The position numbers and the translations under genes were made by a program. Of a stretch of 64,000 nt of DNA, positions 1-64,000 are shown piece by piece. The notes under the pieces were generated by a model. It did no database searches and was not told where the DNA came from. It worked only from the letters and a program-made list of their open reading frames with translations. Position 1 is the first letter of the stretch; each line of letters starts with the position of its first letter. The DNA is from Candidatus Bathyarchaeota archaeon. GTDB taxonomy: Archaea; Thermoproteota; CALKCG01; B24; DRYS01. The stretch is from the NCBI GenBank assembly GCA_025058595.1, contig JANXEK010000004.1, positions 18,216-82,215 of the forward strand, written 5' to 3'.

Positions 1-852
1 GTAGATAGTTCCTTCCGGGAACAGCTTGAAGCCATATCTAGCGATAGCTTCAGGCTTCATGAATATGTGCGGTAGGAATTCAGCTACATGTATACCAGGA
101 CCGGCTATCAACCCATAGACCCTATATATATCGAATATCAGCTTCGACCTCTCAGCTATACTTGGATTCCTCCTCAGTAGATCCTCCAGTTTAGGGTAAC
201 CCTCCTCACCTTTAACCGTGAAGTCGAGGATCCAGTAGAAGTGGTTTATACCGCCTATATACAGCTTAACATCTCTCGACGCTACACCGAATATACGCGC
301 GATACTATTTACTACACCGAATATACCTGTACATAGTCCGTAAGCTTTCACCCTACACTCTCTAACGATCGCTCTCGTGAGAACCGTTAACGGGTTCGAA
401 TAGTTGAAGAGGTAGGAGTTAGGGGATGTATCGGCTAGATCGTTCGCTATATCGATCAATACAGGTACATGCCTTATCCCCCTCATGATACCTCCAGGTC
501 CGACGGTATCACCTATCATCTGCTCAACACCATACCTTCTAGGAACCTCTACATCTATATGCGTAGCTTCGACACCGCCTACACCTATCGTAACTATAGC
601 GAAATCCGTCCCTTCGAAAGCTATCCTTCTATCCGTATACTCCTCTACACGTATATTCGAGCTTCTACCCATCGCTTCGACTATCTTCGACGATACCTTA
701 TACATAACATCCAGTATATCCTTATTTATATCGATTAAAGCTACGGTTAGCTTACATTCATCGGCTAACCTACTCCGGGTTAGAGCCTTGATCACGGACG
801 GTGTGAAAGTTAAACTACCAGCACCTACGAGCGATATCTTAACCTCCCTCAT
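1..852 (-). CDS. Glycoside hydrolase family 4 enzyme (alpha-galactosidase / 6-phospho-glucosidase type), C-terminus cut by window edge
   Basis: Not in the ORF track because it runs off the left edge; 284 residues are readable from the ATG at 852. GH4 enzymes use NAD and a divalent metal for redox-assisted glycoside cleavage in the cytoplasm. I see the N-terminal Rossmann motif LVGAGS (residues 8-13), IGVGG near residue 90, GDTVGPGG near 114-121, a Cys in GLCTG (C174) and a His in GGINHF (H204); the last two match the family's metal ligands. It is divergent from the inositol-phosphate synthase gene, with a shared 90-bp promoter region. The family call is firm; the sugar specificity cannot be read. 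Confidence 0.88.
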   Translation of the reverse strand, partial: MREVKISLVGAGSLTFTPSVIKALTRSRLADECKLTVALIDINKDILDVMYKVSSKIVEAMGRSSNIRVEEYTDRRIAFEGTDFAIVTIGVGGVEATHIDVEVPRRYGVEQMIGDTVGPGGIMRGIRHVPVLIDIANDLADTSPNSYLFNYSNPLTVLTRAIVRECRVKAYGLCTGIFGVVNSIARIFGVASRDVKLYIGGINHFYWILDFTVKGEEGYPKLEDLLRRNPSIAERSKLIFDIYRVYGLIAGPGIHVAEFLPHIFMKPEAIARYGFKLFPEGTIY

Positions 853-910
853 CACTCCCCCTAATCGGTACAGAGCTCAACTAATAACGATAATTTAATG
901 ATAGCTAAAT

Positions 911-931
911 ATTTAATATCAGTTAAATATA
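911..931 (+). promoter_or_regulatory. TATA-box region for the inositol-phosphate synthase gene
   Basis: Two overlapping AT-rich boxes (tttaatat and ttaaatat) lie 20-40 bp upstream of the two candidate starts (TTG 945, ATG 951). This is the spacing expected for an archaeal promoter with a leaderless or nearly leaderless transcript. On the opposite strand, ttaaatta near 889-896 is a plausible TATA box for the divergent GH4 gene. This is pattern reading only. Confidence 0.5.
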
Positions 932-950
932 GGTATAGTTTGAGTTGGAT

Positions 951-2054
951 ATGGGTGAGATTAGGGTGGGTATCGTAGGGGTGGGTAACGCTGCTTCGCT
1001 CCTAGTACAAAGCATATATTACTATAGGAGGATCAAACATCTCGATCGCATACCAGGTGTACTATTCCAGGTTTTAGGAGGTTATAGTATAGGCGATATA
1101 AACTTCGTATCTGCTTTCGATGTTAGTAGACGTAAGGTTGGCTTAGATCTTAGCGAAGCTATATTCGAGAAACCTAACGTTACACCTAAGTTCGTAGATG
1201 TACCTAAGCTCTCGGTAGAAGTTCGTAGGGGACCTATACTCGACGGTGTAGCCGAGCATATGCGTAACGTTTTCGATGTAGAGTTTAACGGATGCGACCC
1301 ATCGCTAGATGATATAGCTGGGATCCTAGAGGATACCGGTACAGAGGTGTTAGTCAACCTCCTCCCCGTCGGGAGTAGAAACGCATCCCTATTCTACGCA
1401 GAGGCATGCGTTAAAGCAGGGGTAGCTTTCGTGAACGCTATACCTGTATTCATAGCTAGCGATCCTACATGGGGTGAAAGGTTTCGTAGAGCAGGTATAC
1501 CGCTTCTAGGCGACGATGTCAAGGGGCAGATAGGCGCGACCATACTTCACCGTTCGATCGTACACCTACTTCATATGAGGGGTGTAGAGGTAGAAGAGAC
1601 CTATCAACTGAATATAGGTGGTAATACTGATTTCATGAATATGATCGTCGAAGATAGGTTACACGATAAACGTGTAAGTAAGACTAGAGCGGTAACAAGT
1701 ATCCTACCATACGGAGATAGGCTTGAATCTGAGGGTAGGGTGAGGATAGGTCCGAGCGATTATATACCCTTCCTCGGTAATACCAAGGTATGCTATATAT
1801 ACGTTAAGGGTAGAGGCTACGTAGATCTCCCGGTTGAGATCGAGGTTAAACTTAAGGTCGATGATAAGTCTATGATAGCAGGTATCTTGGTAGACGCTAT
1901 AAGGGTTGCTAAGCTTGCAGTCGATAGAGGGTTTGGAGGCGTTATAAAGAGTGCATCTGCATATTTCTTTAAGCATCCACCGGTTCAGATCGGAAGCGAT
2001 GAAGAAGCCTATAGACTGCTACTAAGGTTTATAGAATATGGAGAGGATATGTAG
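951..2054 (+). CDS. ino1: myo-Inositol-1-phosphate synthase (archaeal type)
   Basis: Converts glucose-6-phosphate to 1L-myo-inositol-1-phosphate with NAD; in archaea this feeds inositol phospholipids and, in many hyperthermophiles, di-myo-inositol phosphate. About 367 residues, usual for the archaeal form. It starts with a Rossmann loop GIVGVGNAAS, has the family's GGNTDF segment near residue 225, and a lysine-rich central region around DDVKGQIGAT that belongs to the active site in this family. The ORF track begins at TTG 945; I prefer ATG 951, which sits about 25 bp after the nearer TATA box, but both are possible. It converges with the MFS gene, the two stops being one base apart. Confidence 0.9.
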   Translation: MGEIRVGIVGVGNAASLLVQSIYYYRRIKHLDRIPGVLFQVLGGYSIGDINFVSAFDVSRRKVGLDLSEAIFEKPNVTPKFVDVPKLSVEVRRGPILDGVAEHMRNVFDVEFNGCDPSLDDIAGILEDTGTEVLVNLLPVGSRNASLFYAEACVKAGVAFVNAIPVFIASDPTWGERFRRAGIPLLGDDVKGQIGATILHRSIVHLLHMRGVEVEETYQLNIGGNTDFMNMIVEDRLHDKRVSKTRAVTSILPYGDRLESEGRVRIGPSDYIPFLGNTKVCYIYVKGRGYVDLPVEIEVKLKVDDKSMIAGILVDAIRVAKLAVDRGFGGVIKSASAYFFKHPPVQIGSDEEAYRLLLRFIEYGEDM

Positions 2055-2055
2055 C

Positions 2056-3225
2056 TTAGACGTAGCTCCCACCTATACTATAGGAGAGTAGCATCGATGC
2101 TATCGTTTGGAGAGATAGCGTATAGGCTACTACTATAGGTAGCGGTATACCGTAGTCTAGCATGAACCCATAGATTACGCCTGATACTAGGAAGCCGACT
2201 CCATATAGGGTGTTGAATATCCCATACCCTGTTCCTCTATACTCTATAGGCGTCATCGTAGCTACGGCTGCACGGTAGATAGATTCCTGCATACCGTATA
2301 CGAATCCGTATATTATCGATGCGAATATTATCGAGTAGGCTTCTCCGGTGAATACTAGGATCGAAGGTATAGCGGAAGCTATTATCGGTAGGTATAGTAT
2401 CCTGAGACCGATTCTATCGTAGAGTACACCTGATAGGATAGCCGACGGTGCATCTACAGCTTGTATAGCCAGATAGATTAAGGGTATAATCCATTCATCT
2501 AGGAAGACATCTGATGCCCTATAGAGTATTAAGCTAGCCGGGATAAACCCTAGGGTGTTAGCTAAGATCGTAGAGGAGTATAGCCAGAATCTTATGCTTA
2601 AACTCGAAGGCTTAAACGATATAGATCCATTCCTTCTAGCAGATTCCATAGGTCCTATACTCCTATACGTATAGATTAGCGTAGCTATCAAAGCTATGTA
2701 TGGTATGGTTAGAACTATGAACGCATACTCGTATACGCTTCCACTGTAGAGCACTACTATAGATACGATTAGAGGACCTATGATTGCTCCTATCTGATCT
2801 AGGAATTCATGTATACCGAACGCCTTACCTGCACCTACACCTCTAGACACCATAGAGATTATCGTATCCCTACCGGGAGTCCTCAAAGCTTTACCCACCC
2901 TCTCCGTTACGGTTAAAGCTACGGCTATAGGCCAACACCATGCTATCGATAACAGCGGTATGGATGCTATCAGACTGTAGCCTAAGAAGGTTAGACCCCA
3001 ATATCTACCGGTTACATCGACTAATAAACCTGATACTAGCCTTAGGCTTAAACCTATAGAATCTCCTAAACCTGTAGCTAAACCCGTTATATACGCGGAT
3101 GCTCCGAGGTGCTTTAGAAAGCTTGGTATCAACCCTCTAGCCCCTTCGTAGACTATATCGCCCATTAAACTTACGAGTCCTAAGAGGATTATAGCCCTAT
3201 AGCCTTTACTACATCTCTTCTGCAA
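2056..3225 (-). CDS. Major facilitator superfamily transporter
   Basis: A 389-residue polytopic membrane protein with about 12 hydrophobic segments in two halves. The loop after helix 2 carries a motif-A-like GLLVDVTGRYWG, and after helix 4 there is ERVGKALRTPGRD, close to the R-x-GK-x-(I/L)R-x-x-x-RD signature of an MFS branch common in archaea and bacteria. Substrate unknown. It is convergent with ino1, so an inositol link is possible but unsupported. Confidence 0.82.
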   Translation of the reverse strand: MQKRCSKGYRAIILLGLVSLMGDIVYEGARGLIPSFLKHLGASAYITGLATGLGDSIGLSLRLVSGLLVDVTGRYWGLTFLGYSLIASIPLLSIAWCWPIAVALTVTERVGKALRTPGRDTIISMVSRGVGAGKAFGIHEFLDQIGAIIGPLIVSIVVLYSGSVYEYAFIVLTIPYIALIATLIYTYRSIGPMESARRNGSISFKPSSLSIRFWLYSSTILANTLGFIPASLILYRASDVFLDEWIIPLIYLAIQAVDAPSAILSGVLYDRIGLRILYLPIIASAIPSILVFTGEAYSIIFASIIYGFVYGMQESIYRAAVATMTPIEYRGTGYGIFNTLYGVGFLVSGVIYGFMLDYGIPLPIVVAYTLSLQTIASMLLSYSIGGSYV

Positions 3226-3266
3226 TCCGCGAGATAGGTTCGAATAGTTACCCTATAAGCGTTTCC

Positions 3267-3680
3267 CTAAGGTATGTATCCATCGATATCTAGATGCGAA
3301 CGCTCCCTAAGGAATATGGTAGGTATACCTTTAGATCTAAGCTTCCTCCGAAGCGTTCTATCGTTAGTAGCTACGACCGCATCTAGATTAACAGCTGCTC
3401 TTAGTATAGATTCATCGGTATTCAACCCTCTCACCTCATCTAGATCTAGGATGGTACACTTCTCTTCTATCAACTTCAAGGCCAGCCTAGCTCCACGAGA
3501 ATTATCTCCTACACCGTCGGCTATACGTTTAACCTCCTCGACTATCTGCGGTAGGACTATAAACTCGACGTTTCTACAGAGTAGATCCTTCACGCATTCG
3601 AATATATCTATACCGAATTGGAACGGTAGTAGTAGGAAGTTTGAATCCAGTATTACCTTGATAGATACATCCATGTACAT
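3267..3680 (-). CDS. PIN-domain RNase, Fcf1/Utp24-like, in the aIF2-gamma operon
   Basis: A 137-residue single PIN domain. PIN nucleases bind Mg/Mn through conserved acidic residues: I see VILDSNF near the start, ADGVGDN with a following acidic segment, TDESILRAA near residue 89 and ATNDRTL near 104. The overall pattern and the position directly downstream of aIF2-gamma match the archaeal Fcf1-like group, related to the eukaryotic Utp24 endonuclease that matures 18S rRNA, so an rRNA-processing role is likely. Only three bases separate it from the upstream stop, so it is cotranscribed with eif2g. A toxin (VapC) role is unlikely because no antitoxin gene adjoins it. Confidence 0.85.
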   Translation of the reverse strand: MYMDVSIKVILDSNFLLLPFQFGIDIFECVKDLLCRNVEFIVLPQIVEEVKRIADGVGDNSRGARLALKLIEEKCTILDLDEVRGLNTDESILRAAVNLDAVVATNDRTLRRKLRSKGIPTIFLRERSHLDIDGYIP

Positions 3681-3683
3681 CCA

Positions 3684-4925
3684 CTACGCCTTAATTATCC
3701 CGTAACCGATAAGTCTCCATCTATCGGCTATACGTCTACTTATAGCTATCCTCTGATTCATAGGAGCACATACAGGCCTCCTCAGGTTGACGTGTAGTTC
3801 ATCTGATCTTACACTATCCACGACGCCCACCGTCAACGATGTACCTACGTTAAGTAGTAGAGTCTCCCCCTTAGATATGGATGATACACGGGTAGGCTCC
3901 GCTAACCCGACTACATACTCGAATAGCTTATACTCCACCGTGTACTCGCTCCATATCGGTGGCATCTGATCGGGGTATCCCACCATATTTCCAACCATAC
4001 CGTCCGCTTTAGTTAGATAGGGATCGAGCTTCGTAGCAACCCCGACCAACCCTCCGCATCTAGCCTCCTCTACGTTTAGAGACCCGTATCTTAAGCTTAC
4101 GATCTCGGTGGTTAAACTCCTATAGCTTCCATCAGGAGATCTAACCCCAGGTCTGATCTCTATATTATCCCCCACTCTAAGTCTACCTTGAATTATAGAT
4201 CCACCTATAACCCCGCCTCTAAGCTCCTGCACAGGTGTACCAGGTTTATTCACATCGAAGGATCTTACGACCGGCATCAAGGGAGGCTTATTCAGATCCC
4301 TCTTAGGTGTAGGTATATACCTCTCTATAGCTTCTAGTAGGTAGCCTATGTTAACCTTATGCTGAGCTGATATGGGTATTATAGGAACATCCACCACACC
4401 GTACTCCTCTAAAAACTTTCTTATCTCCCTATAGCTCTCCATGGCTCTATCTCTATCGACTAGATCTATCTTATTCTGTACGACGACTATATTCTCGACG
4501 CCTACGATCTTTAGAGCCATGAGATGCTCCCTGGTTTGAGGTTGCGGGCACTTCTCATCCGCGGCTATAACTAGGAGCGCTCCATCCATAACGGCTGCTC
4601 CAGCTAGCATCGTAGCCATAAGGATCTCATGTCCGGGAGCATCTACGAAGCTTACAGTTCTTACAAGCTCAGTCTCAGAGCCGCATAGATTGCAGATAGG
4701 TTTATTCGTATACCTATACGGTGAGCTACACCTACCACACCTATATATACTCATATCTGCGTAGCCTAGCTTTATCGTGATCCCCCTCCTAAGCTCCTCA
4801 CTATGCCTAGCAGTCCATACACCTGTGAGAGCCTCCACTAGGGTTGTCTTCCCATGATCTACATGTCCGGCTGTACCTATGTTACATTCAGGTATCAGTC
4901 TAGAGTCTACTTGCATATCCACCAT
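3684..4925 (-). CDS. eif2g: Translation initiation factor aIF2, gamma subunit
   Basis: The GTPase subunit that, with aIF2-alpha and beta, delivers Met-tRNAi to the small ribosomal subunit. The 413 residues hold every expected mark: G1 [12 protein letters not shown] near residue 17, a four-cysteine zinc knuckle (CGRC ... CNLC, residues 62-78), G3 DAPGHE, G4 VQNKIDLV and G5 PISAQ, followed by two beta-barrel domains. Family length. It is the middle gene of S6e - eif2g - PIN. The ATG at 4925 fits the usual N-terminus just before the P-loop. Confidence 0.97.
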   Translation of the reverse strand: MVDMQVDSRLIPECNIGTAGHVDHGKTTLVEALTGVWTARHSEELRRGITIKLGYADMSIYRCGRCSSPYRYTNKPICNLCGSETELVRTVSFVDAPGHEILMATMLAGAAVMDGALLVIAADEKCPQPQTREHLMALKIVGVENIVVVQNKIDLVDRDRAMESYREIRKFLEEYGVVDVPIIPISAQHKVNIGYLLEAIERYIPTPKRDLNKPPLMPVVRSFDVNKPGTPVQELRGGVIGGSIIQGRLRVGDNIEIRPGVRSPDGSYRSLTTEIVSLRYGSLNVEEARCGGLVGVATKLDPYLTKADGMVGNMVGYPDQMPPIWSEYTVEYKLFEYVVGLAEPTRVSSISKGETLLLNVGTSLTVGVVDSVRSDELHVNLRRPVCAPMNQRIAISRRIADRWRLIGYGIIKA

Positions 4926-5025
4926 CAGTTTAGATTGTATACGGTAAGATATACCTTACCCCATCTTACTCGATATCCTACGCCAAAGCACCGGTAAAAG
5001 AGGCCTAAGCTATCATCGGGTCAGA

Positions 5026-5388
5026 TTAAACCGTAGAAGAAGACTTCTCGACAACCTTCACGTTAACCTGTACTATATCCGCGCTTATAGTATTACCTCT
5101 AACATAGACTCTTCTCCTCTCTCCGCTCCTTCTAGGTTTAATTCCCACTCCGTCGCTTAAGAGAAGCTTCTTCCTCCCAGGACCGTGGACATCAGGCCTC
5201 ATAGGGATTCCATCCTTATCAGATCCGCCTGTTACCATAAGCTTACAGCCTTTTAAACCTACTATACTCCCATCGAATACGCTCCCTATCCTTAAACCGT
5301 ATAGTAGCTTAGCTCTCGCCTCATCTAATTCTACAGTTTTAGCAGTACCTGTCTCAGGGTCAGATACTACGAGTTTAACGTTAGGCAT
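5026..5388 (-). CDS. rps6e: Ribosomal protein eS6 (S6e)
   Basis: A 120-residue small-subunit protein, the short archaeal form without the eukaryotic C-terminal phosphorylation tail. The segment KLMVTGGSDKDGIPMRPDV is the family signature, followed by a basic stretch (PRRSGERRRVYVRGNTIS). It lies between infB and eif2g in the same orientation, the usual archaeal order, with a 100-bp gap before eif2g that could hold an internal promoter. Confidence 0.96.
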   Translation of the reverse strand: MPNVKLVVSDPETGTAKTVELDEARAKLLYGLRIGSVFDGSIVGLKGCKLMVTGGSDKDGIPMRPDVHGPGRKKLLLSDGVGIKPRRSGERRRVYVRGNTISADIVQVNVKVVEKSSSTV

Positions 5389-5437
5389 AAACCTTCCCCC
5401 TATCTAGGATATCCATCTAGGATGCATCCTCTCCTGC

Positions 5438-7222
5438 TTAAATTTTTCCCTTCCTAATCTTAGCTATCTCAGCTATCAACTCTTTATCTTCAGCCGTAAG
5501 GTTTTCGCCAAGCTTCTCGTACAGTAAGAGCTCATCCCTCTCACTTAGGTATACGTATAAGGTATCCCCTTCATCGAAATGCCTACCTACCGTAGGTTTA
5601 TCTATAGATATAGCAACCTTCATACCAACCGTAGCTTCAGGTATAGGTTTACCCCTATCTTGCACCTGCTCTATCCGTCCTAGAAGCCTCCCATCGCTAC
5701 GCATAAGAGGTAATCCTGCTCTTATCCTACCAGCCAGTACCTCTACACCTACTATTGCCGGTTTACTCCTTCTGAAAACATATCCTTGCAACACTTTTAT
5801 CTTACCAGGCATAACTAGATCCTTTAACGTAAGCTTGGATAGCCTATCCCTCTCGGATGAAGCCCAATTCAGATAATCCTCTATGAGACGGTATATTATA
5901 TCGCTAGAAAATATAGGCGTTAAACCCATAGCCTCCTCCTCGGCTTCAGGTAGGATCTTAACATTGAAAGCTAGTATAACACCATACACCGGATCGCTAG
6001 CTCTACTAGCTTCAGCCTCTATAACATCCCTCCTAGATATAGGACCTACATCGGCTATCCTAACCGGTACGTTATTCCGTTTAAGCTCTGATATCAAAGC
6101 TTCTAGGGAACCTAACGTATCGGCTTTAACCACCACACCTATACGATCGGTTCTGATAAGTAGCTCCTTAACCTCCTCTACGACGAGCTGCATATATTCA
6201 TCGACAGATCTACCGGGCTCGACTACGTATAGAGGTGCACCCGGTATAGCCTCCTCCAAACCTGGTGCAGCTATCTTCACACCAGCTGCAGCTGTAACTT
6301 CTTCAACCTGCTCGAAACCTCCGGCAGGCATCCTTATCTCCTGCAAAGGCTTCGGCTGAAATAAAGCCCTGATCCTAGTCAATATAGGAGCCGATCTACC
6401 CATGGTTACTATCAGATCGCCCTTCCTAAGAACCCCATCGTATATTACGACGTTAACCGTATGCCCTAATCCGGGCTCCTCTAAAACCTCCAGTATGCTA
6501 CCCTTCGCAGCTCCAGATGCTACGGTAAGCCTACTACGCATATACTGCTGGGTTATACCGATTAGAACGGCTAGAAGCTCAGGTATACCCTCACCCGTCT
6601 TAGCTGATACAGGTATTACGGCGACCTCCCTCCTGAAATCTCTTATCCTATCGAACCTATTAGAGTTGAATCCGTAGGCGGCGAGCCCGGATATTATATT
6701 CGATAGCTTAACCTCGAGCTCCGCTATCACGTATGAATTCTGTCTTCTAAGAGATTCTAGAAACATAGCCCCAGGGTTAGGTTTCCATCCATCTATCAGA
6801 TCTATCTTGTTAGCGGCTACTAGGAACGGAACCCTCCTAGATCTTAGAAGCTCTATGGACTCGACTGTTTGAGGTTCAACCCCCTTCATAACGTCTACGA
6901 CGAGTATCGCTATATCGGCTATCGAACCACCTCTACGTCTAAGGTTAGCGAAGGAATGGTGTCCAGGTGTATCTATGATGAGGAGGCCTGGAACATCTAT
7001 CCTCCACCTATAGGCTTCCAGTAGGGGTTTACAGATAGCTTCGATCGTATCGGCTGGGAAGAAGCTTGCACCTATATGCTGGGTTTAGGAGACTCCATAG
7101 CAGAGCCTCATCCCCCCAGCTTCCCTCATAGCTATAGCTGTCCCCCTAATCTTATCGAGTAAGGTTGTCTTCCCATGATCTACATGTCCCAGTACGACGA
7201 CTATAGGGCTCCTTATACTCAA
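5438..7222 (-). CDS. infB: Translation initiation factor aIF5B, interrupted by a 24-nt BHB intron
   Basis: GTPase that promotes ribosomal subunit joining. The ORF track shows only 483 residues from an internal methionine, but the frame continues upstream to a TTG at 7222 preceded by a strong Shine-Dalgarno (GGTGAGGAG). The 5' part encodes the G1 loop [10 protein letters not shown], then REAGGM, then eight extra codons ending in TAA, then TQHIGAS and [10 protein letters not shown] (G3); G4 NKIDLI follows. Without the 24 nt the product is 586 residues, the normal aIF5B length, with all GTPase and C-terminal domains. The insertion keeps frame but carries a stop, so the full protein needs splicing (or readthrough). 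The fold is described in the intron entry. Confidence 0.92.
7085..7108 (-). other. Candidate archaeal pre-mRNA intron (24 nt) with canonical bulge-helix-bulge
   Basis: In the infB transcript I can pair GCUGGG (7120-7115) with CCCAGC (7083-7078), GGGA (7114-7111) with UCCU (7090-7087, one G-U), and GGCUC (7107-7103) with GAGUC (7095-7091, one G-U), leaving a 7-nt loop and exactly two 3-nt bulges, UGA and AAA, on opposite strands. That is the canonical substrate of the archaeal tRNA splicing endonuclease, which cuts after the second bulge base. Cuts at UG^A and AA^A remove exactly 24 nt including the in-frame TAA and join GGM to TQHIGA, rebuilding the conserved switch region. Splicing is inferred; the fold and the frame restoration are directly visible. 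Confidence 0.85.
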
Positions 7223-7392
7223 TTCTCCTCACCTTATGATCGGTAAACCTAGGTCTCAAAGAAGGTTATAAATAGTTCGATTAGAAACCTAGACTAACTG
7301 AAAACCCTTAATTACACGAGCTCAGATATCTGTATCTCTAGCGTATCGAGTAAGGGTACCGTTAACGCTTTGTAACTAAGAGATGGTGTATT

Positions 7393-10104
7393 ATGAGTGG
7401 TATCTATGAAGTCGAGGTATTCAGGAGTGAAGGGTTCAAACGTAGAAGATGTCCTTCATGCGGTAGATTCTTCTGGAGTGTAGATGAAGACCAGGTATAC
7501 TGCGGGGATCAGCCTTGCGTAGAGTATAGCTTCATAGGCAACCCTATAACCGGTGTTAGGTATAGGCTTGAGGATATGCGTGAAGCGTTTCTATCGTTCT
7601 TCGAAAGGAACGGTCATAGAAGGGTTAGAAGATACCCGGTCGTCGCTAGGTGGAGGGAGGATGTATACCTGGTAGGGGCATCTATATATGCCTTCCAACC
7701 CTGGGTTACAGAGGGTATAGCTCCACCGCCAGAAAATCCTCTAACCATAAGTCAGCCATGTATAAGGCTAACGGATCTACCGAAGGTTGGACGTACGGGT
7801 AGACATTTAACGAGCTTCGAGATGATGGCGCATCATGCATTCAATACAAAGGATGAAACCGTATACTGGAACGATGAAACCGTAGAATACTGCTATAGGT
7901 TCTACAAGGATGTATTGAAGGTTCCGGCTGAACGTATAACGTTCATAGAGGATTGGTGGTCTGGCGGGGGTAATGCTGGTGAAGACTTCGAGGTGGTTAT
8001 CGGTGGAGCCGAGGTCGCCACCCTAGTATTCATGCACTACAGGGATAGAGATGGCGCTCTAGAAGAGATGCCTGTAAAGGTTGTAGATACAGGTTACGGT
8101 TTAGAGAGGAATGTATGGGTATGTTTAGGATCGCCCACCATCTACGATGCTGTACATAGAGAGTTTATCGATAGAGTTACAGTCGAAGCAGGTATACCTA
8201 AAGTCGACGAACGAATACTTGTAGAGATATCGAAAGCTTCAGGTAGGATGGATGCTATATCCGATGCCGAATACCAGGTTGCTGATAGACTAGGGGTTTC
8301 GGTCGAAGAGCTTAGACAGGTTATGAAGCCATATACGGCTGTATACGCGTTAGCCGATCATACGTATACGATCGCTTGGATGCTATGCGATGGGATCGTT
8401 CCGTCGAATACGGGTGCGGGATATCTAGCTAGACTCTTGATAAGGAGGGGTCTAAGATTCCTTAGAGAAATTGGGTTGGAGACCCCTCTATCCGACTTCA
8501 TAGATTTCCAGATATCGCGTATAGCTAGAAGCTATCCTGAAGTTGGAGGTTCTAGGAGTAAAGTATTGGATATGGTTGATTTAGAGTCTGAAAGATACTC
8601 TAAGACCTTAAGCGAAGCTCCTAAGGTTATAGAGCGTACGATCGCGAGAGAGGGTAGAAAACATAAGCTTACCCTAACCGATCTGGTAGAGTTGTACGAT
8701 TCATACGGTATACCACCGGAAGTTTCCGAGGAATACGCATCTAAGCTAGGCGTAGAAGTCGAGAAGGGAGATTTCTACACTCTACTAGCTTCTAGGCATA
8801 GTAAACCTGAAGAGGTTAGGATGGAGGAGAAGCCTGTCTCGAAGCTTATACACGATCTACCTCCGACACGTACCCTATACTATGAAGATCCAGATATGCT
8901 TACGTTCAAAGCTAAGGTTTTAAGAGCTGTGGATCGGTACATTATACTAGATTCTACATGCTTCTACCCTGAAGGTGGAGGAGCTATATCGGATACAGGT
9001 GTTATAAGATGGGTTAACGGGGAACTCCGCGTGGTGGGTGTAGAGAAGGTAGACGGAATCATAGTTCATATAGTGGAAGGCCCTCTTCCGCCTGTAGGTG
9101 TAGAGGTGGAGGGTTATATCGATAGGGAGCGTAGGAAGCATATTAGAAGGCATCATACTGCTACGCATATACTTATAGGAGCTGCTAGGAGGCTTCTCGG
9201 CTCTCACGTATGGCAGATGGGTTCTCTGAAATCTATAGATTACGCTAGACTCGATATATCGCATTATAAGAGGTTATCGTTAGATGAGCTTAAAGCTTTA
9301 GAGAAGATGGCTAACGATGTAGTTGGAGAGGCTAGACGGGTTAACGTGTACTGGATGCCTAGGGATAAAGCTGAATCTATGTATGGATTCACATTGTATC
9401 AGGGGGGTGTCTTCCCAGGTAAGATTCTAAGGGTTGTCGAGATAGAGGGTTGGGATGCAGAAGCATGCGGAGGTATACATTGCAGTAGTACCTCTGAAGT
9501 TGGCTTCGTAAAGATTATCGGAGCTGAACGTATACAGGATGGCGTCGAAAGGATACATTTCACAGCGGGTGAAGCTTCGCTTAGATACGTATGGAGTATA
9601 GAGGATACTATAAGGAATCTATCAGATATACTTTCAGCCCCTATAGATAAACTCGTACCTACGGTAGATAACCTTTTAGGAGAGGTTAAGAGTCTACGTA
9701 GGGAGATTAGGAAGCTTAAGGAGAGGATGGCCGAATCGATAGCTACAGGTTACAGGAGCTTCGAGCTTAAAGGTGGAGTTAAGGTTAGCTTAGCATCTAT
9801 GGAGGGTGACCCTGAAACCGTTATCAAGGTTGGCGAGAAGATGCTAGGTAGGGATCCTTCCATCATAGCTATCTTCCTTATACCTGGAGATGTCTATCGG
9901 CTTGTAGTCATGGCTGGGGATGACGCTATAGCTAGAGGATTCGATGCAGGTAGGGTAGCGTCTATCATAGCTAGAGCTACTGGAGGGGTAGGCGGTGGGA
10001 AAGCTAGGCTAGGTCAAGGAGGTAAGCTTAATCCTACCGAAGCTGAGAAGCTTCTATCAGATATCGATAGGGTTAGATCAATCTTAGAATCCATAGGCAG
10101 CTGA
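7393..10104 (+). CDS. alaS: Alanyl-tRNA synthetase (archaeal type)
   Basis: Charges tRNA-Ala and hydrolyses mischarged Ser/Gly-tRNA. The 903 residues begin with the archaea-specific zinc-finger-like N-terminus (CPSCGRFFW ... CGDQPC), then the class II catalytic core, an editing domain with the HHTATH metal motif near residue 586 and CGGIHC near 690, a coiled coil (LRREIRKLKERM) and a glycine-rich C-Ala domain (ATGGVGGGKARLGQGG). Full length. It reads away from infB across a 170-bp promoter region. Confidence 0.97.
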   Translation: MSGIYEVEVFRSEGFKRRRCPSCGRFFWSVDEDQVYCGDQPCVEYSFIGNPITGVRYRLEDMREAFLSFFERNGHRRVRRYPVVARWREDVYLVGASIYAFQPWVTEGIAPPPENPLTISQPCIRLTDLPKVGRTGRHLTSFEMMAHHAFNTKDETVYWNDETVEYCYRFYKDVLKVPAERITFIEDWWSGGGNAGEDFEVVIGGAEVATLVFMHYRDRDGALEEMPVKVVDTGYGLERNVWVCLGSPTIYDAVHREFIDRVTVEAGIPKVDERILVEISKASGRMDAISDAEYQVADRLGVSVEELRQVMKPYTAVYALADHTYTIAWMLCDGIVPSNTGAGYLARLLIRRGLRFLREIGLETPLSDFIDFQISRIARSYPEVGGSRSKVLDMVDLESERYSKTLSEAPKVIERTIAREGRKHKLTLTDLVELYDSYGIPPEVSEEYASKLGVEVEKGDFYTLLASRHSKPEEVRMEEKPVSKLIHDLPPTRTLYYEDPDMLTFKAKVLRAVDRYIILDSTCFYPEGGGAISDTGVIRWVNGELRVVGVEKVDGIIVHIVEGPLPPVGVEVEGYIDRERRKHIRRHHTATHILIGAARRLLGSHVWQMGSLKSIDYARLDISHYKRLSLDELKALEKMANDVVGEARRVNVYWMPRDKAESMYGFTLYQGGVFPGKILRVVEIEGWDAEACGGIHCSSTSEVGFVKIIGAERIQDGVERIHFTAGEASLRYVWSIEDTIRNLSDILSAPIDKLVPTVDNLLGEVKSLRREIRKLKERMAESIATGYRSFELKGGVKVSLASMEGDPETVIKVGEKMLGRDPSIIAIFLIPGDVYRLVVMAGDDAIARGFDAGRVASIIARATGGVGGGKARLGQGGKLNPTEAEKLLSDIDRVRSILESIGS

Positions 10105-10148
10105 AAATCGTTAATACTCGGTTTCTCATATTCTTTTTTGCTGCATAT

Positions 10149-12425
10149 ATGAGTAAGCTTAGCATAGCTAAGTTCAGAGCCACCATTAGAGGGATAGCAT
10201 CTGAGGCTATATCTTCAGGTGAGAGGAGGCTTATACTCTTAGCCGGTAGGGAGAGTTTACGCTATGGATGTTCAGCTATCCGTATCTACCGTAGGTTAGC
10301 CGGAAGGGATGTATCACTACTCTATAGTGCTGATACCGATCAGACAGGTGCTTTGATAGGTTTAGATTATGTCAAAGATAGATTGGAAGGTTTAGTCTCT
10401 CTAGATGCGTTAAGCTTGGATGAAAGCGATCTAGCTTTAGGTGGGACATGGGATCTCCTCCTCGTAGATTTCTCTAAGCAGTTTAGAGCTAATGATCTAG
10501 GTAGGTTGACCGAGGCTGTTAGAGGTGGTGGTCTCCTCATATTCTGTATACCGTCTATAGATGAGTGGCTTTCAACTCTTACACCGTTCGAGAGGAAGCT
10601 CATATCTAAACCTTACACCGAGAGCGATTTTAAGCATCTATTCAAGAGAAGATTCATCTCTAAGATCATCGATCATCCAGGGGTATGGCTTATAGATTTG
10701 GAGAAAGGCGAAGTTCACGGTGAGGAGATTAAAGTCGCTAGATCTGCCTCCTCGAGGTTTACAGTCAATCTATACGGTATACCCTTAACAGAAGATCAGC
10801 TTAAAACGATAGAAGCCTTCCAAAAGCTTATAGAAGCTAGGGGTAGAAGCTGTCTTCTCGTATTAGCCGATAGGGGTAGAGGTAAATCTGCGGCTATAGG
10901 TTTAGGGTTAGCCTGGTATACTAAGAAGCTCCTCGATGAAGGTAGATCTAGACTTATCCTATTAACAGCTCCAGAACCTAGTAATACCAAGACTCTGATA
11001 GAATTTCTGGTTAGGGGATTGGATAACCTACATATAGGGTATAGCGTTAGAGAGGTCGGTGGGATTATACGTAGGGTTGAGGTAGGCAGTATAGAGATAG
11101 CGTATACACAGCCTATCGTAGCGGCTAAAAGCAGGGTTGCCGTTAAAATCGTAGATGAAGCTGCAGGTATACCTATACCCATACTCCTAGATATATTAAG
11201 GGGTTCTAGGATATCCGTATTCTCCTCTACGATACACGGCTACGAGGGGGCTGGTAGGGGTTTCTCCGTCAGGTTTATGAAAGCTCTCAGAGAGGATCCT
11301 AAACTTAACGTGGAGTATGTAAGGTTGGAAACTCCGATAAGGTATCCTAGGGATGATCCTATAGAGAGATGGCTCTACGATGTACTCCTTCTCGACGCTG
11401 AACCTGATAGGATCGAAGGCGAACCTACGCTCGACCTGGTAAGCTACAGGCGTATAGATAAGGATGACCTATTCAGAGATGAAAGCATGCTTAGAAGCCT
11501 CTACAGTATATACGTACTAGCACACTACAGGAATAGACCTAACGATCTAGCTATACTTTTAGATGCGCCGCATCATTCAGCTAGAGCGTTAACCTACGAT
11601 GGCAAAGTTATCGTAAGCCTATGGGTTGCGGAGGAGGGTGGCTTAACTTTCGCATCCAGGGAGGATATGCTTAGAGAAGCTGAAGCTTCAGGTCACGTTA
11701 TACCTAGCCGTATAGCTCTATACTGCGGCGTTCTAGATTTCTTCAAGCTGAGGGGGTTGAGGATCGTACGTATAGCTACGCATCCAAACTTTACCGGTAA
11801 AGGTTTCGGATCTAAAGCTTTAAGTATGCTCGAATCTGAATCTTCAGGCATATACCATTGGGTTGGAGCTAGCTTCGGTGCATCTGAGGAACTCGTAAGA
11901 TTCTGGCTTAAGAATGGGTATATCCCATTGCATCTAAGTCCATCTATAAACCCCGTTTCAGGAGAGTATAGCTTGGTAGTAGTTAAACCGCTAACGAGGG
12001 AGGCTTACGAGTATATAGCTCAAGCTAACGTCGAATTTAGGATACGGTTGATCGAAAGCCTATGCGATGTATACTCGAAGCTTGAACTCGATGTAGCTAG
12101 ACTCCTATTATCGGTAGGCCTTGGAGGTATACGTGTAAAGCTTACTAGGAGTCAGGAAGATAGGGTTAGAGAGTATAGTAGGGGGGTGTTAAGCTATGAA
12201 GCTTCATGCGATTCTGTGAAAGCTCTAGCTAGGATGCACTTCCTATCTAAACCAGATGAGAGGGTTAGATTTGAATATTACGAAGAGGAGCTGATGATAG
12301 CTAAGCTTTTCATGGGTATAGATTGGGAGTCTATAAGGAGGATCCTCAAGATAGATAAACCTTTAGATTATATGAGGAGGATAACCGGTAAGATGGTGGA
12401 ATGGTATCTAGATAGATCAGAGTAG
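10149..12425 (+). CDS. tmcA: tRNA(Met) cytidine acetyltransferase TmcA (NAT10/Kre33 homologue)
   Basis: ATP- and acetyl-CoA-dependent RNA helicase-acetyltransferase that makes N4-acetylcytidine; in archaea the family modifies tRNA and, in some hyperthermophiles, many rRNA sites. Domain order in 758 residues: N-terminal DUF1726-like domain, helicase with P-loop ADRGRGKSA near residue 240 and a DEAAGIPIP Walker-B-like motif, a GNAT domain with ATHPNFTGKGFGSKAL near residue 542, and a C-terminal tRNA-binding region. ATG 10149 follows alaS by 45 bp, so the two may be cotranscribed. The 3' end overlaps the opposing radical SAM gene by 9 bp. Confidence 0.95.
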   Translation: MSKLSIAKFRATIRGIASEAISSGERRLILLAGRESLRYGCSAIRIYRRLAGRDVSLLYSADTDQTGALIGLDYVKDRLEGLVSLDALSLDESDLALGGTWDLLLVDFSKQFRANDLGRLTEAVRGGGLLIFCIPSIDEWLSTLTPFERKLISKPYTESDFKHLFKRRFISKIIDHPGVWLIDLEKGEVHGEEIKVARSASSRFTVNLYGIPLTEDQLKTIEAFQKLIEARGRSCLLVLADRGRGKSAAIGLGLAWYTKKLLDEGRSRLILLTAPEPSNTKTLIEFLVRGLDNLHIGYSVREVGGIIRRVEVGSIEIAYTQPIVAAKSRVAVKIVDEAAGIPIPILLDILRGSRISVFSSTIHGYEGAGRGFSVRFMKALREDPKLNVEYVRLETPIRYPRDDPIERWLYDVLLLDAEPDRIEGEPTLDLVSYRRIDKDDLFRDESMLRSLYSIYVLAHYRNRPNDLAILLDAPHHSARALTYDGKVIVSLWVAEEGGLTFASREDMLREAEASGHVIPSRIALYCGVLDFFKLRGLRIVRIATHPNFTGKGFGSKALSMLESESSGIYHWVGASFGASEELVRFWLKNGYIPLHLSPSINPVSGEYSLVVVKPLTREAYEYIAQANVEFRIRLIESLCDVYSKLELDVARLLLSVGLGGIRVKLTRSQEDRVREYSRGVLSYEASCDSVKALARMHFLSKPDERVRFEYYEEELMIAKLFMGIDWESIRRILKIDKPLDYMRRITGKMVEWYLDRSE

Positions 12426-14006
12426 CTTGGTAAGCTTATCTTCGAATCCTTTAAACAATACATATAATTCTTTCAACTTCTCTCCATCAACCCCTACATC
12501 CACCACACTATCCCAAGGAAATACGTACCCCTCATCCTTCTCCGATAGATACCTACCTACATCTATACCTGTATCAGCTAAAGCTCTACGCCAACCAGAT
12601 AATCCTACACCGTATAGAGCCCATCTAGCTATAAGCTCTGCTAGCTCCAATCCTCCGAACGATAGTACGGTCTGTATCTGAGCCCACCTTTCATCGTAAA
12701 AATCCACATCGACTATATACCCATCGATAGACTCTTCAATCCTACGTCTGATCCTACGATAGGATTCTAAAGGCTTCAATCCACTCCATTGAAGAGGCGT
12801 ATGAGGTTTAGGTATCGCAGGATTTATAGATAGCTTTATGGAGCTTGGATGCCTGAACCCAGCCTCAATGGCATCGCGTACGATATCCAATATGTATCTT
12901 TCCTCACCTTCGAAGAATCCTACGAGGAAGTAGAGCTTAAGCTCTCTGAATCCTAGCTTATAGGCTTCACAAAATATCGACGATAACCCCTCCCTAGTAT
13001 AGGGTTTACCCAGGATGGATGCTAGAGGGCAGAAACCAGATTCAGGAGCTAACGTAAGCATCCTCTGCCCAACTCTTGCTATAGCTTCAAGCCTATCACT
13101 ACCGATAGTATCTAGCCTAAGGCTTGGGATCGATGCCTCTAAACCTACATCTATAAGATATCCTAGAATTTTATCTGAATCCTTATGATCGAAAAATGAA
13201 GGTGCATAAAACGTAATCTTCCTAACATTATTTACTTCAACCCCTTCATCTATGAGAAGCTTAATCTTCGCAAAGCTTCTATCCCTTTTAGGCTTGAATA
13301 TATACCCCTCTAAACAGAATAAACACCTATGGGGGCATCCTCTAGAAGCTTCTACCATCATACTCCTACCCCATATAGGCTCCCTATCTAACGGCTGCAG
13401 CTGCAGTATAGGGTGATATGCATCATCTAGGTTCGCTTGGTAAACCCTTCTAACAGGTGTTCTAGATAATCTATGCACATATACCCCGTCAATACCGGCT
13501 AATCCTTCAAGCATAGATCTCCTATCCCCTCTAGACTCTACTATTACATCAAGAATCCTGTCTATGGATGGCTCGAACTCGCCTATGAAAGCTGTATCGG
13601 CTACGCATAAAGCTAACAACGGGTTAGCCGTAGCTACAGGTCCACCTACTAGGAGTATAGGTGGATCTTCACGTCTAGAAGGTATAGGCTCGATACCGTT
13701 ACGTATAAGCATAGAAGCTATCTTAACTATATCCGGCTCAAAGTGTAGCGATGCGAGTATAGCATCGAAATCCCTTAGAGTCATACCATACTCTATACTC
13801 TGAGGTATATCATCAAGGCTTGGTTCAAATACTATACGATCCGCTACCACATCGTCATACGAATTGCATATGTAATATAGGGATTGATGAGCTAGGCTAG
13901 CTAACGCAGCCTCATAGCTTGAAGGATACAGTACAGCTATCTTCGTATACCAGGCTTTATACGATTTCGCTACCCTACCATACTCTCTGAAACGTTGTAT
14001 AGGCAT
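12417..14006 (-). CDS. Radical SAM protein with N-terminal B12-binding-like domain
   Basis: 529 residues. The N-terminal 200 residues resemble the Rossmann-like cobalamin-binding half of B12-dependent radical SAM proteins (LYPSSYEAALASLAHQSLYY, then ILLVGGPVATANPLL). A CPHRCLFC cluster near residue 220 is the CxxxCxxC motif that binds the SAM-cleaving 4Fe-4S cluster, and LAPESG and the SINPAIPKPHTPLQW segment are typical of this archaeal subfamily. The substrate is unknown. Convergent with tmcA, overlapping by 9 bp. Confidence 0.85.
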   Translation of the reverse strand: MPIQRFREYGRVAKSYKAWYTKIAVLYPSSYEAALASLAHQSLYYICNSYDDVVADRIVFEPSLDDIPQSIEYGMTLRDFDAILASLHFEPDIVKIASMLIRNGIEPIPSRREDPPILLVGGPVATANPLLALCVADTAFIGEFEPSIDRILDVIVESRGDRRSMLEGLAGIDGVYVHRLSRTPVRRVYQANLDDAYHPILQLQPLDREPIWGRSMMVEASRGCPHRCLFCLEGYIFKPKRDRSFAKIKLLIDEGVEVNNVRKITFYAPSFFDHKDSDKILGYLIDVGLEASIPSLRLDTIGSDRLEAIARVGQRMLTLAPESGFCPLASILGKPYTREGLSSIFCEAYKLGFRELKLYFLVGFFEGEERYILDIVRDAIEAGFRHPSSIKLSINPAIPKPHTPLQWSGLKPLESYRRIRRRIEESIDGYIVDVDFYDERWAQIQTVLSFGGLELAELIARWALYGVGLSGWRRALADTGIDVGRYLSEKDEGYVFPWDSVVDVGVDGEKLKELYVLFKGFEDKLTKLL

Positions 14007-14111
14007 AGAGGAACTAAGCCTCCTACGAATACCATACCCTCTCCTACTACTATACCGATTAATAGTTAAGTATAATTCCTATTAAACGATAAAATCTTGG
14101 ATTATACTACC

Positions 14112-15332
14112 ATGAAGCCGGTTGTCTACGTAGCTAAACCTGGGTTGAACTATGAAGACGTATATAGGACGGTATTCATGATGCTAGATCGGCTATGGAT
14201 CATCTCGAAGCTTAGGATAGAACCTAGATCTAGGATCTTGGTTAAACCTAATCTTACGATAGATAAACCTTGGACTACCGGGGCTACCGTATGCCCATAT
14301 TTAGTGGAAGCTATCGTTAGATGGTTTCAGATGAAGATCGATGATTGCGAGGTTATCGTAGGCGAAGGATCTATGCTAGGCGTAGATACGTTTAAATCTT
14401 TCGAAGTCTGCGGCTACCTAGAGCTTGCCGATAGGCTGGGTATAGAACTAGTGGATCTAAACCGTCAACCAACCGTTACGGTAGAGGTAGCCGATGGTAA
14501 GGTATTGAAAGAGATCGAGGTAGCTAAAACAGTGTTAGAATCCGACTTTATAGTGAATGTAGCTAAGCTGAAGACGCATATACTTACACTCGTTTCGCTC
14601 GGTATGAAGAATATGAAAGGGATACTACCATACAAGGGTAAGAAGGCTATACATTTTCTAGGCTTAGAGCATGGGATAGTCGACCTTAACTCTATCGTGA
14701 AACCCGATCTAACGTTTATCGATGGGCTCATAGGTATGGAAGGTTTCGGTCCGCTAGTAGGTGAAGCTATAGAGCTAGGTATAATCGTAGCCGGTTTCGA
14801 CGTAGTTTCAGTTGATTCTATAGCTTCGTATATGATGGGTGTAGATCCATATGAAGTCCTCCATATAAGGTATGCTGGTGAACGTGGATTAGGTGTCTTA
14901 GAGCTAGATAGGGTTAAGGTCTACGGTTTAGATCCATCCATCGTTAGAAGACCTTTTAAGCTTCCACCTAGGAGTATAGCAGGTGATTATCCAGGTGTAC
15001 ATCTCATACTCGGCGATCCCTGCAGCGGTTGTATAGGCTCTATAGCAACAGCTCTAACTATAATGAAAGAGTCTGCTGAGCTTAAAGCGTTGATAGATAT
15101 GTATGGATGTTTAACCGTAGCTATAGGACCTAAAGCTAGGTTGGATGAGAGTAAGGGTTTAACAGTATTATGCGGGCGGTGTCTATATCGTACGAACGTC
15201 GATGGTATATTCATACCTGGATGCCCACCTCAAAGCTATCTTATAAGGGATATATTGAGAACGAAGATAGGTCTCCCACCGATATATGTAAGCGAGGATG
15301 TAGTTAGGGAGGCTGAGGAATTCTATCGTTAG
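14112..15332 (+). CDS. DUF362 protein with C-terminal cysteine-rich segment
   Basis: About 406 residues. DUF362 proteins are widespread in archaea and poorly characterised; some carry ferredoxin-type clusters. Visible marks: KPNLTIDKPWTTGATV near residue 40, the VAKLKTH and LGMKNMKGILPYKGK core near 150-180, VDSIASYMMGVDP near 235, and a C-terminal part with GDPCSGCIGS, CGRC and PGCPP that could hold a metal cluster. A paralogue at 35211-36062 lacks this tail. The track starts at TTG 14097; I prefer ATG 14112, where the DUF362 sequence begins. Confidence 0.8.
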   Translation: MKPVVYVAKPGLNYEDVYRTVFMMLDRLWIISKLRIEPRSRILVKPNLTIDKPWTTGATVCPYLVEAIVRWFQMKIDDCEVIVGEGSMLGVDTFKSFEVCGYLELADRLGIELVDLNRQPTVTVEVADGKVLKEIEVAKTVLESDFIVNVAKLKTHILTLVSLGMKNMKGILPYKGKKAIHFLGLEHGIVDLNSIVKPDLTFIDGLIGMEGFGPLVGEAIELGIIVAGFDVVSVDSIASYMMGVDPYEVLHIRYAGERGLGVLELDRVKVYGLDPSIVRRPFKLPPRSIAGDYPGVHLILGDPCSGCIGSIATALTIMKESAELKALIDMYGCLTVAIGPKARLDESKGLTVLCGRCLYRTNVDGIFIPGCPPQSYLIRDILRTKIGLPPIYVSEDVVREAEEFYR

Positions 15333-15342
15333 ATTCATCTGA

Positions 15343-15915
15343 TTATAGTAGGTTTCTAACACCTCTAGCTATATACTCTACGGCTATAGCTGCGACTATT
15401 ATAGCCGTTATGCTAGCTATTATCTCCGAACCGGTTTCCCCTAGAAGCTTATAGATTCTACCTATAGATCTCAGTATAGCCCATACGATGGCTATATTCA
15501 CGACTACCGCTATAAGAGTCGACGAGAAGCCTATAGTCCTTACCAGTATGAGGCTTGTGGTTATAGCGCCAGGGCCTACCAGGAGTGGGCATGCCAACGG
15601 TACCACGCCTACCTTTGCTTTCGTAGGGCTACGCCAGCCTTCAAGTAGTATCCTAACCGAGATTGCTAAAAGCAGTATTCCTCCAGCTACCATAAAGCTG
15701 TCTACCGATATAGCGAACAGCTCCAGTATATACTGGCCTAGAAGGGTGAACGTTAGCAGGAGTATGAAAGCTGTTATACCTGTAGCGTTGAATACTCTTC
15801 TACGTTTATCTTCGGATAGATCAGATGTTAGACCTATGAAGATAGGCACGTTACCTATAGGGTCGAGTACTGCGAAGAGGGCTATCACAGCCTTAGTTAG
15901 CTCTATAGGATCCAT
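15343..15915 (-). CDS. MarC family (UPF0056) integral membrane protein
   Basis: 190 residues with six hydrophobic segments. The N-terminal FAVLDPIGNVPIFIGLT and the internal repeat-like PLACPLLVGPGAITTSLIL are the two conserved MarC half-sites. The family has no firmly established substrate; early links to multiple antibiotic resistance were not upheld. It lies just downstream of the zinc-ribbon gene in the same direction (gap 11 bp), so they are probably one transcript. Confidence 0.9.
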   Translation of the reverse strand: MDPIELTKAVIALFAVLDPIGNVPIFIGLTSDLSEDKRRRVFNATGITAFILLLTFTLLGQYILELFAISVDSFMVAGGILLLAISVRILLEGWRSPTKAKVGVVPLACPLLVGPGAITTSLILVRTIGFSSTLIAVVVNIAIVWAILRSIGRIYKLLGETGSEIIASITAIIVAAIAVEYIARGVRNLL

Positions 15916-15926
15916 GAAGCCGAATC

Positions 15927-16286
15927 CTACCCCTTCCTCGATGTTAGATTTCTAAGTTTACCTAGGACGTCGAGCCACATAGATATCAAACTTACAAGTT
16001 CGAACTGTTTATCAGGATTAGTCGTAGCCGATACTAGATCCCCGAGCTCTTCAAGCTTAGATACCGCTATCTTCTCCAAGATTCTAAGCGATAGGTCAGC
16101 GGTAGTTTTAATGAGCTCTTCATCGCTCCTAACTAATATAAATTTACGGTTGCATAGAGGGCAGAAGACATCTTCTTTAAGCTTGAATAGTGGAACCTTA
16201 CATTCTGGGCAGCTTTCGTTTAGCATAGATGCTCCTAGCTTTAGAAGCTCAGCCATACGTTTGAAATCTGCATCCCTCACAGCCAT
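15927..16286 (-). CDS. SSSCA1/ZNRD2-like (autoantigen p27) zinc-ribbon protein
   Basis: A 119-residue protein with a four-cysteine ribbon, CPEC (near residue 26) and CPLC (near 43), preceded by a short helix (MAELLKLGASMLNES) and followed by a helical tail. The pattern matches the archaeal UPF0148 / eukaryotic SSSCA1 family of unknown function. Cotranscribed upstream of marC. The ATG at 16286 fits the family N-terminus. Confidence 0.82.
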   Translation of the reverse strand: MAVRDADFKRMAELLKLGASMLNESCPECKVPLFKLKEDVFCPLCNRKFILVRSDEELIKTTADLSLRILEKIAVSKLEELGDLVSATTNPDKQFELVSLISMWLDVLGKLRNLTSRKG

Positions 16287-16452
16287 ATGGTTAACCCCTA
16301 TAATCTATGAATAACTCCTCCTCTTTAAGGATTAATCTAGATCGAACGTTAGGTTTAAAGGCTTGATAACGGTTATTTAACGATACCGAATATATAGGAT
16401 CCGGGTAGATCGCAGCGGGTATCCCGGTTAAACAGGTTGGAGGTGATGCCAT

Positions 16453-16737
16453 TTGTCTAGTAGGAAGAAGCCTACATCGGAGGAATATAAAGCTAGAGTT
16501 GCTCAAGCTATACAGCTCATGGAGACTATAGTTAACGACCGTCTAACGCCTAGAAATATAAGAAGGGTTGTAAGCGAAGGTATAGAACTACTTAAATCTG
16601 AGAAGCTAAGCTTAGCGGCTAGAGCTGTACAGGTTATAGAGTCTCTTGATGAGATTATGCAGGATCCAAATATGCCTCTATATGCTAGAACTAAGCTCTG
16701 GCAGATAATATCGTACCTAGAAGGGATTAGAGACTGA
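16453..16737 (+). CDS. UPF0147 family protein
   Basis: A 94-residue all-helical protein conserved across archaea, function unknown. Recognised by the RRVVSEGIELLKSEKLSLAARA and QDPNMPLYARTKLWQI segments. The start is TTG 16453, preceded by GGAGGTGAT, a near-perfect Shine-Dalgarno. Its stop overlaps the first base of the FAU-1 gene, so translation of the two is probably coupled. Confidence 0.88.
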   Translation: MSSRKKPTSEEYKARVAQAIQLMETIVNDRLTPRNIRRVVSEGIELLKSEKLSLAARAVQVIESLDEIMQDPNMPLYARTKLWQIISYLEGIRD

Positions 16738-18173
16738 TGTGCTTCAAGGTTAAAGTTAGGGGTATATATGCTACAGCGTTAACTAAACTACTGTTAGACG
16801 TCGGTTTCACCATAGTGGATCCAAGCTTAGAGGTTAAGAGGAGACTGAACCTAGAGGATTCTTTATACGAGGAGCCTGATGTATATGTTACGCAGGATGA
16901 TAGGGACCCTAGTAGGATAATAGTCGAAGGCGCTAGCGAAGCCTGTAAAGCTTTGATAGATATTCTGAGACGTGAAGTGCCGTGTATAGCTGTTTTCGAA
17001 TCTAAGTTCAACCCATATTCTATATACCTAGCTACAGTTGTAGCCGGGGTAGATGAAGGTATACTAGTCGATATAGGCGGAGTCTATGGCCTCCTCGTGG
17101 GAGCTAGCAGAACCTACTCTATAGGTGAGAGGATTCTCGTTCAGGTTCAGGCTCCATGCTGGAGCGGTATACCTAAGCTTTCAGATAACATAGTGCTCAG
17201 AGGGAGATTTACCAAGATATCGCAGGGGTTCGGCGTAGAATTCGATCCTAGGATAAGAAGCGAAGAGGTGAAGATGGATTTAGCTAGACTTGTAGAGAGA
17301 ATCGGGTTGAAAGGATTCAAGGTATACTTCTCAGCCTACTCTACAAGTAGACCGATAACCGATATAGCTACAGATCTCTCGGATATCCTATCGAAGTATC
17401 TACGTATATCTAGAGAGCTGAACGAGGGTAACGCTCCTCGTATCGTAGAGCAGGGTGTTAAAGCTTTCCTAGTAGAATTTACGGGTATATCTAAAGCTAA
17501 GCTTGATGAGATACGTAGCTCTACAACTCCTACCGTCGAAGGCCATCATAGCTTTAAATGTTGTGAAGACCTCGGGAAGATAGTCGATTTCTCCGAATAC
17601 CTGATCGCTAGAGGCTTCGATAGAAAGACGTTAAGCGATATACTTAGAGGATATGTTCATCGATCGATAGAGTTGGGATCTAGAGTAGACCTCATACATG
17701 CAACCCTTACAGGCAGGGTTCTGAAGCTTAAACCTGGTATGGTGAAGTTTTTCGATGGTAGATCGATGATAGTTAAACGTGTATTCACAGGTAAAGGTAT
17801 GTATGACGGGCTTAATATCCCGATATCCTCGGGGGATGTATGCTATACGGTTATCGAGGATGGATCATGGTTTCTGAGACATATATACCTGTCCCAGGAT
17901 GGATTGAAAGGTGAGTATATCAACGTAAATACCCCACCTGAAATCCTTCCAGGTAGAGTTAGGTATCTAGATCTAGCCGTAGACGTGGTGAAGACATCTG
18001 ACGGTGATGTTAGGATAGTGGATCTAGAGGAGCTTGAAAGATTCCTAAGCGAAGGCGTCATAGGTAGAGATCTATACGAGCTTGCCATAGCTAAAGCCAG
18101 AGAAGCTGAGGATGGATTAAAAAGCGGGTGGAAATCTGCAGATGAGATCCTAAGATATATAGAGTTTATTTAG
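16737..18173 (+). CDS. FAU-1-type RNA-binding protein / RNase E-G-like (DUF402 C-terminus)
   Basis: 478 residues. The N-terminal half shows an S1-like beta-barrel (EGILVDIGGVYGLLVGASRTYSIGERILVQV), and the C-terminus is a DUF402 domain (GSWFLRHIYLS ... GRVRYLDLAVDV). This order matches the archaeal FAU-1 family, first described from Pyrococcus as binding AU-rich RNA and later linked to rRNA processing. It starts at ATG 16737 inside the UPF0147 stop region, so the two genes form an operon. Its 3' end overlaps the opposing cupin gene. Confidence 0.85.
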   Translation: MCFKVKVRGIYATALTKLLLDVGFTIVDPSLEVKRRLNLEDSLYEEPDVYVTQDDRDPSRIIVEGASEACKALIDILRREVPCIAVFESKFNPYSIYLATVVAGVDEGILVDIGGVYGLLVGASRTYSIGERILVQVQAPCWSGIPKLSDNIVLRGRFTKISQGFGVEFDPRIRSEEVKMDLARLVERIGLKGFKVYFSAYSTSRPITDIATDLSDILSKYLRISRELNEGNAPRIVEQGVKAFLVEFTGISKAKLDEIRSSTTPTVEGHHSFKCCEDLGKIVDFSEYLIARGFDRKTLSDILRGYVHRSIELGSRVDLIHATLTGRVLKLKPGMVKFFDGRSMIVKRVFTGKGMYDGLNIPISSGDVCYTVIEDGSWFLRHIYLSQDGLKGEYINVNTPPEILPGRVRYLDLAVDVVKTSDGDVRIVDLEELERFLSEGVIGRDLYELAIAKAREAEDGLKSGWKSADEILRYIEFI

Positions 18174-18476
18174 ATCTGAGTTGTAGCCGCCTGTATAGAC
18201 TTTAAAAGATATTATCCTTAAGCTCGATATAGCTTCCACGTTATGGGTAACCCCCGGCGGTATATATACTATATCGCCTCTAGAGATCGTTAACTCTTCA
18301 TCCCCGATCCTAACCTTAGCCTCCCCCTCAACTACATAGTATACTTCTTCGTATGATTCATGCGTGTGTAGAGCAGCCTTCTCACCTACCTTCATGATAG
18401 TATCCCACAGTCCAACTATCCTTCTAGCTATAGGCTTCAATAATACACCATGCTCACCCATCTTACCTACATACAT
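18150..18476 (-). CDS. Small cupin-domain protein
   Basis: A 108-residue single-domain cupin. The metal-binding motif 1, HTHESYEEVYYVVEGEA, has its two His and Glu, and motif 2, YIPPGVTHNVEA, has the second His. The role could be enzymatic or ligand binding and cannot be told from sequence. The last 24 bases overlap the opposing FAU-1 gene. Confidence 0.85.
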   Translation of the reverse strand: MYVGKMGEHGVLLKPIARRIVGLWDTIMKVGEKAALHTHESYEEVYYVVEGEAKVRIGDEELTISRGDIVYIPPGVTHNVEAISSLRIISFKVYTGGYNSDLNKLYIS

Positions 18477-18674
18477 ACCTACACTCTGCTAGACCTCACA
18501 CCAATCTTTACTATTTATCTCACCGACAGTACAAACTTGATATAGCTCCTACCGGACACTTATTATCCAACATTGAAGATTACATTCAGCTACCTCTCTC
18601 AGACGTAGTTTCAAGGTTAATACCTAGATCTATGCTCTATTAATCCCCAGCGATACTAGGATCTAGATAGAGGT

Positions 18675-19379
18675 TTATCCCTTCTTTAAAACAACTTTAT
18701 CAGGATACCCTACTATCAATAGATCCGCATACCCTGAAAACAAGCCCGTCTCTATAATCCCAGGTATAGATTTAAGCTTCCTATTAAGCTCCCTAGGATC
18801 ATCCACCCCTCCATCTACATATAGATCTACGAGTACCCCACCGATATCCGATAGTAGAGGACCAAACTTACCCCTACTCGCTACACGTGCCTCAGATCTA
18901 AACCCCATAGATTTAAGCCTCCTACAAGTCATGGATACGGCTTGAGGAATAACATCTAACGGTATCGGTCCCTTTAAACCGAGTCTATCCACCAGCTTAC
19001 CATAATCCACCACGAATATACGCCTAGAAGAATTGTATGCTAAAATCTTCTCGAGCGTAAGACATCCCCCTCCACCCTTCACCATATCCAGATTCGGATC
19101 GACCTCATCGGCGCTATCCACATATATATCCACCTGATCTAAGGATTCAAGCGATAAAACCTTAAACCCGTAACTAGATAATTTGAGTGAAGTACCTACA
19201 GACGAGCATACAAACGATGAATCCTTGAAGCTTAGATTCGCTATACGATCTATGAGGAGCGATATAGTAAAGCCGGAACCTAACCCTATGATCCTAGGCT
19301 CCTCGGATTCTATAAGCTTCAAAGCTTCATCTACAGCTTTAAGTCTAGCTCTAATTATATCATCTTGAGAAGACGGCAG
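18675..19379 (-). CDS. rpiA: Ribose-5-phosphate isomerase A, probable CTG start
   Basis: Interconverts ribose-5-P and ribulose-5-P, supplying nucleotide precursors in archaea. Marks: GLGSGFTISLLID near the N-terminus, YVDSADEVDPNLDMVKGGGGCLT (active-site DxDE and KGGG) and VDLYVDGG. The track begins at TTG 19322, which lacks a Shine-Dalgarno and omits the helix IIRARLKAVDEALKLI that homologues have. That helix is in frame upstream, bounded by a TGA; the only plausible initiator is CTG 19379, six bases after a perfect GGGGTGAT. This gives 234 residues, the family length. The TTG remains the conservative choice. Confidence 0.9.
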   Translation of the reverse strand: MPSSQDDIIRARLKAVDEALKLIESEEPRIIGLGSGFTISLLIDRIANLSFKDSSFVCSSVGTSLKLSSYGFKVLSLESLDQVDIYVDSADEVDPNLDMVKGGGGCLTLEKILAYNSSRRIFVVDYGKLVDRLGLKGPIPLDVIPQAVSMTCRRLKSMGFRSEARVASRGKFGPLLSDIGGVLVDLYVDGGVDDPRELNRKLKSIPGIIETGLFSGYADLLIVGYPDKVVLKKG

Positions 19380-19384
19380 AGGTA

Positions 19385-19392
19385 ATCACCCC
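19385..19392 (-). promoter_or_regulatory. Strong Shine-Dalgarno that points to a CTG start for rpiA
   Basis: GGGGTGAT on the minus strand is an extended match to the archaeal anti-SD. The next codon at proper spacing in the RpiA frame is CTG (19379); no ATG, GTG or TTG lies between the upstream TGA and TTG 19322. Confidence 0.55.
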
Positions 19393-19440
19393 TAAGAGTA
19401 AGGGTAAAAATAGTGGGGTTACGTGTATCGTCCACCTAGT

Positions 19441-19851
19441 TTAACCTGTAACCGTAACTGTAGTTGTGAACTCTCCCTTATCGGTAATCAACCTTATCGT
19501 TAACCTAACGGATTGACCTGCTGCTATACTACCCCTAGCAAGGCTTACATCGAGCTGTCTGGATGCACCTGGATCTAGTAATGCACCCACCGCAGCTGTT
19601 CCTTCTATACCTGTATCAGATATCCTTATCTCCCTTACCCTAATCCTCACCTCTCCATTATTAGCTACTGTCAACCTTATGATGTTTCCTCCTACTACAC
19701 CTGCACTTGTTACGGTTGCGCTCGCTCTACCGGCTGGTGCTCCGATAGGTATCTTCGAGAATACAACCCAAGACATTAAGGCTACGAAGAGTACGAGATC
19801 GACGAGAGCTATTATAGCACCTTTACCTATAGCTTTCCTACCACTCCTCAA
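19441..19851 (-). CDS. Pilin/archaellin-like secreted protein with one N-terminal membrane segment
   Basis: 136 residues: a basic N-terminus (MRSGRKAIGKG), a 20-residue hydrophobic stretch (AIIALVDLVLFVALMSWVVF), then a Gly/Thr/Val-rich beta domain with repeated RLTV segments. The KG-A boundary ahead of the hydrophobic helix resembles a class III (PibD-cleaved) prepilin signal, so it may be an extracellular filament subunit or membrane-anchored cell-surface protein. No archaellum or pilus assembly genes adjoin. The family was not recognised beyond this architecture. Confidence 0.6.
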   Translation of the reverse strand: MRSGRKAIGKGAIIALVDLVLFVALMSWVVFSKIPIGAPAGRASATVTSAGVVGGNIIRLTVANNGEVRIRVREIRISDTGIEGTAAVGALLDPGASRQLDVSLARGSIAAGQSVRLTIRLITDKGEFTTTVTVTG

Positions 19852-19994
19852 ATCCTTCTACACCCTGAAAATATAGAGGGTTTAGTTTGAAATATAAGGC
19901 TTACGCTACCTTCATACCACTCGTTAATTTCCGCTTCTATACACTACTTTTATCTAACCCTCTCTTAGATACATTTTAAGGGTAGTTTCCAGAG

Positions 19995-21524
19995 TTGAAG
20001 CAGATAAATTCTAAGAAAGATAAAAGCGTAGAAGTTAGGAAGAATATCTACCTAGCTTTAGAGCTATTCGTAACATCTATAATCGTATGCATATACGTAT
20101 ATACTAGATTGTACAATCTAGGGGTTAAATACTCCTACGATTACGATGAAGGCGTATATTTACAGACCGCTAAACAAATGTTGAACGGCTATAAGCTCTA
20201 CGAGCAGGTATTCCTATCGCAGCCTCCCATCCTTATATACCTCGTATCCGCATCCATGAACTTCCTAGGTGAGAATCTATATGCAGGTAGACTGCCGATA
20301 GCTCTAACATCCATCCTAACCGGTGTATCGCTATACCTAGCCGCTAGAAAAATATGTAATCCCACCGCTGCTATAGTAGGTTTAGCCATATTAACGGTCG
20401 ATAGAGTTTTCCTTCATTACTCCAGAGCGGTCGAGGGTGAGGTTCCATGTATAGCTTTCGCTATGCTAGCATACCTGTTCATCGTCGAGTATATTCGTAG
20501 GGATAGATTCATCTACAGCTTCGTATCAGGTCTATCATCTTCTTTCGCTATATTATCGAAGTTTCTAGCCGCACCTATACTCCCAGCTATACTACCAGTA
20601 TTCTTCACTAGGGTTGGATCTACAGGCTTCAGGAGTGATGTAGGAGGATCTAATCGTAGGTTGAAGGGGTTTATAGCCTTCGTAATCGGTGCATCGATAC
20701 CGTTAGCCCTACTCCTACTATACGATCCTGTAGATTTATACGATCAGCTATACATGTATCATAGGAGTAAACCCATCGGAGGCACCGCTGTAGAGAAGCT
20801 CATACAGTTATATGGATACATATCTGAGAATCCGGCAGCTCTAATCCTTGGATCGATAGGTCTGATTGTAGCGTTCATATCCCTAGATATCGGTTATCTA
20901 GTAGCCTCCCTAAGCCTCCTAGTATCGATATCTATGTTAGTGTTCCTCCCACAACCCCTATGGTACCATCATGTAGCGGTTTTATCGCCTCAGCTATCGC
21001 TTCTATCAGGTTTAGCCATAGGATACCTTACAAAGATCTTCATGAAGCTTCATACTAGGCTATCTAAGGGCAAGAGTAGATCCAGGTATACCGCTATAAT
21101 CCTACTACTGTTCACAGCTCTATCTACATTATCGCTATACGCCTCATCTATAGCTCTATCTGCTCCCTATATCTCGAACATAGTGTTTAAAGGTGGCGAT
21201 GAGCTTGAGTATAGGATAGCAGGATTCATACGTAACATAACATCCCCAGATGAATGGATAATCTCAGATGATCAAGCTATGATATTCGTAGCAGGTAGGA
21301 ATGTACCTCCGGAGCTTTGCGATACCTCTTTCATGCGTATATCCAGCGGATATCTAGTGGATGAAGAGGTTATATATCTAGCTGAAGCTTACAAAGTTAA
21401 AATCGTAGTATTCTGGACTGGTAGGCTTATACAGCTTAAACGTTTCGTAGAATATATCGAAGCGAACTATCAGCTTGTAGGCGTATACGATAGCGGTAGA
21501 CGCATATATCTAAGGAGGGATTAA
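19995..21524 (+). CDS. GT39/ArnT-like membrane glycosyltransferase
   Basis: 509 residues with about 10-12 membrane segments. The first extracellular loop has YDEGVYLQTAKQML, the D-E pair that marks GT-C (PMT/ArnT-type) enzymes using lipid-phosphate sugars, then FLSQPPILIYL and a long polytopic body ending in a soluble C-terminal domain. It converges, with a 4-bp overlap, on a dolichyl-phosphate mannose synthase-like gene that could make its donor. The TTG 19995 start lacks a clear Shine-Dalgarno. Acceptor unknown. Confidence 0.8.
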   Translation: MKQINSKKDKSVEVRKNIYLALELFVTSIIVCIYVYTRLYNLGVKYSYDYDEGVYLQTAKQMLNGYKLYEQVFLSQPPILIYLVSASMNFLGENLYAGRLPIALTSILTGVSLYLAARKICNPTAAIVGLAILTVDRVFLHYSRAVEGEVPCIAFAMLAYLFIVEYIRRDRFIYSFVSGLSSSFAILSKFLAAPILPAILPVFFTRVGSTGFRSDVGGSNRRLKGFIAFVIGASIPLALLLLYDPVDLYDQLYMYHRSKPIGGTAVEKLIQLYGYISENPAALILGSIGLIVAFISLDIGYLVASLSLLVSISMLVFLPQPLWYHHVAVLSPQLSLLSGLAIGYLTKIFMKLHTRLSKGKSRSRYTAIILLLFTALSTLSLYASSIALSAPYISNIVFKGGDELEYRIAGFIRNITSPDEWIISDDQAMIFVAGRNVPPELCDTSFMRISSGYLVDEEVIYLAEAYKVKIVVFWTGRLIQLKRFVEYIEANYQLVGVYDSGRRIYLRRD

Positions 21525-22567
21525 CCCCAGACAACCGTTTCGCTTAAAGTATAGTTCGCTACGAACCCTAGAAGTATACCTACGATACTAGCCGTTACAG
21601 GATCTATGCCTATATATGTTAGCCCTAGTAGTATGGAGTAGTTTATCGTGGCACCGATAGCTACAGCCCCATGATACTTGATCATCCTCGTAGCCATACT
21701 ATGCCTAGATCTTCTAGAGTTGAATGTCCATAGATCGTTAGCTACGAAGTTCGCTAGTATAGATGCCTCTATAGCTATCAATCCAGAAATCCATACTGGT
21801 AGATATCTTACGAGTAATACTAGCATCGATAGATTGACTATGATACCTATAACACCTATGAAAGCAAACTTAAACATCCTATAACCTGATAACCTTAAGA
21901 TATGACCGATATACCTAGCCCACTCCACCAATCCTAGCTTACTCTCTCCTCGATATCTAGGTTGAAATCTATATGGAAGCTCGTATATCTTCGCATCCCT
22001 AGTTTTAGCTATTATCTCGACTAGTATCTTACAGCTTCTAGGTTCGAGATTCACTCCCTCTAAAATGCTCCTCCTGAATAGGAAGAATCCTGAAAGCGGG
22101 TCTCTAAGCTTCCTCACCCTAGGTATAGCTATCCTAGCCATTAAGGTTGCCGTTAGAGATATCATCCTCCTCGCTATACTCCATCCACCTACGCTTCCCC
22201 CTCTAACATACCTACTAGCGACTACTATATCGTATCCATCTTCAGCTTTAGCTAGCATACTAGGGATAAGCTCTGGCGGATGCTGCATATCTGCATCCAT
22301 AACGACTATATAGCTTCCATAAGCCTTCGATACGCCTTCGACTATAGCTGAGGCTAACCCTTTAACGCCAACCCTCCTCACAACCTTCACGTTCTTATAC
22401 CATTTACCATACTCTTCAGCTATATCCGCAGTCCCATCTGGACTATCATCATCTACGATTATGACTTCATGATCTATAGATTCGAGTGTATCCCTAAGCC
22501 TTATGAGTAGTAAGCCTACATTCTCAGCCTCCATATACGTCGGTATTACGACGGATAATTTAACCAT
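21521..22567 (-). CDS. Dolichyl-phosphate mannose synthase-like GT2 fused to GtrA-type membrane domain
   Basis: 348 residues. The N-terminal GT2 domain has VVIPTYMEAENVG, IIVDDDSPDGTAD and VMDADMQHPPEL (the DxD metal site) and the DPLSGFFLFRR segment of DPM1-type enzymes. From residue ~225 on there are four hydrophobic helices with the GtrA pattern (FAFIGVIGIIVNLSML ... FVANDLWTFN). Such fusions transfer sugar from a nucleotide donor to a polyprenyl phosphate and may flip it; this probably feeds the neighbouring GT39 enzyme. Confidence 0.88.
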   Translation of the reverse strand: MVKLSVVIPTYMEAENVGLLLIRLRDTLESIDHEVIIVDDDSPDGTADIAEEYGKWYKNVKVVRRVGVKGLASAIVEGVSKAYGSYIVVMDADMQHPPELIPSMLAKAEDGYDIVVASRYVRGGSVGGWSIARRMISLTATLMARIAIPRVRKLRDPLSGFFLFRRSILEGVNLEPRSCKILVEIIAKTRDAKIYELPYRFQPRYRGESKLGLVEWARYIGHILRLSGYRMFKFAFIGVIGIIVNLSMLVLLVRYLPVWISGLIAIEASILANFVANDLWTFNSRRSRHSMATRMIKYHGAVAIGATINYSILLGLTYIGIDPVTASIVGILLGFVANYTLSETVVWG

Positions 22568-22737
22568 GAAACTTCACCTACTATTAGAGTTATGATCTAG
22601 CCTGGATTTCTCGTCTCTTAGCAATAGCGTTTAGGAGAGATATATCGTTACCGTTTCCCTAAACTTCGATCCAGGATTCTAGGAAAGATTTAATTCGTTA
22701 ACCCTGGATGGAAGATAGTCGTGGAGGGTGTTTAGAC

Positions 22738-23805
22738 GTGAAGTTTAAGGATAGAATCTTATACGCTTTAGAACGTAGGGAGGATAAACTCGATCATATA
22801 CCTATACATGATAGCCCGTGGAATGCTACTATTGATAGATGGAGGAGGGAGGGTATGCCTTCATGGATATCTCCATCAGACTATTTCGGATACCATATAG
22901 CTGTATTCAGCCCTGATTTAAGCCCTCAGCTTCCGATCGAAGTAGTCTACGAAGACGAGGAATATATAGTCGAGAGAGATTCCTATGGAGCTATACGTAG
23001 GAATCATAGGGATTATAGTACAACCCCAGAGCTTATAGATTGGCCTTGTAAATCTAGGGATGATTGGGAGAAACTTAAAGTTAGGTTGAAGCCTAGCGAG
23101 AGGAGGGTTGACTGGGTTTCAGCTTTACGTGAGTATCATAGAGCTGTTAGTCGTGGACGGTTCATAATGTATGGTGCATCCGTGGGTTTCGATGAAATAC
23201 AGCACTACGTTAGGAGTGATCATTTACTGAAAGCCATTATAAGGGATCCAAGTTGGGTTGTAGACATGTATAGGACTAGCGCTAAGCTCGTCATGGATAT
23301 GTGCGATATAATGTTGAAGGGTGGGTTCAGGTTCGATGGGGCATTCCTATACTGCGATCTAGGATATAGAACCGGGCTATTCTTCTCACCTAGACACTTC
23401 GAAGAGCAGCTTCACCCGGTATTCAAAGAGCTCTGCAGCTTCTTCAAATCTAGGGGTATGTATGTATTCCTACATTCATGCGGTAAGGTTAAGGATCTGA
23501 TACCATACTTCATAGAGGAAGGTATAGATGTGCTTCAACCTTTAGAAGTTAAAGCAGGTATGGATCTCATAGAGCTTAAGGAGAGGTATGGCGATAGGAT
23601 AGCCTTCATGGGAGGTATAGACGTTAGGCTCATGGCTCTAAGTGATCTTAAACCTCTAGAGGAGGAGATGAAGCGTAAGATAACGGTAGCTAAGCAGGGT
23701 GGAGGCTACATATACCATTCAGACCATTCTGTACCTAAAAACGTAAGCTTCGAAAACTATAGAAAGGTTATAGAGTTCGCTCTAAAATACGGATCGTACG
23801 GCTAG
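22738..23805 (+). CDS. Uroporphyrinogen-decarboxylase-like corrinoid methyltransferase (MtaA/CmuA group)
   Basis: 355 residues of UroD fold. FLHSCGKVKDLIPYFIEEGID carries the His-x-Cys zinc site of methylcobamide:CoM-type methyltransferases rather than the arginine pattern of true HemE, so a methyltransferase is more likely than heme synthesis. The track starts at ATG 22708; I choose GTG 22738, which has GGAGGGTG seven bases upstream and begins MKFKDRILYALERR, the usual family opening. No corrinoid protein gene is adjacent, so the substrate is open. Confidence 0.78.
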   Translation: MKFKDRILYALERREDKLDHIPIHDSPWNATIDRWRREGMPSWISPSDYFGYHIAVFSPDLSPQLPIEVVYEDEEYIVERDSYGAIRRNHRDYSTTPELIDWPCKSRDDWEKLKVRLKPSERRVDWVSALREYHRAVSRGRFIMYGASVGFDEIQHYVRSDHLLKAIIRDPSWVVDMYRTSAKLVMDMCDIMLKGGFRFDGAFLYCDLGYRTGLFFSPRHFEEQLHPVFKELCSFFKSRGMYVFLHSCGKVKDLIPYFIEEGIDVLQPLEVKAGMDLIELKERYGDRIAFMGGIDVRLMALSDLKPLEEEMKRKITVAKQGGGYIYHSDHSVPKNVSFENYRKVIEFALKYGSYG

Positions 23806-23812
23806 ATAACCC

Positions 23813-25309
23813 TTAGACGTTCGATATAATCGAATCTACGATCTCCCTAAGCTTACGCTCAGCTTCCTCAAGCCTAAGCTTAAATCCCTCCAATATTTTA
23901 TAGGCTTCAGAGATCCTCCTATATCTATCAGAAATCATACGTCGAACTTCCATAGGGCTTGGACCGCCGATAGTACACCTAGCCTCCACAACCCTGATAG
24001 GATCTAAAGCCGATCTAACGATTTCATCTGGTATACCGAGCGGCCTACCATATACCCTTATAGATACATCGTCTAGAAGTTTAGAATCTACGGATGATGG
24101 ATCCAACCCCCTAGATATAGCTTCGGCTACAAGCGCCGCCGTTATTGTATGCGCGGTTCTGAAGGGCAGTTTAGCAACCCTTACAAGCGTATCGGCTAGC
24201 TCCGTAGCTGTCGAGAAATCGTAGACACTCCTCCTGAGCCTATCAAGGTTGAATTTAGCCGTAGCTAAGGCTCCGGAGATTATACGTATAGATGAGTCTA
24301 CAGCATCTATAGAATCCCATATATGCGGTGTTAGATCCTGGAAATCCCTATTATAGCTGTATGGTAAAGCTTTAACTATGGTGAGAGCTGCTAATAGGTT
24401 ACCATAAACTCTACCAGTCTTACTTCTAACAAGCTCTACGCTATCCGGATTCTTCTTCTGAGGCATTATACTACTAGTCGATGCGTATCCTTCATCTAGG
24501 TCTATATAACCGAACTCTGATGTAGACCATAGGATGATCTCCTCGGCTAGACGGCTAAGGTTACATACGATTATAGCTAGATCCGCGAGAGTTTCGATAG
24601 CGAAATCCCTAGAAGCTACTGCATCCATACTATTCTCTACTAATCCATCGAATCCTAGAAGCTCAGCGGTTCTAACCCTATCCAGCGGGAAGCCTGATCC
24701 AGCTAGAGCTGCAGCTCCTAGAGGCGACATGTTAACGCGTCTGTAGGTCGATATCAAACGCTCTAAATCCCTAAAGAATACATCGAAGTATGCTATTAGA
24801 TGGTGGGCTAGGGTTACCGGTTGAGCATGCTGTGTATGAGTATAACCTGGGGATAGAGAGTATACGTTCGCATCGGCTATGGATAGTATAACCTTCATAA
24901 GATCCATCAGGGATGAAGCCACCATGAGTATATTTTTCCTCAAAGCTATACGTATACAGGTAGCAACCTCGTCGTTTCTAGATCTACCTGTATGCATCCT
25001 ACCACCGATCTCCTCGCCTATAGCCTTTATCACAGCTGTCTCGATAGCTACATGTATATCCTCCATACCGGTATCCCTAGCTACGCTATCGTAACCTTCA
25101 CGCTCTATAACCTTCAAAACCGATAGTATCCTAGAAGCATGATCCAAAGGTATTATACCCTTCTCAGCTAGCATGACGACGTGAGCGTAATCTACCATTA
25201 TATCGGCTTCGAATATCCTCCTATCAGCTTTAATCGACGATGTGAAATCAGCTACCTCCTTAGGTCTAACCTTCTTGAAACGCCCCCTTCTAAGTATATC
25301 CTCCTCCAT
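23813..25309 (-). CDS. argH: Argininosuccinate lyase
   Basis: Last step of arginine biosynthesis: argininosuccinate to arginine and fumarate. 498 residues with HTGRSRNDEVAT near residue 105, HTQHAQPVTLAHH near 160 and the flexible signature loop SSIMPQKKNPDSVE near 280. Slightly long at the C-terminus owing to a helical tail. The adjacent genes are not arginine genes; it stands alone between two convergent/divergent units. Confidence 0.96.
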   Translation of the reverse strand: MEEDILRRGRFKKVRPKEVADFTSSIKADRRIFEADIMVDYAHVVMLAEKGIIPLDHASRILSVLKVIEREGYDSVARDTGMEDIHVAIETAVIKAIGEEIGGRMHTGRSRNDEVATCIRIALRKNILMVASSLMDLMKVILSIADANVYSLSPGYTHTQHAQPVTLAHHLIAYFDVFFRDLERLISTYRRVNMSPLGAAALAGSGFPLDRVRTAELLGFDGLVENSMDAVASRDFAIETLADLAIIVCNLSRLAEEIILWSTSEFGYIDLDEGYASTSSIMPQKKNPDSVELVRSKTGRVYGNLLAALTIVKALPYSYNRDFQDLTPHIWDSIDAVDSSIRIISGALATAKFNLDRLRRSVYDFSTATELADTLVRVAKLPFRTAHTITAALVAEAISRGLDPSSVDSKLLDDVSIRVYGRPLGIPDEIVRSALDPIRVVEARCTIGGPSPMEVRRMISDRYRRISEAYKILEGFKLRLEEAERKLREIVDSIISNV

Positions 25310-25393
25310 ATCGATCCCAGCGTTTAAACCGTATACGAGAAACTTAAATATTCACCCACCAGATAACTCCCTCACGTCTAAGGTGTATACGAT

Positions 25394-26776
25394 ATGAATC
25401 AAACTAAATCGGATGCAAGAAACTTCATACTAATCGTCTTAGATAGCTTCAGACAGGATCATGTAAGCTACTATAATAAGGGTAGAAGGGTCTTCGAGAA
25501 TGTACCTCCATGCAGAACACCTTACATCGATAAGTTCGCCGAGGAGAGTATAGTATTCCTTAACGTATACCCTTCAGGTCTCCCAACGATACCTGTTAGA
25601 TATGAGCTGTTGACAGGTATGTTCTCGCTACCATATAGACCTTGGCAGCCGCTACTACCCTACCCTAAGGATATAACCGCCTCAGATATACTCTCTAGAC
25701 ATGGATATATCTGTAGCCTCATAACCGATACATACCATCTATTCAAGCCTGATATGAATTTTCATAGAAGCTTCCAATGTTTCAGATGGATTAGAGGACA
25801 AGAGTACGATGCATACACATCTTCTCCTCCTAAACGTATGGTCGAAGATTATGTGAACGAGAATTACCCGGAGGAGTGGAGGAGACTCGTAGCAAGATAT
25901 CTAGCGAATACCGATGAATTCAAATCTGAAGAAGACTACTTCTCCGTCAGGGTGTTCGGTGAAGCTATGAAATGGCTTAGAGATAACCGTACGCATAGGC
26001 GTATATTCCTATGGGTAGATTGTTTCGATCCGCATGAACCGTGGGATCCACCTGAAAGATTTGATACATATACGGATCCATCATACGATGGACCTAAGCT
26101 AATACTACCCATGGGTGGATATGCAGATAAATGGGCTACGAAGGAGCAGATAGACTATATCAGAGGCTTGTATGCTGGTGAAGCATCTTTCGTAGACTAC
26201 TGCTTTGGAAGATTCATAGAGGCTTTGAAGGATCTAGGATACTACGAAGATTCGATCATAGCCGTTACAGCCGATCATGGTCATCCCCTAGCTGATCATG
26301 GGAAATTCCTTAAAGGTCCTGATAGGATGTACAGCGAGCTCCTAAGAGTACCGTTCATCATGCATATACCAGGCTATAAGCATAGAGATATAGATGCGCT
26401 CATACAATTCCCAGATATCCTACCCACAGTCCTAGAGCTTCTAGGGTTAGGATCTGAAGCTAGATGTATGCAGGGATCTAGCTTCATCGACATAATCGAA
26501 GGCTCGAAATCTAATCATAGAAGCTACATTATATCAGGATACCATGAAGCTATAGATCGATGTATAAGGGATAGGGAGTGGAGCTATGTGAAAAGACCCG
26601 AAGGACAGCCAGACGAACTATACAATCTAGTAAAGGATCCCAAGGAGGAGATAAACCTTATAGATGAGAGGAAGGATGTAGCGTTAAAGCTTGCATCATA
26701 CTACGGATTATACTTCCATAGAATGGAGAAGCCTTGGGTAGTTAAAGGTCTCCAAGGCAGATACGAGACTATGTAA
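25394..26776 (+). CDS. Sulfatase-fold (alkaline phosphatase superfamily) hydrolase with Thr in the nucleophile position
   Basis: 460 residues. Metal-binding start LIVLDSFRQDHV, then the nucleophile region SGLPTIPVRYELLTG (residues 61-75), WVDCFDPHEPWDPP and TADHGHPLADHGK near 300, as in sulfatases. The catalytic C/S-x-P-x-R motif reads T-I-P-V-R (Thr65), so it cannot form formylglycine and is probably a phosphoesterase or phosphonate-type hydrolase, not a sulfatase. It appears complete and monocistronic, starting at ATG 25394 on a short leader. Substrate unknown. Confidence 0.82.
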   Translation: MNQTKSDARNFILIVLDSFRQDHVSYYNKGRRVFENVPPCRTPYIDKFAEESIVFLNVYPSGLPTIPVRYELLTGMFSLPYRPWQPLLPYPKDITASDILSRHGYICSLITDTYHLFKPDMNFHRSFQCFRWIRGQEYDAYTSSPPKRMVEDYVNENYPEEWRRLVARYLANTDEFKSEEDYFSVRVFGEAMKWLRDNRTHRRIFLWVDCFDPHEPWDPPERFDTYTDPSYDGPKLILPMGGYADKWATKEQIDYIRGLYAGEASFVDYCFGRFIEALKDLGYYEDSIIAVTADHGHPLADHGKFLKGPDRMYSELLRVPFIMHIPGYKHRDIDALIQFPDILPTVLELLGLGSEARCMQGSSFIDIIEGSKSNHRSYIISGYHEAIDRCIRDREWSYVKRPEGQPDELYNLVKDPKEEINLIDERKDVALKLASYYGLYFHRMEKPWVVKGLQGRYETM

Positions 26777-26793
26777 GAATAAACTCCGGGAAA

Positions 26794-26803
26794 GGTTTAA
26801 TAT
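26794..26803 (+). promoter_or_regulatory. TATA box ahead of the Lrp-type RAM gene
   Basis: ggtttaatat lies about 30 bp before ATG 26832. If it is the promoter, transcription starts close to that ATG and downstream of the TTG (26805) used in the ORF track, supporting the shorter protein. Confidence 0.45.
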
Positions 26804-26831
26804 TTTGAGAAAGAAAAATATAAACACAGAT

Positions 26832-27065
26832 ATGCCCGTATTAGCATATGTATTTATAAATACAGAAGCAGGGAGAGCATTCAAAGTTCTCGAAGCCGTC
26901 AAGAAGATCGAAGGGGTTAAAGACGCTCATACGATCACAGGTATATATGATATAGTAGCGTTAGTAGAAGCAGCAGATCTGAAAGATCTAGGAGAGAAGA
27001 TAGTCGATAGGGTACAAGGAGTGAAAGGCGTAGAGAGAACGGTAACAGCAGTAGTGGTAGAATAG
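26832..27065 (+). CDS. Stand-alone Lrp/AsnC ligand-binding (RAM) domain protein
   Basis: 77 residues (MPVLAYVFINTEAG start) forming a single beta-alpha-beta-beta-alpha-beta RAM domain: the KIEGVKDAHTITGIYDIVALVEA core and the closing VKGVERTVTAVVVE are diagnostic. There is no helix-turn-helix, so it is the SraA-like stand-alone form that binds amino acids and can pair with full-length Lrp regulators. The tRNA-Thr gene follows 80 bp downstream. Confidence 0.87.
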   Translation: MPVLAYVFINTEAGRAFKVLEAVKKIEGVKDAHTITGIYDIVALVEAADLKDLGEKIVDRVQGVKGVERTVTAVVVE

Positions 27066-27146
27066 AATACACAGCTACAAGGATATGGTAAACAAGATAG
27101 AAACATTTTAATCTCCAATAGTAGACGATGCTATCATAGATAAAGG

Positions 27147-27221
27147 GGTCCGGTAGCTCAGTCTGGCTGGAGCACCAGCTTGGTAAGCTGGGGGTCGCGG
27201 GTTCGAATCCCGCCCGGACCT
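27147..27221 (+). tRNA. tRNA-Thr (anticodon GGU)
   Basis: A full cloverleaf folds: acceptor GGUCCGG with CCGGACC, anticodon stem CCAGC with GCUGG around the loop UUGGUAA (anticodon GGU), T-arm GCGGG-UUCGAAU-CCCGC, discriminator U. No intron. An AT-rich box (attttaat, near 27104-27112) lies about 40 bp upstream and is a plausible promoter. Confidence 0.96.
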
Positions 27222-27429
27222 TCCATCTAATATCCATGAATTCACCGTGGCTTCCAGCTTTTCTAGTCCGGTATTCTCCTCCCGTATGGGTACAGGTTTT
27301 CGAGCCCTGTATCCCAGGCATGCTCGTATATCTGAGATTCCTAAACGAATGTACAACCGGTAAGATCTTCATGGCCTTGTTTAAAAGCTTCAAACTGTGG
27401 AGAATGAGGGATAAACGTATACGGCGTTC

Positions 27430-27837
27430 GTAGGAGCTTCAGCTAGAATATCGGTTAGATACGGTAGAATATATGCTATGACGGCTGACTAGATAGAGAT
27501 ATTCGTTAGGGAGGCTAGAGCCTTATTCGATACCGGCTCTAGAGGAAGCTATTTTAGCGAGGAAGAATTTGCTAAGGAGATTGGATGTGAACTCTTTAAA
27601 GGAGCCGAAGGCGACATCGTTAACTGTAAAAGAGAAGTACGCTAAACTAATCGGAGATGTGAAAGTATACCTAGAAGTGGAAGGATACATTTCCCAGAAA
27701 GGGAAACAATCGGTGTCATAGAAGACTTAACGAGGGACGTAATTATAGGTTTGAGCATAATGGAGAAATACGGAATCTACGTTGAATGGGATGAAATAAA
27801 GTTTAAGCAGATCCCACCCTCATCAATAACAATCTAG
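27430..27837 (+). pseudogene. Decayed retropepsin-like aspartyl protease gene
   Basis: Pieces of one protein are spread over several frames: a short ARISVRYGRIYA start, then ALFDTGSRGSYFSEEEFAKEIG (the DTGS catalytic motif), a frame change into TVKEKYAKLIGDVKVYLEVEG, and a final piece ETIGVIEDLTRDVIIGLSIM ending with TAG at 27837. The order matches the small archaeal retropepsin-like proteases. At least two frameshifts and an internal stop make it non-functional as written. Boundaries are approximate at the 5' end. Confidence 0.72.
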
Positions 27838-28612
27838 AAGAAATAAGCTAAAGAATTTTAAAATCTATTTGACATTTGTTTTAAGGAACTATTGAGAAAC
27901 TTCATCGTCTAAGTCATTCTTATTCTCTAACAGCTATCTCTTACTATCTTTAAATCCTTCGAGGTATGCCTCTTAAAGCATCTCTTTAGTAGGGCTATTA
28001 ATGCTGGTGGGTTCTCTACCCCTTCATCTATCTTATTCAGGTTTCTATTCACCTTAAGGGATAGGATGATTACTTCTATCAAATCTCTATGCAATGCACC
28101 CTTATCTTCCCAGCGAAGTATCCATCTATTAGCTTGCTTAAATTCCAACTAGACCTCTCCTCCATATCTCCTCTAGGGTTTTACTCTATTCTTATACAGT
28201 TCTCAGTAGGGTTTCTATAACAGATTATGCATAGTATGTACAGTTTGTATGGAAATCATGCCTGGCCTCCTCTTAGATGTATGTAAATGTTAGTTCACAG
28301 CGTGAAATGGTATGTAGGAAGTATGGATGGGAGATGAAACGTTAAGCTCTATCGTCTCTAGATTCTCTGTAGAAGATCTATTAGAACTTTGATTCTTGCT
28401 TTAAAAATAGGATCGCGTCGATAGTAGGATCTCATCGTAATCTTCTAGAGGTTGCTGTCGTTCTATTGGTATTAGGCTAGGAAGGGCTTAATTAACGTTG
28501 GCGTAAAGATGCGTGTTTTAATCTATCTTACGGTTAAGATCCTAGCCTCTTACGATTCTTTAAAACGTTTAAAGCTTTATAGCGATATCTATATCTTAAT
28601 CTAGGGGTTTGA
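27838..28612. other. 775-bp stretch without a supported gene
   Basis: The only open frame is 27927-28148 on the minus strand (73 codons, TTG start directly after a stop), encoding a helical peptide with HRDLIEVIILSLK and NPPALIALLKR. A plus-strand fragment near 28410-28470 encodes the similar HRNLLEVAVVLLVLG before a stop. Both look like bits of the same kind of helical accessory protein, but I cannot name a family. No tRNA, repeat array or clear promoter was seen except the approach to the gene at 28613. Confidence 0.45.
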
Positions 28613-30103
28613 ATGGCTGGTAGACTCTATATACCTCTAGCGGTGTTCTCAGCATTTATACTTCTTCATGGATTGGTTTGTAGCTTCGAAGCTGTAGACG
28701 ATGAATTCATAGAATCGGGGCGTATATATTCTGGTAGTCTCCCTCCGGAGGGATCTATATCCTATAAGGTTAGACTACCGCAAGCCGATTCTCTTCTGAT
28801 AGTTCATATAGAAGCTTTAGAGGGGATGTTTAAGTTTAACGTTTCAGGGTCTATCAATGAAGCCTCCACTAATATAGTATATTATAGGGCGCCATACCTA
28901 TATTATGTCGTAGATGATGGTATAGGATGGTTGGAGCTCAGGAACACCAGCGTAAACTCGACTCTAACCTATAGATTCTACATAGATATAACGACGCCTC
29001 TGAATGATGGTTTACGAATACTTAAGCCTATATGTTTAGAAGGTGGAGTAGCATCGTTTATTCTGAATCTTAATAAAGGCGATAAAGTCGAAGTGCAGGC
29101 TTCCCCTATAGGTATAAAGGATTTAAGCCTCGAAGTATATACGCTCTACTACGAGCTAGCTAAAGGTAGTTTAGGGTATATGTTGGTCTTATATGAGGCT
29201 GTTGAAGATGGTAAGCTAAACTTCGAAGCAGATCTGGAAGGTGTATACTACATTCTCGTAAGGTCCAAGAAGGGTGAGGGTATGGTTTTAATAGCTTGTA
29301 AGATAGAGGAGTCTATGCTAAGTCAAAACTGGTTTTGGATTATACCTCTATGGCTATCCATACCTGCCACCTTAGGATTCACCTCTATGTTAAGCCTTAA
29401 CGATGTAAGGAAACTCCCCTCTCCTAAACGTTATATTTCGATGAGTATCTATACATCGATCCCAACGATTATCTCATTTATATCGACGGCGGGAGCCTAT
29501 ACGTATAGAGCTCCTATCTATATCCCACTACTCCAGATATCTACAATCCTATACGGGTTAACAGTCGCATATAGACTCTATGGCGCTATACTAGATAGGT
29601 TGGAAGAAACGGCTATATGCCAATACTGCGGTAAGATGGTAGATCTTAAGGTGAACCTATGTTGCGGGGTCAGGGTTAAATCTATAAGCTTATCCTGGTA
29701 TCTTGCAGCTCCCTCCGTCGCTCTCCTACTATTCTTAGTATGGTTAAGCTTAAAGGTGTTAAGTTTAGATCCTAACCTACTAGTCTTAACGGTAGCTGGA
29801 GGGGTAATTGGAAGCCTCCTATCATGGTATTTCAATAGGAGGTTAGATACTTGGGGGGCGTTAAAACTCCTATTTATAGGGCTGATATTCTCGGCTCTAT
29901 CCCCGATCATAGTTTTAGCCCTTATAGAATTGATCGGACCGGTTCTACGACCGGTAGAGTTATGGAGAGGTGCGAGCTACGCTAGGATTAGGATAACGCG
30001 TCCAGCTCTACCCGTAACATTCTATGTATTTTTCAGTCTGATAGTAGCTATCACTATAACATACCTTATAGTTGAAGCTAGAACGATAGTTAAGAATAGG
30101 TAA
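28613..30103 (+). CDS. Multi-pass membrane protein with extracellular domain and cytoplasmic zinc-ribbon-like loop
   Basis: 496 residues, no family recognised. An N-terminal signal peptide (LYIPLAVFSAFILLHGLVCS) precedes about 210 residues of beta-rich, probably extracytoplasmic sequence. Hydrophobic segments follow near residues 240-260, 280-300 and 305-325; then a CQYCGKMVDLKVNLCC segment near 338-353 that could bind zinc; then four more hydrophobic helices to the C-terminus. It reads as a sensor or transporter-like protein. The transglutaminase-like gene opposite may be functionally related but there is no direct evidence. Confidence 0.7.
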   Translation: MAGRLYIPLAVFSAFILLHGLVCSFEAVDDEFIESGRIYSGSLPPEGSISYKVRLPQADSLLIVHIEALEGMFKFNVSGSINEASTNIVYYRAPYLYYVVDDGIGWLELRNTSVNSTLTYRFYIDITTPLNDGLRILKPICLEGGVASFILNLNKGDKVEVQASPIGIKDLSLEVYTLYYELAKGSLGYMLVLYEAVEDGKLNFEADLEGVYYILVRSKKGEGMVLIACKIEESMLSQNWFWIIPLWLSIPATLGFTSMLSLNDVRKLPSPKRYISMSIYTSIPTIISFISTAGAYTYRAPIYIPLLQISTILYGLTVAYRLYGAILDRLEETAICQYCGKMVDLKVNLCCGVRVKSISLSWYLAAPSVALLLFLVWLSLKVLSLDPNLLVLTVAGGVIGSLLSWYFNRRLDTWGALKLLFIGLIFSALSPIIVLALIELIGPVLRPVELWRGASYARIRITRPALPVTFYVFFSLIVAITITYLIVEARTIVKNR

Positions 30104-30184
30104 GCTTAGCTTTACAAGTCTTCCTAAACTACCATAAGACTTGAGGATACACCTTAATTCACTCCCCACGACTACTTCGAAATT

Positions 30185-31321
30185 CTATCCCTTTAGGTAT
30201 TGTCCATGTATAATGTAGCTTACTATATCATATATACTTCCGCTAACTAGTTTTACGGGTATTCCATTCTGTACGTCGTAGATCCTTATGGTAGCTATAC
30301 CTCCATACCTACTGAACCAGTCTGAATACCTCTCGAGCTCCTTATAGGGATCTTCAGCTCTTAGATCCGAGGGGTATCCCGTATAGTAGTTGCCCGCGGT
30401 ATCGAGTATAGTTAATCCGCCCCCTCCTACCGGGAATGCTACGGCTACATGCCCCCTACCACCTCTAAGCGTTATATCTAGTAGCCAAAGGGTATGCTCT
30501 CTACCGTAGATATAGCGTTGGTAGCACTTTATCATAGCGTATAGGAGTATAGCTTGATCCTCGCAGTCCCCCTGCCCGTAGCTTAGGGCTTCACTCGGGG
30601 ATAGAACGATCTGTCTATACGTCGTTTTTACGTATACTCCACGTTCAAGATCTGATATTAAGGGGGGATAGGGTACTGGTGGATCATAAGCATACCCTAT
30701 ATTCTTCCTAACATAATCGTAAAGTTCTTTTACGCTACGCCAATAATCGCTAGGATAGGATACCGTCGATCCCACTAGGGAGGCTAGGTTTAATATCTCG
30801 CTATCGTTCAAAACCCTACTTATAGAATCTTCGAAGAATAGGTAGGATAAGGCATACTTCCTCCAATCCTCGTAGCTATCGACCAGACGTTGATGGTTGA
30901 TTCGTAGAGTGGAATAGTTAGCCTCTAAAACCATATAGCTCTCGGTTAGATTGCTAACCCTACCACTTAAAGCCCTATACTCCTTCATCAGCTGTATATG
31001 TTCATCATGTAGGCTTTTATACATCGTGTAGAATCTTCTATACTCTTTCTCAAGTTCATCGAAGGATCTGCTAAGCCTGTTATACCTATCTAGTAGGGTC
31101 GTATACTGACTGTAGAAGTAGGAGATAGAAGCAAAACTTAGAACCGCAGATACTAGGAGGATAGAGACTAGAATCCTAGATATAGCACTCACTATATCCA
31201 CCCACGTTAACATTACAATTTTCTGATGATGGATATATATAAGACTTCCACTCTTTAAGATAGCTTCAATACCCCTCTTTATTCTATATATCCAAGCATT
31301 ACCCATACTATCGATGTACAC
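30185..31321 (-). CDS. Membrane-anchored coiled-coil transglutaminase-like protein
   Basis: 378 residues. An N-terminal membrane helix (near residues 45-65) is followed by about 80 residues of coiled coil, then a transglutaminase-fold domain: Cys in YGQGDCEDQAILLYAM (near 252), His in GGRGHVAVAFPVG (near 293) and Asp in TILDTAGNYYTG (near 310) form the expected triad. Archaeal transglutaminase-like proteins of this kind are thought to be cell-surface proteases. The ATG 31321 is used, but a start closer to the membrane helix is possible. Confidence 0.82.
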   Translation of the reverse strand: MYIDSMGNAWIYRIKRGIEAILKSGSLIYIHHQKIVMLTWVDIVSAISRILVSILLVSAVLSFASISYFYSQYTTLLDRYNRLSRSFDELEKEYRRFYTMYKSLHDEHIQLMKEYRALSGRVSNLTESYMVLEANYSTLRINHQRLVDSYEDWRKYALSYLFFEDSISRVLNDSEILNLASLVGSTVSYPSDYWRSVKELYDYVRKNIGYAYDPPVPYPPLISDLERGVYVKTTYRQIVLSPSEALSYGQGDCEDQAILLYAMIKCYQRYIYGREHTLWLLDITLRGGRGHVAVAFPVGGGGLTILDTAGNYYTGYPSDLRAEDPYKELERYSDWFSRYGGIATIRIYDVQNGIPVKLVSGSIYDIVSYIIHGQYLKG

Positions 31322-31416
31322 TCTACTTTACCGATACCTTATACGTTTCAAGAAGACAATAGTATAGAAGGATATGTAGATAAGGGACTATCTTGAGCAT
31401 CGAATTATTATTTTTA

Positions 31417-31782
31417 TTAGAATAGCGGCGGTATAAAGACTGTTAGAACTGTTAAGGGTTCGATGACGTTGACGAGGCCATGTCTTACGCCTTTAGGGAT
31501 ATAGATGAAGGTTCCTTCGAGTATTTCTTTTTCACCTAATCCTTCAATGAATATTATAGCTTTTCCTTTAATGCAGTACTCTATTTGATCGCTCTCGTTA
31601 TGTGTATGCATATTTATTTCCTCGCTTCTATTAATCATGCTTAATCTAACGCTAGCAGTAGATGTATCATTCTTGGATAGGAGAATTTTCGTCGGAAAAA
31701 TTGTTCCTTCATTAAAGGCTATATCCCTCTCATATCTGACTATCGGGTTCATCACATACTCCTCATACAATCTGCTTAGCAT
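31417..31782 (-). CDS. Cupin-domain protein
   Basis: 121 residues with metal motif 1 (MHTHNESDQIEYCIKGKA) and motif 2 (YIPKGVRHGLVN). It is distinct from the cupin at 18150; by eye its coding is more AT-rich (many ATT and AAT codons) than neighbouring genes, which together with the adjacent decayed genes suggests later acquisition. Function unknown. Confidence 0.8.
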   Translation of the reverse strand: MLSRLYEEYVMNPIVRYERDIAFNEGTIFPTKILLSKNDTSTASVRLSMINRSEEINMHTHNESDQIEYCIKGKAIIFIEGLGEKEILEGTFIYIPKGVRHGLVNVIEPLTVLTVFIPPLF

Positions 31783-32017
31783 ATTATTAAGGTTTAGATC
31801 GTGAATTCTACCTATATAGTATATGGGACGCCTTAGATACGATGAACTCCAACCCGACTAATGCGTATAGGATTGCTATCGTTGCCGGTATCATAGATAT
31901 GGTAGACTGATCCTATCTCCATAAGAAGGCGCTATTTTCATCTAGGCTTCGTAATAACGGTTCAGATTAGAAAGGCTTAGAAGCGGTATCGAAACTTCTA
32001 AGTTATAGGGTAACTTT

Positions 32018-32399
32018 ATGGAGTATTTCGTGGCTGATAGGATAGGTAGAATCTTCCCGTTAGAACTTGATCCAGGAGGTTATATTATAGAGAGTATAGA
32101 CAAGTTGGTGAAGAGAGGAGGAGTAAACGATCGAATTATTGGCTATCGGGGCAATAGATTCATGCGTTCTCCTTATTGCCATAAGGATGAGATACTCGTC
32201 GAAGAAATTCTTCAGAAGTTGGAGGGATAATCCCCTGGGATTAGCATCGATAATGGAGACAATAGCTGATGGTAAACTATGTTTACATGCTACAGTTTCG
32301 GATCAGAAGTTTACTTACGGATTCCTGATGAAAAGGTATTCTAAGACTGAAGAGCCGAATCGAGATCTAGATCTTCTAAGCAGTCCAGAATCCTACTAA
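32018..32399 (+). pseudogene. Frameshifted DUF296 / PPC (PD1-like) DNA-binding domain gene
   Basis: Two overlapping track ORFs are fragments of one protein. Frame 1 gives MEYFVADRIGRIFPLELDPGG through NDRII; frame 2 supplies AIGAIDSCVLLIAI; frame 1 returns with EEILQKLEG; frame 2 ends with LASIMETIADGKLCLHATV. Read together this is the archaeal PPC fold with its HAHV-like metal motif changed to HATV. Three frame changes rule out simple sequencing noise. The C-terminal strand is degraded. Confidence 0.78.
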
Positions 32400-32816
32400 A
32401 CCATACGATCAACCTCGGATATAATAGCGAAGCGAAACATGTCTTTCTAACAAGCTCTACCCCTCCTTAGGTGGATCGAGGTGTACAGCACATATTTCTC
32501 TGGAAATACCACTGGGGGTTCGATTCCATCATCTATGAAGCTGCTATTATTCCTCTGAAACTCTATATAGTGGATGAGACGTGCTTTAAACCTAAATAAG
32601 CATGAAAGTTTTATCCACAGAAGCTGCATTACTGGGTGTAACCTTAAGGTCTTCCACCGTATTGGTTGGACGTAATATTATCCTGTTTAATCCATACACT
32701 AACCCTTAACCCCCTCTGTATGATGACCCGAGAGATAGTCTGTCTCCCTGTAACCTTGAGGATGTAACCACCATCCCTTAGACGATCTTCGAAGAAATTT
32801 TCGAGTTAGACATATC
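32400..32816. other. 417-bp stretch without a supported gene
   Basis: Only a 60-codon minus-strand ORF (32447-32629) is open and it shows no recognisable motif or Shine-Dalgarno. The stretch lies between the DUF296 pseudogene and the 3' end of rnz and looks like decayed sequence. Confidence 0.5.
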
Positions 32817-33767
32817 CTATATCCTAGGTACAACTCTATACTCGTACTCCTCGCCCATCCTTCGTAATTCTATGGTTAAACCATCCTCAGCTACCACTAC
32901 GTTCGAGTATATCCTCTTCGCTTCGTCCACGAGAGCATCTACGGTAACGTATCTAGCCGATATATGCGTAAGCACTAGGAGCTTCACAGAGCTTCTCGAA
33001 GCTATGTATGCAGCTTGAGCCGCAGTAGTATGCCCTTCAACCGTAGCTTTACTCGCTAGATCTTCTGTGAACGTCGCTTCATGTATAAGTATATCCGCTC
33101 CTTCGGCAAGCTCTTCTACAGCTCTACAAGGTATGGTATCACCTGTATAGGCTAGCTTAAACCCTCTACGTGGAGGCCCTAAAACATCTTTAGGCTCTAT
33201 TATCCTCCCATCGTCAAGCTTTATAGATTCTCCGAGTTGTAACCTCTTCCATAGAGGGCCTCTAGGTATACCTAAAGCTATAGCTTTATCAGTATAGAAT
33301 ACACCTGGTCTATCCTTCTCTTCGAATCTATATCCATAGGATTCGCTTCCATGTTGAACTCTACGACATAAGATCCTGTAGGATTCGAAATCGTAGCATC
33401 TCCCATCATCAACCCTAAAAATTTTAAGATCGTACGTAGGGTTTAAACCGATGGTGCTCCTTATACAGTGTATGTATTCTTCGAGTTTAGAAGGGCCGTA
33501 AACCTCTACGGGCGTCTTTCTATCTAGTAGAGAGAACGTCTGAAGTAGACCTGGTAGGCCTAAAACGTGATCTCCATGCATATGGGATACGAATATCCTT
33601 AGAGGTCTACCTGCGCCTATCCCATACTCCATGAATCGAAGCTGTATACCTTCGCCGCAATCGAATAATATGAGATCTGAATCCCATTCAAGCAGTATAC
33701 CAGGTAAATTACGATTTAGGGTAGGCATACCAGCCGATGTACCGAGAAATACTATACGGTACGGCAT
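32817..33767 (-). CDS. rnz: Ribonuclease Z (tRNA 3' endonuclease)
   Basis: Removes the 3' trailer of pre-tRNAs. 316 residues of metallo-beta-lactamase fold: FLGTSAGMPT start, zinc motif SHMHGDHVLGLPGLL near residue 63, and later AYTGDTIPC, ILIHEATF and LTHISARY. Short archaeal-type form. It is 6 bp downstream of trmG10, so two tRNA-maturation enzymes share an operon. Confidence 0.95.
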   Translation of the reverse strand: MPYRIVFLGTSAGMPTLNRNLPGILLEWDSDLILFDCGEGIQLRFMEYGIGAGRPLRIFVSHMHGDHVLGLPGLLQTFSLLDRKTPVEVYGPSKLEEYIHCIRSTIGLNPTYDLKIFRVDDGRCYDFESYRILCRRVQHGSESYGYRFEEKDRPGVFYTDKAIALGIPRGPLWKRLQLGESIKLDDGRIIEPKDVLGPPRRGFKLAYTGDTIPCRAVEELAEGADILIHEATFTEDLASKATVEGHTTAAQAAYIASRSSVKLLVLTHISARYVTVDALVDEAKRIYSNVVVAEDGLTIELRRMGEEYEYRVVPRI

Positions 33768-33773
33768 ACAGTC

Positions 33774-34805
33774 CTACCTCCTACAGACGAATATCTCCCT
33801 AGTTAGGTTTCCATGAACCCTCTGAGTATGCTTCTCGATGATAGTGAATCCTGTATTCTCTATAAGCTTAGAGGCTTCGAATTCTATCGGAGACATAAAG
33901 CATAGATATCCCCCTCGTTTAACCACATCGTATGCCTCCTGGAGGAAATCTCCTATAAGCTTCACGGGATCCACACCTTTGGTTGACGAAGCTCTCCCAT
34001 ATGGAGGATCTGTAACTATCCTATCGACGTTCGAGAATGGAAGTTTACGTGCATCTCCTCTTATAAGCCCATCGAAGGTCAACCTATATCCCCGCAGGTT
34101 AGCTTCAGCTTTACGAAGCATCTCCATATCCATATCGATACCTGCCACCCTACAGCCTAACATAGCCGCCTCTATAAGTATACCTCCAACACCACAGAAT
34201 ACATCTAGTAGGAAATCTCCGACTTCAGCTCTAGACAGGTTGACAAGACATCTAGCTATATCCGGCTGTAGGGTGGATGGATGGAGTGCAGGTCTACGTA
34301 TCGGAAGTCTATCCATGAATAGATCCGTAAACCTAAGCCTAGATACCTGAAGACCTATATGGGCTAAACCAGAGTCTATGAAGCATAGGATGGTGTAATC
34401 TGGCTTCTCTAAATCCACCTTAAATCCTCTACGTCTAATAGTATCCCCAGCCGCCTCCTCTAAACGTTTAGATAGCCCGCACATAGATGGATCAAGCCTC
34501 TCGGCGTAAACCTTAAAACTTCTATTAGACTCCATAAAGCTATGAAGATCGGCCTTCGAGAGAGCATCTGTAACCGAATCTGGATCCGATCCACATGAAG
34601 CTATCCATAAAGCAATTCTCCTCACATAGCTACACCTCCTCTTTAAAGCTTCGATAGAAGCTTCATCAGATTCTACCATCAAAAGCATCCTAGAATCTAG
34701 AAGCGTATCATACGCTAATCCTTCAGCTTCTAAGACAGCTTTAACTTCAGCTTTAGGTAGCGAAGGATGCCATCCTGAAACTCTAACTAGGATTTTCCTC
34801 CTCAT
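33774..34805 (-). CDS. trmG10: tRNA guanosine-10 N2-methyltransferase (TrmG10/Trm11 family)
   Basis: 343 residues: N-terminal THUMP-type RNA-binding part, then a Rossmann methyltransferase with LLDVFCGVGGILIEAAMLG (SAM site, near residue 200), GIDMD, and catalytic TDPPYGRASS near 263. The DPPY motif marks N-methylation of an exocyclic amine. The family makes m2G/m22G at position 10 of tRNA. Operon with rnz. Confidence 0.9.
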   Translation of the reverse strand: MRRKILVRVSGWHPSLPKAEVKAVLEAEGLAYDTLLDSRMLLMVESDEASIEALKRRCSYVRRIALWIASCGSDPDSVTDALSKADLHSFMESNRSFKVYAERLDPSMCGLSKRLEEAAGDTIRRRGFKVDLEKPDYTILCFIDSGLAHIGLQVSRLRFTDLFMDRLPIRRPALHPSTLQPDIARCLVNLSRAEVGDFLLDVFCGVGGILIEAAMLGCRVAGIDMDMEMLRKAEANLRGYRLTFDGLIRGDARKLPFSNVDRIVTDPPYGRASSTKGVDPVKLIGDFLQEAYDVVKRGGYLCFMSPIEFEASKLIENTGFTIIEKHTQRVHGNLTREIFVCRR

Positions 34806-34912
34806 TCATTAATCTTCAGACTAGGATAAGGATGCTGATAAAGATGATTATAGCCATCTTCACCGATAACCTTCGAAAAGTTTAATTTTCTTGCTAGGTA
34901 TGTATCTATACG

Positions 34913-35209
34913 ATGAAACAATCTAACCTTAAATGGATAGTATACACATTCCTCATACTATGGATAACTATCTACGCCTCAACATCAACCGTACTAACAC
35001 TACTCTCATTGCTAAGACCATCTTTCATCCAGTCTCTCCTACCTGAGATTAAGGATATACCAAGCATATTACTCTCCTTCGTACCAATCTTCGCTACATC
35101 CTCCTCTATATCCTTCCTAGTAGCCGGCTTTATATTGGATAGGAAGCGGAAGCATGCTTGCTATTATATCGCCGAAGCTTTAGAGAAACATAATGATACT
35201 TCGAATTAA
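34913..35209 (+). CDS. Small two-helix membrane protein, unknown
   Basis: 98 residues with two hydrophobic segments (near 10-32 and 52-73) and a basic/His-containing C-terminus. The frame is well supported by an ATG at 34913 with a TATA-like ttaatttt about 30 bp upstream. No family recognised. It ends one base before the opposing DUF362 gene. Confidence 0.55.
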   Translation: MKQSNLKWIVYTFLILWITIYASTSTVLTLLSLLRPSFIQSLLPEIKDIPSILLSFVPIFATSSSISFLVAGFILDRKRKHACYYIAEALEKHNDTSN

Positions 35210-35210
35210 C

Positions 35211-36062
35211 TTATCTCTCGAGGAAGCTTATGAAGCTTAGATAGCTTCTCCTAAACTTTATACTAACCTCTTCTATCTTCTCTCCTACTACCCTTATATT
35301 CCTAGGATCGCATACACCTAAACCTCTAGCTTCAGCTTCCCTTAGATGGGGTACATCCATCGGATCTATACCCATAACCATCGATGCTACTGAATCTACG
35401 GCTACCGGATCTAAACCTGCTATAACTACGCCTACCTCTACCGGTTGATGAGCCGTTTCATGAACCTCTCCTCCGATTATACCGTCCACCACCGCTAGCC
35501 TAGGTCTAAGTAGCATAGCTAGATCTACTATCTTAGTATTAAGCCTACCATGCATAACTCCTTTAGGCGATACTACTCCCATAAGATTCTTAAGACTTAA
35601 AGTAACGACGGCTAACCGGTGAACTTTAAGCTTAGGTACGCTGACGATAGCCGATTCTATAGCGGTCTTAGCTATCCTAACCTTCTTCAAAGCTTTACCA
35701 CCGGGTACATCCGCCTCGATATACTCATCTCTATTCAAATCCACCATATCCACTCCATACTTCTCAGCAACTCTATCTATCCCAGCAACCCTGAAAGCCT
35801 CCATAGTATCGGCAAACCCGCTCCCCTCCCCCACGGCTATACGGTTAAACCCCATAACCTTGAAATAGCGTACGACACCCTCTACGATCCTCGCATCTGT
35901 GGTAACACCTAAGCTTGGATGGCTCGAATCTATATAGTTGGGTTTAACAAGTATCTTTTCACCTGGTTTGAATGCTTCAGAAGCCTTAATAACCTCTAGC
36001 GCTTCCGATGTAGCTTCGACGGGATCATCAGATTTAACTATAACGACTTCTGATACCTTCAT
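35211..36062 (-). CDS. DUF362 protein, short form
   Basis: 283 residues, paralogous to 14112-15332: shared segments include ILVKPNYIDSSHP near residue 40, SVPKLKVHRLAVVTLSLKNLMGVVSPKG near 145-172, VVDGIIGGEVHETAH near 195 and VDSVASMVMGIDP near 225. It ends before the cysteine-rich tail of the longer protein, so it probably lacks that metal site. Function unknown. Confidence 0.82.
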   Translation of the reverse strand: MKVSEVVIVKSDDPVEATSEALEVIKASEAFKPGEKILVKPNYIDSSHPSLGVTTDARIVEGVVRYFKVMGFNRIAVGEGSGFADTMEAFRVAGIDRVAEKYGVDMVDLNRDEYIEADVPGGKALKKVRIAKTAIESAIVSVPKLKVHRLAVVTLSLKNLMGVVSPKGVMHGRLNTKIVDLAMLLRPRLAVVDGIIGGEVHETAHQPVEVGVVIAGLDPVAVDSVASMVMGIDPMDVPHLREAEARGLGVCDPRNIRVVGEKIEEVSIKFRRSYLSFISFLER

Positions 36063-36161
36063 ACTGTTTAAACCCGTGTAGATAGTAGTTCTTCTAGAAG
36101 ATATAGCTTCTCCCCTCTCCGATAGCTTAAAATAACCTCAATTAGGTATGGTTATAACGGT

Positions 36162-37010
36162 TTGTCCACGTATACCTTATCTGAGATACGACAAGGTTCT
36201 CAAGGAGATATAGCATACTACGATGTCTACCCTGAGAAGCATAAGCTTGTGATAGATATACACCACCATTATCGTCCATCTAGAAACTTTGTAGAAACTC
36301 TCTTAAAGGATATGGATGAAGCCGGCGTGCATAAGGTATGTCTATTCTCCTCACCTCCGCAGAGTTATAGCGATACGGAGGATAACGACTGGAAGAGGAT
36401 ATTCAAGGATTACGAGGATAAGATAATAGGCTTCGGGTCGATCACACCTGGGAGACCTAACAATAGCTTCGAGCTCGTAGATCTATACTATTCGAGAGGG
36501 TTTAGAGGATTGAAGTTCATCAGACCTACTCGTAGGTATGATCACGATGATTTCCTAGTCTACTATGAGAGAGCTGAGAAATATGGTATGCCTGTATTGT
36601 TCCATACGGGTGTGGTTGCACGTAGATCTGTTACAGAGAGTGAGGATGTAAGCTCAGCCTATATGCGTCCTGTATACCTCGATAGGATCGCTAGGCTATA
36701 CCCTAAGCTTAAGATCATAGCAGCCCATATGGGTGATCCATGGTTCGGTGAAGCCTTCAATACCTCTCAGAAGAATCCTTTACTCTGGCTCGATATATCC
36801 GGTAAGGGTATATGGCTTAAGGCTAAAGCTATCAGGGAGCATCTATGGATAAGGTTGAGGCCTGAGAAGCTTGTCTTCGGGCTTGATGAACCGTCATCGC
36901 AGTATAAGAGGTTGATATATACTTGGGATACGCTATTTTACGAAATGGGCTTAGATCAGAAAACGAGGGATATGATATTCGGAGAGACGGCCGCTCGGAT
37001 ACTAGGATAG
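36162..37010 (+). CDS. Amidohydrolase-family metal-dependent hydrolase (COG2159-like TIM barrel)
   Basis: 282 residues: VIDIHHHYRPS near residue 31 (metal HxH), GLKFIRPT near 115, VLFHTGVV near 148, IIAAHMGDPWFGEA near 186, and KLVFGLDEPSSQ near 245 (catalytic Asp). This order fits decarboxylase/hydrolase members of the amidohydrolase superfamily. The TTG 36162 start has no clear Shine-Dalgarno. Substrate unknown. Confidence 0.82.
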   Translation: MSTYTLSEIRQGSQGDIAYYDVYPEKHKLVIDIHHHYRPSRNFVETLLKDMDEAGVHKVCLFSSPPQSYSDTEDNDWKRIFKDYEDKIIGFGSITPGRPNNSFELVDLYYSRGFRGLKFIRPTRRYDHDDFLVYYERAEKYGMPVLFHTGVVARRSVTESEDVSSAYMRPVYLDRIARLYPKLKIIAAHMGDPWFGEAFNTSQKNPLLWLDISGKGIWLKAKAIREHLWIRLRPEKLVFGLDEPSSQYKRLIYTWDTLFYEMGLDQKTRDMIFGETAARILG

Positions 37011-37061
37011 ATCTGCAGTTTCACCAGGGTGTACTTCTCTTCACACCAACTCTAATTCTCC

Positions 37062-37700
37062 TTATACAGTAGTGTGGATCGCTCCAGTAATTTTTATATG
37101 AAAACATCGGATTCTGGGGTGACCTATAGGATCTGGATTCCAATCCACCTCCATACCGGATCTAGTTATTATCGTAACCTTTCTTGATGGTGGTATCTCG
37201 AAGTGAGCTGAGCTTAAACCTGCCTTACGATACCCTTCATCGACCCCAGTTCTCCATAGATCTCCGAGTATATGTTCACCCTGCAATCCATCGACTCTCA
37301 TCTTAACACCGGTCCTAGGATACTTCCAATCGATAGGCTCTGCGTAGAGTAGTATATACCCTGGAGATACGCATGCACTTCCGATAACGACTACGCTTAC
37401 TATAGGTTCATCCTCGATTATAGTTATAGCTCCGAACGGCGGTATGTCGAGCTCTACACCATCAGTATTAACTTCAGCCCCAGATCACTTTCTTCCAAGC
37501 TCGACTATAACGTTTGGATAGTTGAACGGAGCCCAGTAATCACGTACCTCTACTATGTATCTTTCGACCCTTCGCTCAACTCCACCCCGATATAGCTTCA
37601 AGACTTCAAACCCCTCTTCAGTCATCTTTCCAGGAACCCTCCTAGGATTACAGATAGGTATGCTACGGGCATACATACCTCCAGCCATAGTATCATCCAC
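37062..37700 (-). pseudogene. 212-codon ORF split by a single in-frame TGA, unknown family
   Basis: The track lists two ORFs (37485-37700 and 37062-37301), but they are one frame: after the TGA at 37487-37485 the same frame stays open for 140 more codons with ordinary codon use (SGAEVNTDGVELDIPPFGAI onward). The protein has no family I recognise; the second half looks beta-rich. Starting codon GTG 37700. One nonsense mutation is the simplest reading. A direct near-repeat GTCGAGCT / GTAGAGCT flanks the stop region. Selenocysteine is unlikely in this lineage. Confidence 0.6.
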
Positions 37701-37777
37701 CCTAGATTTAAGCCAGATCCATCCATCGGTATGTATCGCTGTATATTTTACGCAAACATTTAATCCTAGGGGAAGTG

Positions 37778-37788
37778 CTATATATTTT
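37778..37788 (+). promoter_or_regulatory. TATA box ahead of the radical SAM gene
   Basis: ctatatatttt centred about 28 bp before ATG 37811. It lies inside the track's longer N-terminus (GTG 37775), which argues that translation starts at ATG 37811 on a leaderless or near-leaderless message. Confidence 0.55.
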
Positions 37789-37810
37789 CGGTGGCGGATT
37801 GAAGGAGGCT

Positions 37811-38848
37811 ATGCTCTACGAATCGTTAAGCGATGGTAGAGTCATATGTAATGTATGTTCTCGTAGATGTGCTATCCCTTTAGGCTCGATCGGCTTCTGT
37901 CGTGTTAGGAAGAATATCGATGGAAAGCTATACAGCCTGGTATACGGCAAGGTTTGCAGTATGGCTGTAGATCCTATAATGAAGAAGCCTCTATACCACT
38001 TCTACCCAGGATCCTCTGTTCTAAGCTTAGCTACTGTCGGATGCAATTTCAGGTGTATATTCTGCGATAACTGGGTTATAAGTCAGGAGAGAGATATAAC
38101 CGGTAGGGAGCTTACCCCTCAGAATATAGTCGATATAGCTTTAGAGTATGCTTGCGAAGGTATAAGCTACACTTATACCGAGCCTACTATCTTCTTCGAA
38201 CTAACGTACGATACGGCTAAGCTTGCTAAAGATAAGAAACTATTCAACACGTATGTGACGAACGGTTACATGACGGTGGAGGCTATAGAATGCATCGCTC
38301 CATACCTGGATGCAGCCACTGTAGATTTCAAAGGTGGGGGTAATCCTGAATTCTATAAGAAGTATATGCTTGTCCCATCTGTAGATCCTATATATGAAGC
38401 TCTTGAAACTATGAAAAAGCATGGCATACACGTAGAGATTACAAATCTTATGGTGACAAAGTACGGCGATAACCTAGAAGATCTTAGAAAACTAGCTAGG
38501 TGGGTATGCGATAATCTAGGTGAAGATACGGTCTTCCACATACTTAGATTCCATCCGGACTACCAGATGTTAGATGTTCCATCGACACCTATAAAATCTA
38601 TGGAAGAAGCGTATAAGGTAGCTAGAGGTGAGGGGTTGAACTATGTATATTTAGGCAATGTACCTGGGCATCCATATGAAGATACATACTGTCCAGGATG
38701 CGGCTCGAAGATCATAGATAGATTCAGCTTCGATATAGTAAGCTGGAGGCTTAAACCAGGCAACTTATGCTCTGAATGTGGATATAAGATAGCTATAGTA
38801 GGTGAATATAAACCCGGAGGTTCAAGCTACCCCTTCGGTCTAGTATAG
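37811..38848 (+). CDS. AmmeMemoRadiSam-type radical SAM enzyme (PflA-like, COG1180)
   Basis: About 345 residues. N-terminal CNVCSRRCAIPLGSIGFC zinc-type cysteines, radical SAM cluster CNFRCIFCDNW near residue 84 (CxxxCxxC), GISYTYTEPTIFFE, and a C-terminal CPGCGSKI ... CSECG ribbon. This matches the radical SAM component of the AMMECR1/MEMO-linked set; its natural substrate is not established. The AMMECR1 and MEMO partners are not in this window. TTG 37799 is an alternative start; the TATA box and AAGGAGG support ATG 37811. Confidence 0.87.
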   Translation: MLYESLSDGRVICNVCSRRCAIPLGSIGFCRVRKNIDGKLYSLVYGKVCSMAVDPIMKKPLYHFYPGSSVLSLATVGCNFRCIFCDNWVISQERDITGRELTPQNIVDIALEYACEGISYTYTEPTIFFELTYDTAKLAKDKKLFNTYVTNGYMTVEAIECIAPYLDAATVDFKGGGNPEFYKKYMLVPSVDPIYEALETMKKHGIHVEITNLMVTKYGDNLEDLRKLARWVCDNLGEDTVFHILRFHPDYQMLDVPSTPIKSMEEAYKVARGEGLNYVYLGNVPGHPYEDTYCPGCGSKIIDRFSFDIVSWRLKPGNLCSECGYKIAIVGEYKPGGSSYPFGLV

Positions 38849-38925
38849 GAGTAGATAGCATCTATACGTAGCGTTAAATCTGAAACCACATTCTGTGGCG
38901 GCGTATCGTCGGCAGTAGTCTACCG

Positions 38926-39714
38926 CTAACCTGGCTGATACTCTACAACCCTCCTACGATATTCTTCGAGTATATCCTTTACGAAGCTATCCTCTCTCAC
39001 CATCCTATATACTTCTGCTATCCTTCTAACCCATTGTTCGACTATAACCCTACCCTTCTCCTTGGAAGCTTTCCTAGGATCACCTAGATACGCTTCTAAA
39101 GCATATCCTACCCAATCTATATTCGTCTCGACGTTCGGTATCAGTGTAGAGACACCTATCCTAGCCTCTCCCTTGACGTAATCCAGCTTAACTAGCTGCG
39201 GAGCTATATAAGATACTATACTCGTCTCTATCTCGCATGCATGACCTATACGCTCTGTCTCCCTTAACCTCTCGATCTCCTCCCTCACAGGAGACCATGG
39301 ATCTACCATCATGTATAGGCATATATTCATGCATCTATCCAGTATATCTCTAGATAGGAGTCGTAAGATCCTCGTATTACCACCGTGACCGTTGAGTATG
39401 AGTATCTTTCTGAATCCATTTCTATATACTTCGAGGCAGATCTCCCTCAATAGGCATAGGATGGCTTCAGCCGATATAGAGATCGTACCTGGAAAATGCT
39501 TACTTTCAGGTGCATAGCCGTAAGCTATGGGTGGTAGGATTATAGCATCCTCCAATTCTGAAGCTTTAACAGCAACCCAGTATATCGTGATTATATCTGT
39601 TCCAAGCGGTAGGTGAGGCCCATGAACCTCCACGCTACCTATAGGTATAACGATAGGTAGACTTTTATCTATCTCAGCTATATCTTTAGAAGTTAAATCC
39701 TCCCATCTAACCAT
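38926..39714 (-). CDS. Creatininase family amidohydrolase
   Basis: 262 residues with the family's metal motifs: IPIGSVEVHGPHLPLGTD near residue 20, YGYAPESKHFPGT near 67 and LNGHGGNTRIL near 108, plus an acidic HACEIETS segment near 160. In archaea this family includes the FAPy-nucleotide deformylase (ArfB) of riboflavin/F420 synthesis and uncharacterised amidases; nothing nearby decides between these. Confidence 0.87.
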   Translation of the reverse strand: MVRWEDLTSKDIAEIDKSLPIVIPIGSVEVHGPHLPLGTDIITIYWVAVKASELEDAIILPPIAYGYAPESKHFPGTISISAEAILCLLREICLEVYRNGFRKILILNGHGGNTRILRLLSRDILDRCMNICLYMMVDPWSPVREEIERLRETERIGHACEIETSIVSYIAPQLVKLDYVKGEARIGVSTLIPNVETNIDWVGYALEAYLGDPRKASKEKGRVIVEQWVRRIAEVYRMVREDSFVKDILEEYRRRVVEYQPG

Positions 39715-39794
39715 GATAAAACAATTATTTTCCAGGATTTTAAGCTTTTCGATTATCGTATACCGACGAAGAATCTAAACCTTCGATACACGTT

Positions 39795-39976
39795 TTAAGA
39801 GCCCCTCATGGTTTTTCTTCTCTTATCGACAGCTATCCTTAAACGTCTAGCTTTATCTGTAATTAACCCTAACTCTATCAGCTTTCCTAAGCTGAACCCT
39901 CTACCAAGGCTTCTAACGATAGGCCTTTTTAACCCCCTTCTTACCGTTTTGCGGAAGAGGGTTCAGGGTTGTCCAA
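39795..39976 (-). CDS. rpl13e: Ribosomal protein eL13, with a broken frame near the start
   Basis: Missing from the ORF track. The minus strand reads RPIVRSLGRGFSLGKLIELGL then ARRLRIAVDKRRKTMRGS and a TAA at 39795: the eL13 signature (GRGFSLGEL...VDKRRK). That frame is bounded upstream by TGA with no start codon. A TTG at 39976, just after the OB-fold gene, opens MDNPEPSS in another frame, and a CTG at 39966 opens MNPLP in the third. The break coincides with a hairpin carrying BHB-like pairing. It is either a spliced gene, a noncanonical start, or an indel. Confidence 0.72.
39937..39952 (-). other. Possible short BHB-type intron in eL13 (16-17 nt)
   Basis: In the transcript AACCC (39963-39959) pairs with GGGUU (39935-39931), and UCUU (39958-39955) pairs with AAGA (39942-39939), leaving 3-nt bulges CCG and AGG: the BHB layout, but the inner helix is missing (alternatively CCG pairs CGG to make one hairpin with a single bulge). 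Canonical cuts remove 16 nt and join the CTG frame (MNPLP to GLKRPIVR); removing 17 nt joins the TTG frame. Much weaker than the infB intron. Confidence 0.4.
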
Positions 39977-39986
39977 CCTAGTAATC

Positions 39987-40274
39987 CTACTTCACCACTT
40001 TAAGCTTTCCATATCTACCTACGTTAAGCTGAAGCTTTCCCCTAAAATAGTTTGTATAACCATTCTCCACCCTAACCCTATCCCCGACGCTAACCATATC
40101 GATAGTATCACCCCATAGTACAAGCTGTATAGAGCCTGAATCATCCTTAAGTTCTGCCGTAGCTACAGAAGTTGCACCGTATCTTGTGTTAACAGTTTTA
40201 GGCTCTGTTATACTCGTTATGAAGCCTTCAACCGTAACTCTCCTCATACCTTGTTTTACATCTGCTATCCTCAT
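39987..40274 (-). CDS. OB-fold single-stranded nucleic-acid-binding protein (RPA/SSB-like)
   Basis: 95 residues forming one OB fold: VTVEGFITSITEPKTVNTRYG, then TAELKDDSGSIQLVLWGDTIDMV and VGDRVRVENGYTNYFRGKLQLNVG, the typical strand pattern of archaeal RPA/SSB domains. It probably binds ssDNA or RNA. It lies 10 bp upstream of the eL13 start region, so both are likely cotranscribed. Confidence 0.85.
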   Translation of the reverse strand: MRIADVKQGMRRVTVEGFITSITEPKTVNTRYGATSVATAELKDDSGSIQLVLWGDTIDMVSVGDRVRVENGYTNYFRGKLQLNVGRYGKLKVVK

Positions 40275-40350
40275 GATAGTGTCGAACCTACCTAAAAAGC
40301 GGGTTTAACTCTATATAAGCGTTGCCTACTCCATGGACGTAAAACCTCAA

Positions 40351-40361
40351 AAACTTTAATA
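40351..40361 (+). promoter_or_regulatory. TATA box for htpX
   Basis: ctttaataaa about 45 bp before ATG 40399, followed by AAGGTG seven bases before the ATG: promoter plus Shine-Dalgarno with a short leader. A second AT-rich box (ctatataaat) nearer the gene is an alternative. Confidence 0.5.
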
Positions 40362-40398
40362 AATCCCCTTCACTATATAAATTCCAAGGTGTCAATCC

Positions 40399-41349
40399 AT
40401 GAATCTGATTAAGCTTAAGCTATCGATGCTAGGCACCGTAGCGGTGATAATAGGCTTATCGACATTATTCCTAGCTTTAGTGCTATCTCTAGCTGGTGTA
40501 GATATACTCCTATTACCTATATTCGTCGTAGCGTTCAACATAGTTCAATGGCTTATAGCGCCATACCTGATCGACGCTCTCTACAGGGTTAGAGAGCTAC
40601 CTGAATCTGAGCTTCCATGGCTTCATAGATCTATCGAGAAGCTCAGCATAGCTAGCAATATAAAGAAGCCTAAGGTTATGTTAGCTCAGATACCTATCCC
40701 CAACGCTTTCGCCTATGGTTCACCTATAGCTGGAACCCGCGTCGCCGTGACGGGTAAACTTCTAGAGATACTCGAACCAGAGGAGGTTGAAGCTGTCATA
40801 GGCCATGAGCTAGGGCACCTCAAGCATAGAGATGTACAGGTTATGATGATAGCCTCGGTGCTTCCAGCTATATTCTACTATATAGGCTACAGCTTCATGC
40901 TGTCGTACTACTATAGAGGATCTTATGGGAGGGATCGTGGAGGTAACGGTCTCGCAGCCCTCATAGGTATACTATCGATATTCATGTACTACATCCTATC
41001 GCTACTAGTGTTAGGCTTAAGCCGTCTGAGAGAGTACTATGCCGACAGACATAGCGCTTCGGTAGTAGAGTATGGAGCATCCAAACTTGCATCGGCTCTA
41101 GCTAAACTCGTAACATACACTAGTAGGATACCTCGCGAGAAAATGGAGAACTTCCTAAGCTTTCGTGCGCTATTCATAACAGATCCGGGTAGAGCTCATA
41201 GCGATGCCGAAGAGCTGAAGTATGGTAGAAGCTTAGCCGAATCGATCGCTTCGAGAGAAATTACATGGGTCGATAGACTCTTAGAGATATTCTCGACCCA
41301 TCCCAACATAGTTAAGAGAATTAGAGCACTCCTACAGATAGAAAGTTAA
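40399..41349 (+). CDS. htpX: HtpX-like membrane zinc metalloprotease (M48)
   Basis: 316 residues: two N-terminal membrane helices (near 10-30 and 35-55), a PIPNAFAYGS segment, the zinc motif VIGHELGHLKHRD near residue 130, two more membrane helices, and the third ligand region LREYYADRHSA near 213. The family degrades damaged membrane proteins, with the active site in the cytoplasm. The last four bases overlap the opposing herA stop. Confidence 0.93.
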   Translation: MNLIKLKLSMLGTVAVIIGLSTLFLALVLSLAGVDILLLPIFVVAFNIVQWLIAPYLIDALYRVRELPESELPWLHRSIEKLSIASNIKKPKVMLAQIPIPNAFAYGSPIAGTRVAVTGKLLEILEPEEVEAVIGHELGHLKHRDVQVMMIASVLPAIFYYIGYSFMLSYYYRGSYGRDRGGNGLAALIGILSIFMYYILSLLVLGLSRLREYYADRHSASVVEYGASKLASALAKLVTYTSRIPREKMENFLSFRALFITDPGRAHSDAEELKYGRSLAESIASREITWVDRLLEIFSTHPNIVKRIRALLQIES

Positions 41350-43940
41350 CTTTCTCTATCCAGTATTTCGACAACGGGTTTACCCATATTGATCCATGCA
41401 TCCCTAGCCGTAACTTTCGCTTTCCTAGGATACTCTTCTACTTCTACTTCTACCGCGACCGGGAAGGGTATCAGCGAGCCTAAACCCCAGAATAGCGCTT
41501 CATGATCTGCTAACCCTGGTAGGTAGTCTGACAGTCTCTCGTTACCGTACTCAGTATACTTGAGTATAGCTTCCTGATCGTTCCCGCTCATAAGCCTAAA
41601 GCATGCTATCGTATTACACTGCGATATTATCGATTTAGATATATACGCCGGCCTCTGCGTTATGAATATGAACCCTACGTTATATCCTCCAGCTTGACTT
41701 ACAGCTTCTATCAGCTCTTTATCTACCCCGATCTTCTCAGGATTTCCAACCTCTATCTTTAACCCCTTCTCAGGTGTAAAGTATTGCGCCTCTTCTATGA
41801 CGAATATAACCGCGAAACCGCCTTCATCTCTCCTACTTAAAGCATAATCTACAATCCTAGATACTATATGACGTACGGCTATATGCTGGGCATCTATATC
41901 TGTATCCACCGATAGATCTACAATAACGATAGGATTACTCCTACATATATCCACTACATCGATATACCTATACTCCTCATCCAGGAAATCCCCCCTCCTC
42001 TCAAGAGCCCAACGTATAAGATTCAAACTATGGCTACCACTACGACCACTTAACATCGGAGCTATACGGTTAACTTCTCTAAGTAGGGATGCTCGATTCA
42101 CATCCTCCCCTCTAGCTTTCAACGATTCTACCGCTTCAGTTATTAGACGCCCTGCACTAGATGCAGGATCTAGATTGAGTCTCGACGCTATAATCTTACC
42201 TTTAAGCATAGATGATTTAGGTAGGAACATCTTATACGGGTATACCTTCCCGCCAAACTTAGTTAAAGCCGTATACTCGCATCTACGATCTAATACTATG
42301 AATCTAGGTTGAGGCTCCATCCTAGAGGCTTTCGCTATAAGGCTAACTACGAAGCTTGACTTACCGCTACGAGTATTGTGACACGAAACACCCCCCATCC
42401 CGGCTACAAAATTCTCGCATCCAGGAACCGATAGATCGTATACAAACTTATACTCGTATCCTACGGTATCTATCCTAGTTATCCTAGCTAGAGCTAGATC
42501 TCCTACAGAGGAATTTCTATCCTGATATCCGCTAGCTATAAGCTTGAGATAGAATATATCTGATACCAGTCTCTTATCATCTACTAAGCCCAAGCTTAAG
42601 GATTTAAGTAAAGGTTCTAGGAAAGCTTCTAGGATCTCATGTTTCGAGTTGAATATGAATCTAGGTATACGTATACCTGGATCTATAGATTTTAAAGCTT
42701 CGAACAATAGCTTCAACACTTTACTCTTCAAAATGACTTCTACATACTCTCGGTGTTCCTCGATAAATACATCTGCGATAGACCTGATGCTGGATACTAG
42801 GGATAGTATCCCTTCATCGTATATCGATCGTGGTAGCTTCAACGAGACACCATCTGGATGATTACACCCGAATAGGATGTAATACGCTATTAGACGAGCG
42901 ATATCCTTATCTACGATTAGTTTAGGTAGTATATGGTTATCTTCGATCGACACGTATCTATCAGCATCAGTTACATCTTCAGACCTTAGCATACTAGCTA
43001 TATTTAACTCCTCCATGCATGATGCTGGTCTAGGTATGAATGACGGTACTAGTATACTATCACCAGGCTTCAAGCTACCAGCTTCTACGGCTTCCACCCT
43101 AGAATTATTTATAGTGTAAACTGAATGCGACGGTGTAACTGTTACCGAACGTCCATCCTCAAGCTCCATCCTAATCATAGATCCATCGTATCTATGCCTT
43201 ATGAGATTTCTCACCGGGTGCCATCTTAACTCTAGCTTTTCCGGATCGAAGCTTGGAACGTAGATATCGTCGCTTAACTCAACTTCCCCTTCGTCTTCAT
43301 CCATAAAGAATCGATCTACGAATCTACCTATCTCCTCTATCCATATCTCCCCCTTATACATGTATATGATAGGCTCGTAGTAGGCTATACTCATACCTGC
43401 TACGAACATATGTCCCTTAGCTATAGAGTTCAGATCTAGGTATATCGGGACGTCGGTTCCCTTCAACCTACCTATACGTATCGGAAAGCATTCCTTCTTA
43501 CCTCCCCTCATAATCTCCATATAGAACTCCTGCAACTCATACGGCTCAGGCTGGTAAACTGGATCCCATGTCCCAGGGGCACATTCGAGTCTAACCCACT
43601 TTCCATCACTACGTATATAGCCTAATGCTTCTGTGAAAGCTACATCGTACTCTAACCCTTTTCCATACTGAGCCTTCTCCCCCTTCTTACCAGCTATAGG
43701 TCCGAATCCGCCTAACCCCATCTCAGGATTATAGGGGGTAACCTTGAAAACCCTAAGGAGGACCGGTGTGAAATTATCTCTGCTTAACGGATGCTTGATG
43801 AAATAGTATCCGTTAACTACGACTTTATACCCTTCCTTAACCACGAACGGTATTATTCTCTGATCACATCCGGATAGTATGTAACCTATCTCTATCAAAG
43901 CTCCCAGCTTCCCTTGTTGGTAGTATCTGTTAAAGCCCAA
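41346..43940 (-). CDS. herA: DNA helicase/translocase HerA with an in-frame intein in its P-loop
   Basis: 864 residues as translated. The N-terminus is a HAS-barrel-like domain (LIEIGYILSG...); the ATPase core contains MFVAGM at residues 178-183, then a 339-residue intein, then TRSGKSSFVV from 523, so the P-loop G-M-T-R-S-G-K-S is split. After splicing about 525 residues remain, the usual HerA size, with VIFVIEEAQYFTPE (Walker B) and FITQRPAYISK (sensor). HerA pumps DNA with NurA nuclease in end resection. The TTG 43940 start overlaps nurA by 46 bp. Confidence 0.88.
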   Translation of the reverse strand: MGFNRYYQQGKLGALIEIGYILSGCDQRIIPFVVKEGYKVVVNGYYFIKHPLSRDNFTPVLLRVFKVTPYNPEMGLGGFGPIAGKKGEKAQYGKGLEYDVAFTEALGYIRSDGKWVRLECAPGTWDPVYQPEPYELQEFYMEIMRGGKKECFPIRIGRLKGTDVPIYLDLNSIAKGHMFVAGMSIAYYEPIIYMYKGEIWIEEIGRFVDRFFMDEDEGEVELSDDIYVPSFDPEKLELRWHPVRNLIRHRYDGSMIRMELEDGRSVTVTPSHSVYTINNSRVEAVEAGSLKPGDSILVPSFIPRPASCMEELNIASMLRSEDVTDADRYVSIEDNHILPKLIVDKDIARLIAYYILFGCNHPDGVSLKLPRSIYDEGILSLVSSIRSIADVFIEEHREYVEVILKSKVLKLLFEALKSIDPGIRIPRFIFNSKHEILEAFLEPLLKSLSLGLVDDKRLVSDIFYLKLIASGYQDRNSSVGDLALARITRIDTVGYEYKFVYDLSVPGCENFVAGMGGVSCHNTRSGKSSFVVSLIAKASRMEPQPRFIVLDRRCEYTALTKFGGKVYPYKMFLPKSSMLKGKIIASRLNLDPASSAGRLITEAVESLKARGEDVNRASLLREVNRIAPMLSGRSGSHSLNLIRWALERRGDFLDEEYRYIDVVDICRSNPIVIVDLSVDTDIDAQHIAVRHIVSRIVDYALSRRDEGGFAVIFVIEEAQYFTPEKGLKIEVGNPEKIGVDKELIEAVSQAGGYNVGFIFITQRPAYISKSIISQCNTIACFRLMSGNDQEAILKYTEYGNERLSDYLPGLADHEALFWGLGSLIPFPVAVEVEVEEYPRKAKVTARDAWINMGKPVVEILDRES
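42375..43391 (-). mobile_element. HerA P-loop intein (339 aa) with degenerate homing-endonuclease domain
   Basis: Starts with Ser (SIAYYEPIIYMYKGEIWIEE, block A), has block B GSMIRMELEDGRSVTVTPSH, block F YKFVYDLSVPGCENFVAG and ends GGVSCHN followed by Thr, the +1 nucleophile. The middle carries two segments that look like eroded LAGLIDADG helices (LIAYYILFGCNHPDG and ILEAFLEPLLKSLSLGL) lacking the expected Asp pairs, so the endonuclease is probably inactive while splicing is likely intact. Its length keeps the host frame. Confidence 0.85.
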
Positions 43941-45016
43941 TACTCCCCATGCTGGAGTAGGAGGAAGTTTAACTCTTCAGATGTAAGCTCGCCCCTCTTA
44001 ACAAGCTCGACAGCTTTAGCGAAGAAATTCAAGGTATGGATATTAGAGAACGGTTTACTTATTCTCGTGTACCTGTCAGCCTCGTGTATAGGGTATGGTA
44101 TACCCATAACGTTCGCAGAAGACACTATAAGGGAGACAGCTTCCTCGAGCATATCTAGGTTGAAGCTGGGGATCTCTATCCTAAAAGGTATAACCCAAGT
44201 CTTAACATAGCTACTATAAACATCCGATACCTCTATACCAAGCTCTTCAGCTATCTTAACGTAGGATTCTGAAACCTTATTCTTCATAGGGAATGGCTCC
44301 GTATATTCATTCTCATCCATTATCAAGCTTAGGAATATCGCGTCCCTAAACTTCTCGTAACCGAGAAGTCTACCATAATAATTCATACAGCTACGTTTAA
44401 CAAAGCCTAGAATCAGGACGTCGTTCTCCTCGCATACCCTCAACAGTTCTAACGCTTGTATAACGGTATAGGTGAAGTCGTATCTATACTCACTAGAATC
44501 TGAATTGTTAGGATAGAGTCTAGGATTCAAAACGATACCACCATCTATTATTAGGTAATCTGGATTCCAAAGCTCTACAGCCTTCTTAGCTACGTAGTAT
44601 TCTAGGGCCATATGAAGGAGGTTCTCCCTTCTTTCAGGTTCATCATCTACAGCCCATATATCCGGCGGTCCTGATACGCATAGTGGTTCACCTTTAAACT
44701 CCATCCCCTCAAAAAGTACGGCGACTGCATTGTATATCGGCACGTAAGCAAACCTGAAATGTACACCGTTATGTCCTGCATCAACTCCGACTATACGTCT
44801 AGAAGCTAGTATCCCTCTATCTACTATGCAACGTCTAGTCCTTATAATACCCCTCAGATTTTCAGCTACATGCCTACACTCCTTTACATACCCTCTGAAT
44901 CTCTCTATCAAAAGATCGGTACCCTTCTCTATCATATTCTGATATAGCTCAGAGTAAACTAGCTCATAACCTGTATCATGGAGGGTCTTCGGATGCATTT
45001 TATTGTTGGCTAACAT
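43895..45016 (-). CDS. nurA: NurA-domain nuclease
   Basis: 373 residues. NurA is the 5'-3' nuclease that works with HerA at DNA ends. RRIVGVDAGHNGVHFRF near residue 70 holds the first metal Asp, DYLIIDGGIVLNPR near 155 a second acidic site, and LLQHGEYWALT near the C-terminus the conserved His. Overlaps herA by 46 bp, so the pair is coexpressed; mre11 and rad50, often next to them in archaea, are not in this window. Confidence 0.8.
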   Translation of the reverse strand: MLANNKMHPKTLHDTGYELVYSELYQNMIEKGTDLLIERFRGYVKECRHVAENLRGIIRTRRCIVDRGILASRRIVGVDAGHNGVHFRFAYVPIYNAVAVLFEGMEFKGEPLCVSGPPDIWAVDDEPERRENLLHMALEYYVAKKAVELWNPDYLIIDGGIVLNPRLYPNNSDSSEYRYDFTYTVIQALELLRVCEENDVLILGFVKRSCMNYYGRLLGYEKFRDAIFLSLIMDENEYTEPFPMKNKVSESYVKIAEELGIEVSDVYSSYVKTWVIPFRIEIPSFNLDMLEEAVSLIVSSANVMGIPYPIHEADRYTRISKPFSNIHTLNFFAKAVELVKRGELTSEELNFLLLQHGEYWALTDTTNKGSWEL

Positions 45017-45074
45017 TTTTAAACACCAAACACACCTAATTACTATTAAGGTATAGGTTAGGGGAGACTTATAA

Positions 45075-45518
45075 ATGTTGTTGAATGTTCAACAATCAAA
45101 AAATCAAGCAGAGGGGGGATACGGAAAGGATGACAGAATACATATCCGTTTAAAATTCGGTGATCTTGAGGTTGATGTTGAATGTAGACAAGAACAACTC
45201 AAAGATATCATAGATACATTCCTATCTAGTTTGAGGGAGAAGGGCCTACCTACGATATCTCCCACCGTGAGTACTAGCTATACTAGGGGTGGTGAGCCTA
45301 AAACATGTCGTGACATTATATTGAGTCTATGGAGGAACGGCTGGTTCTCCACCAGTAGAAGCCTCTCAGAAGTTGATGAAGAGATGTCTAGGATGGGATA
45401 TCATTATAATAGGAGTGCTATAGCTCATAGTCTCGCCGATCTTGTGAGGGAGGGTATCCTATCTAGAGAGGGGCGGAAAGGTAGCTATAGATATTTACAG
45501 AAGAGACCACCCATATAG
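45075..45518 (+). CDS. Winged-helix protein with N-terminal GDL module (paralogue 1)
   Basis: 147 residues. The N-terminus has IRLKFGDLEVDVECRQEQLKDIIDTFL, a beta-beta-alpha pattern shared with the proteins at 46383 and 46900. The C-terminus is a winged helix (ILSLWRNGWFSTSRSLSEVDEEM ... SAIAHSLADLVREGILSREG). Probably a DNA-binding regulator or chromatin-type protein; no named family recognised. Divergent from nurA, sharing a 58-bp promoter region. Confidence 0.65.
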   Translation: MLLNVQQSKNQAEGGYGKDDRIHIRLKFGDLEVDVECRQEQLKDIIDTFLSSLREKGLPTISPTVSTSYTRGGEPKTCRDIILSLWRNGWFSTSRSLSEVDEEMSRMGYHYNRSAIAHSLADLVREGILSREGRKGSYRYLQKRPPI

Positions 45519-45546
45519 TACTAATCTATGTATGGTGTAGAGTATC

Positions 45547-46251
45547 CTACTCTTCAGATTCACTCGTCTTCCATCCAGCGAATCCTAGTATGTATACTAT
45601 CTTATCGAAGAGTAATGCAAGCTTCTCCATATCTGTATTCTGATCTATTATGAATACGAGTTGTAACTGAAGGTTAACCCCGGCTTTCGTCACTGGTAAT
45701 TCTCTCCTGATAGCTTCTCTCCTCGGCTTCTTCTTTTCCCTAACCTGTTCTACAGGTTTAAGCTTCTTAGTTTCCACTCCTTCCCATTCGAATGCGTAGT
45801 TTAACATATCTAGGAAGCTCTGTATACCTACGAGATCTACTTTCGCATCACCGACTATCGACGGTATTTCAGCCATTAACCTCCGCCGATCAAATCCCTC
45901 TGCTTCTATCCTCTCTACGATGCTCATCACTACTTCATTTTTCATAAGTAAGTTCTGTAGAGCTCTCTTCGCAACATCCGAGTCTGGGTCTATCCTATAA
46001 GCTGCTACAAACTTGATAGCATCCTCTGCTAGCTTATATTTCTTAGGAGTATCTTTAGATTCCTCTATAAACCCCCAAGATTTGAAGAATGCATTATTAC
46101 GGCTTACATTCTTCTCATCTACCCCAGCTCTCTCTGCTACATCTTTCACGGAGATATACTCTCTATCAGCCCCAGCGTTGAGATAGCTTACAAGAACCTG
46201 GCAGAGCCTCTCCCAGCTTAACCTACGCGGTAGTTTAAATTCCTGCATCAA
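45547..46251 (-). CDS. Winged-helix protein, DUF5343-like
   Basis: 234 residues. N-terminal winged helix (ISVKDVAERAGVDEKNVSRNNAFFKSWGFIEE), a helical middle, a basic linker (REKKKPRREAIRRE), and a C-terminal beta-alpha unit (GVNLQLQLVFIIDQNTDMEKLALLFDKI) of the DUF5343 type. Function unknown. It faces the three GDL-module proteins; the intergenic space toward 46383 may hold a shared control region. Confidence 0.62.
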   Translation of the reverse strand: MMQEFKLPRRLSWERLCQVLVSYLNAGADREYISVKDVAERAGVDEKNVSRNNAFFKSWGFIEESKDTPKKYKLAEDAIKFVAAYRIDPDSDVAKRALQNLLMKNEVVMSIVERIEAEGFDRRRLMAEIPSIVGDAKVDLVGIQSFLDMLNYAFEWEGVETKKLKPVEQVREKKKPRREAIRRELPVTKAGVNLQLQLVFIIDQNTDMEKLALLFDKIVYILGFAGWKTSESEE

Positions 46252-46382
46252 CCTCCAGTCTAAGTATGAGGCTTAGCTGCATGTAAATATTTTGTGCTTC
46301 ACGATAACGAATGTTATACTGATTTTCGTTAATTTTTAAAAGTAGTCTACTTCATATTCATATATCAAGAGGTGCTGTCCTC

Positions 46383-46916
46383 ATGTCGCAGCATACATCA
46401 GATTCTACACGGGAGATAGAGGTTATAGTTAAGAAGGGTGATCTACAGATCGAGTTCAAAGGGTCGATCGATGATGTTATCAGATGTCTTCTTAAATTCA
46501 TAAGCGAGATACATCCTACATGGTTTCTCGCCTCGAAGCTTGCACTTAAAGTGGATTTAGTCGAAGTATTCGAAGCTATGACGGGTATATTGGCAGTAGG
46601 CTCTGAAGGACCCACCGTGATAGTCGATAGGAGTAAATTAACGGATATAGAATCTATATGGTTTTCTTTAGCTAAAGCTTGGATAGCCTCTCGGATAGGG
46701 TTATCCGATGATGATACGGTAACGAGTAGGGATATACAGAGAGATACAGGAGTTAAACCTGGTACCGTATCGGCTCGTCTAAGCGAGCTAGCGAATCAAG
46801 GTTATCTCGATAAACCTAAGAGGGGTGCGTATAGGCTTACATCTCTAGGGTTGAAAAAGCTTATCGAGGATATCATACCTAACATTAAGAGTAGAATAAG
46901 TGTTGGCCGAGGATAA
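46383..46916 (+). CDS. Winged-helix protein with N-terminal GDL module (paralogue 2)
   Basis: 177 residues. IEVIVKKGDLQIEFKGSIDDVIRCLLKFISEI is the same module as in paralogue 1; a hydrophobic linker follows, then a winged helix (RDIQRDTGVKPGTVSARLSELANQGYLDKPKRG). ATG 46383 is preceded by GAGGTG at 8-bp spacing and a TATA-like box near 46333-46342. The downstream paralogue overlaps its last 17 bases, so the two are an operon. Confidence 0.7.
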   Translation: MSQHTSDSTREIEVIVKKGDLQIEFKGSIDDVIRCLLKFISEIHPTWFLASKLALKVDLVEVFEAMTGILAVGSEGPTVIVDRSKLTDIESIWFSLAKAWIASRIGLSDDDTVTSRDIQRDTGVKPGTVSARLSELANQGYLDKPKRGAYRLTSLGLKKLIEDIIPNIKSRISVGRG

Positions 46917-47394
46917 GCTCTACGTACATATAGAGTATGGGGATTTGAAAGCCGACTTTACGGGATCAGCCGATGAGGTATTAAGATCTATAGTAAGATT
47001 CCTATCTAAGATCCTACCTAGCTTGAGGATCGTAGAGGAGCTTATCTATAAGCCTAGCCTTGAAGGGTTAGCCGAAGCTTTGAAAGATATAGTCAAGGTA
47101 AGCGAAGGCGTACCCATGCTATCCACTCAGACTAATTTCGCGACGCATAGCCTTGTATTGATAGGTTTAGCCGCGAAGTATCTATCGTTCAATATAGGTT
47201 TATCTGAGGATGAATGTATGGATGCTAGGGAGCTATCGATATTCACAGGTAAATCTGAGAAAACTGTGAGAAACATCTTACCGAAACTTCTAGAGAAAGG
47301 TTTGATAACGAGGACGGAGAAGGGTAGATATGCTATCACCATACTAGGGTTGAAGAAGGTTGAAGAGGAAATAGTCGGCAGGGTTAGCCAGTAG
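46900..47394 (+). CDS. Winged-helix protein with N-terminal GDL module (paralogue 3)
   Basis: 164 residues. YVHIEYGDLKADFTGSADEVLRSIVRFLSKILP is very close to paralogue 2 over the first 35 residues, and the C-terminus is again a winged helix (ELSIFTGKSEKTVRNILPKLLEKGLITRTEKG). The start is GTG 46900 or TTG 46903, inside the end of paralogue 2, so translation is coupled. Probably the two proteins act together. Confidence 0.7.
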   Translation: MLAEDKLYVHIEYGDLKADFTGSADEVLRSIVRFLSKILPSLRIVEELIYKPSLEGLAEALKDIVKVSEGVPMLSTQTNFATHSLVLIGLAAKYLSFNIGLSEDECMDARELSIFTGKSEKTVRNILPKLLEKGLITRTEKGRYAITILGLKKVEEEIVGRVSQ

Positions 47395-47397
47395 TCT

Positions 47398-49293
47398 TTA
47401 CATCCTTTCTAACGGTTTTATGCCTAGTATTCTTAGAGCAGAAGCTAGGGTGGATTTAAACGCGTATACAAGTTTTAATCTAGCTATCTTTAATTCTCGA
47501 GGTTCTGCTTTAAGTACTGGGAGCTTATCGTAGAATGTGTTGAACTTCATAGCTAGTTCGTTAGCGTATTCTGCTATCGTATGTACAGCTAGATTCTCCG
47601 AAGAGCTCCATACGATTTCCGGATACTTGGATATATGTATCAGTAGATCCTCCTCCAACCTATCGGTTAACAATACTGGATCGAAATCTACGTCGATATA
47701 GTCTACATCGGCTTTAGCTAGTATACTGGATGCTCTAGCATGAGCGTATTGTAGGAATGGTCCGCTGTTCATCTCGAAGTTGAGGACTCTATCCCAGTTG
47801 AAAGTTATATCCTTCTCAGGAGATACGCTGATTAACGCATATTTAACAGCTCCTACTGCTATAGCTTCGGCTACCCTGCTAGCCTCCTCAGTATCGATGT
47901 TAGGTGAACGTTTACGTATCTCGGTTAAAGCTCTAATCTTAGCTTCATCTAAAACCTCATCTAAAGTTATTATACGCCCCCTCCTACTAGACATCTTGTA
48001 TCCTGGAAGCTTTACGAGACCGTAGAATAGAGGCTTATATCTCTCGAAGACTCTTTCCAATCCTAAGGTCGAAAGAGCTATCATAAGCTGGGTTTGAGGC
48101 AGCTTCTGATCTACGCCTATAACGGTTACAGAGAGATCGTACTGTTTAAGCTTACGGAATGCATAGGCTATATCCCTAGTCGTATATAGCGTCGTCCCAT
48201 CAGCTCTCGTAAGCGTTAATGGTGGCGTCTCTATATCGATGCCTATATATCTTTCCAACCCTAGGTTCCTAGCCGCTTCAGCTACGTCGAATACTAGAGC
48301 CGACTCCACGAATCTACAGTACGGTGTAAGCCTTAGCATAGATAGCATTCTATCCACTTCACCGCTCCATACAAGCTCACTCTCCCAATCCCATGAATCG
48401 AACTCCACACCTATACGCGATAGAGTCTCCTTGAAGCCCTCTAGACATAGGGATACGACCTCTCTAATCAGCTTGACGATACCCTCATCCGTATACCCCT
48501 CATAGGATCTATTCATCTCCGATATACTTGCCTCCGGGTCTCTATCTGCTTCGATAGATTCTAGAAGCTTATCGAAAAGCTTCTCATCCCTACTCCTAAG
48601 TTCAGCCGCTACACCCACCCAATCGTCTAGCTGTGAAGTTAGCCTTCTATATTCATCATCAGATTGCTTAGATCTACACGATTCAAGCTCTGATTTCAAT
48701 CGTCTAACCTCTAGTATGCATGAAGTCGCTGCGTAGATGAAGCCTAGGAACCTATCGGGCTTCCCCTCTGCTTTAGGTCTACCGAGTAGATCATACCCGT
48801 AAGCTAGTATCGATACCTGTCTACCTACATCATCTATATAGAAGTGTTTATGGACTTCGTATCCTCTAGCCTTCAGTAGCGATGCGATCGAATCTCCAAG
48901 GAAGCTATTCCTAGCATGCCCTATCCCTATCGGATGTATAGGGTTCACGCTTGTATGTTCGACTATAACTTTCAAACCTCTATCAGATTCTAATCGACCC
49001 CATTCTTCACCTAGAGATTGTATCGAAGATATGAGAAGCTTGAAGAATGTAGGCTTCTCGAGGTGGAAGTTAAGGTAGCCTGGACCTGCTACATCTACTC
49101 TAGCGATAAGCTTCCTATTAGCTCTATCTATCCTTGACTTTACTTCGAAAGCTAAGCTACGCTGATTCAACCCTGACTTCTTAGCTAGCATCATACATAC
49201 AGGTGTAGCAAGCTCACCGTATACATGGGATGGTGGAGGCTCGAAAGGTATATCTCCCGGCTCTATATCGAGTTCTGTTAGGGCTTGAGACAC
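47398..49293 (-). CDS. argS: Arginyl-tRNA synthetase
   Basis: Class I synthetase, 631 residues: VEHTSVNPIHPIGIGHARN near residue 112 (HIGH-type motif), the connective peptide, and KMSSRRGRIITLDE near 437 (KMSKS-type), plus the C-terminal anticodon-binding helices. The GTG 49293 start lacks part of the first helix seen in relatives; the frame stays open upstream (KLFEDECRGL) to a TGA but without a standard start codon, so the true N-terminus is uncertain. Confidence 0.94.
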   Translation of the reverse strand: MSQALTELDIEPGDIPFEPPPSHVYGELATPVCMMLAKKSGLNQRSLAFEVKSRIDRANRKLIARVDVAGPGYLNFHLEKPTFFKLLISSIQSLGEEWGRLESDRGLKVIVEHTSVNPIHPIGIGHARNSFLGDSIASLLKARGYEVHKHFYIDDVGRQVSILAYGYDLLGRPKAEGKPDRFLGFIYAATSCILEVRRLKSELESCRSKQSDDEYRRLTSQLDDWVGVAAELRSRDEKLFDKLLESIEADRDPEASISEMNRSYEGYTDEGIVKLIREVVSLCLEGFKETLSRIGVEFDSWDWESELVWSGEVDRMLSMLRLTPYCRFVESALVFDVAEAARNLGLERYIGIDIETPPLTLTRADGTTLYTTRDIAYAFRKLKQYDLSVTVIGVDQKLPQTQLMIALSTLGLERVFERYKPLFYGLVKLPGYKMSSRRGRIITLDEVLDEAKIRALTEIRKRSPNIDTEEASRVAEAIAVGAVKYALISVSPEKDITFNWDRVLNFEMNSGPFLQYAHARASSILAKADVDYIDVDFDPVLLTDRLEEDLLIHISKYPEIVWSSSENLAVHTIAEYANELAMKFNTFYDKLPVLKAEPRELKIARLKLVYAFKSTLASALRILGIKPLERM

Positions 49294-49463
49294 TAATCCT
49301 CTACACTCATCCTCGAATAGCTTCCAGGGCCTCCTCGAAACCTCTAAGATTCCATACCCCCTCCTTCAATACGTATAACCACCATTAAGCTCTAGATAGA
49401 TCGTTCTATTAGAGCCGGCTTAATAATTTATAAGGTTTTACACCGCTCTATTTAGGCTATAGT

Positions 49464-50828
49464 TTGTCTGGAGTACTTTCTTATCCCCCTAAAGATGTAT
49501 CTGAACGTTTGAAGTCTGGAGTTCTAAGGGTAGCGGTCGTCGGGTACAGCGGCTCCCCGGCTCCGCTAGCGTATGCTTATGGGAGGATAGGTGCTCGTGT
49601 ATCCGTAGTCGATATGGATGTCTGCTCTGCTGAATCCTTCGTTAAGATGGTTATCGGGAGTAGGTATTCTTCAGCTATCTCTAGGCTTCTAAGGAGCGGC
49701 ATGATATGTGTAGCTTCTGATAGGATTGAAGCAATATCGGAGTCTGATATCATAGATATATTTGTGCCGATAAGATTCTCCGAGGTAGGTCGGCCAGACT
49801 ATTCTATTTTGTATAAGCTATCTGAGGAAGTGGGTAGAGGGCTTAGCGAGGGTAAACTTATAATCTCGAGTACTATCACGCCTCCAGGCATGACTGAGGA
49901 TGTCATAGTGGATCTATTGGAAAGGTTCTCTGGTTTGAAAGCGGGTGATAGCTTCGGTTTAGCTTATACCCCCTACGAGCCTCTACAGATGGAAGGAAGC
50001 GATTCTACGGTTAAAATCCTAGCGGCGGTAGATAAGAGGAGTCTAGATATAGCTGAGGCTATCGTAAGCACGGTGTACGGTTGTAAGATATTTAAGATAG
50101 ATAGTATACGATGCGCTGAAGCTATAAAGCTATTCGATAGCGTCTCCAAGTATATATTACACGCGTTTACCTATGAGCTTATAGAGATTTGCGGTAGGTT
50201 AGGATTGGATAATAGATCTTTAAACTATTCCATAGAGGCTCTATATTCTTCTTCGTATCAAACCCCACCAAATTGGGCTTATCTATCGGAGAATGCGAAG
50301 CTTCTACTAGATCTATGCGAGGCGTATAAACTTAAACCTAAACTTCTCGATGCAGCTTTGAGGGTGGGTGAAAGTATATCTAGAATCCACCTCTCTATGA
50401 TTAGAGAAGCTGCTAAACAGATAGGTAAACCGCTTAGGAGGTGTAGCGTCGCGCTTATAGGTCAACCCGATAGAACCTTTATAAGCGGTGGTACGATAGG
50501 TTCCCCGACTATAGATCTAGCTTTAAGGCTTAGAAAGATGAAGGTCTACGTGAAGGTATTCGATCCCTATGCTCTAGAAGAGCCGGGTAAAGCTGGGTTT
50601 AAGGTATCTAGGAGGATAGAAGAGTGCTTGGAAGGTGCAGATATCATAGTGATTCTACCCGAATCTAGATATATGAAGAATATCATCATAAGGAAGCTCG
50701 GTGTAGCTAAAGCTTTAGCCAAGAATAACCCTGTTATAGTCGATTTAGCTGGAATTATCGATAGGGTCGAAGTATCTAGGTTAGGCTTCGTATATTTGGG
50801 ATTGGACGGTGTCTCCCTTGCCAGGTAG
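49464..50828 (+). CDS. UDP-glucose/GDP-mannose dehydrogenase-family protein, divergent
   Basis: 454 residues arranged as NAD domain, dimer helix domain and C-terminal domain of the nucleotide-sugar dehydrogenase family. The NAD loop is altered (VAVVGYSGSPAPLAYA instead of GxGxxG) and the segment where the catalytic Cys should be reads ALYSSSYQTPPNW with no Cys, so oxidation of the sugar by the usual route is doubtful. It is followed, with a 20-bp overlap, by a Gfo/Idh/MocA dehydrogenase. Exact role unknown. Confidence 0.72.
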   Translation: MSGVLSYPPKDVSERLKSGVLRVAVVGYSGSPAPLAYAYGRIGARVSVVDMDVCSAESFVKMVIGSRYSSAISRLLRSGMICVASDRIEAISESDIIDIFVPIRFSEVGRPDYSILYKLSEEVGRGLSEGKLIISSTITPPGMTEDVIVDLLERFSGLKAGDSFGLAYTPYEPLQMEGSDSTVKILAAVDKRSLDIAEAIVSTVYGCKIFKIDSIRCAEAIKLFDSVSKYILHAFTYELIEICGRLGLDNRSLNYSIEALYSSSYQTPPNWAYLSENAKLLLDLCEAYKLKPKLLDAALRVGESISRIHLSMIREAAKQIGKPLRRCSVALIGQPDRTFISGGTIGSPTIDLALRLRKMKVYVKVFDPYALEEPGKAGFKVSRRIEECLEGADIIVILPESRYMKNIIIRKLGVAKALAKNNPVIVDLAGIIDRVEVSRLGFVYLGLDGVSLAR

Positions 50829-51771
50829 ATTGAAGGTTGCTCTTATAGGATGTGGATCTTGGGGTGGTAACCATGCTAGGGTATACTTTGAGTTGAACGA
50901 TGTATGCGAGCTTGTAGCTGTATGCGATGTAGATAGGGAGAGGGCTGAGAAGGTCGCCAGAAGGTATGGTTGTAAAGCGTATACAGATTACCGGGAGCTT
51001 ATAAGGGATTGGAAACCTGAAGCTGTGAGTATATGTACGCCCTCATCTACTCATTTCGAGATAGCGTACGAAGTTGTCAGAGATGGTATAGATGTCCTCG
51101 TAGAGAAGCCTATGTGTACTTCTGTAAATGATGCTTTGAAGCTTGTATCCGAAGCTGAGCGTAGAGGTGTAGTATTGATGCCTGGGCATATAGAATGCTT
51201 TAACCCAGGGGTTAGGAGGGTTAGATCGATGATCGAGGAGGGTAGACTAGGCGATATACTTATGCTTACGGCTAAAAGGGTTTCATACTGGCCTGAGAGG
51301 ATCGGCGACGTAGGTATAGTTATGGATACGGTGATACACGATGTATACGTGTTCAGATATCTACTATCAGAGGATCCGAGTGAGGTTTACGCTTTAGCGG
51401 GTAGGCTTATGCATAGATTCGAAGATTATGTAGGTGTAATTTTAAGGTATGGGGGGTCGACTATAGGTTTCATAGAAGCTAACTGGATGACACCTAGGAA
51501 GGTTAGGAATCTAACGGTAACGGGGAGTAACGCTATAGTATCCCTAGACTATCTAACCCAGGAGATAGTGTACGAGAATAAGGACTCCATACTTACACCT
51601 ATATCTAGATGGGATGAACCCCTAAAGATAGAGATAAGACACTTCATAGAAGCATCCCTAGGTAAATGCAGACTAGAGGTAACAGGATACGATGGATTAG
51701 AAGCTTTAAAGGTTTGTGAAGCGATACTAGAATCTAGCAGGACTCATAAACCCGTGAAGCTCGAGAGGTGA
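50809..51771 (+). CDS. Gfo/Idh/MocA-family oxidoreductase (sugar-nucleotide 3-dehydrogenase-like)
   Basis: 320 residues: VALIGCGSWGGNHARVY near the start (NAD loop), the family EKPMCTSVNDA near residue 100, and GHIECFNPGVRR near 126, a segment seen in UDP-GlcNAc(A) 3-dehydrogenases of the WlbA type. It overlaps the preceding gene, so both probably modify an activated sugar for surface glycans. Confidence 0.82.
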   Translation: MSPLPGRLKVALIGCGSWGGNHARVYFELNDVCELVAVCDVDRERAEKVARRYGCKAYTDYRELIRDWKPEAVSICTPSSTHFEIAYEVVRDGIDVLVEKPMCTSVNDALKLVSEAERRGVVLMPGHIECFNPGVRRVRSMIEEGRLGDILMLTAKRVSYWPERIGDVGIVMDTVIHDVYVFRYLLSEDPSEVYALAGRLMHRFEDYVGVILRYGGSTIGFIEANWMTPRKVRNLTVTGSNAIVSLDYLTQEIVYENKDSILTPISRWDEPLKIEIRHFIEASLGKCRLEVTGYDGLEALKVCEAILESSRTHKPVKLER

Positions 51772-51777
51772 AAGATA

Positions 51778-52053
51778 TTGAAGAGAAGGCTTATGGATTA
51801 CCTGGCATGCCCTATAGATAAACACCACCCGCTAGACCTGATAATCTTCGAAGAGGAGGGAGAAGAGATAACAGAAGCTATCATAATATGCTGGAAATGC
51901 AGGAGATACTACCCTGTTAAAGACGGTATACCAGAAATGCTCCCAGATCAGCTAAGAGATAGAAGGGAGGATATAGCATTCCTAGAGAAATGGAAAGATA
52001 GAATACCTAGAGAGATACTCGAAGAAGGCAAGCCATACCCCCTTAAGAAGTAA
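51778..52053 (+). CDS. Trm112/UPF0434-like zinc-ribbon protein
   Basis: 91 residues. LMDYLACPIDKHHPL at the start and CWKCRRYYPVKDGIPEML in the middle are the Trm112 pattern (a zinc site and the GIPxML strand). Trm112 activates several methyltransferases in eukaryotes and archaea. TTG 51778 has GAGGTGA seven bases upstream. It ends the sugar-gene run, 45 bp before tRNA-Gln. Confidence 0.85.
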   Translation: MKRRLMDYLACPIDKHHPLDLIIFEEEGEEITEAIIICWKCRRYYPVKDGIPEMLPDQLRDRREDIAFLEKWKDRIPREILEEGKPYPLKK

Positions 52054-52098
52054 AAGTTTTAGCCTAGAATCCTAAAACATAGGTATATCTCGAAGAGT

Positions 52099-52172
52099 AG
52101 CCCGGTGGTGCAGCCTGGTAAGCATGGAGGCCTTTGGAGCCTCCGACGGGAGTTCGAATCTCCCCCGGGCTA
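52099..52172 (+). tRNA. tRNA-Gln (anticodon UUG)
   Basis: Cloverleaf: acceptor AGCCCGG with CCGGGCU, D-arm GUGC with GCAU, anticodon stem GAGGC with GCCUC around the loop CUUUGGA (anticodon UUG), T-arm GGGAG-UUCGAAU-CUCCC, discriminator A. No intron. A TTTTAG-containing AT-rich box lies about 40 bp upstream. Confidence 0.95.
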
Positions 52173-52241
52173 TAGGATTTCCACGATAATATCCATTTAA
52201 TGCTACTTCTACTACTATTTACGAGTGTTAACACCTACGTT

Positions 52242-52327
52242 GGGTCGGTCTCAGGATCGTCCTCTCAAAGCCTTAAGAGAAGATCGTTCACCTAGCCTCG
52301 TGACTTCGAGCTCACTAGGTGAGACCC
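52242..52327 (+). ncRNA. Candidate structured RNA downstream of tRNA-Gln
   Basis: The segment is bounded by GGGUC/GGUCUC (52242-52252) facing GAGACCC (52321-52327). Inside are CACCUAG (52289-52295) with CUAGGUG (52315-52321), capped by CUCG/CGAG, and a CUCU/AGAG arm near 52263-52280. A T-rich stretch (ctatttttc) starts 10 bases after the outer helix and could be a terminator. No family recognised; strand assumed from the T-rich end. It may instead be a decayed element. Confidence 0.4.
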
Positions 52328-52375
52328 ATTTAATGTCTATTTTTCAAAACTTTTCTTAAGCCAGCTTCGTTTATC

Positions 52376-52483
52376 TTAGACCTTCCACCCCTCTTCTTCT
52401 AGGTATTCTTCGTATCGTCCTATCGTTTTGTCTATTTGTTCTTCTATGAATTCTGCGGCATCCAGGTATGAAGTATCGAGCAT
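52376..52483 (-). CDS. Small ORF (35 aa), acidic helical peptide
   Basis: An ATG at 52483 opens MLDTSYLDAAEFIEEQIDKT and a charged helical tail ending EEEGWKV. The composition is that of a real small protein or of the C-terminal part of a larger one. It begins 6 bases from the 73-bp repeat copy, which could carry its promoter. No family recognised; it could be a remnant. Confidence 0.4.
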   Translation of the reverse strand: MLDTSYLDAAEFIEEQIDKTIGRYEEYLEEEGWKV

Positions 52484-52488
52484 CGATA

Positions 52489-52561
52489 ATGGATTTTTAG
52501 GTGATTATTAATGGCGGAGGTATGGAAATATTCATGGTCGAACCCCGGGGGGTAGACTCTA
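52489..52561 (+). repeat. 73-bp dispersed inverted repeat, copy 1
   Basis: 70 of 73 bases match the reverse complement of 60128-60200; the first 51 are identical. It contains AGGTGAT, a perfect Shine-Dalgarno, five bases before an ATG that opens MAEVWKYSWSNPGG and stops at TAG. It ends in a GC-rich near-palindrome (imperfect in this copy) and is intergenic. Confidence 0.85.
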
Positions 52562-52686
52562 CCTATACTAGGCTGGATTAGGTGTAGGGCTTTCCGTAAC
52601 ATCCATGAATCTGCTGAGGGGTTCTTCTAGATGGAGCCGTTAGATTCTAGGAGGGAAATCTTAATAACCCTGTAATATTGTTATCT

Positions 52687-53034
52687 ATGTTTAGATCTTG
52701 TATGATGAAGCTTCCTTGCGAGCTATCGACCAAGTATATACTTCCAGCTGTGAGAGCTGTGGTAGCTCGTAGACTTATAGAGGAGTATGGCTATACGCAA
52801 TCCTCTGTAGCTAAAATTCTAGGTACTACCCAAGCTGCTGTAAGCCACTATATGAACGTTAAGCGTGGCGGTAGGCTTATCGAGAAGCTTTTATCTATAG
52901 ATGAAGCTAGGAGGGTTATAGATGGTATGGTCGATAGTATAGTTTCTGGTGGCGTGTTTAGAGAGGATTATCTATGCGAGCTATGTAGGGTTATGAGGCT
53001 TTACCTAGAAGGGGGAAACTATACTACGATGTAA
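52687..53034 (+). CDS. HTH transcriptional regulator (COG2522-like, ThiR-related)
   Basis: About 115 residues. LIEEYGYTQSSVAKILGTTQAAVSHY is a helix-turn-helix near residues 34-60, preceded by LPCELSTKYILPAVRAVVA, the pattern of the archaeal COG2522 regulators whose fused versions (ThiR) control thiamine genes. The position next to thi4 supports a thiamine-related regulator. The track uses TTG 52678; ATG 52687 lies about 26 bp after a TATA-like ttaataacc, fitting a leaderless message. Confidence 0.72.
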   Translation: MFRSCMMKLPCELSTKYILPAVRAVVARRLIEEYGYTQSSVAKILGTTQAAVSHYMNVKRGGRLIEKLLSIDEARRVIDGMVDSIVSGGVFREDYLCELCRVMRLYLEGGNYTTM

Positions 53035-53117
53035 ACCTCGTAGCCTATCTTTAAATATCCTTTATATCATCAGATATGGAGATCTAACGGTGTTATGTGG
53101 GGGGGTGGCAGCGGTTT

Positions 53118-53900
53118 ATGGTTATCGATGAAGCATCTATATCTAGAGCTATAATAGAATCTTCGGCTGAGAAGCTATCTAGGTTGATGGATATCGATGT
53201 AGCGGTAGTCGGTGCAGGTCCGGCAGGTCTTACGGCTGCGGTATACCTTGCTAGGAGCGGTTTGAAGACTGTGGTATTCGAGAGGCGGCTATCCTTCGGT
53301 GGCGGTATAGGTGGTGGGGGTATGCAGCTACCGGCTATCGTGGTGCAGAAGCAGGTTCTAGGTATACTGGAGGATATAGGGTGTAGGTATAGGCTTCACG
53401 GTTCTACTGGTCTCTACATAGTGGATCCTGCTGAGATGATAGCTAAGCTTGCATCCTCAGCTATAGATTCTGGAGCTGAGATACTGCTAGGGGTTACCGT
53501 CGATGATGTTATCTATAGGGTTGAGGATGGATGCGTGAAAGTGGTGGGTGTCGTGGTACAGTGGACTTCTACGATAGCCGCAGCTTTCCATGTCGATCCT
53601 CTATCTATGAAATCTAGGGCTGTGGTCGATTGTACCGGTCATGAAGCTGAGGTTGTATCTATAGCTTCTAGGAAGATACCTGAGCTTAACCTATCGATAA
53701 GAGGTGAATCTTCTATGTGGGCTTCGAAGAGCGAGGAGCTTGTAGTGGAGAAGACTGGAGCTGTATGCCCCGGGTTGTATGTAGCCGGTATGTCTGTAGC
53801 AGCTGTGTACGGTATACCTAGGATGGGGCCTATATTCGGTGGTATGCTGCTATCGGGTAGACGTGTAGCGGAGGCTATCCTTAAAGATTTGAAGGGTTAG
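53118..53900 (+). CDS. thi4: Thiazole synthase Thi4 (archaeal, His-type)
   Basis: About 260 residues. Rossmann flavin-like motif VAVVGAGPAGLTAAVYLARSG, then GGGIGGGGMQLPAIVVQ, FHVDPLSMKSRAVVDCTGHEAE and the C-terminal GMSVAAVYGIPRMGPIFGGML. Thi4 builds the thiazole of thiamine from NAD and glycine. The position of the yeast sacrificial Cys is His here (HVDPL), as in catalytic archaeal enzymes that use free sulfide. The track starts at GTG 53097; ATG 53118 fits the family N-terminus. The 3' end overlaps sufS by 4 bp. Confidence 0.9.
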   Translation: MVIDEASISRAIIESSAEKLSRLMDIDVAVVGAGPAGLTAAVYLARSGLKTVVFERRLSFGGGIGGGGMQLPAIVVQKQVLGILEDIGCRYRLHGSTGLYIVDPAEMIAKLASSAIDSGAEILLGVTVDDVIYRVEDGCVKVVGVVVQWTSTIAAAFHVDPLSMKSRAVVDCTGHEAEVVSIASRKIPELNLSIRGESSMWASKSEELVVEKTGAVCPGLYVAGMSVAAVYGIPRMGPIFGGMLLSGRRVAEAILKDLKG

Positions 53901-55114
53901 GCTAGGGTTTCTACTATCTTCTTCAGGGTATCGCATAGTATATCGATCTCCTCCATAGTATTGTATATGTAGAGGGATGCTCTCACGGTACCTGTTAATC
54001 CTAGCCTAGCGTGTAGAGGTTCTGCACAGTGTACACCAGATCTTACGGCTATATTCTCGAGTTCGTCTAGTAGTAGAGCGACGTCATGCGGATCTATGGA
54101 TCCTACGTTGAAGGCTGCTATACCGGATCTAAACCTTGTATCCCTAGGCCCGTAGATGGTTACATCCTCTATCTCGCTTAGCCTTCTTAGAGTGTACTCG
54201 GTCAACCTATCTTCGTAGGATCTAACTTTATCCATACCTAACCGTGATAGATAGTCTACTGCTGCTGCGAGACCTATAGCTCCTGCTACGTTGGGTGTAC
54301 CAGGCTCCATCCTCCAAGGCATATCGTTCCACGTAGATCTATCTAAGCTAACCCTTCTAACCATCTCACCACCCGTGAATACTGGTTTAACCTGATCCTC
54401 TACACCTCTACGTATGTATAGGCATCCTATACCTGTAGGTCCAAGCATCTTATGACCGCTGAAAGCTAGGAAATCGCATCCTATCCTCCTAGCATCTACA
54501 GGTATATGCGGTACTGATTGAGCTGCATCGACTAGTAGTAGTATATCGTTCTTACGGGCTATACGTGCTATATCGTCTACAGGGTTCACGGTTCCGAGTA
54601 CGTTTGATATATGGGTTAACGCTATAAGCCTAGTCCTCTCGGATAATATATCGGGTAGCTTCTCTAGATCTAAAGTGCCTCCACCGGTTATATCTAGGAA
54701 TCTAAGCTTAACGCCGTATCTATCCCTAACCATCTGCCACGGTACTAGGTTCGAGTGATGCTCCATAACGGTCGTTATGATTTCATCACCGGGATTCCAA
54801 TCCAAACCGTATGCTACAAGGTTTATAGCCTCCGTAGTGTTCTTAACGAATATAAGCTCGCTCGGGGATACACCTATAAACCTAGCTATCCTCTCCCTAG
54901 AATCCTCATACATCTCTGTAGCCTCCTGCGATAGACGGTATACTCCTCTATGAACGTTAACGGTATACCTCTCATAATACTCTACGATAGCTTCGATAAC
55001 ATATCTAGGTTTAAGAGATGTAGCAGCGTTATCCAGATATACTAGGGGCTTACCATCACTCCTCCTAACCGATAGTATAGGGAAATCCTTTCTAACCTCG
55101 TATGGATCCAGCAT
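53897..55114 (-). CDS. sufS: Cysteine desulfurase, SufS/CsdA type
   Basis: PLP enzyme removing sulfur from cysteine. 405 residues: YLDNAATSLKP near the start, TVMEHHSNLVPWQ near 118, DAAQSVPHIPVD near 197, PLP lysine in FSGHKMLGPTGIGC near 224, and the active-site Cys in SGVHCAEPLH near 362. No SufBCD genes adjoin. Tail-to-tail with thi4, so it may serve thiamine or Fe-S cluster sulfur supply. Confidence 0.94.
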   Translation of the reverse strand: MLDPYEVRKDFPILSVRRSDGKPLVYLDNAATSLKPRYVIEAIVEYYERYTVNVHRGVYRLSQEATEMYEDSRERIARFIGVSPSELIFVKNTTEAINLVAYGLDWNPGDEIITTVMEHHSNLVPWQMVRDRYGVKLRFLDITGGGTLDLEKLPDILSERTRLIALTHISNVLGTVNPVDDIARIARKNDILLLVDAAQSVPHIPVDARRIGCDFLAFSGHKMLGPTGIGCLYIRRGVEDQVKPVFTGGEMVRRVSLDRSTWNDMPWRMEPGTPNVAGAIGLAAAVDYLSRLGMDKVRSYEDRLTEYTLRRLSEIEDVTIYGPRDTRFRSGIAAFNVGSIDPHDVALLLDELENIAVRSGVHCAEPLHARLGLTGTVRASLYIYNTMEEIDILCDTLKKIVETLA

Positions 55115-55157
55115 ACCTCCCCAAACCTCTCCAATATCGAAACCCGGCTCTACTAAG

Positions 55158-56642
55158 TTATACTATAGGTATAAGCTTAGTCGATGTATAGCCTTCCCTA
55201 GCCTCCACCTCTACAGCGTATAGGCCTGTTCTAGGCTTCACCCCATATAGGATTAAAGCTCCGTGCTCCCTGGTAAGCTTCAGATGCGTATCGGCTATAG
55301 GCGATATCCTCTCCGCAAGCCTCGGATAGATAGGTTTAGCTATAAGTAGCGTTAACGATCCTGTGGAGGCTACCCTATCTATATCTATCGATAGTAGGTT
55401 TAAAGCTCCGTTTAAACCGTAGCGTAGGGTTAACCTATCGACCCCTATAACCCTGAGTATAGGCTTACCAAGCTCTGATATCAATTCATCCTCAACCCTA
55501 CAGATCTCCTCGTAATCCTCATCGATAGATCTACCTTTAAGGTATGTTATGCATCGATTATGCTTATACCTCCTTCCCCCTTCTATCGCTACCACTCTAA
55601 GGAGCCTCTCAGCCCCCTCTCTATCCTCGAAGGATGCTAGGGATTGATCTATAACCTTAGATGTATCGATGCCTATGGAGGGTATAACCATGAGACCCCT
55701 CCCCTTACGTAGGAAGCTCGATCCTAACGGTATAGTTAGCGTAGATTGATAGTCGTAGTCTCTAATCCTATAATCCACCTCTAATAAGACTATAGATCCC
55801 CTAGGATACCCGCCTACCACCCTATCTAGATCAGGTATACCCGTCGAGTATGTATCCTGAGATGGATCGTCTGGAGGCTTGTAGAACCTCCATACATCTA
55901 TGCTAGGAGCTACGAAAGGTGGTATAACGTTGAATCCTCCATCGAGGGTGAATAGCATCTGCTTCTCGGATAGGCTTACACCCCTAGCTTTAACTATCCT
56001 TAGATCTCTTAGAAACCTTCCATCGAGTAACCCCTCTCTGAGGATTATAACAGAGTCGGCTACGAACTCCTCGATACCGGATCCCACCCTACTCTCACCT
56101 AGCGGAACCTCGCTTATCAGTATAGTCGTACAATCCATGCTCCATACTATCCTACCTAGAAGGCTATGCAGCAGTATCCTAAGATCGCTGGGATCCCTGA
56201 GGGTTTGAGCTAAAGCTGTGAACGAATCTATAGTTAAACGTTTAGCTTCTATCTCTTCGATAGTCTCTACGATCGACTCTATAGCTAAAGGTAGACCAGT
56301 CTTCTTTACGGCGAGTAGATCTAGAAACCTGAATATACCCTCAGCTTCAAGCTTCTCGAAATCTAAACCTATCCTAGACATAGTCTTGTAGAAGCTAGGC
56401 TTCTTCTCCGCGAAGCTTACGTAGACACCTGGTTCACCGTAATCTACGGCTCCTCTATAGAGGAATTTAGCTGAGAGCATAGTCTTACCGGTACCTGGAT
56501 TGCCTGCTAATATGATTAAACCGCCTCTAGGTAAACCCCCGAGAACTTTATCCAACCCATCGATACCTGTAGGTGTGAGAATAGCGTTAGCCGGTGTAAC
56601 CTTACCTCTAGGATAGGGTTGCTCCTCACTTTCTTTACTCAA
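55158..56642 (-). CDS. KaiC-like (RAD55) double-domain ATPase, second domain without a P-loop
   Basis: 494 residues, two tandem KaiC/RecA-type domains. The first is intact: GLDKVLGGLPRGGLIILAGNPGTGKT near residue 30-54, then the KaiC-type YVSFAEKKPSFYK and TIDSFTALAQ. The second begins similarly (DLDRVVGGYPRGSIVLLE) but lacks GxxxxGK[ST], so only domain 1 should bind ATP. Archaeal KaiC-like proteins are linked to signalling and archaellum control; a specific role cannot be read here. Upstream of sufS with a 44-bp gap. Confidence 0.82.
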   Translation of the reverse strand: MSKESEEQPYPRGKVTPANAILTPTGIDGLDKVLGGLPRGGLIILAGNPGTGKTMLSAKFLYRGAVDYGEPGVYVSFAEKKPSFYKTMSRIGLDFEKLEAEGIFRFLDLLAVKKTGLPLAIESIVETIEEIEAKRLTIDSFTALAQTLRDPSDLRILLHSLLGRIVWSMDCTTILISEVPLGESRVGSGIEEFVADSVIILREGLLDGRFLRDLRIVKARGVSLSEKQMLFTLDGGFNVIPPFVAPSIDVWRFYKPPDDPSQDTYSTGIPDLDRVVGGYPRGSIVLLEVDYRIRDYDYQSTLTIPLGSSFLRKGRGLMVIPSIGIDTSKVIDQSLASFEDREGAERLLRVVAIEGGRRYKHNRCITYLKGRSIDEDYEEICRVEDELISELGKPILRVIGVDRLTLRYGLNGALNLLSIDIDRVASTGSLTLLIAKPIYPRLAERISPIADTHLKLTREHGALILYGVKPRTGLYAVEVEAREGYTSTKLIPIV

Positions 56643-56790
56643 TCCTTTTCCTCGAAACTAGAAATCTAGATCTGGAAAGTATATAAATCGTACGGTATAC
56701 AATGATCTGATAACATTATAATGGAGAGTAGCTTCCACCGAGATAACCTTAATAAAGTTACGACTATAAAACCTGTAGAAGGGGTGTATA

Positions 56791-58965
56791 TTGGTTAGGG
56801 AGGCCGATATAGATAGGATAGTATCTACGATGAGTTTAGAGGAGAAAGCTAGATTCCTCGTAGGCGTCGGGTTGCCGGGATGGTTCGGAAACCCCCATTC
56901 TAGAGTTCCAGGTGCTGCAGGTGAAACCCATCCTATAGAGAGGCTTAGCATACCCACGATAGTACTTGCAGATGGGCCTGCAGGTCTTAGGATAAACCCT
57001 ATCAGAGAAGGTGATGAAAGGAGGTTTCACGCTACAGCTTTCCCCGTCGCCGTTATGCTCGCTTCTACATGGAATAGAGATATCTTGGAAGCTGTAGGTA
57101 GGGCTATAGGTGAGGAGGCTAGGGAGTACGGCGTCGATATAATCCTAGCGCCTGCTATGAATATCCATAGGAATCCTCTCTGCGGTAGGAGTTTCGAATA
57201 CTACTCTGAGGATCCAATCCTAACAGGTGAGATGGCGGCTGCCTTCGTTAAAGGTATACAATCCCAGGGTGTCGGAGCATGTCTTAAACACTTTGCAGCT
57301 AACGATCAGGAGACTAACCGTATGATCATAGATACGATCGTATCTGAGAGAGCTTTGAGGGAGATACATCTTAGAGGATTCGAGATAGCCGTTAAGAAGT
57401 CTAAGCCTTGGGTTGTTATGAGCGCATACAATAAGTTGAACGGTGTATACTGCTCCCAGAATAGATGGCTTCTAACAGAGGTTCTTAGGAGGGAGTGGGG
57501 GTTCGATGGGTTCGTAGTATCTGATTGGTATGCAGGCGATGATCCTGTAGAGCAGATGAAAGCCGGTAACGATCTGATTATGCCTGGGAAAGCCTATCAG
57601 ATAGACTCTAAGAGGGGGGATGAGGTCGAGGAGATAGTTCGAGCGGTTAGGGATGGGAGGCTTAGCTTAGAAATACTGGATAGGAATGTTAGGAATATAT
57701 TGAGGGTTATCGTCGATTCGCCTTCCTTCAGAGGTTATAGGTACTCTGATATGCCTAACCTAGATGAGCATACAAATATAGCTTACGAAGCGGGTGCTGA
57801 AGGTGTTATACTCCTTAAGAATGATGGAGCCCTTCCGATACGTCTCGATGCTAGGGTAGCCGTATTCGGGACTGGACAGATAGAGACCGTTAAAGGTGGG
57901 ACGGGTAGCGGGGATACACATCCTAGATACGTCGTATCCATCATAGATGGGTTGAGGGGAAGCGGGCTCCTCATCGACGAGGAGCTAGCTGAGGTTTACC
58001 GTAGGTATGTAGCTTGTATGAGGGGTAGAGATGAATACCTTGTAAGGATGGGGTTGCTAGCCGGATCAGCAGCACCTAGTCTACCTCAAGATTTCCTAAG
58101 CGAAGAAGAAGTGGAGAAGATCGCCGATAGGAATAGCGTAGCGGTTTTCGTATTGAGTAGGATCTCAGGTGAAGGCTACGATAGGAAGCTTGAGAAGGGG
58201 GATTTCTATCTAAGCGATGATGAGAGGAGCCTATTGGAGAGGATATCTAGAGCGTTCCATAGAAGTGGCGGTAAGGTTGTAGTCGTATTGAATATAGGTT
58301 CTCCGATAGAGGTCGTAAGCTGGAGGGATCTAGTCGATGGTATACTCCTAGTATGGCAGGCTGGACAGGAGACTGGGAGGATAGTAGCCGATACGCTTAT
58401 AGGTAGGATAAACCCATCTGGAAAGCTACCTGTAACATTCCCTATAGACTATGACGATGTTCCTTCATGGAGCTTCCCAGGTGAACCGAAAGATAATCCT
58501 CAAAAGGTTGTGTATGAGGAGGGGATATACGTAGGCTACAGATACTACGATACCTTCGGAGTCGATCCGGCATACGAGTTCGGATACGGCTTATCCTATA
58601 CTAGGTTCGAGTATAGGGGTCTAGAGTTAGAGAGGATCGGAGAAGCTATCAAGATAGCATTCGAAGTCGAGAATGTAGGGGGCTATCCTGGGAAGGAGGT
58701 AGCTCAGGTATACGTTAAAGCTCCTAAGGGGAGGATAGATAAACCGTTCCAAGAATTGAAGGGCTTCCATAAAACCAGGCTTCTAAAGCCTGGTGAAGTA
58801 GAAAGGGTGGAGCTGGAGCTGGATCTCAGATCGCTAGCAAGCTTCGATGGATGGGGTTGGCTTCTAGATAAGGGTGAATACGAGGTTAGGGTGGGTTCAT
58901 CATCTAGGGATATAAGGCTTATAGGAAGGTTCACTATCGAGGAGGAGAGACGGTACAATCCATAG
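56791..58965 (+). CDS. Beta-glucosidase, glycoside hydrolase family 3
   Basis: 724 residues: GH3 N-domain with DGPAGLRI near residue 72, FAANDQETNRM near 170 and the nucleophile region GFVVSDWYAGDD near 250; the C-domain carries EGVILLKNDGALP near 335, then a fibronectin-III-like end (YDTFGVDPAYEFGYGLSYT). No signal peptide, so cytoplasmic. TTG 56791 has GAAGGGGTG just upstream. It and the GH4 and polysaccharide genes suggest use of plant-type oligosaccharides. Confidence 0.93.
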   Translation: MVREADIDRIVSTMSLEEKARFLVGVGLPGWFGNPHSRVPGAAGETHPIERLSIPTIVLADGPAGLRINPIREGDERRFHATAFPVAVMLASTWNRDILEAVGRAIGEEAREYGVDIILAPAMNIHRNPLCGRSFEYYSEDPILTGEMAAAFVKGIQSQGVGACLKHFAANDQETNRMIIDTIVSERALREIHLRGFEIAVKKSKPWVVMSAYNKLNGVYCSQNRWLLTEVLRREWGFDGFVVSDWYAGDDPVEQMKAGNDLIMPGKAYQIDSKRGDEVEEIVRAVRDGRLSLEILDRNVRNILRVIVDSPSFRGYRYSDMPNLDEHTNIAYEAGAEGVILLKNDGALPIRLDARVAVFGTGQIETVKGGTGSGDTHPRYVVSIIDGLRGSGLLIDEELAEVYRRYVACMRGRDEYLVRMGLLAGSAAPSLPQDFLSEEEVEKIADRNSVAVFVLSRISGEGYDRKLEKGDFYLSDDERSLLERISRAFHRSGGKVVVVLNIGSPIEVVSWRDLVDGILLVWQAGQETGRIVADTLIGRINPSGKLPVTFPIDYDDVPSWSFPGEPKDNPQKVVYEEGIYVGYRYYDTFGVDPAYEFGYGLSYTRFEYRGLELERIGEAIKIAFEVENVGGYPGKEVAQVYVKAPKGRIDKPFQELKGFHKTRLLKPGEVERVELELDLRSLASFDGWGWLLDKGEYEVRVGSSSRDIRLIGRFTIEEERRYNP

Positions 58966-58987
58966 CTTAATCACTCATCCAGATGAG

Positions 58988-58994
58988 GGTGGAG
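58988..58994 (+). promoter_or_regulatory. Shine-Dalgarno that points to a CTG start for the PPP phosphatase
   Basis: GGTGGAG lies four bases before CTG 58999, which begins SKRYTRLFEFDPAKLRSIE, the natural N-terminus ahead of the GDIHG motif. No ATG, GTG or TTG exists in this frame between the preceding TGA and TTG 59101. Confidence 0.5.
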
Positions 58995-58998
58995 ACAT

Positions 58999-59778
58999 CT
59001 GTCGAAGCGATACACCCGTCTATTCGAATTCGATCCAGCCAAGCTTAGAAGTATCGAGAGGATAATAGTTGTAGGCGATATACATGGAGACTACGATTCG
59101 TTGAATAGGATCTTAAGCTTAGTAGATATAGGTAGAGATCTCCTAGTCTTCCTAGGAGATTACGCCGATAGAGGATTGTATGGAGTAGAGGTTATAGATA
59201 CGATAGCAGATCTCCTAGAGAGGTTTAGCGGGAGAATCATAGCTTTGAAAGGTAATCATGAAGATTATAGCGATGATGGCGAACCTAGATTCTATCCATG
59301 CGATCTGGTATACGAAGCTGAGAGGAAAAGAGGTGGATGGATACGATACTTCTCAGAGAAGCTTAAACCATTCATAGAGAAGCTATACCTAGCAGCGTTA
59401 ATACCTGGAGAGGTATTGATGGTTCATGGAGGGGTATCGAGTAGGATTAGGAGCTTAGACGATCTAAGATATCCAAGCTTAGAGGTTGAGGGGGATATAC
59501 TATGGTCTGATCCGTGGAGTGGATATGGAGAATACCCTAATAGAAGAGGAGTCGGTGTAGAATTCGGTGTAGATATCACGGAGAGTATCTGCGCTAAGCT
59601 AGAGGTTAAGATGATAGTTAGAGGACATGAACCTATGAAAGCCTCGATAGGACCATACAGCGAGCATAACGGTAAGGTAGTTACGGTAAGCTCCACCAGA
59701 GTCTACGGTGGAAAGCCATTCATACTAGCTATAGATCCATCAGCTCCACTTAGTATATCGCATATACCTATAGGATAA
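58999..59778 (+). CDS. PPP-family metallophosphatase (Ser/Thr phosphatase or ApaH-like)
   Basis: Metal sites in order: VVGDIHGDYDSL, FLGDYADRGLYG, LKGNHEDY, LMVHGGVSS and VRGHEPMK, the full PPP set. About 259 residues with the CTG start; the track's TTG 59101 falls inside the GDIHG region and would remove the first metal-binding motif, so it cannot be correct. Could dephosphorylate proteins or dinucleoside polyphosphates. Confidence 0.87.
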   Translation: MSKRYTRLFEFDPAKLRSIERIIVVGDIHGDYDSLNRILSLVDIGRDLLVFLGDYADRGLYGVEVIDTIADLLERFSGRIIALKGNHEDYSDDGEPRFYPCDLVYEAERKRGGWIRYFSEKLKPFIEKLYLAALIPGEVLMVHGGVSSRIRSLDDLRYPSLEVEGDILWSDPWSGYGEYPNRRGVGVEFGVDITESICAKLEVKMIVRGHEPMKASIGPYSEHNGKVVTVSSTRVYGGKPFILAIDPSAPLSISHIPIG

Positions 59779-59805
59779 ACGCCCCTCACGTAATGGCTAT
59801 TACCG

Positions 59806-60030
59806 CTACTCCACTTCAAATCCTAGAATCCGATTCGTATAAGATCGCTCCTCCCCGACGATGTTAACCGTAAACTCTTCACCTTCGAAGAGAAGTTTAT
59901 GGGGGGTTAGAGAACCCTCAGATATAGCTGAAGCTAACCTAGACGGGCCCCCGCTTACAGTCGTAACCCAAGCTTCAGTTATAACGTTGAATCCTCCACA
60001 AATTTCAACGTTACGATGAGGTAGATAGAT
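59806..60030 (-). pseudogene. Fragment of a flavin-reductase-like gene
   Basis: Not in the track. The minus strand reads GGFNVITEAWVTTVSGGPSR then HKLLFEGEEFTVNIVGEE, the FMN-binding core of flavin reductase-like proteins, and stops at 59808-59806. It lacks the N-terminal start and the C-terminal half. It lies beside the stacked hairpins and the second repeat copy. Confidence 0.6.
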
Positions 60031-60081
60031 CTAGGATGAAGTATATAGCCACGATCACGGTACACCTAGCAGCCCCATCCT

Positions 60082-60152
60082 AATCTAACCATAGGGTTAG
60101 ATTCTATTCTATCTCCCAGCTGAGAGATAGAGTCTACCCCCGGGGGGTAGAC
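60082..60152. repeat. Three consecutive perfect hairpins
   Basis: AATCTAACC/GGTTAGATT (9-bp arms, 4-nt loop, 60082-60103), CTATCTC/GAGATAG (7-bp arms, 8-nt loop, 60109-60130) and GTCTACCCCC/GGGGGTAGAC (10-bp arms, 1-nt centre, 60132-60152). The last is part of repeat copy 2. They look like RNA stems or element ends rather than coding sequence. Confidence 0.75.
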
Positions 60153-60200
60153 CATGAATATTTCCATACCTCCGCCATTAATAATCACCTAAAAATCCAT
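60128..60200 (-). repeat. 73-bp dispersed inverted repeat, copy 2
   Basis: Reverse complement of 52489-52561 with 3 mismatches, all in the GC-rich end, where this copy forms a perfect palindrome. On the minus strand it carries the same AGGTGAT-ATG small ORF (MAEVWKYSWSTPRG, then TAG). A MITE-like element or a small RNA/peptide gene are both possible. Confidence 0.85.
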
Positions 60201-60384
60201 ACCTAATTCATGTTAGGGTGCATCGTTCATACTATCCATCATACTCTTCTAGATCTCCATATACGTTAAGGCTTCTACGTAGATCTAGGTTTAAGCCTCC
60301 CTAGGTATGGGTATGACGTGTAGCAGGCCTTATAAAATCCCCTAGAAAGCGATATAAGCTAGTATATGATCGTATACTAGATCT

Positions 60385-61245
60385 ATGGCTGAAGATAGCC
60401 TGCATACCGTCTTCAGTATGGATTGTGAGAGGATAGCGGAATACTCACCTCCAGGTGGACCTAAGAGTTGGCTGGATAGTAGATCCTCTATAGAGTGTTT
60501 CATCGATACCCTCGCAGGCTACGGGTTTAAAGCTACATTCTTCATAGTACCTGAAACCGCCTACGAACATAGAGATCTATTCCTAGAAGCTAGGGATAGA
60601 AGCTTCGAGCTAGGTCTACACTATCACCCTCAAAGCTTTAGAGATGGAAGATGGGAGGGCTACCTAGCAAGCTATAGCTACGAAGATCAGCTATACCAGC
60701 TTAGAGAAGCTGTAAAAGATTGGAGTAGCTATCTAGGTTTTAAGCCTAGAGGCTTCAGACCTGGAAACTTCTCCGCTAACATCGATACCTACAAGGCTAT
60801 CTACAAGCTAGGGTTTAGGGAGGGAAGCTGCTATATACCTGGTAGGATTAGACCTGAATGGCACGCTATATGGATCGATTCACCTCCATACCCACACCAT
60901 GTGGATGGCATAGACTTCCTAGATATACCTGTAACAGCCGATCTAAGGGTTAAACCTAAAATCGGCGATCCACCCCATCTAAGGATAGAATCAGGTAGCC
61001 TAGAATACCTTAAAGGTATACTCTCATGGTGGCTCCAACATCTATCATCCACCGATCCACCTCTGAAGACTGTAGTCTTTATGACGCATAACACCGTAGA
61101 CTATAGTAGAGGATCCGAAGGGTACGCTAAACTGGAGGGATTAATCCAAGCTATAACGGAAGCCGAGAATATAGGGTTCAAGATACACCCATCAACCATG
61201 AGAGAAATACACGAACTAGCCGATCGGACAGTATACCGTGTATAG
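60385..61245 (+). CDS. Polysaccharide deacetylase-like (NodB fold) protein
   Basis: 286 residues. FSMDCERI near residue 10 supplies the catalytic/metal Asp, YGFKATFFIVPET near 48, GLHYHPQSF near 77 (metal His pair), GFRPGNFSAN near 125 and MTHNTVDY near 235 follow the family order. It probably removes acyl groups from a glycan or acts on a related amide. ATG 60385; the upstream 180 bp is intergenic with the repeat. Confidence 0.8.
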   Translation: MAEDSLHTVFSMDCERIAEYSPPGGPKSWLDSRSSIECFIDTLAGYGFKATFFIVPETAYEHRDLFLEARDRSFELGLHYHPQSFRDGRWEGYLASYSYEDQLYQLREAVKDWSSYLGFKPRGFRPGNFSANIDTYKAIYKLGFREGSCYIPGRIRPEWHAIWIDSPPYPHHVDGIDFLDIPVTADLRVKPKIGDPPHLRIESGSLEYLKGILSWWLQHLSSTDPPLKTVVFMTHNTVDYSRGSEGYAKLEGLIQAITEAENIGFKIHPSTMREIHELADRTVYRV

Positions 61246-61267
61246 GAGAGGAGGGGTGAAGCTTAAC

Positions 61268-61732
61268 TCAACCTCTAGATACTTTCACTCTCTCGATAGC
61301 AGCTCTAGCTAAAGCTTCTCCTAACCTCCTACATGCTTCTAGATCCTCCTCGCCAGGTATACCGCTTGAAACAACCCCATCGCATACCCTCTCCATCCTG
61401 AAAGCCTCCATAATCCTCTCTATACTTAGAAGCGCTGAGTTGCTAGATCCACCGCCAGATGTAAAAGCTACAGCAGGTTTACCCGCTATCTTCCCTCTAA
61501 CGCTCCAAGCTACATCGAAGAAGTGCTTCATAAGCCCAGCCATATAGCCGAAGTAGTTTGGAGAACCAAAGGCTACAGCATCACATGAAACCAGATCTTC
61601 GATCGTAGCGTAATCTACACGTACAAGTCTAGCTTTAGCCCCCTCAACCCTACCAACACCTTCAGCTACAGCTCTAGCTAAAGCCTCAGTCCTACCAGTC
61701 CTAGAATAGTATACAACTAATACTTCAACCAA
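61268..61732 (-). CDS. Flavodoxin-family (WrbA-like) FMN protein
   Basis: About 154 residues: VLVVYYSRTGRTEALARAVAEG (FMN phosphate loop), AVAFGSPNYFGYMAGLMKHFFD and GKPAVAFTSGGGSS, the flavodoxin/NADH:quinone reductase pattern. The track's long N-terminus (to 61918) is non-coding in character; TTG 61732 gives the natural start MVEVLVVYYSRTG. An AT-rich promoter region lies just upstream. Confidence 0.85.
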   Translation of the reverse strand: MVEVLVVYYSRTGRTEALARAVAEGVGRVEGAKARLVRVDYATIEDLVSCDAVAFGSPNYFGYMAGLMKHFFDVAWSVRGKIAGKPAVAFTSGGGSSNSALLSIERIMEAFRMERVCDGVVSSGIPGEEDLEACRRLGEALARAAIERVKVSRG

Positions 61733-62166
61733 GCAGAACCTACCTCGAACAGAAATACCATATTTAACCATATAAATCTTTAAGAAAACATTATCCTGTA
61801 TAATGCTCATCACCACAACCCTATAGATCTCTGGAAGAATACTAACAGGTAGGGATAAAGCGATGTTCACAGACGCCATACGGATAGTCGTTCTAGGCGT
61901 AATCGTCGGAGCATCCATGGATTAATCGCTACTATACCCGTAATCGTAGTATAGCTTATCCTAATCAAACACTTCTTCGATCGCAGATGGATGAGAGCAC
62001 TATGATATTCGTAGGTAGTTGTAGGGATGCTAACCCCCCGATCGATAACATACTATTAAACATCCTTCACCGGCATCATACGGGGATAACCGAGGTTAAT
62101 CGGAATAACTAAATTAGTTACACAGCCCTTATATACTTCATCCCCGATCTTATAATTGGTGTCCCT
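61733..62166. other. 434-bp stretch between flavodoxin and nitroreductase genes
   Basis: Divergent spacer. AT-rich TATA-like boxes occur near 61760-61790 (minus) and ahead of 62167 (plus, ctaaattagtt). No ORF with recognisable content. Confidence 0.5.
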
Positions 62167-62706
62167 ATGGAGGTTTTCGAAGCTATAAGAACTAGGCGAA
62201 GCATAAGGGTCTACGAGGATAAACCGGTCGAAGATGAGAAGCTTCTAAGGATACTCGAAGCAGCTAGGCTCGCACCATCCGCCGGTAATAGGCAGCCGTG
62301 GAGGTTCATAGTAGTTACAGATCCGAAAATAAAGGAAGAGATAAGGATGGTTAAAGAAAGGATGAGGCCGCCACAGGCTAGAGGACCTAGGAGGAGCCCG
62401 CTAGATACAGCACCAGTAGTGATAGTAGGATGCGCCATACCAGAGGTAAGCTTCCCAGGAACAGACTTCTGGAAGATAGACGTGTCGATAGCGCTACAAA
62501 ACCTAGTACTAGCAGCATGGGAACTGGAACTAGGAACATGCTGGATAGGAGTATTCCACGAAGAACAAGAACTTAAAAAAGTATTAAGAGTACCGGAAGA
62601 AGCGAGAATAGTAGCCATGATAACAGTAGGATACCCGGCAGAAAAGAAAGAACCGGTAACAGACAGAAAACCGCTACAACAAATAATAAGCTACAACCAC
62701 TGGTAG
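62167..62706 (+). CDS. Nitroreductase-family FMN oxidoreductase
   Basis: 179 residues: IRTRRSIRVYEDKPV near the start (FMN-phosphate arginines), APSAGNRQPWRFIVV near 38, ALQNLVLAAWELELGTCWIG near 112 and VGYPAEKK near the end. It probably reduces quinones or nitro compounds with NAD(P)H. The second half is visibly richer in A-ending codons than its neighbours, which is odd but not explained. Confidence 0.88.
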   Translation: MEVFEAIRTRRSIRVYEDKPVEDEKLLRILEAARLAPSAGNRQPWRFIVVTDPKIKEEIRMVKERMRPPQARGPRRSPLDTAPVVIVGCAIPEVSFPGTDFWKIDVSIALQNLVLAAWELELGTCWIGVFHEEQELKKVLRVPEEARIVAMITVGYPAEKKEPVTDRKPLQQIISYNHW

Positions 62707-62819
62707 TAACCTATTTTCAACGGATAGGAAGTATCTAGCAATATCCTAAAGGTATATTAGGAACTCTTATGCTCTGACAATAGCTCCTTCAATATCTAGA
62801 GGGGTAGAGGTACATCTAC

Positions 62820-63236
62820 ATGGTTAAGCATAGGAAGGCTCTCGATTGGATACCTATGGCTAAGGAATATCTAGAATATGCTAAAGAAGATTTCAGTCGT
62901 GGGAGGTATGCTACCGCCATCCTTCATGTTGAGCTCTCCGCACAGAAGGCTGTTAAAGCTTTGATAACAGTCCTAGGCTTCGAGCCTGTAAAACTCATAG
63001 GCCTACAGTCGTATTAAGGACGTTTACAACCGACGGGTTAATCGAAAAAGTGAATCTTACAAACAAATATAGTAGAGAGGATTACAATGTATGCTACTAC
63101 CCTTAAAGATCAAGGTGTAACCACTAGGTATGGATGAGAGCCTGTCGGTAGGATAATAAAACCTTCTGAGATTTATGCTATAAATGTAGCGAAAACCCTC
63201 CTAGCTAACGCCGAAGAAGTTGTGAAGTTGACATAG
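62820..63236 (+). pseudogene. Decayed HEPN-domain gene
   Basis: The intact N-terminal part (MVKHRKALDWIPMAKEYLEY and YATAILHVELSAQKAVKALI) is a HEPN domain; the frame then breaks at 63017. Later pieces in other frames (VVLRTFTTDGLIEKVNL and KPSEIYAINVAKTLLANAEE) continue the same protein. At least three disruptions. HEPN RNases pair with MNT nucleotidyltransferases as toxin-antitoxin modules. Confidence 0.72.
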
Positions 63237-63262
63237 GAACTTCTAAGTGAGGTGGATCGTTA

Positions 63263-63409
63263 GTGTTAAGCCCTATACCTAAGAAATATCATGGAGATCT
63301 TGAAAGGTTTATCGCCAAAATTATGCATCGAGACGATGTTAGAATTATACTCTTACTCGGATCCACCGTTTGTGGAAAGTTAAAACGCTACCCTGAAAGC
63401 GATACTTGA
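63263..63409 (+). pseudogene. Truncated MNT nucleotidyltransferase gene (HEPN partner)
   Basis: GTG 63263 opens 48 codons: SPIPKKYHGDLERFIAKIMH and RIILLLGSTVCGKLKRYPES. The GS in LLLGST matches the MNT GSxxxG site, but the gene stops before the catalytic Asp pair. It directly follows the decayed HEPN gene, as in the usual HEPN-MNT operon. Confidence 0.65.
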
Positions 63410-63467
63410 AATCACCGAAAGAAGACTCGCAGGGATATTTCACATTGTCGGGGAAAGGATGAGTAGG

Positions 63468-63679
63468 TATTTGCGATAAAGGTAGCTCAAGTGCTTGGTT
63501 TCGACGAGAACCTAATAGGAAAAGCTGAGATGAAAGATATGAGGTGGATTGCAAAGAGACCTAGAGATTCAAGCTTAAACTCAGAGTATACAAGAAGTAT
63601 TCTAAAAACCGACTTCTATAGTACCGATAAAGCTCTAAATATTCTCAGAAGAGAATACTTTGAGGCAGAGAAGAGTTGA
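63468..63679 (+). pseudogene. C-terminal fragment of dTDP-4-dehydrorhamnose reductase (RmlD)
   Basis: Reads FAIKVAQVLGFDENLIGKAEM, then MKDMRWIAKRPRDSSLNSEY and a closing helix LNILRREYFEAEKS: the end of RmlD, without the Rossmann part and the substrate-binding loop. The stop overlaps the next gene's start, so the original operon order rmlD - epimerase is preserved while rmlD has lost its 5' part. Confidence 0.75.
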
Positions 63680-64000
63680 AAGTTCTTGTTACAGGCGGTG
63701 CTGGATACATAGGTAGCGTCCTTATAGGAAAACTCTTAGATGAAGGATATAGCGTGATATGCTTAGATAAACTCATATTTGGAGATATAGGTATTAGGCA
63801 ATACATAGGTATGAGAAATTTCAAGTTGATAGTAGATGATACTAGAACATTCGATCCCCAGATCCTTAATAAAGTAAATATCGTCGTAGATTTAGCAGCT
63901 ATATCCCAACCAGATCCGTTAGGACATATAAGAAAAGAGCTATTTTATGAAATGAATTATGTAGGATCGTTTAGGGTAGCAAGATTAAGTAGGGAAAAAG
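63676..64000 (+). CDS. NAD-dependent sugar epimerase/dehydratase (SDR), cut by window edge
   Basis: 108 residues visible from TTG 63676: KVLVTGGAGYIGSVLIGKLL (extended SDR NAD motif) and VVDLAAISQPDP. The TTG overlaps the TGA of the rmlD fragment. Substrate cannot be read from the N-terminus; a UDP-glucose 4-epimerase or dTDP-glucose-type enzyme is likely. By eye the coding is more AT-rich than the window average. Confidence 0.87.
   Translation, partial: MKVLVTGGAGYIGSVLIGKLLDEGYSVICLDKLIFGDIGIRQYIGMRNFKLIVDDTRTFDPQILNKVNIVVDLAAISQPDPLGHIRKELFYEMNYVGSFRVARLSREK

Follow-up and report, generated by a model that had tools for sequence, protein, structure and literature searches.

Control of DNA end resection is poorly understood in archaea, and the regulators known for it come from Sulfolobus, where TFB3 coregulates the HerA operon (PMC9905601) and Csa3a, a winged helix-turn-helix (wHTH) regulator, is reported to bind the nurA and herA promoters (PMC12977600). 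Thermophilic archaea are also known to carry nurA-herA-mre11-rad50 operons (PMC2288612, PMC7690668), with the same NurA and HerA families as the locus described here. For Bathyarchaeia and Nitrososphaeria, our searches of the open-licence literature turned up no wHTH family described as linked to nurA-herA. Our analysis of 64,000 nt from a Candidatus Bathyarchaeota archaeon (contig JANXEK010000004.1, positions 18,216 to 82,215; hereafter the window) points to such a family, made up of P1, P2 and P3 and their relatives X and P1'. This gene set is real, undescribed and broadly conserved, it is very likely tied functionally to HerA-NurA, and the P1/P2/P3 family probably consists of dedicated regulators of these enzymes.

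In the window, herA (41346-43940, minus strand; PF01935) and nurA (43895-45016, minus strand; PF09376, E=1.6e-14) lie directly left of P1 (45075-45518, plus strand), which is divergent from nurA across a gap of 58 nt and encodes 147 aa, with an N-terminal beta-beta-alpha module of the GDL type followed by a wHTH. Two further GDL-module wHTH paralogues form a pair on the plus strand, led by P2 (46383-46916, 177 aa) and continued by P3 (46900-47394, 164 aa, GTG start), with an overlap of 17 nt between the two ORFs. The initial annotation had the coordinates of all three ORFs, the P2/P3 overlap and the adjacency to herA-nurA right. It had also placed a DUF5343-like wHTH protein between P1 and P2 on the other strand; this protein, Q (45547-46251, minus strand), is there and contains a wHTH, but neither Q nor three homologues matched DUF5343 in Pfam. 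Q is an occasional partner, present in 5 of 61 genomes and in 5/5 of them adjoining P2/P3 or X(-P2-P3). The window's genome, a Bathyarchaeota MAG, has a single NurA match, with a Rad50 hook match at another site, and its closest named relative is Candidatus Bathyarchaeota JZ_bin_32, whose P1 shows 84% identity. The herA gene contains an intein (Pfam Intein_splicing, residues 226-522), whose splicing would rebuild the Walker A motif GMTRSGKS, and HerA ORFs in related loci are also oversized (836 aa in L034 and 1051 aa in L032). A small OB-fold-like, SSB-like protein is encoded near herA-nurA (39987-40274), as is also the case in the sister genome (L034).

With only the N-terminal segments compared, profile-profile alignment joined the P1 family to the P2/P3 family over 38 columns (probability 96.6%, E=6e-10). 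At full length, P2/P3 aligned with the fourth paralogue, X (E=5e-20), and the N-terminal segment of X alone gave a weaker match (E=1.5e-4). AlphaFold2 models show a beta-beta-alpha unit and then a wHTH both in P3 (mean pLDDT 90.5) and in P1 (mean pLDDT 76.2, with the wHTH mostly above 90), so that alignment and models together bear out the earlier proposal of an N-terminal module common to P1, P2 and P3. A C-terminal winged helix had been proposed for all three as well, and the fold is indeed seen in the C-terminal part by AlphaFold2 and Foldseek, but these domains are only loosely alike, the P1 subtype being different from that of P2/P3. Meaningful matches of P1-P3 (Pfam, NCBIfam, PHROGs, PADLOC, PDB sequences, Foldseek) were confined to the wHTH, and the only family match above its cut-off was that of P2 to HTH_24, again over the wHTH; P1 also resembled replication terminator protein (E=0.0017), below the cut-off. 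The N-terminal module of the window proteins had no covering match in Pfam, NCBIfam, PHROG or PDB, which agrees with the first impression that it belongs to no named family, and that of aligned relatives had none in Pfam or PDB. Foldseek searches of PDB (with the P3 and P1 models) and of viral structures (with P3) returned wHTH matches only and no full-length relative. The module might serve pairing of paralogues or sensing. The best-conserved part of P1 is its recognition helix (consensus Y-D-R-T-A-V-A-H-x-L-x-D-L-V-R), with a mean majority identity of 0.84 compared with 0.52 for the N-terminal module and 0.54 for the recognition helix of P2/P3, a level of conservation that fits a conserved DNA site.

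Of 299 genomes in the phylum, about 90 encode P2/P3-type proteins (E<1e-27), most often in two neighbouring copies, and about 76 encode P1 (E<1e-37), always as a single copy. According to the titles of the records matched in a scan of genome contigs with a P1 alignment, members of the P1 family come from Bathyarchaeota, Nitrososphaerales, Conexivisphaerales and other Thaumarchaeota, and no strong match was found in genomes of families f5, f6, f7, f12, f14, f20, f22 and f27, among others. Paralogues X and P1' (the fourth and fifth) adjoin P2/P3 in many relatives and are absent from the window. Two overlapping ORFs, one P1'-like and one X-like, are found at 5860-6823 of L027, where a start-site artefact is possible.

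The initial annotation had suggested a regulatory or DNA-protection system, and the latter, taken as a mobile anti-virus defence cluster, has some points in its favour: HerA-like ATPases are found among defence systems, the HerA of the window is recognised by PADLOC HerA models, and defence roles have been proposed for HerA-NurA (PMC12977600). Against it stand the fixed layout and small fixed gene set, with a single-copy P1 kept over many families, and the lack of any match in viral contigs (searched with P1), phage records (with P3) or plasmids (with P1). The PADLOC matches of P1-P3 are likewise limited to the generic wHTH, and we regard the defence reading as very unlikely. No known anti-phage defence system was recognised at the locus, as no PADLOC match went beyond a generic wHTH or ATPase.

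The linkage to nurA-herA is striking in its regularity. Co-occurrence with herA and nurA outside this genome, on which the initial annotation had staked its proposal beforehand, was found throughout: the nearest family gene 5' of nurA was a GDL-family member in 101/101 nurA-bearing loci from Bathyarchaeia and Nitrososphaeria relatives, a set that includes many related Bathyarchaeia and does not represent 101 independent events. At 92 of the 101 loci P1 is divergent from nurA-herA and adjoins it with a short gap (92/92 when P1 loci with a readable 5' flank are counted), and at the nine loci without P1 it is X, P2/P3 or P1' that lies upstream of nurA-herA in the same direction. The two layouts are mutually exclusive, with 0/101 loci outside both, and at least four changes of layout map onto the HerA tree. 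In L055, the one long-flank P1 locus that lacks nurA, the assembly is broken by gaps at intervals of about 1.3 kb and has a run of Ns directly 5' of P1. L127 shows a distance of 502 nt to the nearest called family gene, since its NurA was called in two pieces. A further herA-nurA pair is seen in L147, L153 and L154, beside a gene starting ILAHGDCDGIC that has the look of a DHH-family phosphoesterase.

wHTH genes are common in archaea, and this is the sole point in favour of unrelated genes that merely neighbour a repair operon; that reading is refuted by the survey, with its family gene 5' of nurA at every locus and its two exclusive layouts, and is further opposed by the conserved, phased cis-element described below, which leaves it with next to no credibility. 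The same survey bears on another explanation, in which the paralogues belong physically to the HerA-NurA machine. As accessory wHTH subunits they would pair by way of the N-terminal module and bring HerA-NurA to DNA, load it there or hold it back, perhaps next to Mre11-Rad50 or in its place; the promoter element would then be a sign of simple autoregulation. The co-directional X-P2/P3-(P1')-nurA-herA operons are tight and overlapping (L026, L029, L030, L025, L036), the tight packing or overlap with nurA-herA in the nine loci suits a protein complex, and multiple paralogues are kept together. On the other hand, P1 is on the opposite strand in 92 loci, and P2/P3 lie apart from nurA in L122, L129 and L136.

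The phylogeny of HerA is relevant to both sides of this question. Most GDL-linked HerA proteins form one clade (lineage A; 35 rows, support 100/100), while HerA of the window and its order falls in a separate clade (lineage B, 100/100), which also includes a HerA of genome G023 encoded beside an Mre11-like gene. G023 holds both herA-nurA pairs side by side, in L029, where positions 2-7721 carry, in a row on one strand, the mre11-like gene, herA-nurA of lineage B, herA-nurA of lineage A and four GDL-family genes; this locus is possibly an intermediate of lineage exchange. P1 from the window's order sits within the rest of the P1 family, and HerA of this order falls in the other clade; we infer an exchange of herA-nurA beside a P1 set that stayed in place. 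When the HerA tree was tested for a single GDL-linked clade, constraining lineages A and B (and the Mre11-linked copy) to one group gave a p-AU of 0.051, which is borderline and no clear rejection, with long branches present; a constraint adding L022 instead gave p ~1e-91, but it also breaks a 100/100 clade and so carries little weight. That the wHTH set accompanies two different HerA lineages counts in favour of accessory subunits, though a tight complex could not easily accommodate a new HerA-NurA lineage, and overall we consider the subunit reading conceivable but doubtful. The proposed exchange of HerA-NurA lineages and the repeated changes of layout, with a family gene always 5' of nurA, suggest that the control element matters no less than the enzyme.

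The gap between P1 and nurA contains a TATA box and, 3 nt downstream, a TTGYKCA element, a combination found at 64 of 71 non-redundant loci compared with a mean of 0.46 and a maximum of 3 loci in dinucleotide shuffles. The TTG starts exactly 3 nt past the TATA core at 64 of 68 aligned loci, and is usually followed by YGCA and, about 20 nt further on, by a looser second half; the TTG itself is invariant in the 68 aligned regions, but the alignment is anchored on it. In the window, the perfect palindrome TTGTTGAATGTTCAACAA (45078-45095) is the candidate operator. At up to three mismatches it has one match in the window, compared with 0.06 expected, and in the whole genome this is the best match and the only perfect copy, the next best having two mismatches and lying elsewhere. 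Across other genomes, searches with strict patterns in 36 genomes gave 12 consensus-type matches (TATTTAA or TATATAA, then TTGYGCA), of which 12/12 fall on P1|nurA-herA loci, six of them in genomes whose P1|nurA locus had previously been unsampled (G199, G219, G258, G278, G282 and G294); matches with other TATA or half-site forms had no P1 or nurA nearby, and the strict patterns miss divergent lineages such as Nitrososphaera-like and Nitrosocaldus-like variants. A genome-wide regulon of the element was sought and not found, the element being essentially single-copy, with one per genome in most of the genomes tested.

The geometry in the window is less simple. The P1 ATG at 45075 overlaps the TATA-like TTATAAAT (45069-45076, plus strand), which occupies the same place as the conserved TATA of the other P1|nurA gaps, and TTG 45078 and TTG 45081 are the sole other in-frame starts ahead of the conserved module, so the start codon of P1 is uncertain here. 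Since the palindrome falls within P1 as annotated, just past its start, a simple order of TATA box, operator and start is uncertain as well, and either the true P1 start or the promoter of the window differs from that of other loci.

The element appears to belong to P1. In 13 genomes without P1 there were four element matches, of which 0/4 were at a known nurA-herA cluster, and the X-first promoters of P1-less loci instead carry TACGT-type words at 4.45 per 120 bp, compared with 0.4 after shuffling and 0.57 per 120 bp in P1-bearing promoters. Three or more such words were present in 8 of 9 nurA-linked P1-less loci. The palindromic element is thus absent at nurA where P1 is absent, with TACGT in its place, so it goes with P1 and not with nurA-herA. 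No element equally conserved was seen at the P2-P3 operon of P1-bearing genomes. Before P2 in the window (46305-46352) there is an inverted repeat, TAACGAA...TTCGTTA, together with the palindrome AAGTAGTCTACTT; the inverted repeat is partly kept in the sister genome, and AAGTAGTCTACTT, which is not kept there, was set aside.

Present just once in most of the genomes tested, the element could also be a unique chromosomal address of the dif or centromere kind, marked by the wHTH proteins for HerA acting as an FtsK-family pump, its promoter position being incidental. HerA does belong to the FtsK-HerA superfamily, FtsK itself is absent from archaea (PMC12977600), and the matches of P3, both by fold and by profile, include AspA, a wHTH protein that binds centromeres. 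However, the element is phased 3 nt from the TATA box in 64/68 loci, it is lost along with P1, and no recombinase gene adjoins it, all of which makes the chromosomal-address reading highly improbable.

A divergent gene pair with a conserved palindromic promoter site, the arrangement looked for in a local autoregulator, is thus found, and the regulatory suggestion of the initial annotation gains support: the divergent promoter is conserved, the palindrome is unique in the genome, and the cis-element switches with the gene layout. With reasonable though limited confidence, we propose from these sequence patterns that P1 acts locally, as a dedicated (auto)regulator of the promoter shared by P1 and nurA-herA, and that other paralogues fill this role where P1 is missing. 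The P1 winged helix would bind the palindrome that adjoins the TATA box of this promoter, and the conserved cis-element is in line with sequence-specific DNA binding by P1. The position of the element beside the TATA box suggests repression by blocking of the polymerase, which is usual for archaeal repressors. P1 would in this way limit its own transcription and probably that of nurA-herA, perhaps in a manner linked to a DNA-damage signal; without P1, X/P2/P3-type paralogues take the promoter-proximal place, in one operon with nurA-herA and with a different element. Three or four paralogues are many for one promoter, which counts against the regulator reading. A broader and rather unlikely scheme would make the GDL-wHTH paralogues both promoter regulators and subunits of a second, Mre11-Rad50-independent HerA-NurA machine: they might bind DNA ends or stalled forks, hand the DNA to HerA-NurA and leave their unique operator when engaged, which would turn their own operon on and amount to an archaeal damage-response circuit in Bathyarchaeia and Nitrososphaeria.

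The family and its mostly once-per-genome candidate operator offer a testable regulator and site in Bathyarchaeia and Nitrososphaeria. Among described systems, Csa3a and TFB3 of Sulfolobus resemble it in that a HerA operon is under dedicated control, in the case of Csa3a by a wHTH regulator. Csa3 carries a CARF ligand domain. It differs from the GDL family in being CRISPR-linked, whereas the GDL family has another N-terminal module and a gene fixed beside nurA-herA. Identity with Csa3 or other CARF-wHTH proteins was rejected, as Csa3 models match P3 in the wHTH only and the P3 model shows two strands followed by helices in its N-terminal half, which is no CARF Rossmann-like fold. The P1 wHTH shares its fold with the DNA-binding domains of BlaI/MecI, Fur and RosR, which lack the N-terminal module, the match of P1 being confined to the wHTH. 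Within the P1 family, Pfam matches are most often to Penicillinase_R (15/56). Membership of this BlaI/MecI family was likewise rejected, with 13.4 bits for P1 and 15.5 bits for P3 against a Pfam cut-off of 22.6. AspA of plasmid pNOB8 (4rs8, 5k5q) is similar as an archaeal wHTH DNA binder (TM-score 0.64-0.73 over the AspA length), but it is a single domain without the N-terminal module, and a partition function is not indicated for the GDL family. Finally, several GDL-family genomes also hold a nurA-herA-mre11-rad50 operon, from which the GDL-linked system differs in that its HerA lineage A is a separate clade (100/100) and lies beside a wHTH set and not beside mre11-rad50; the GDL family provides a sequence handle for a separate HerA-NurA lineage without mre11-rad50 linkage.
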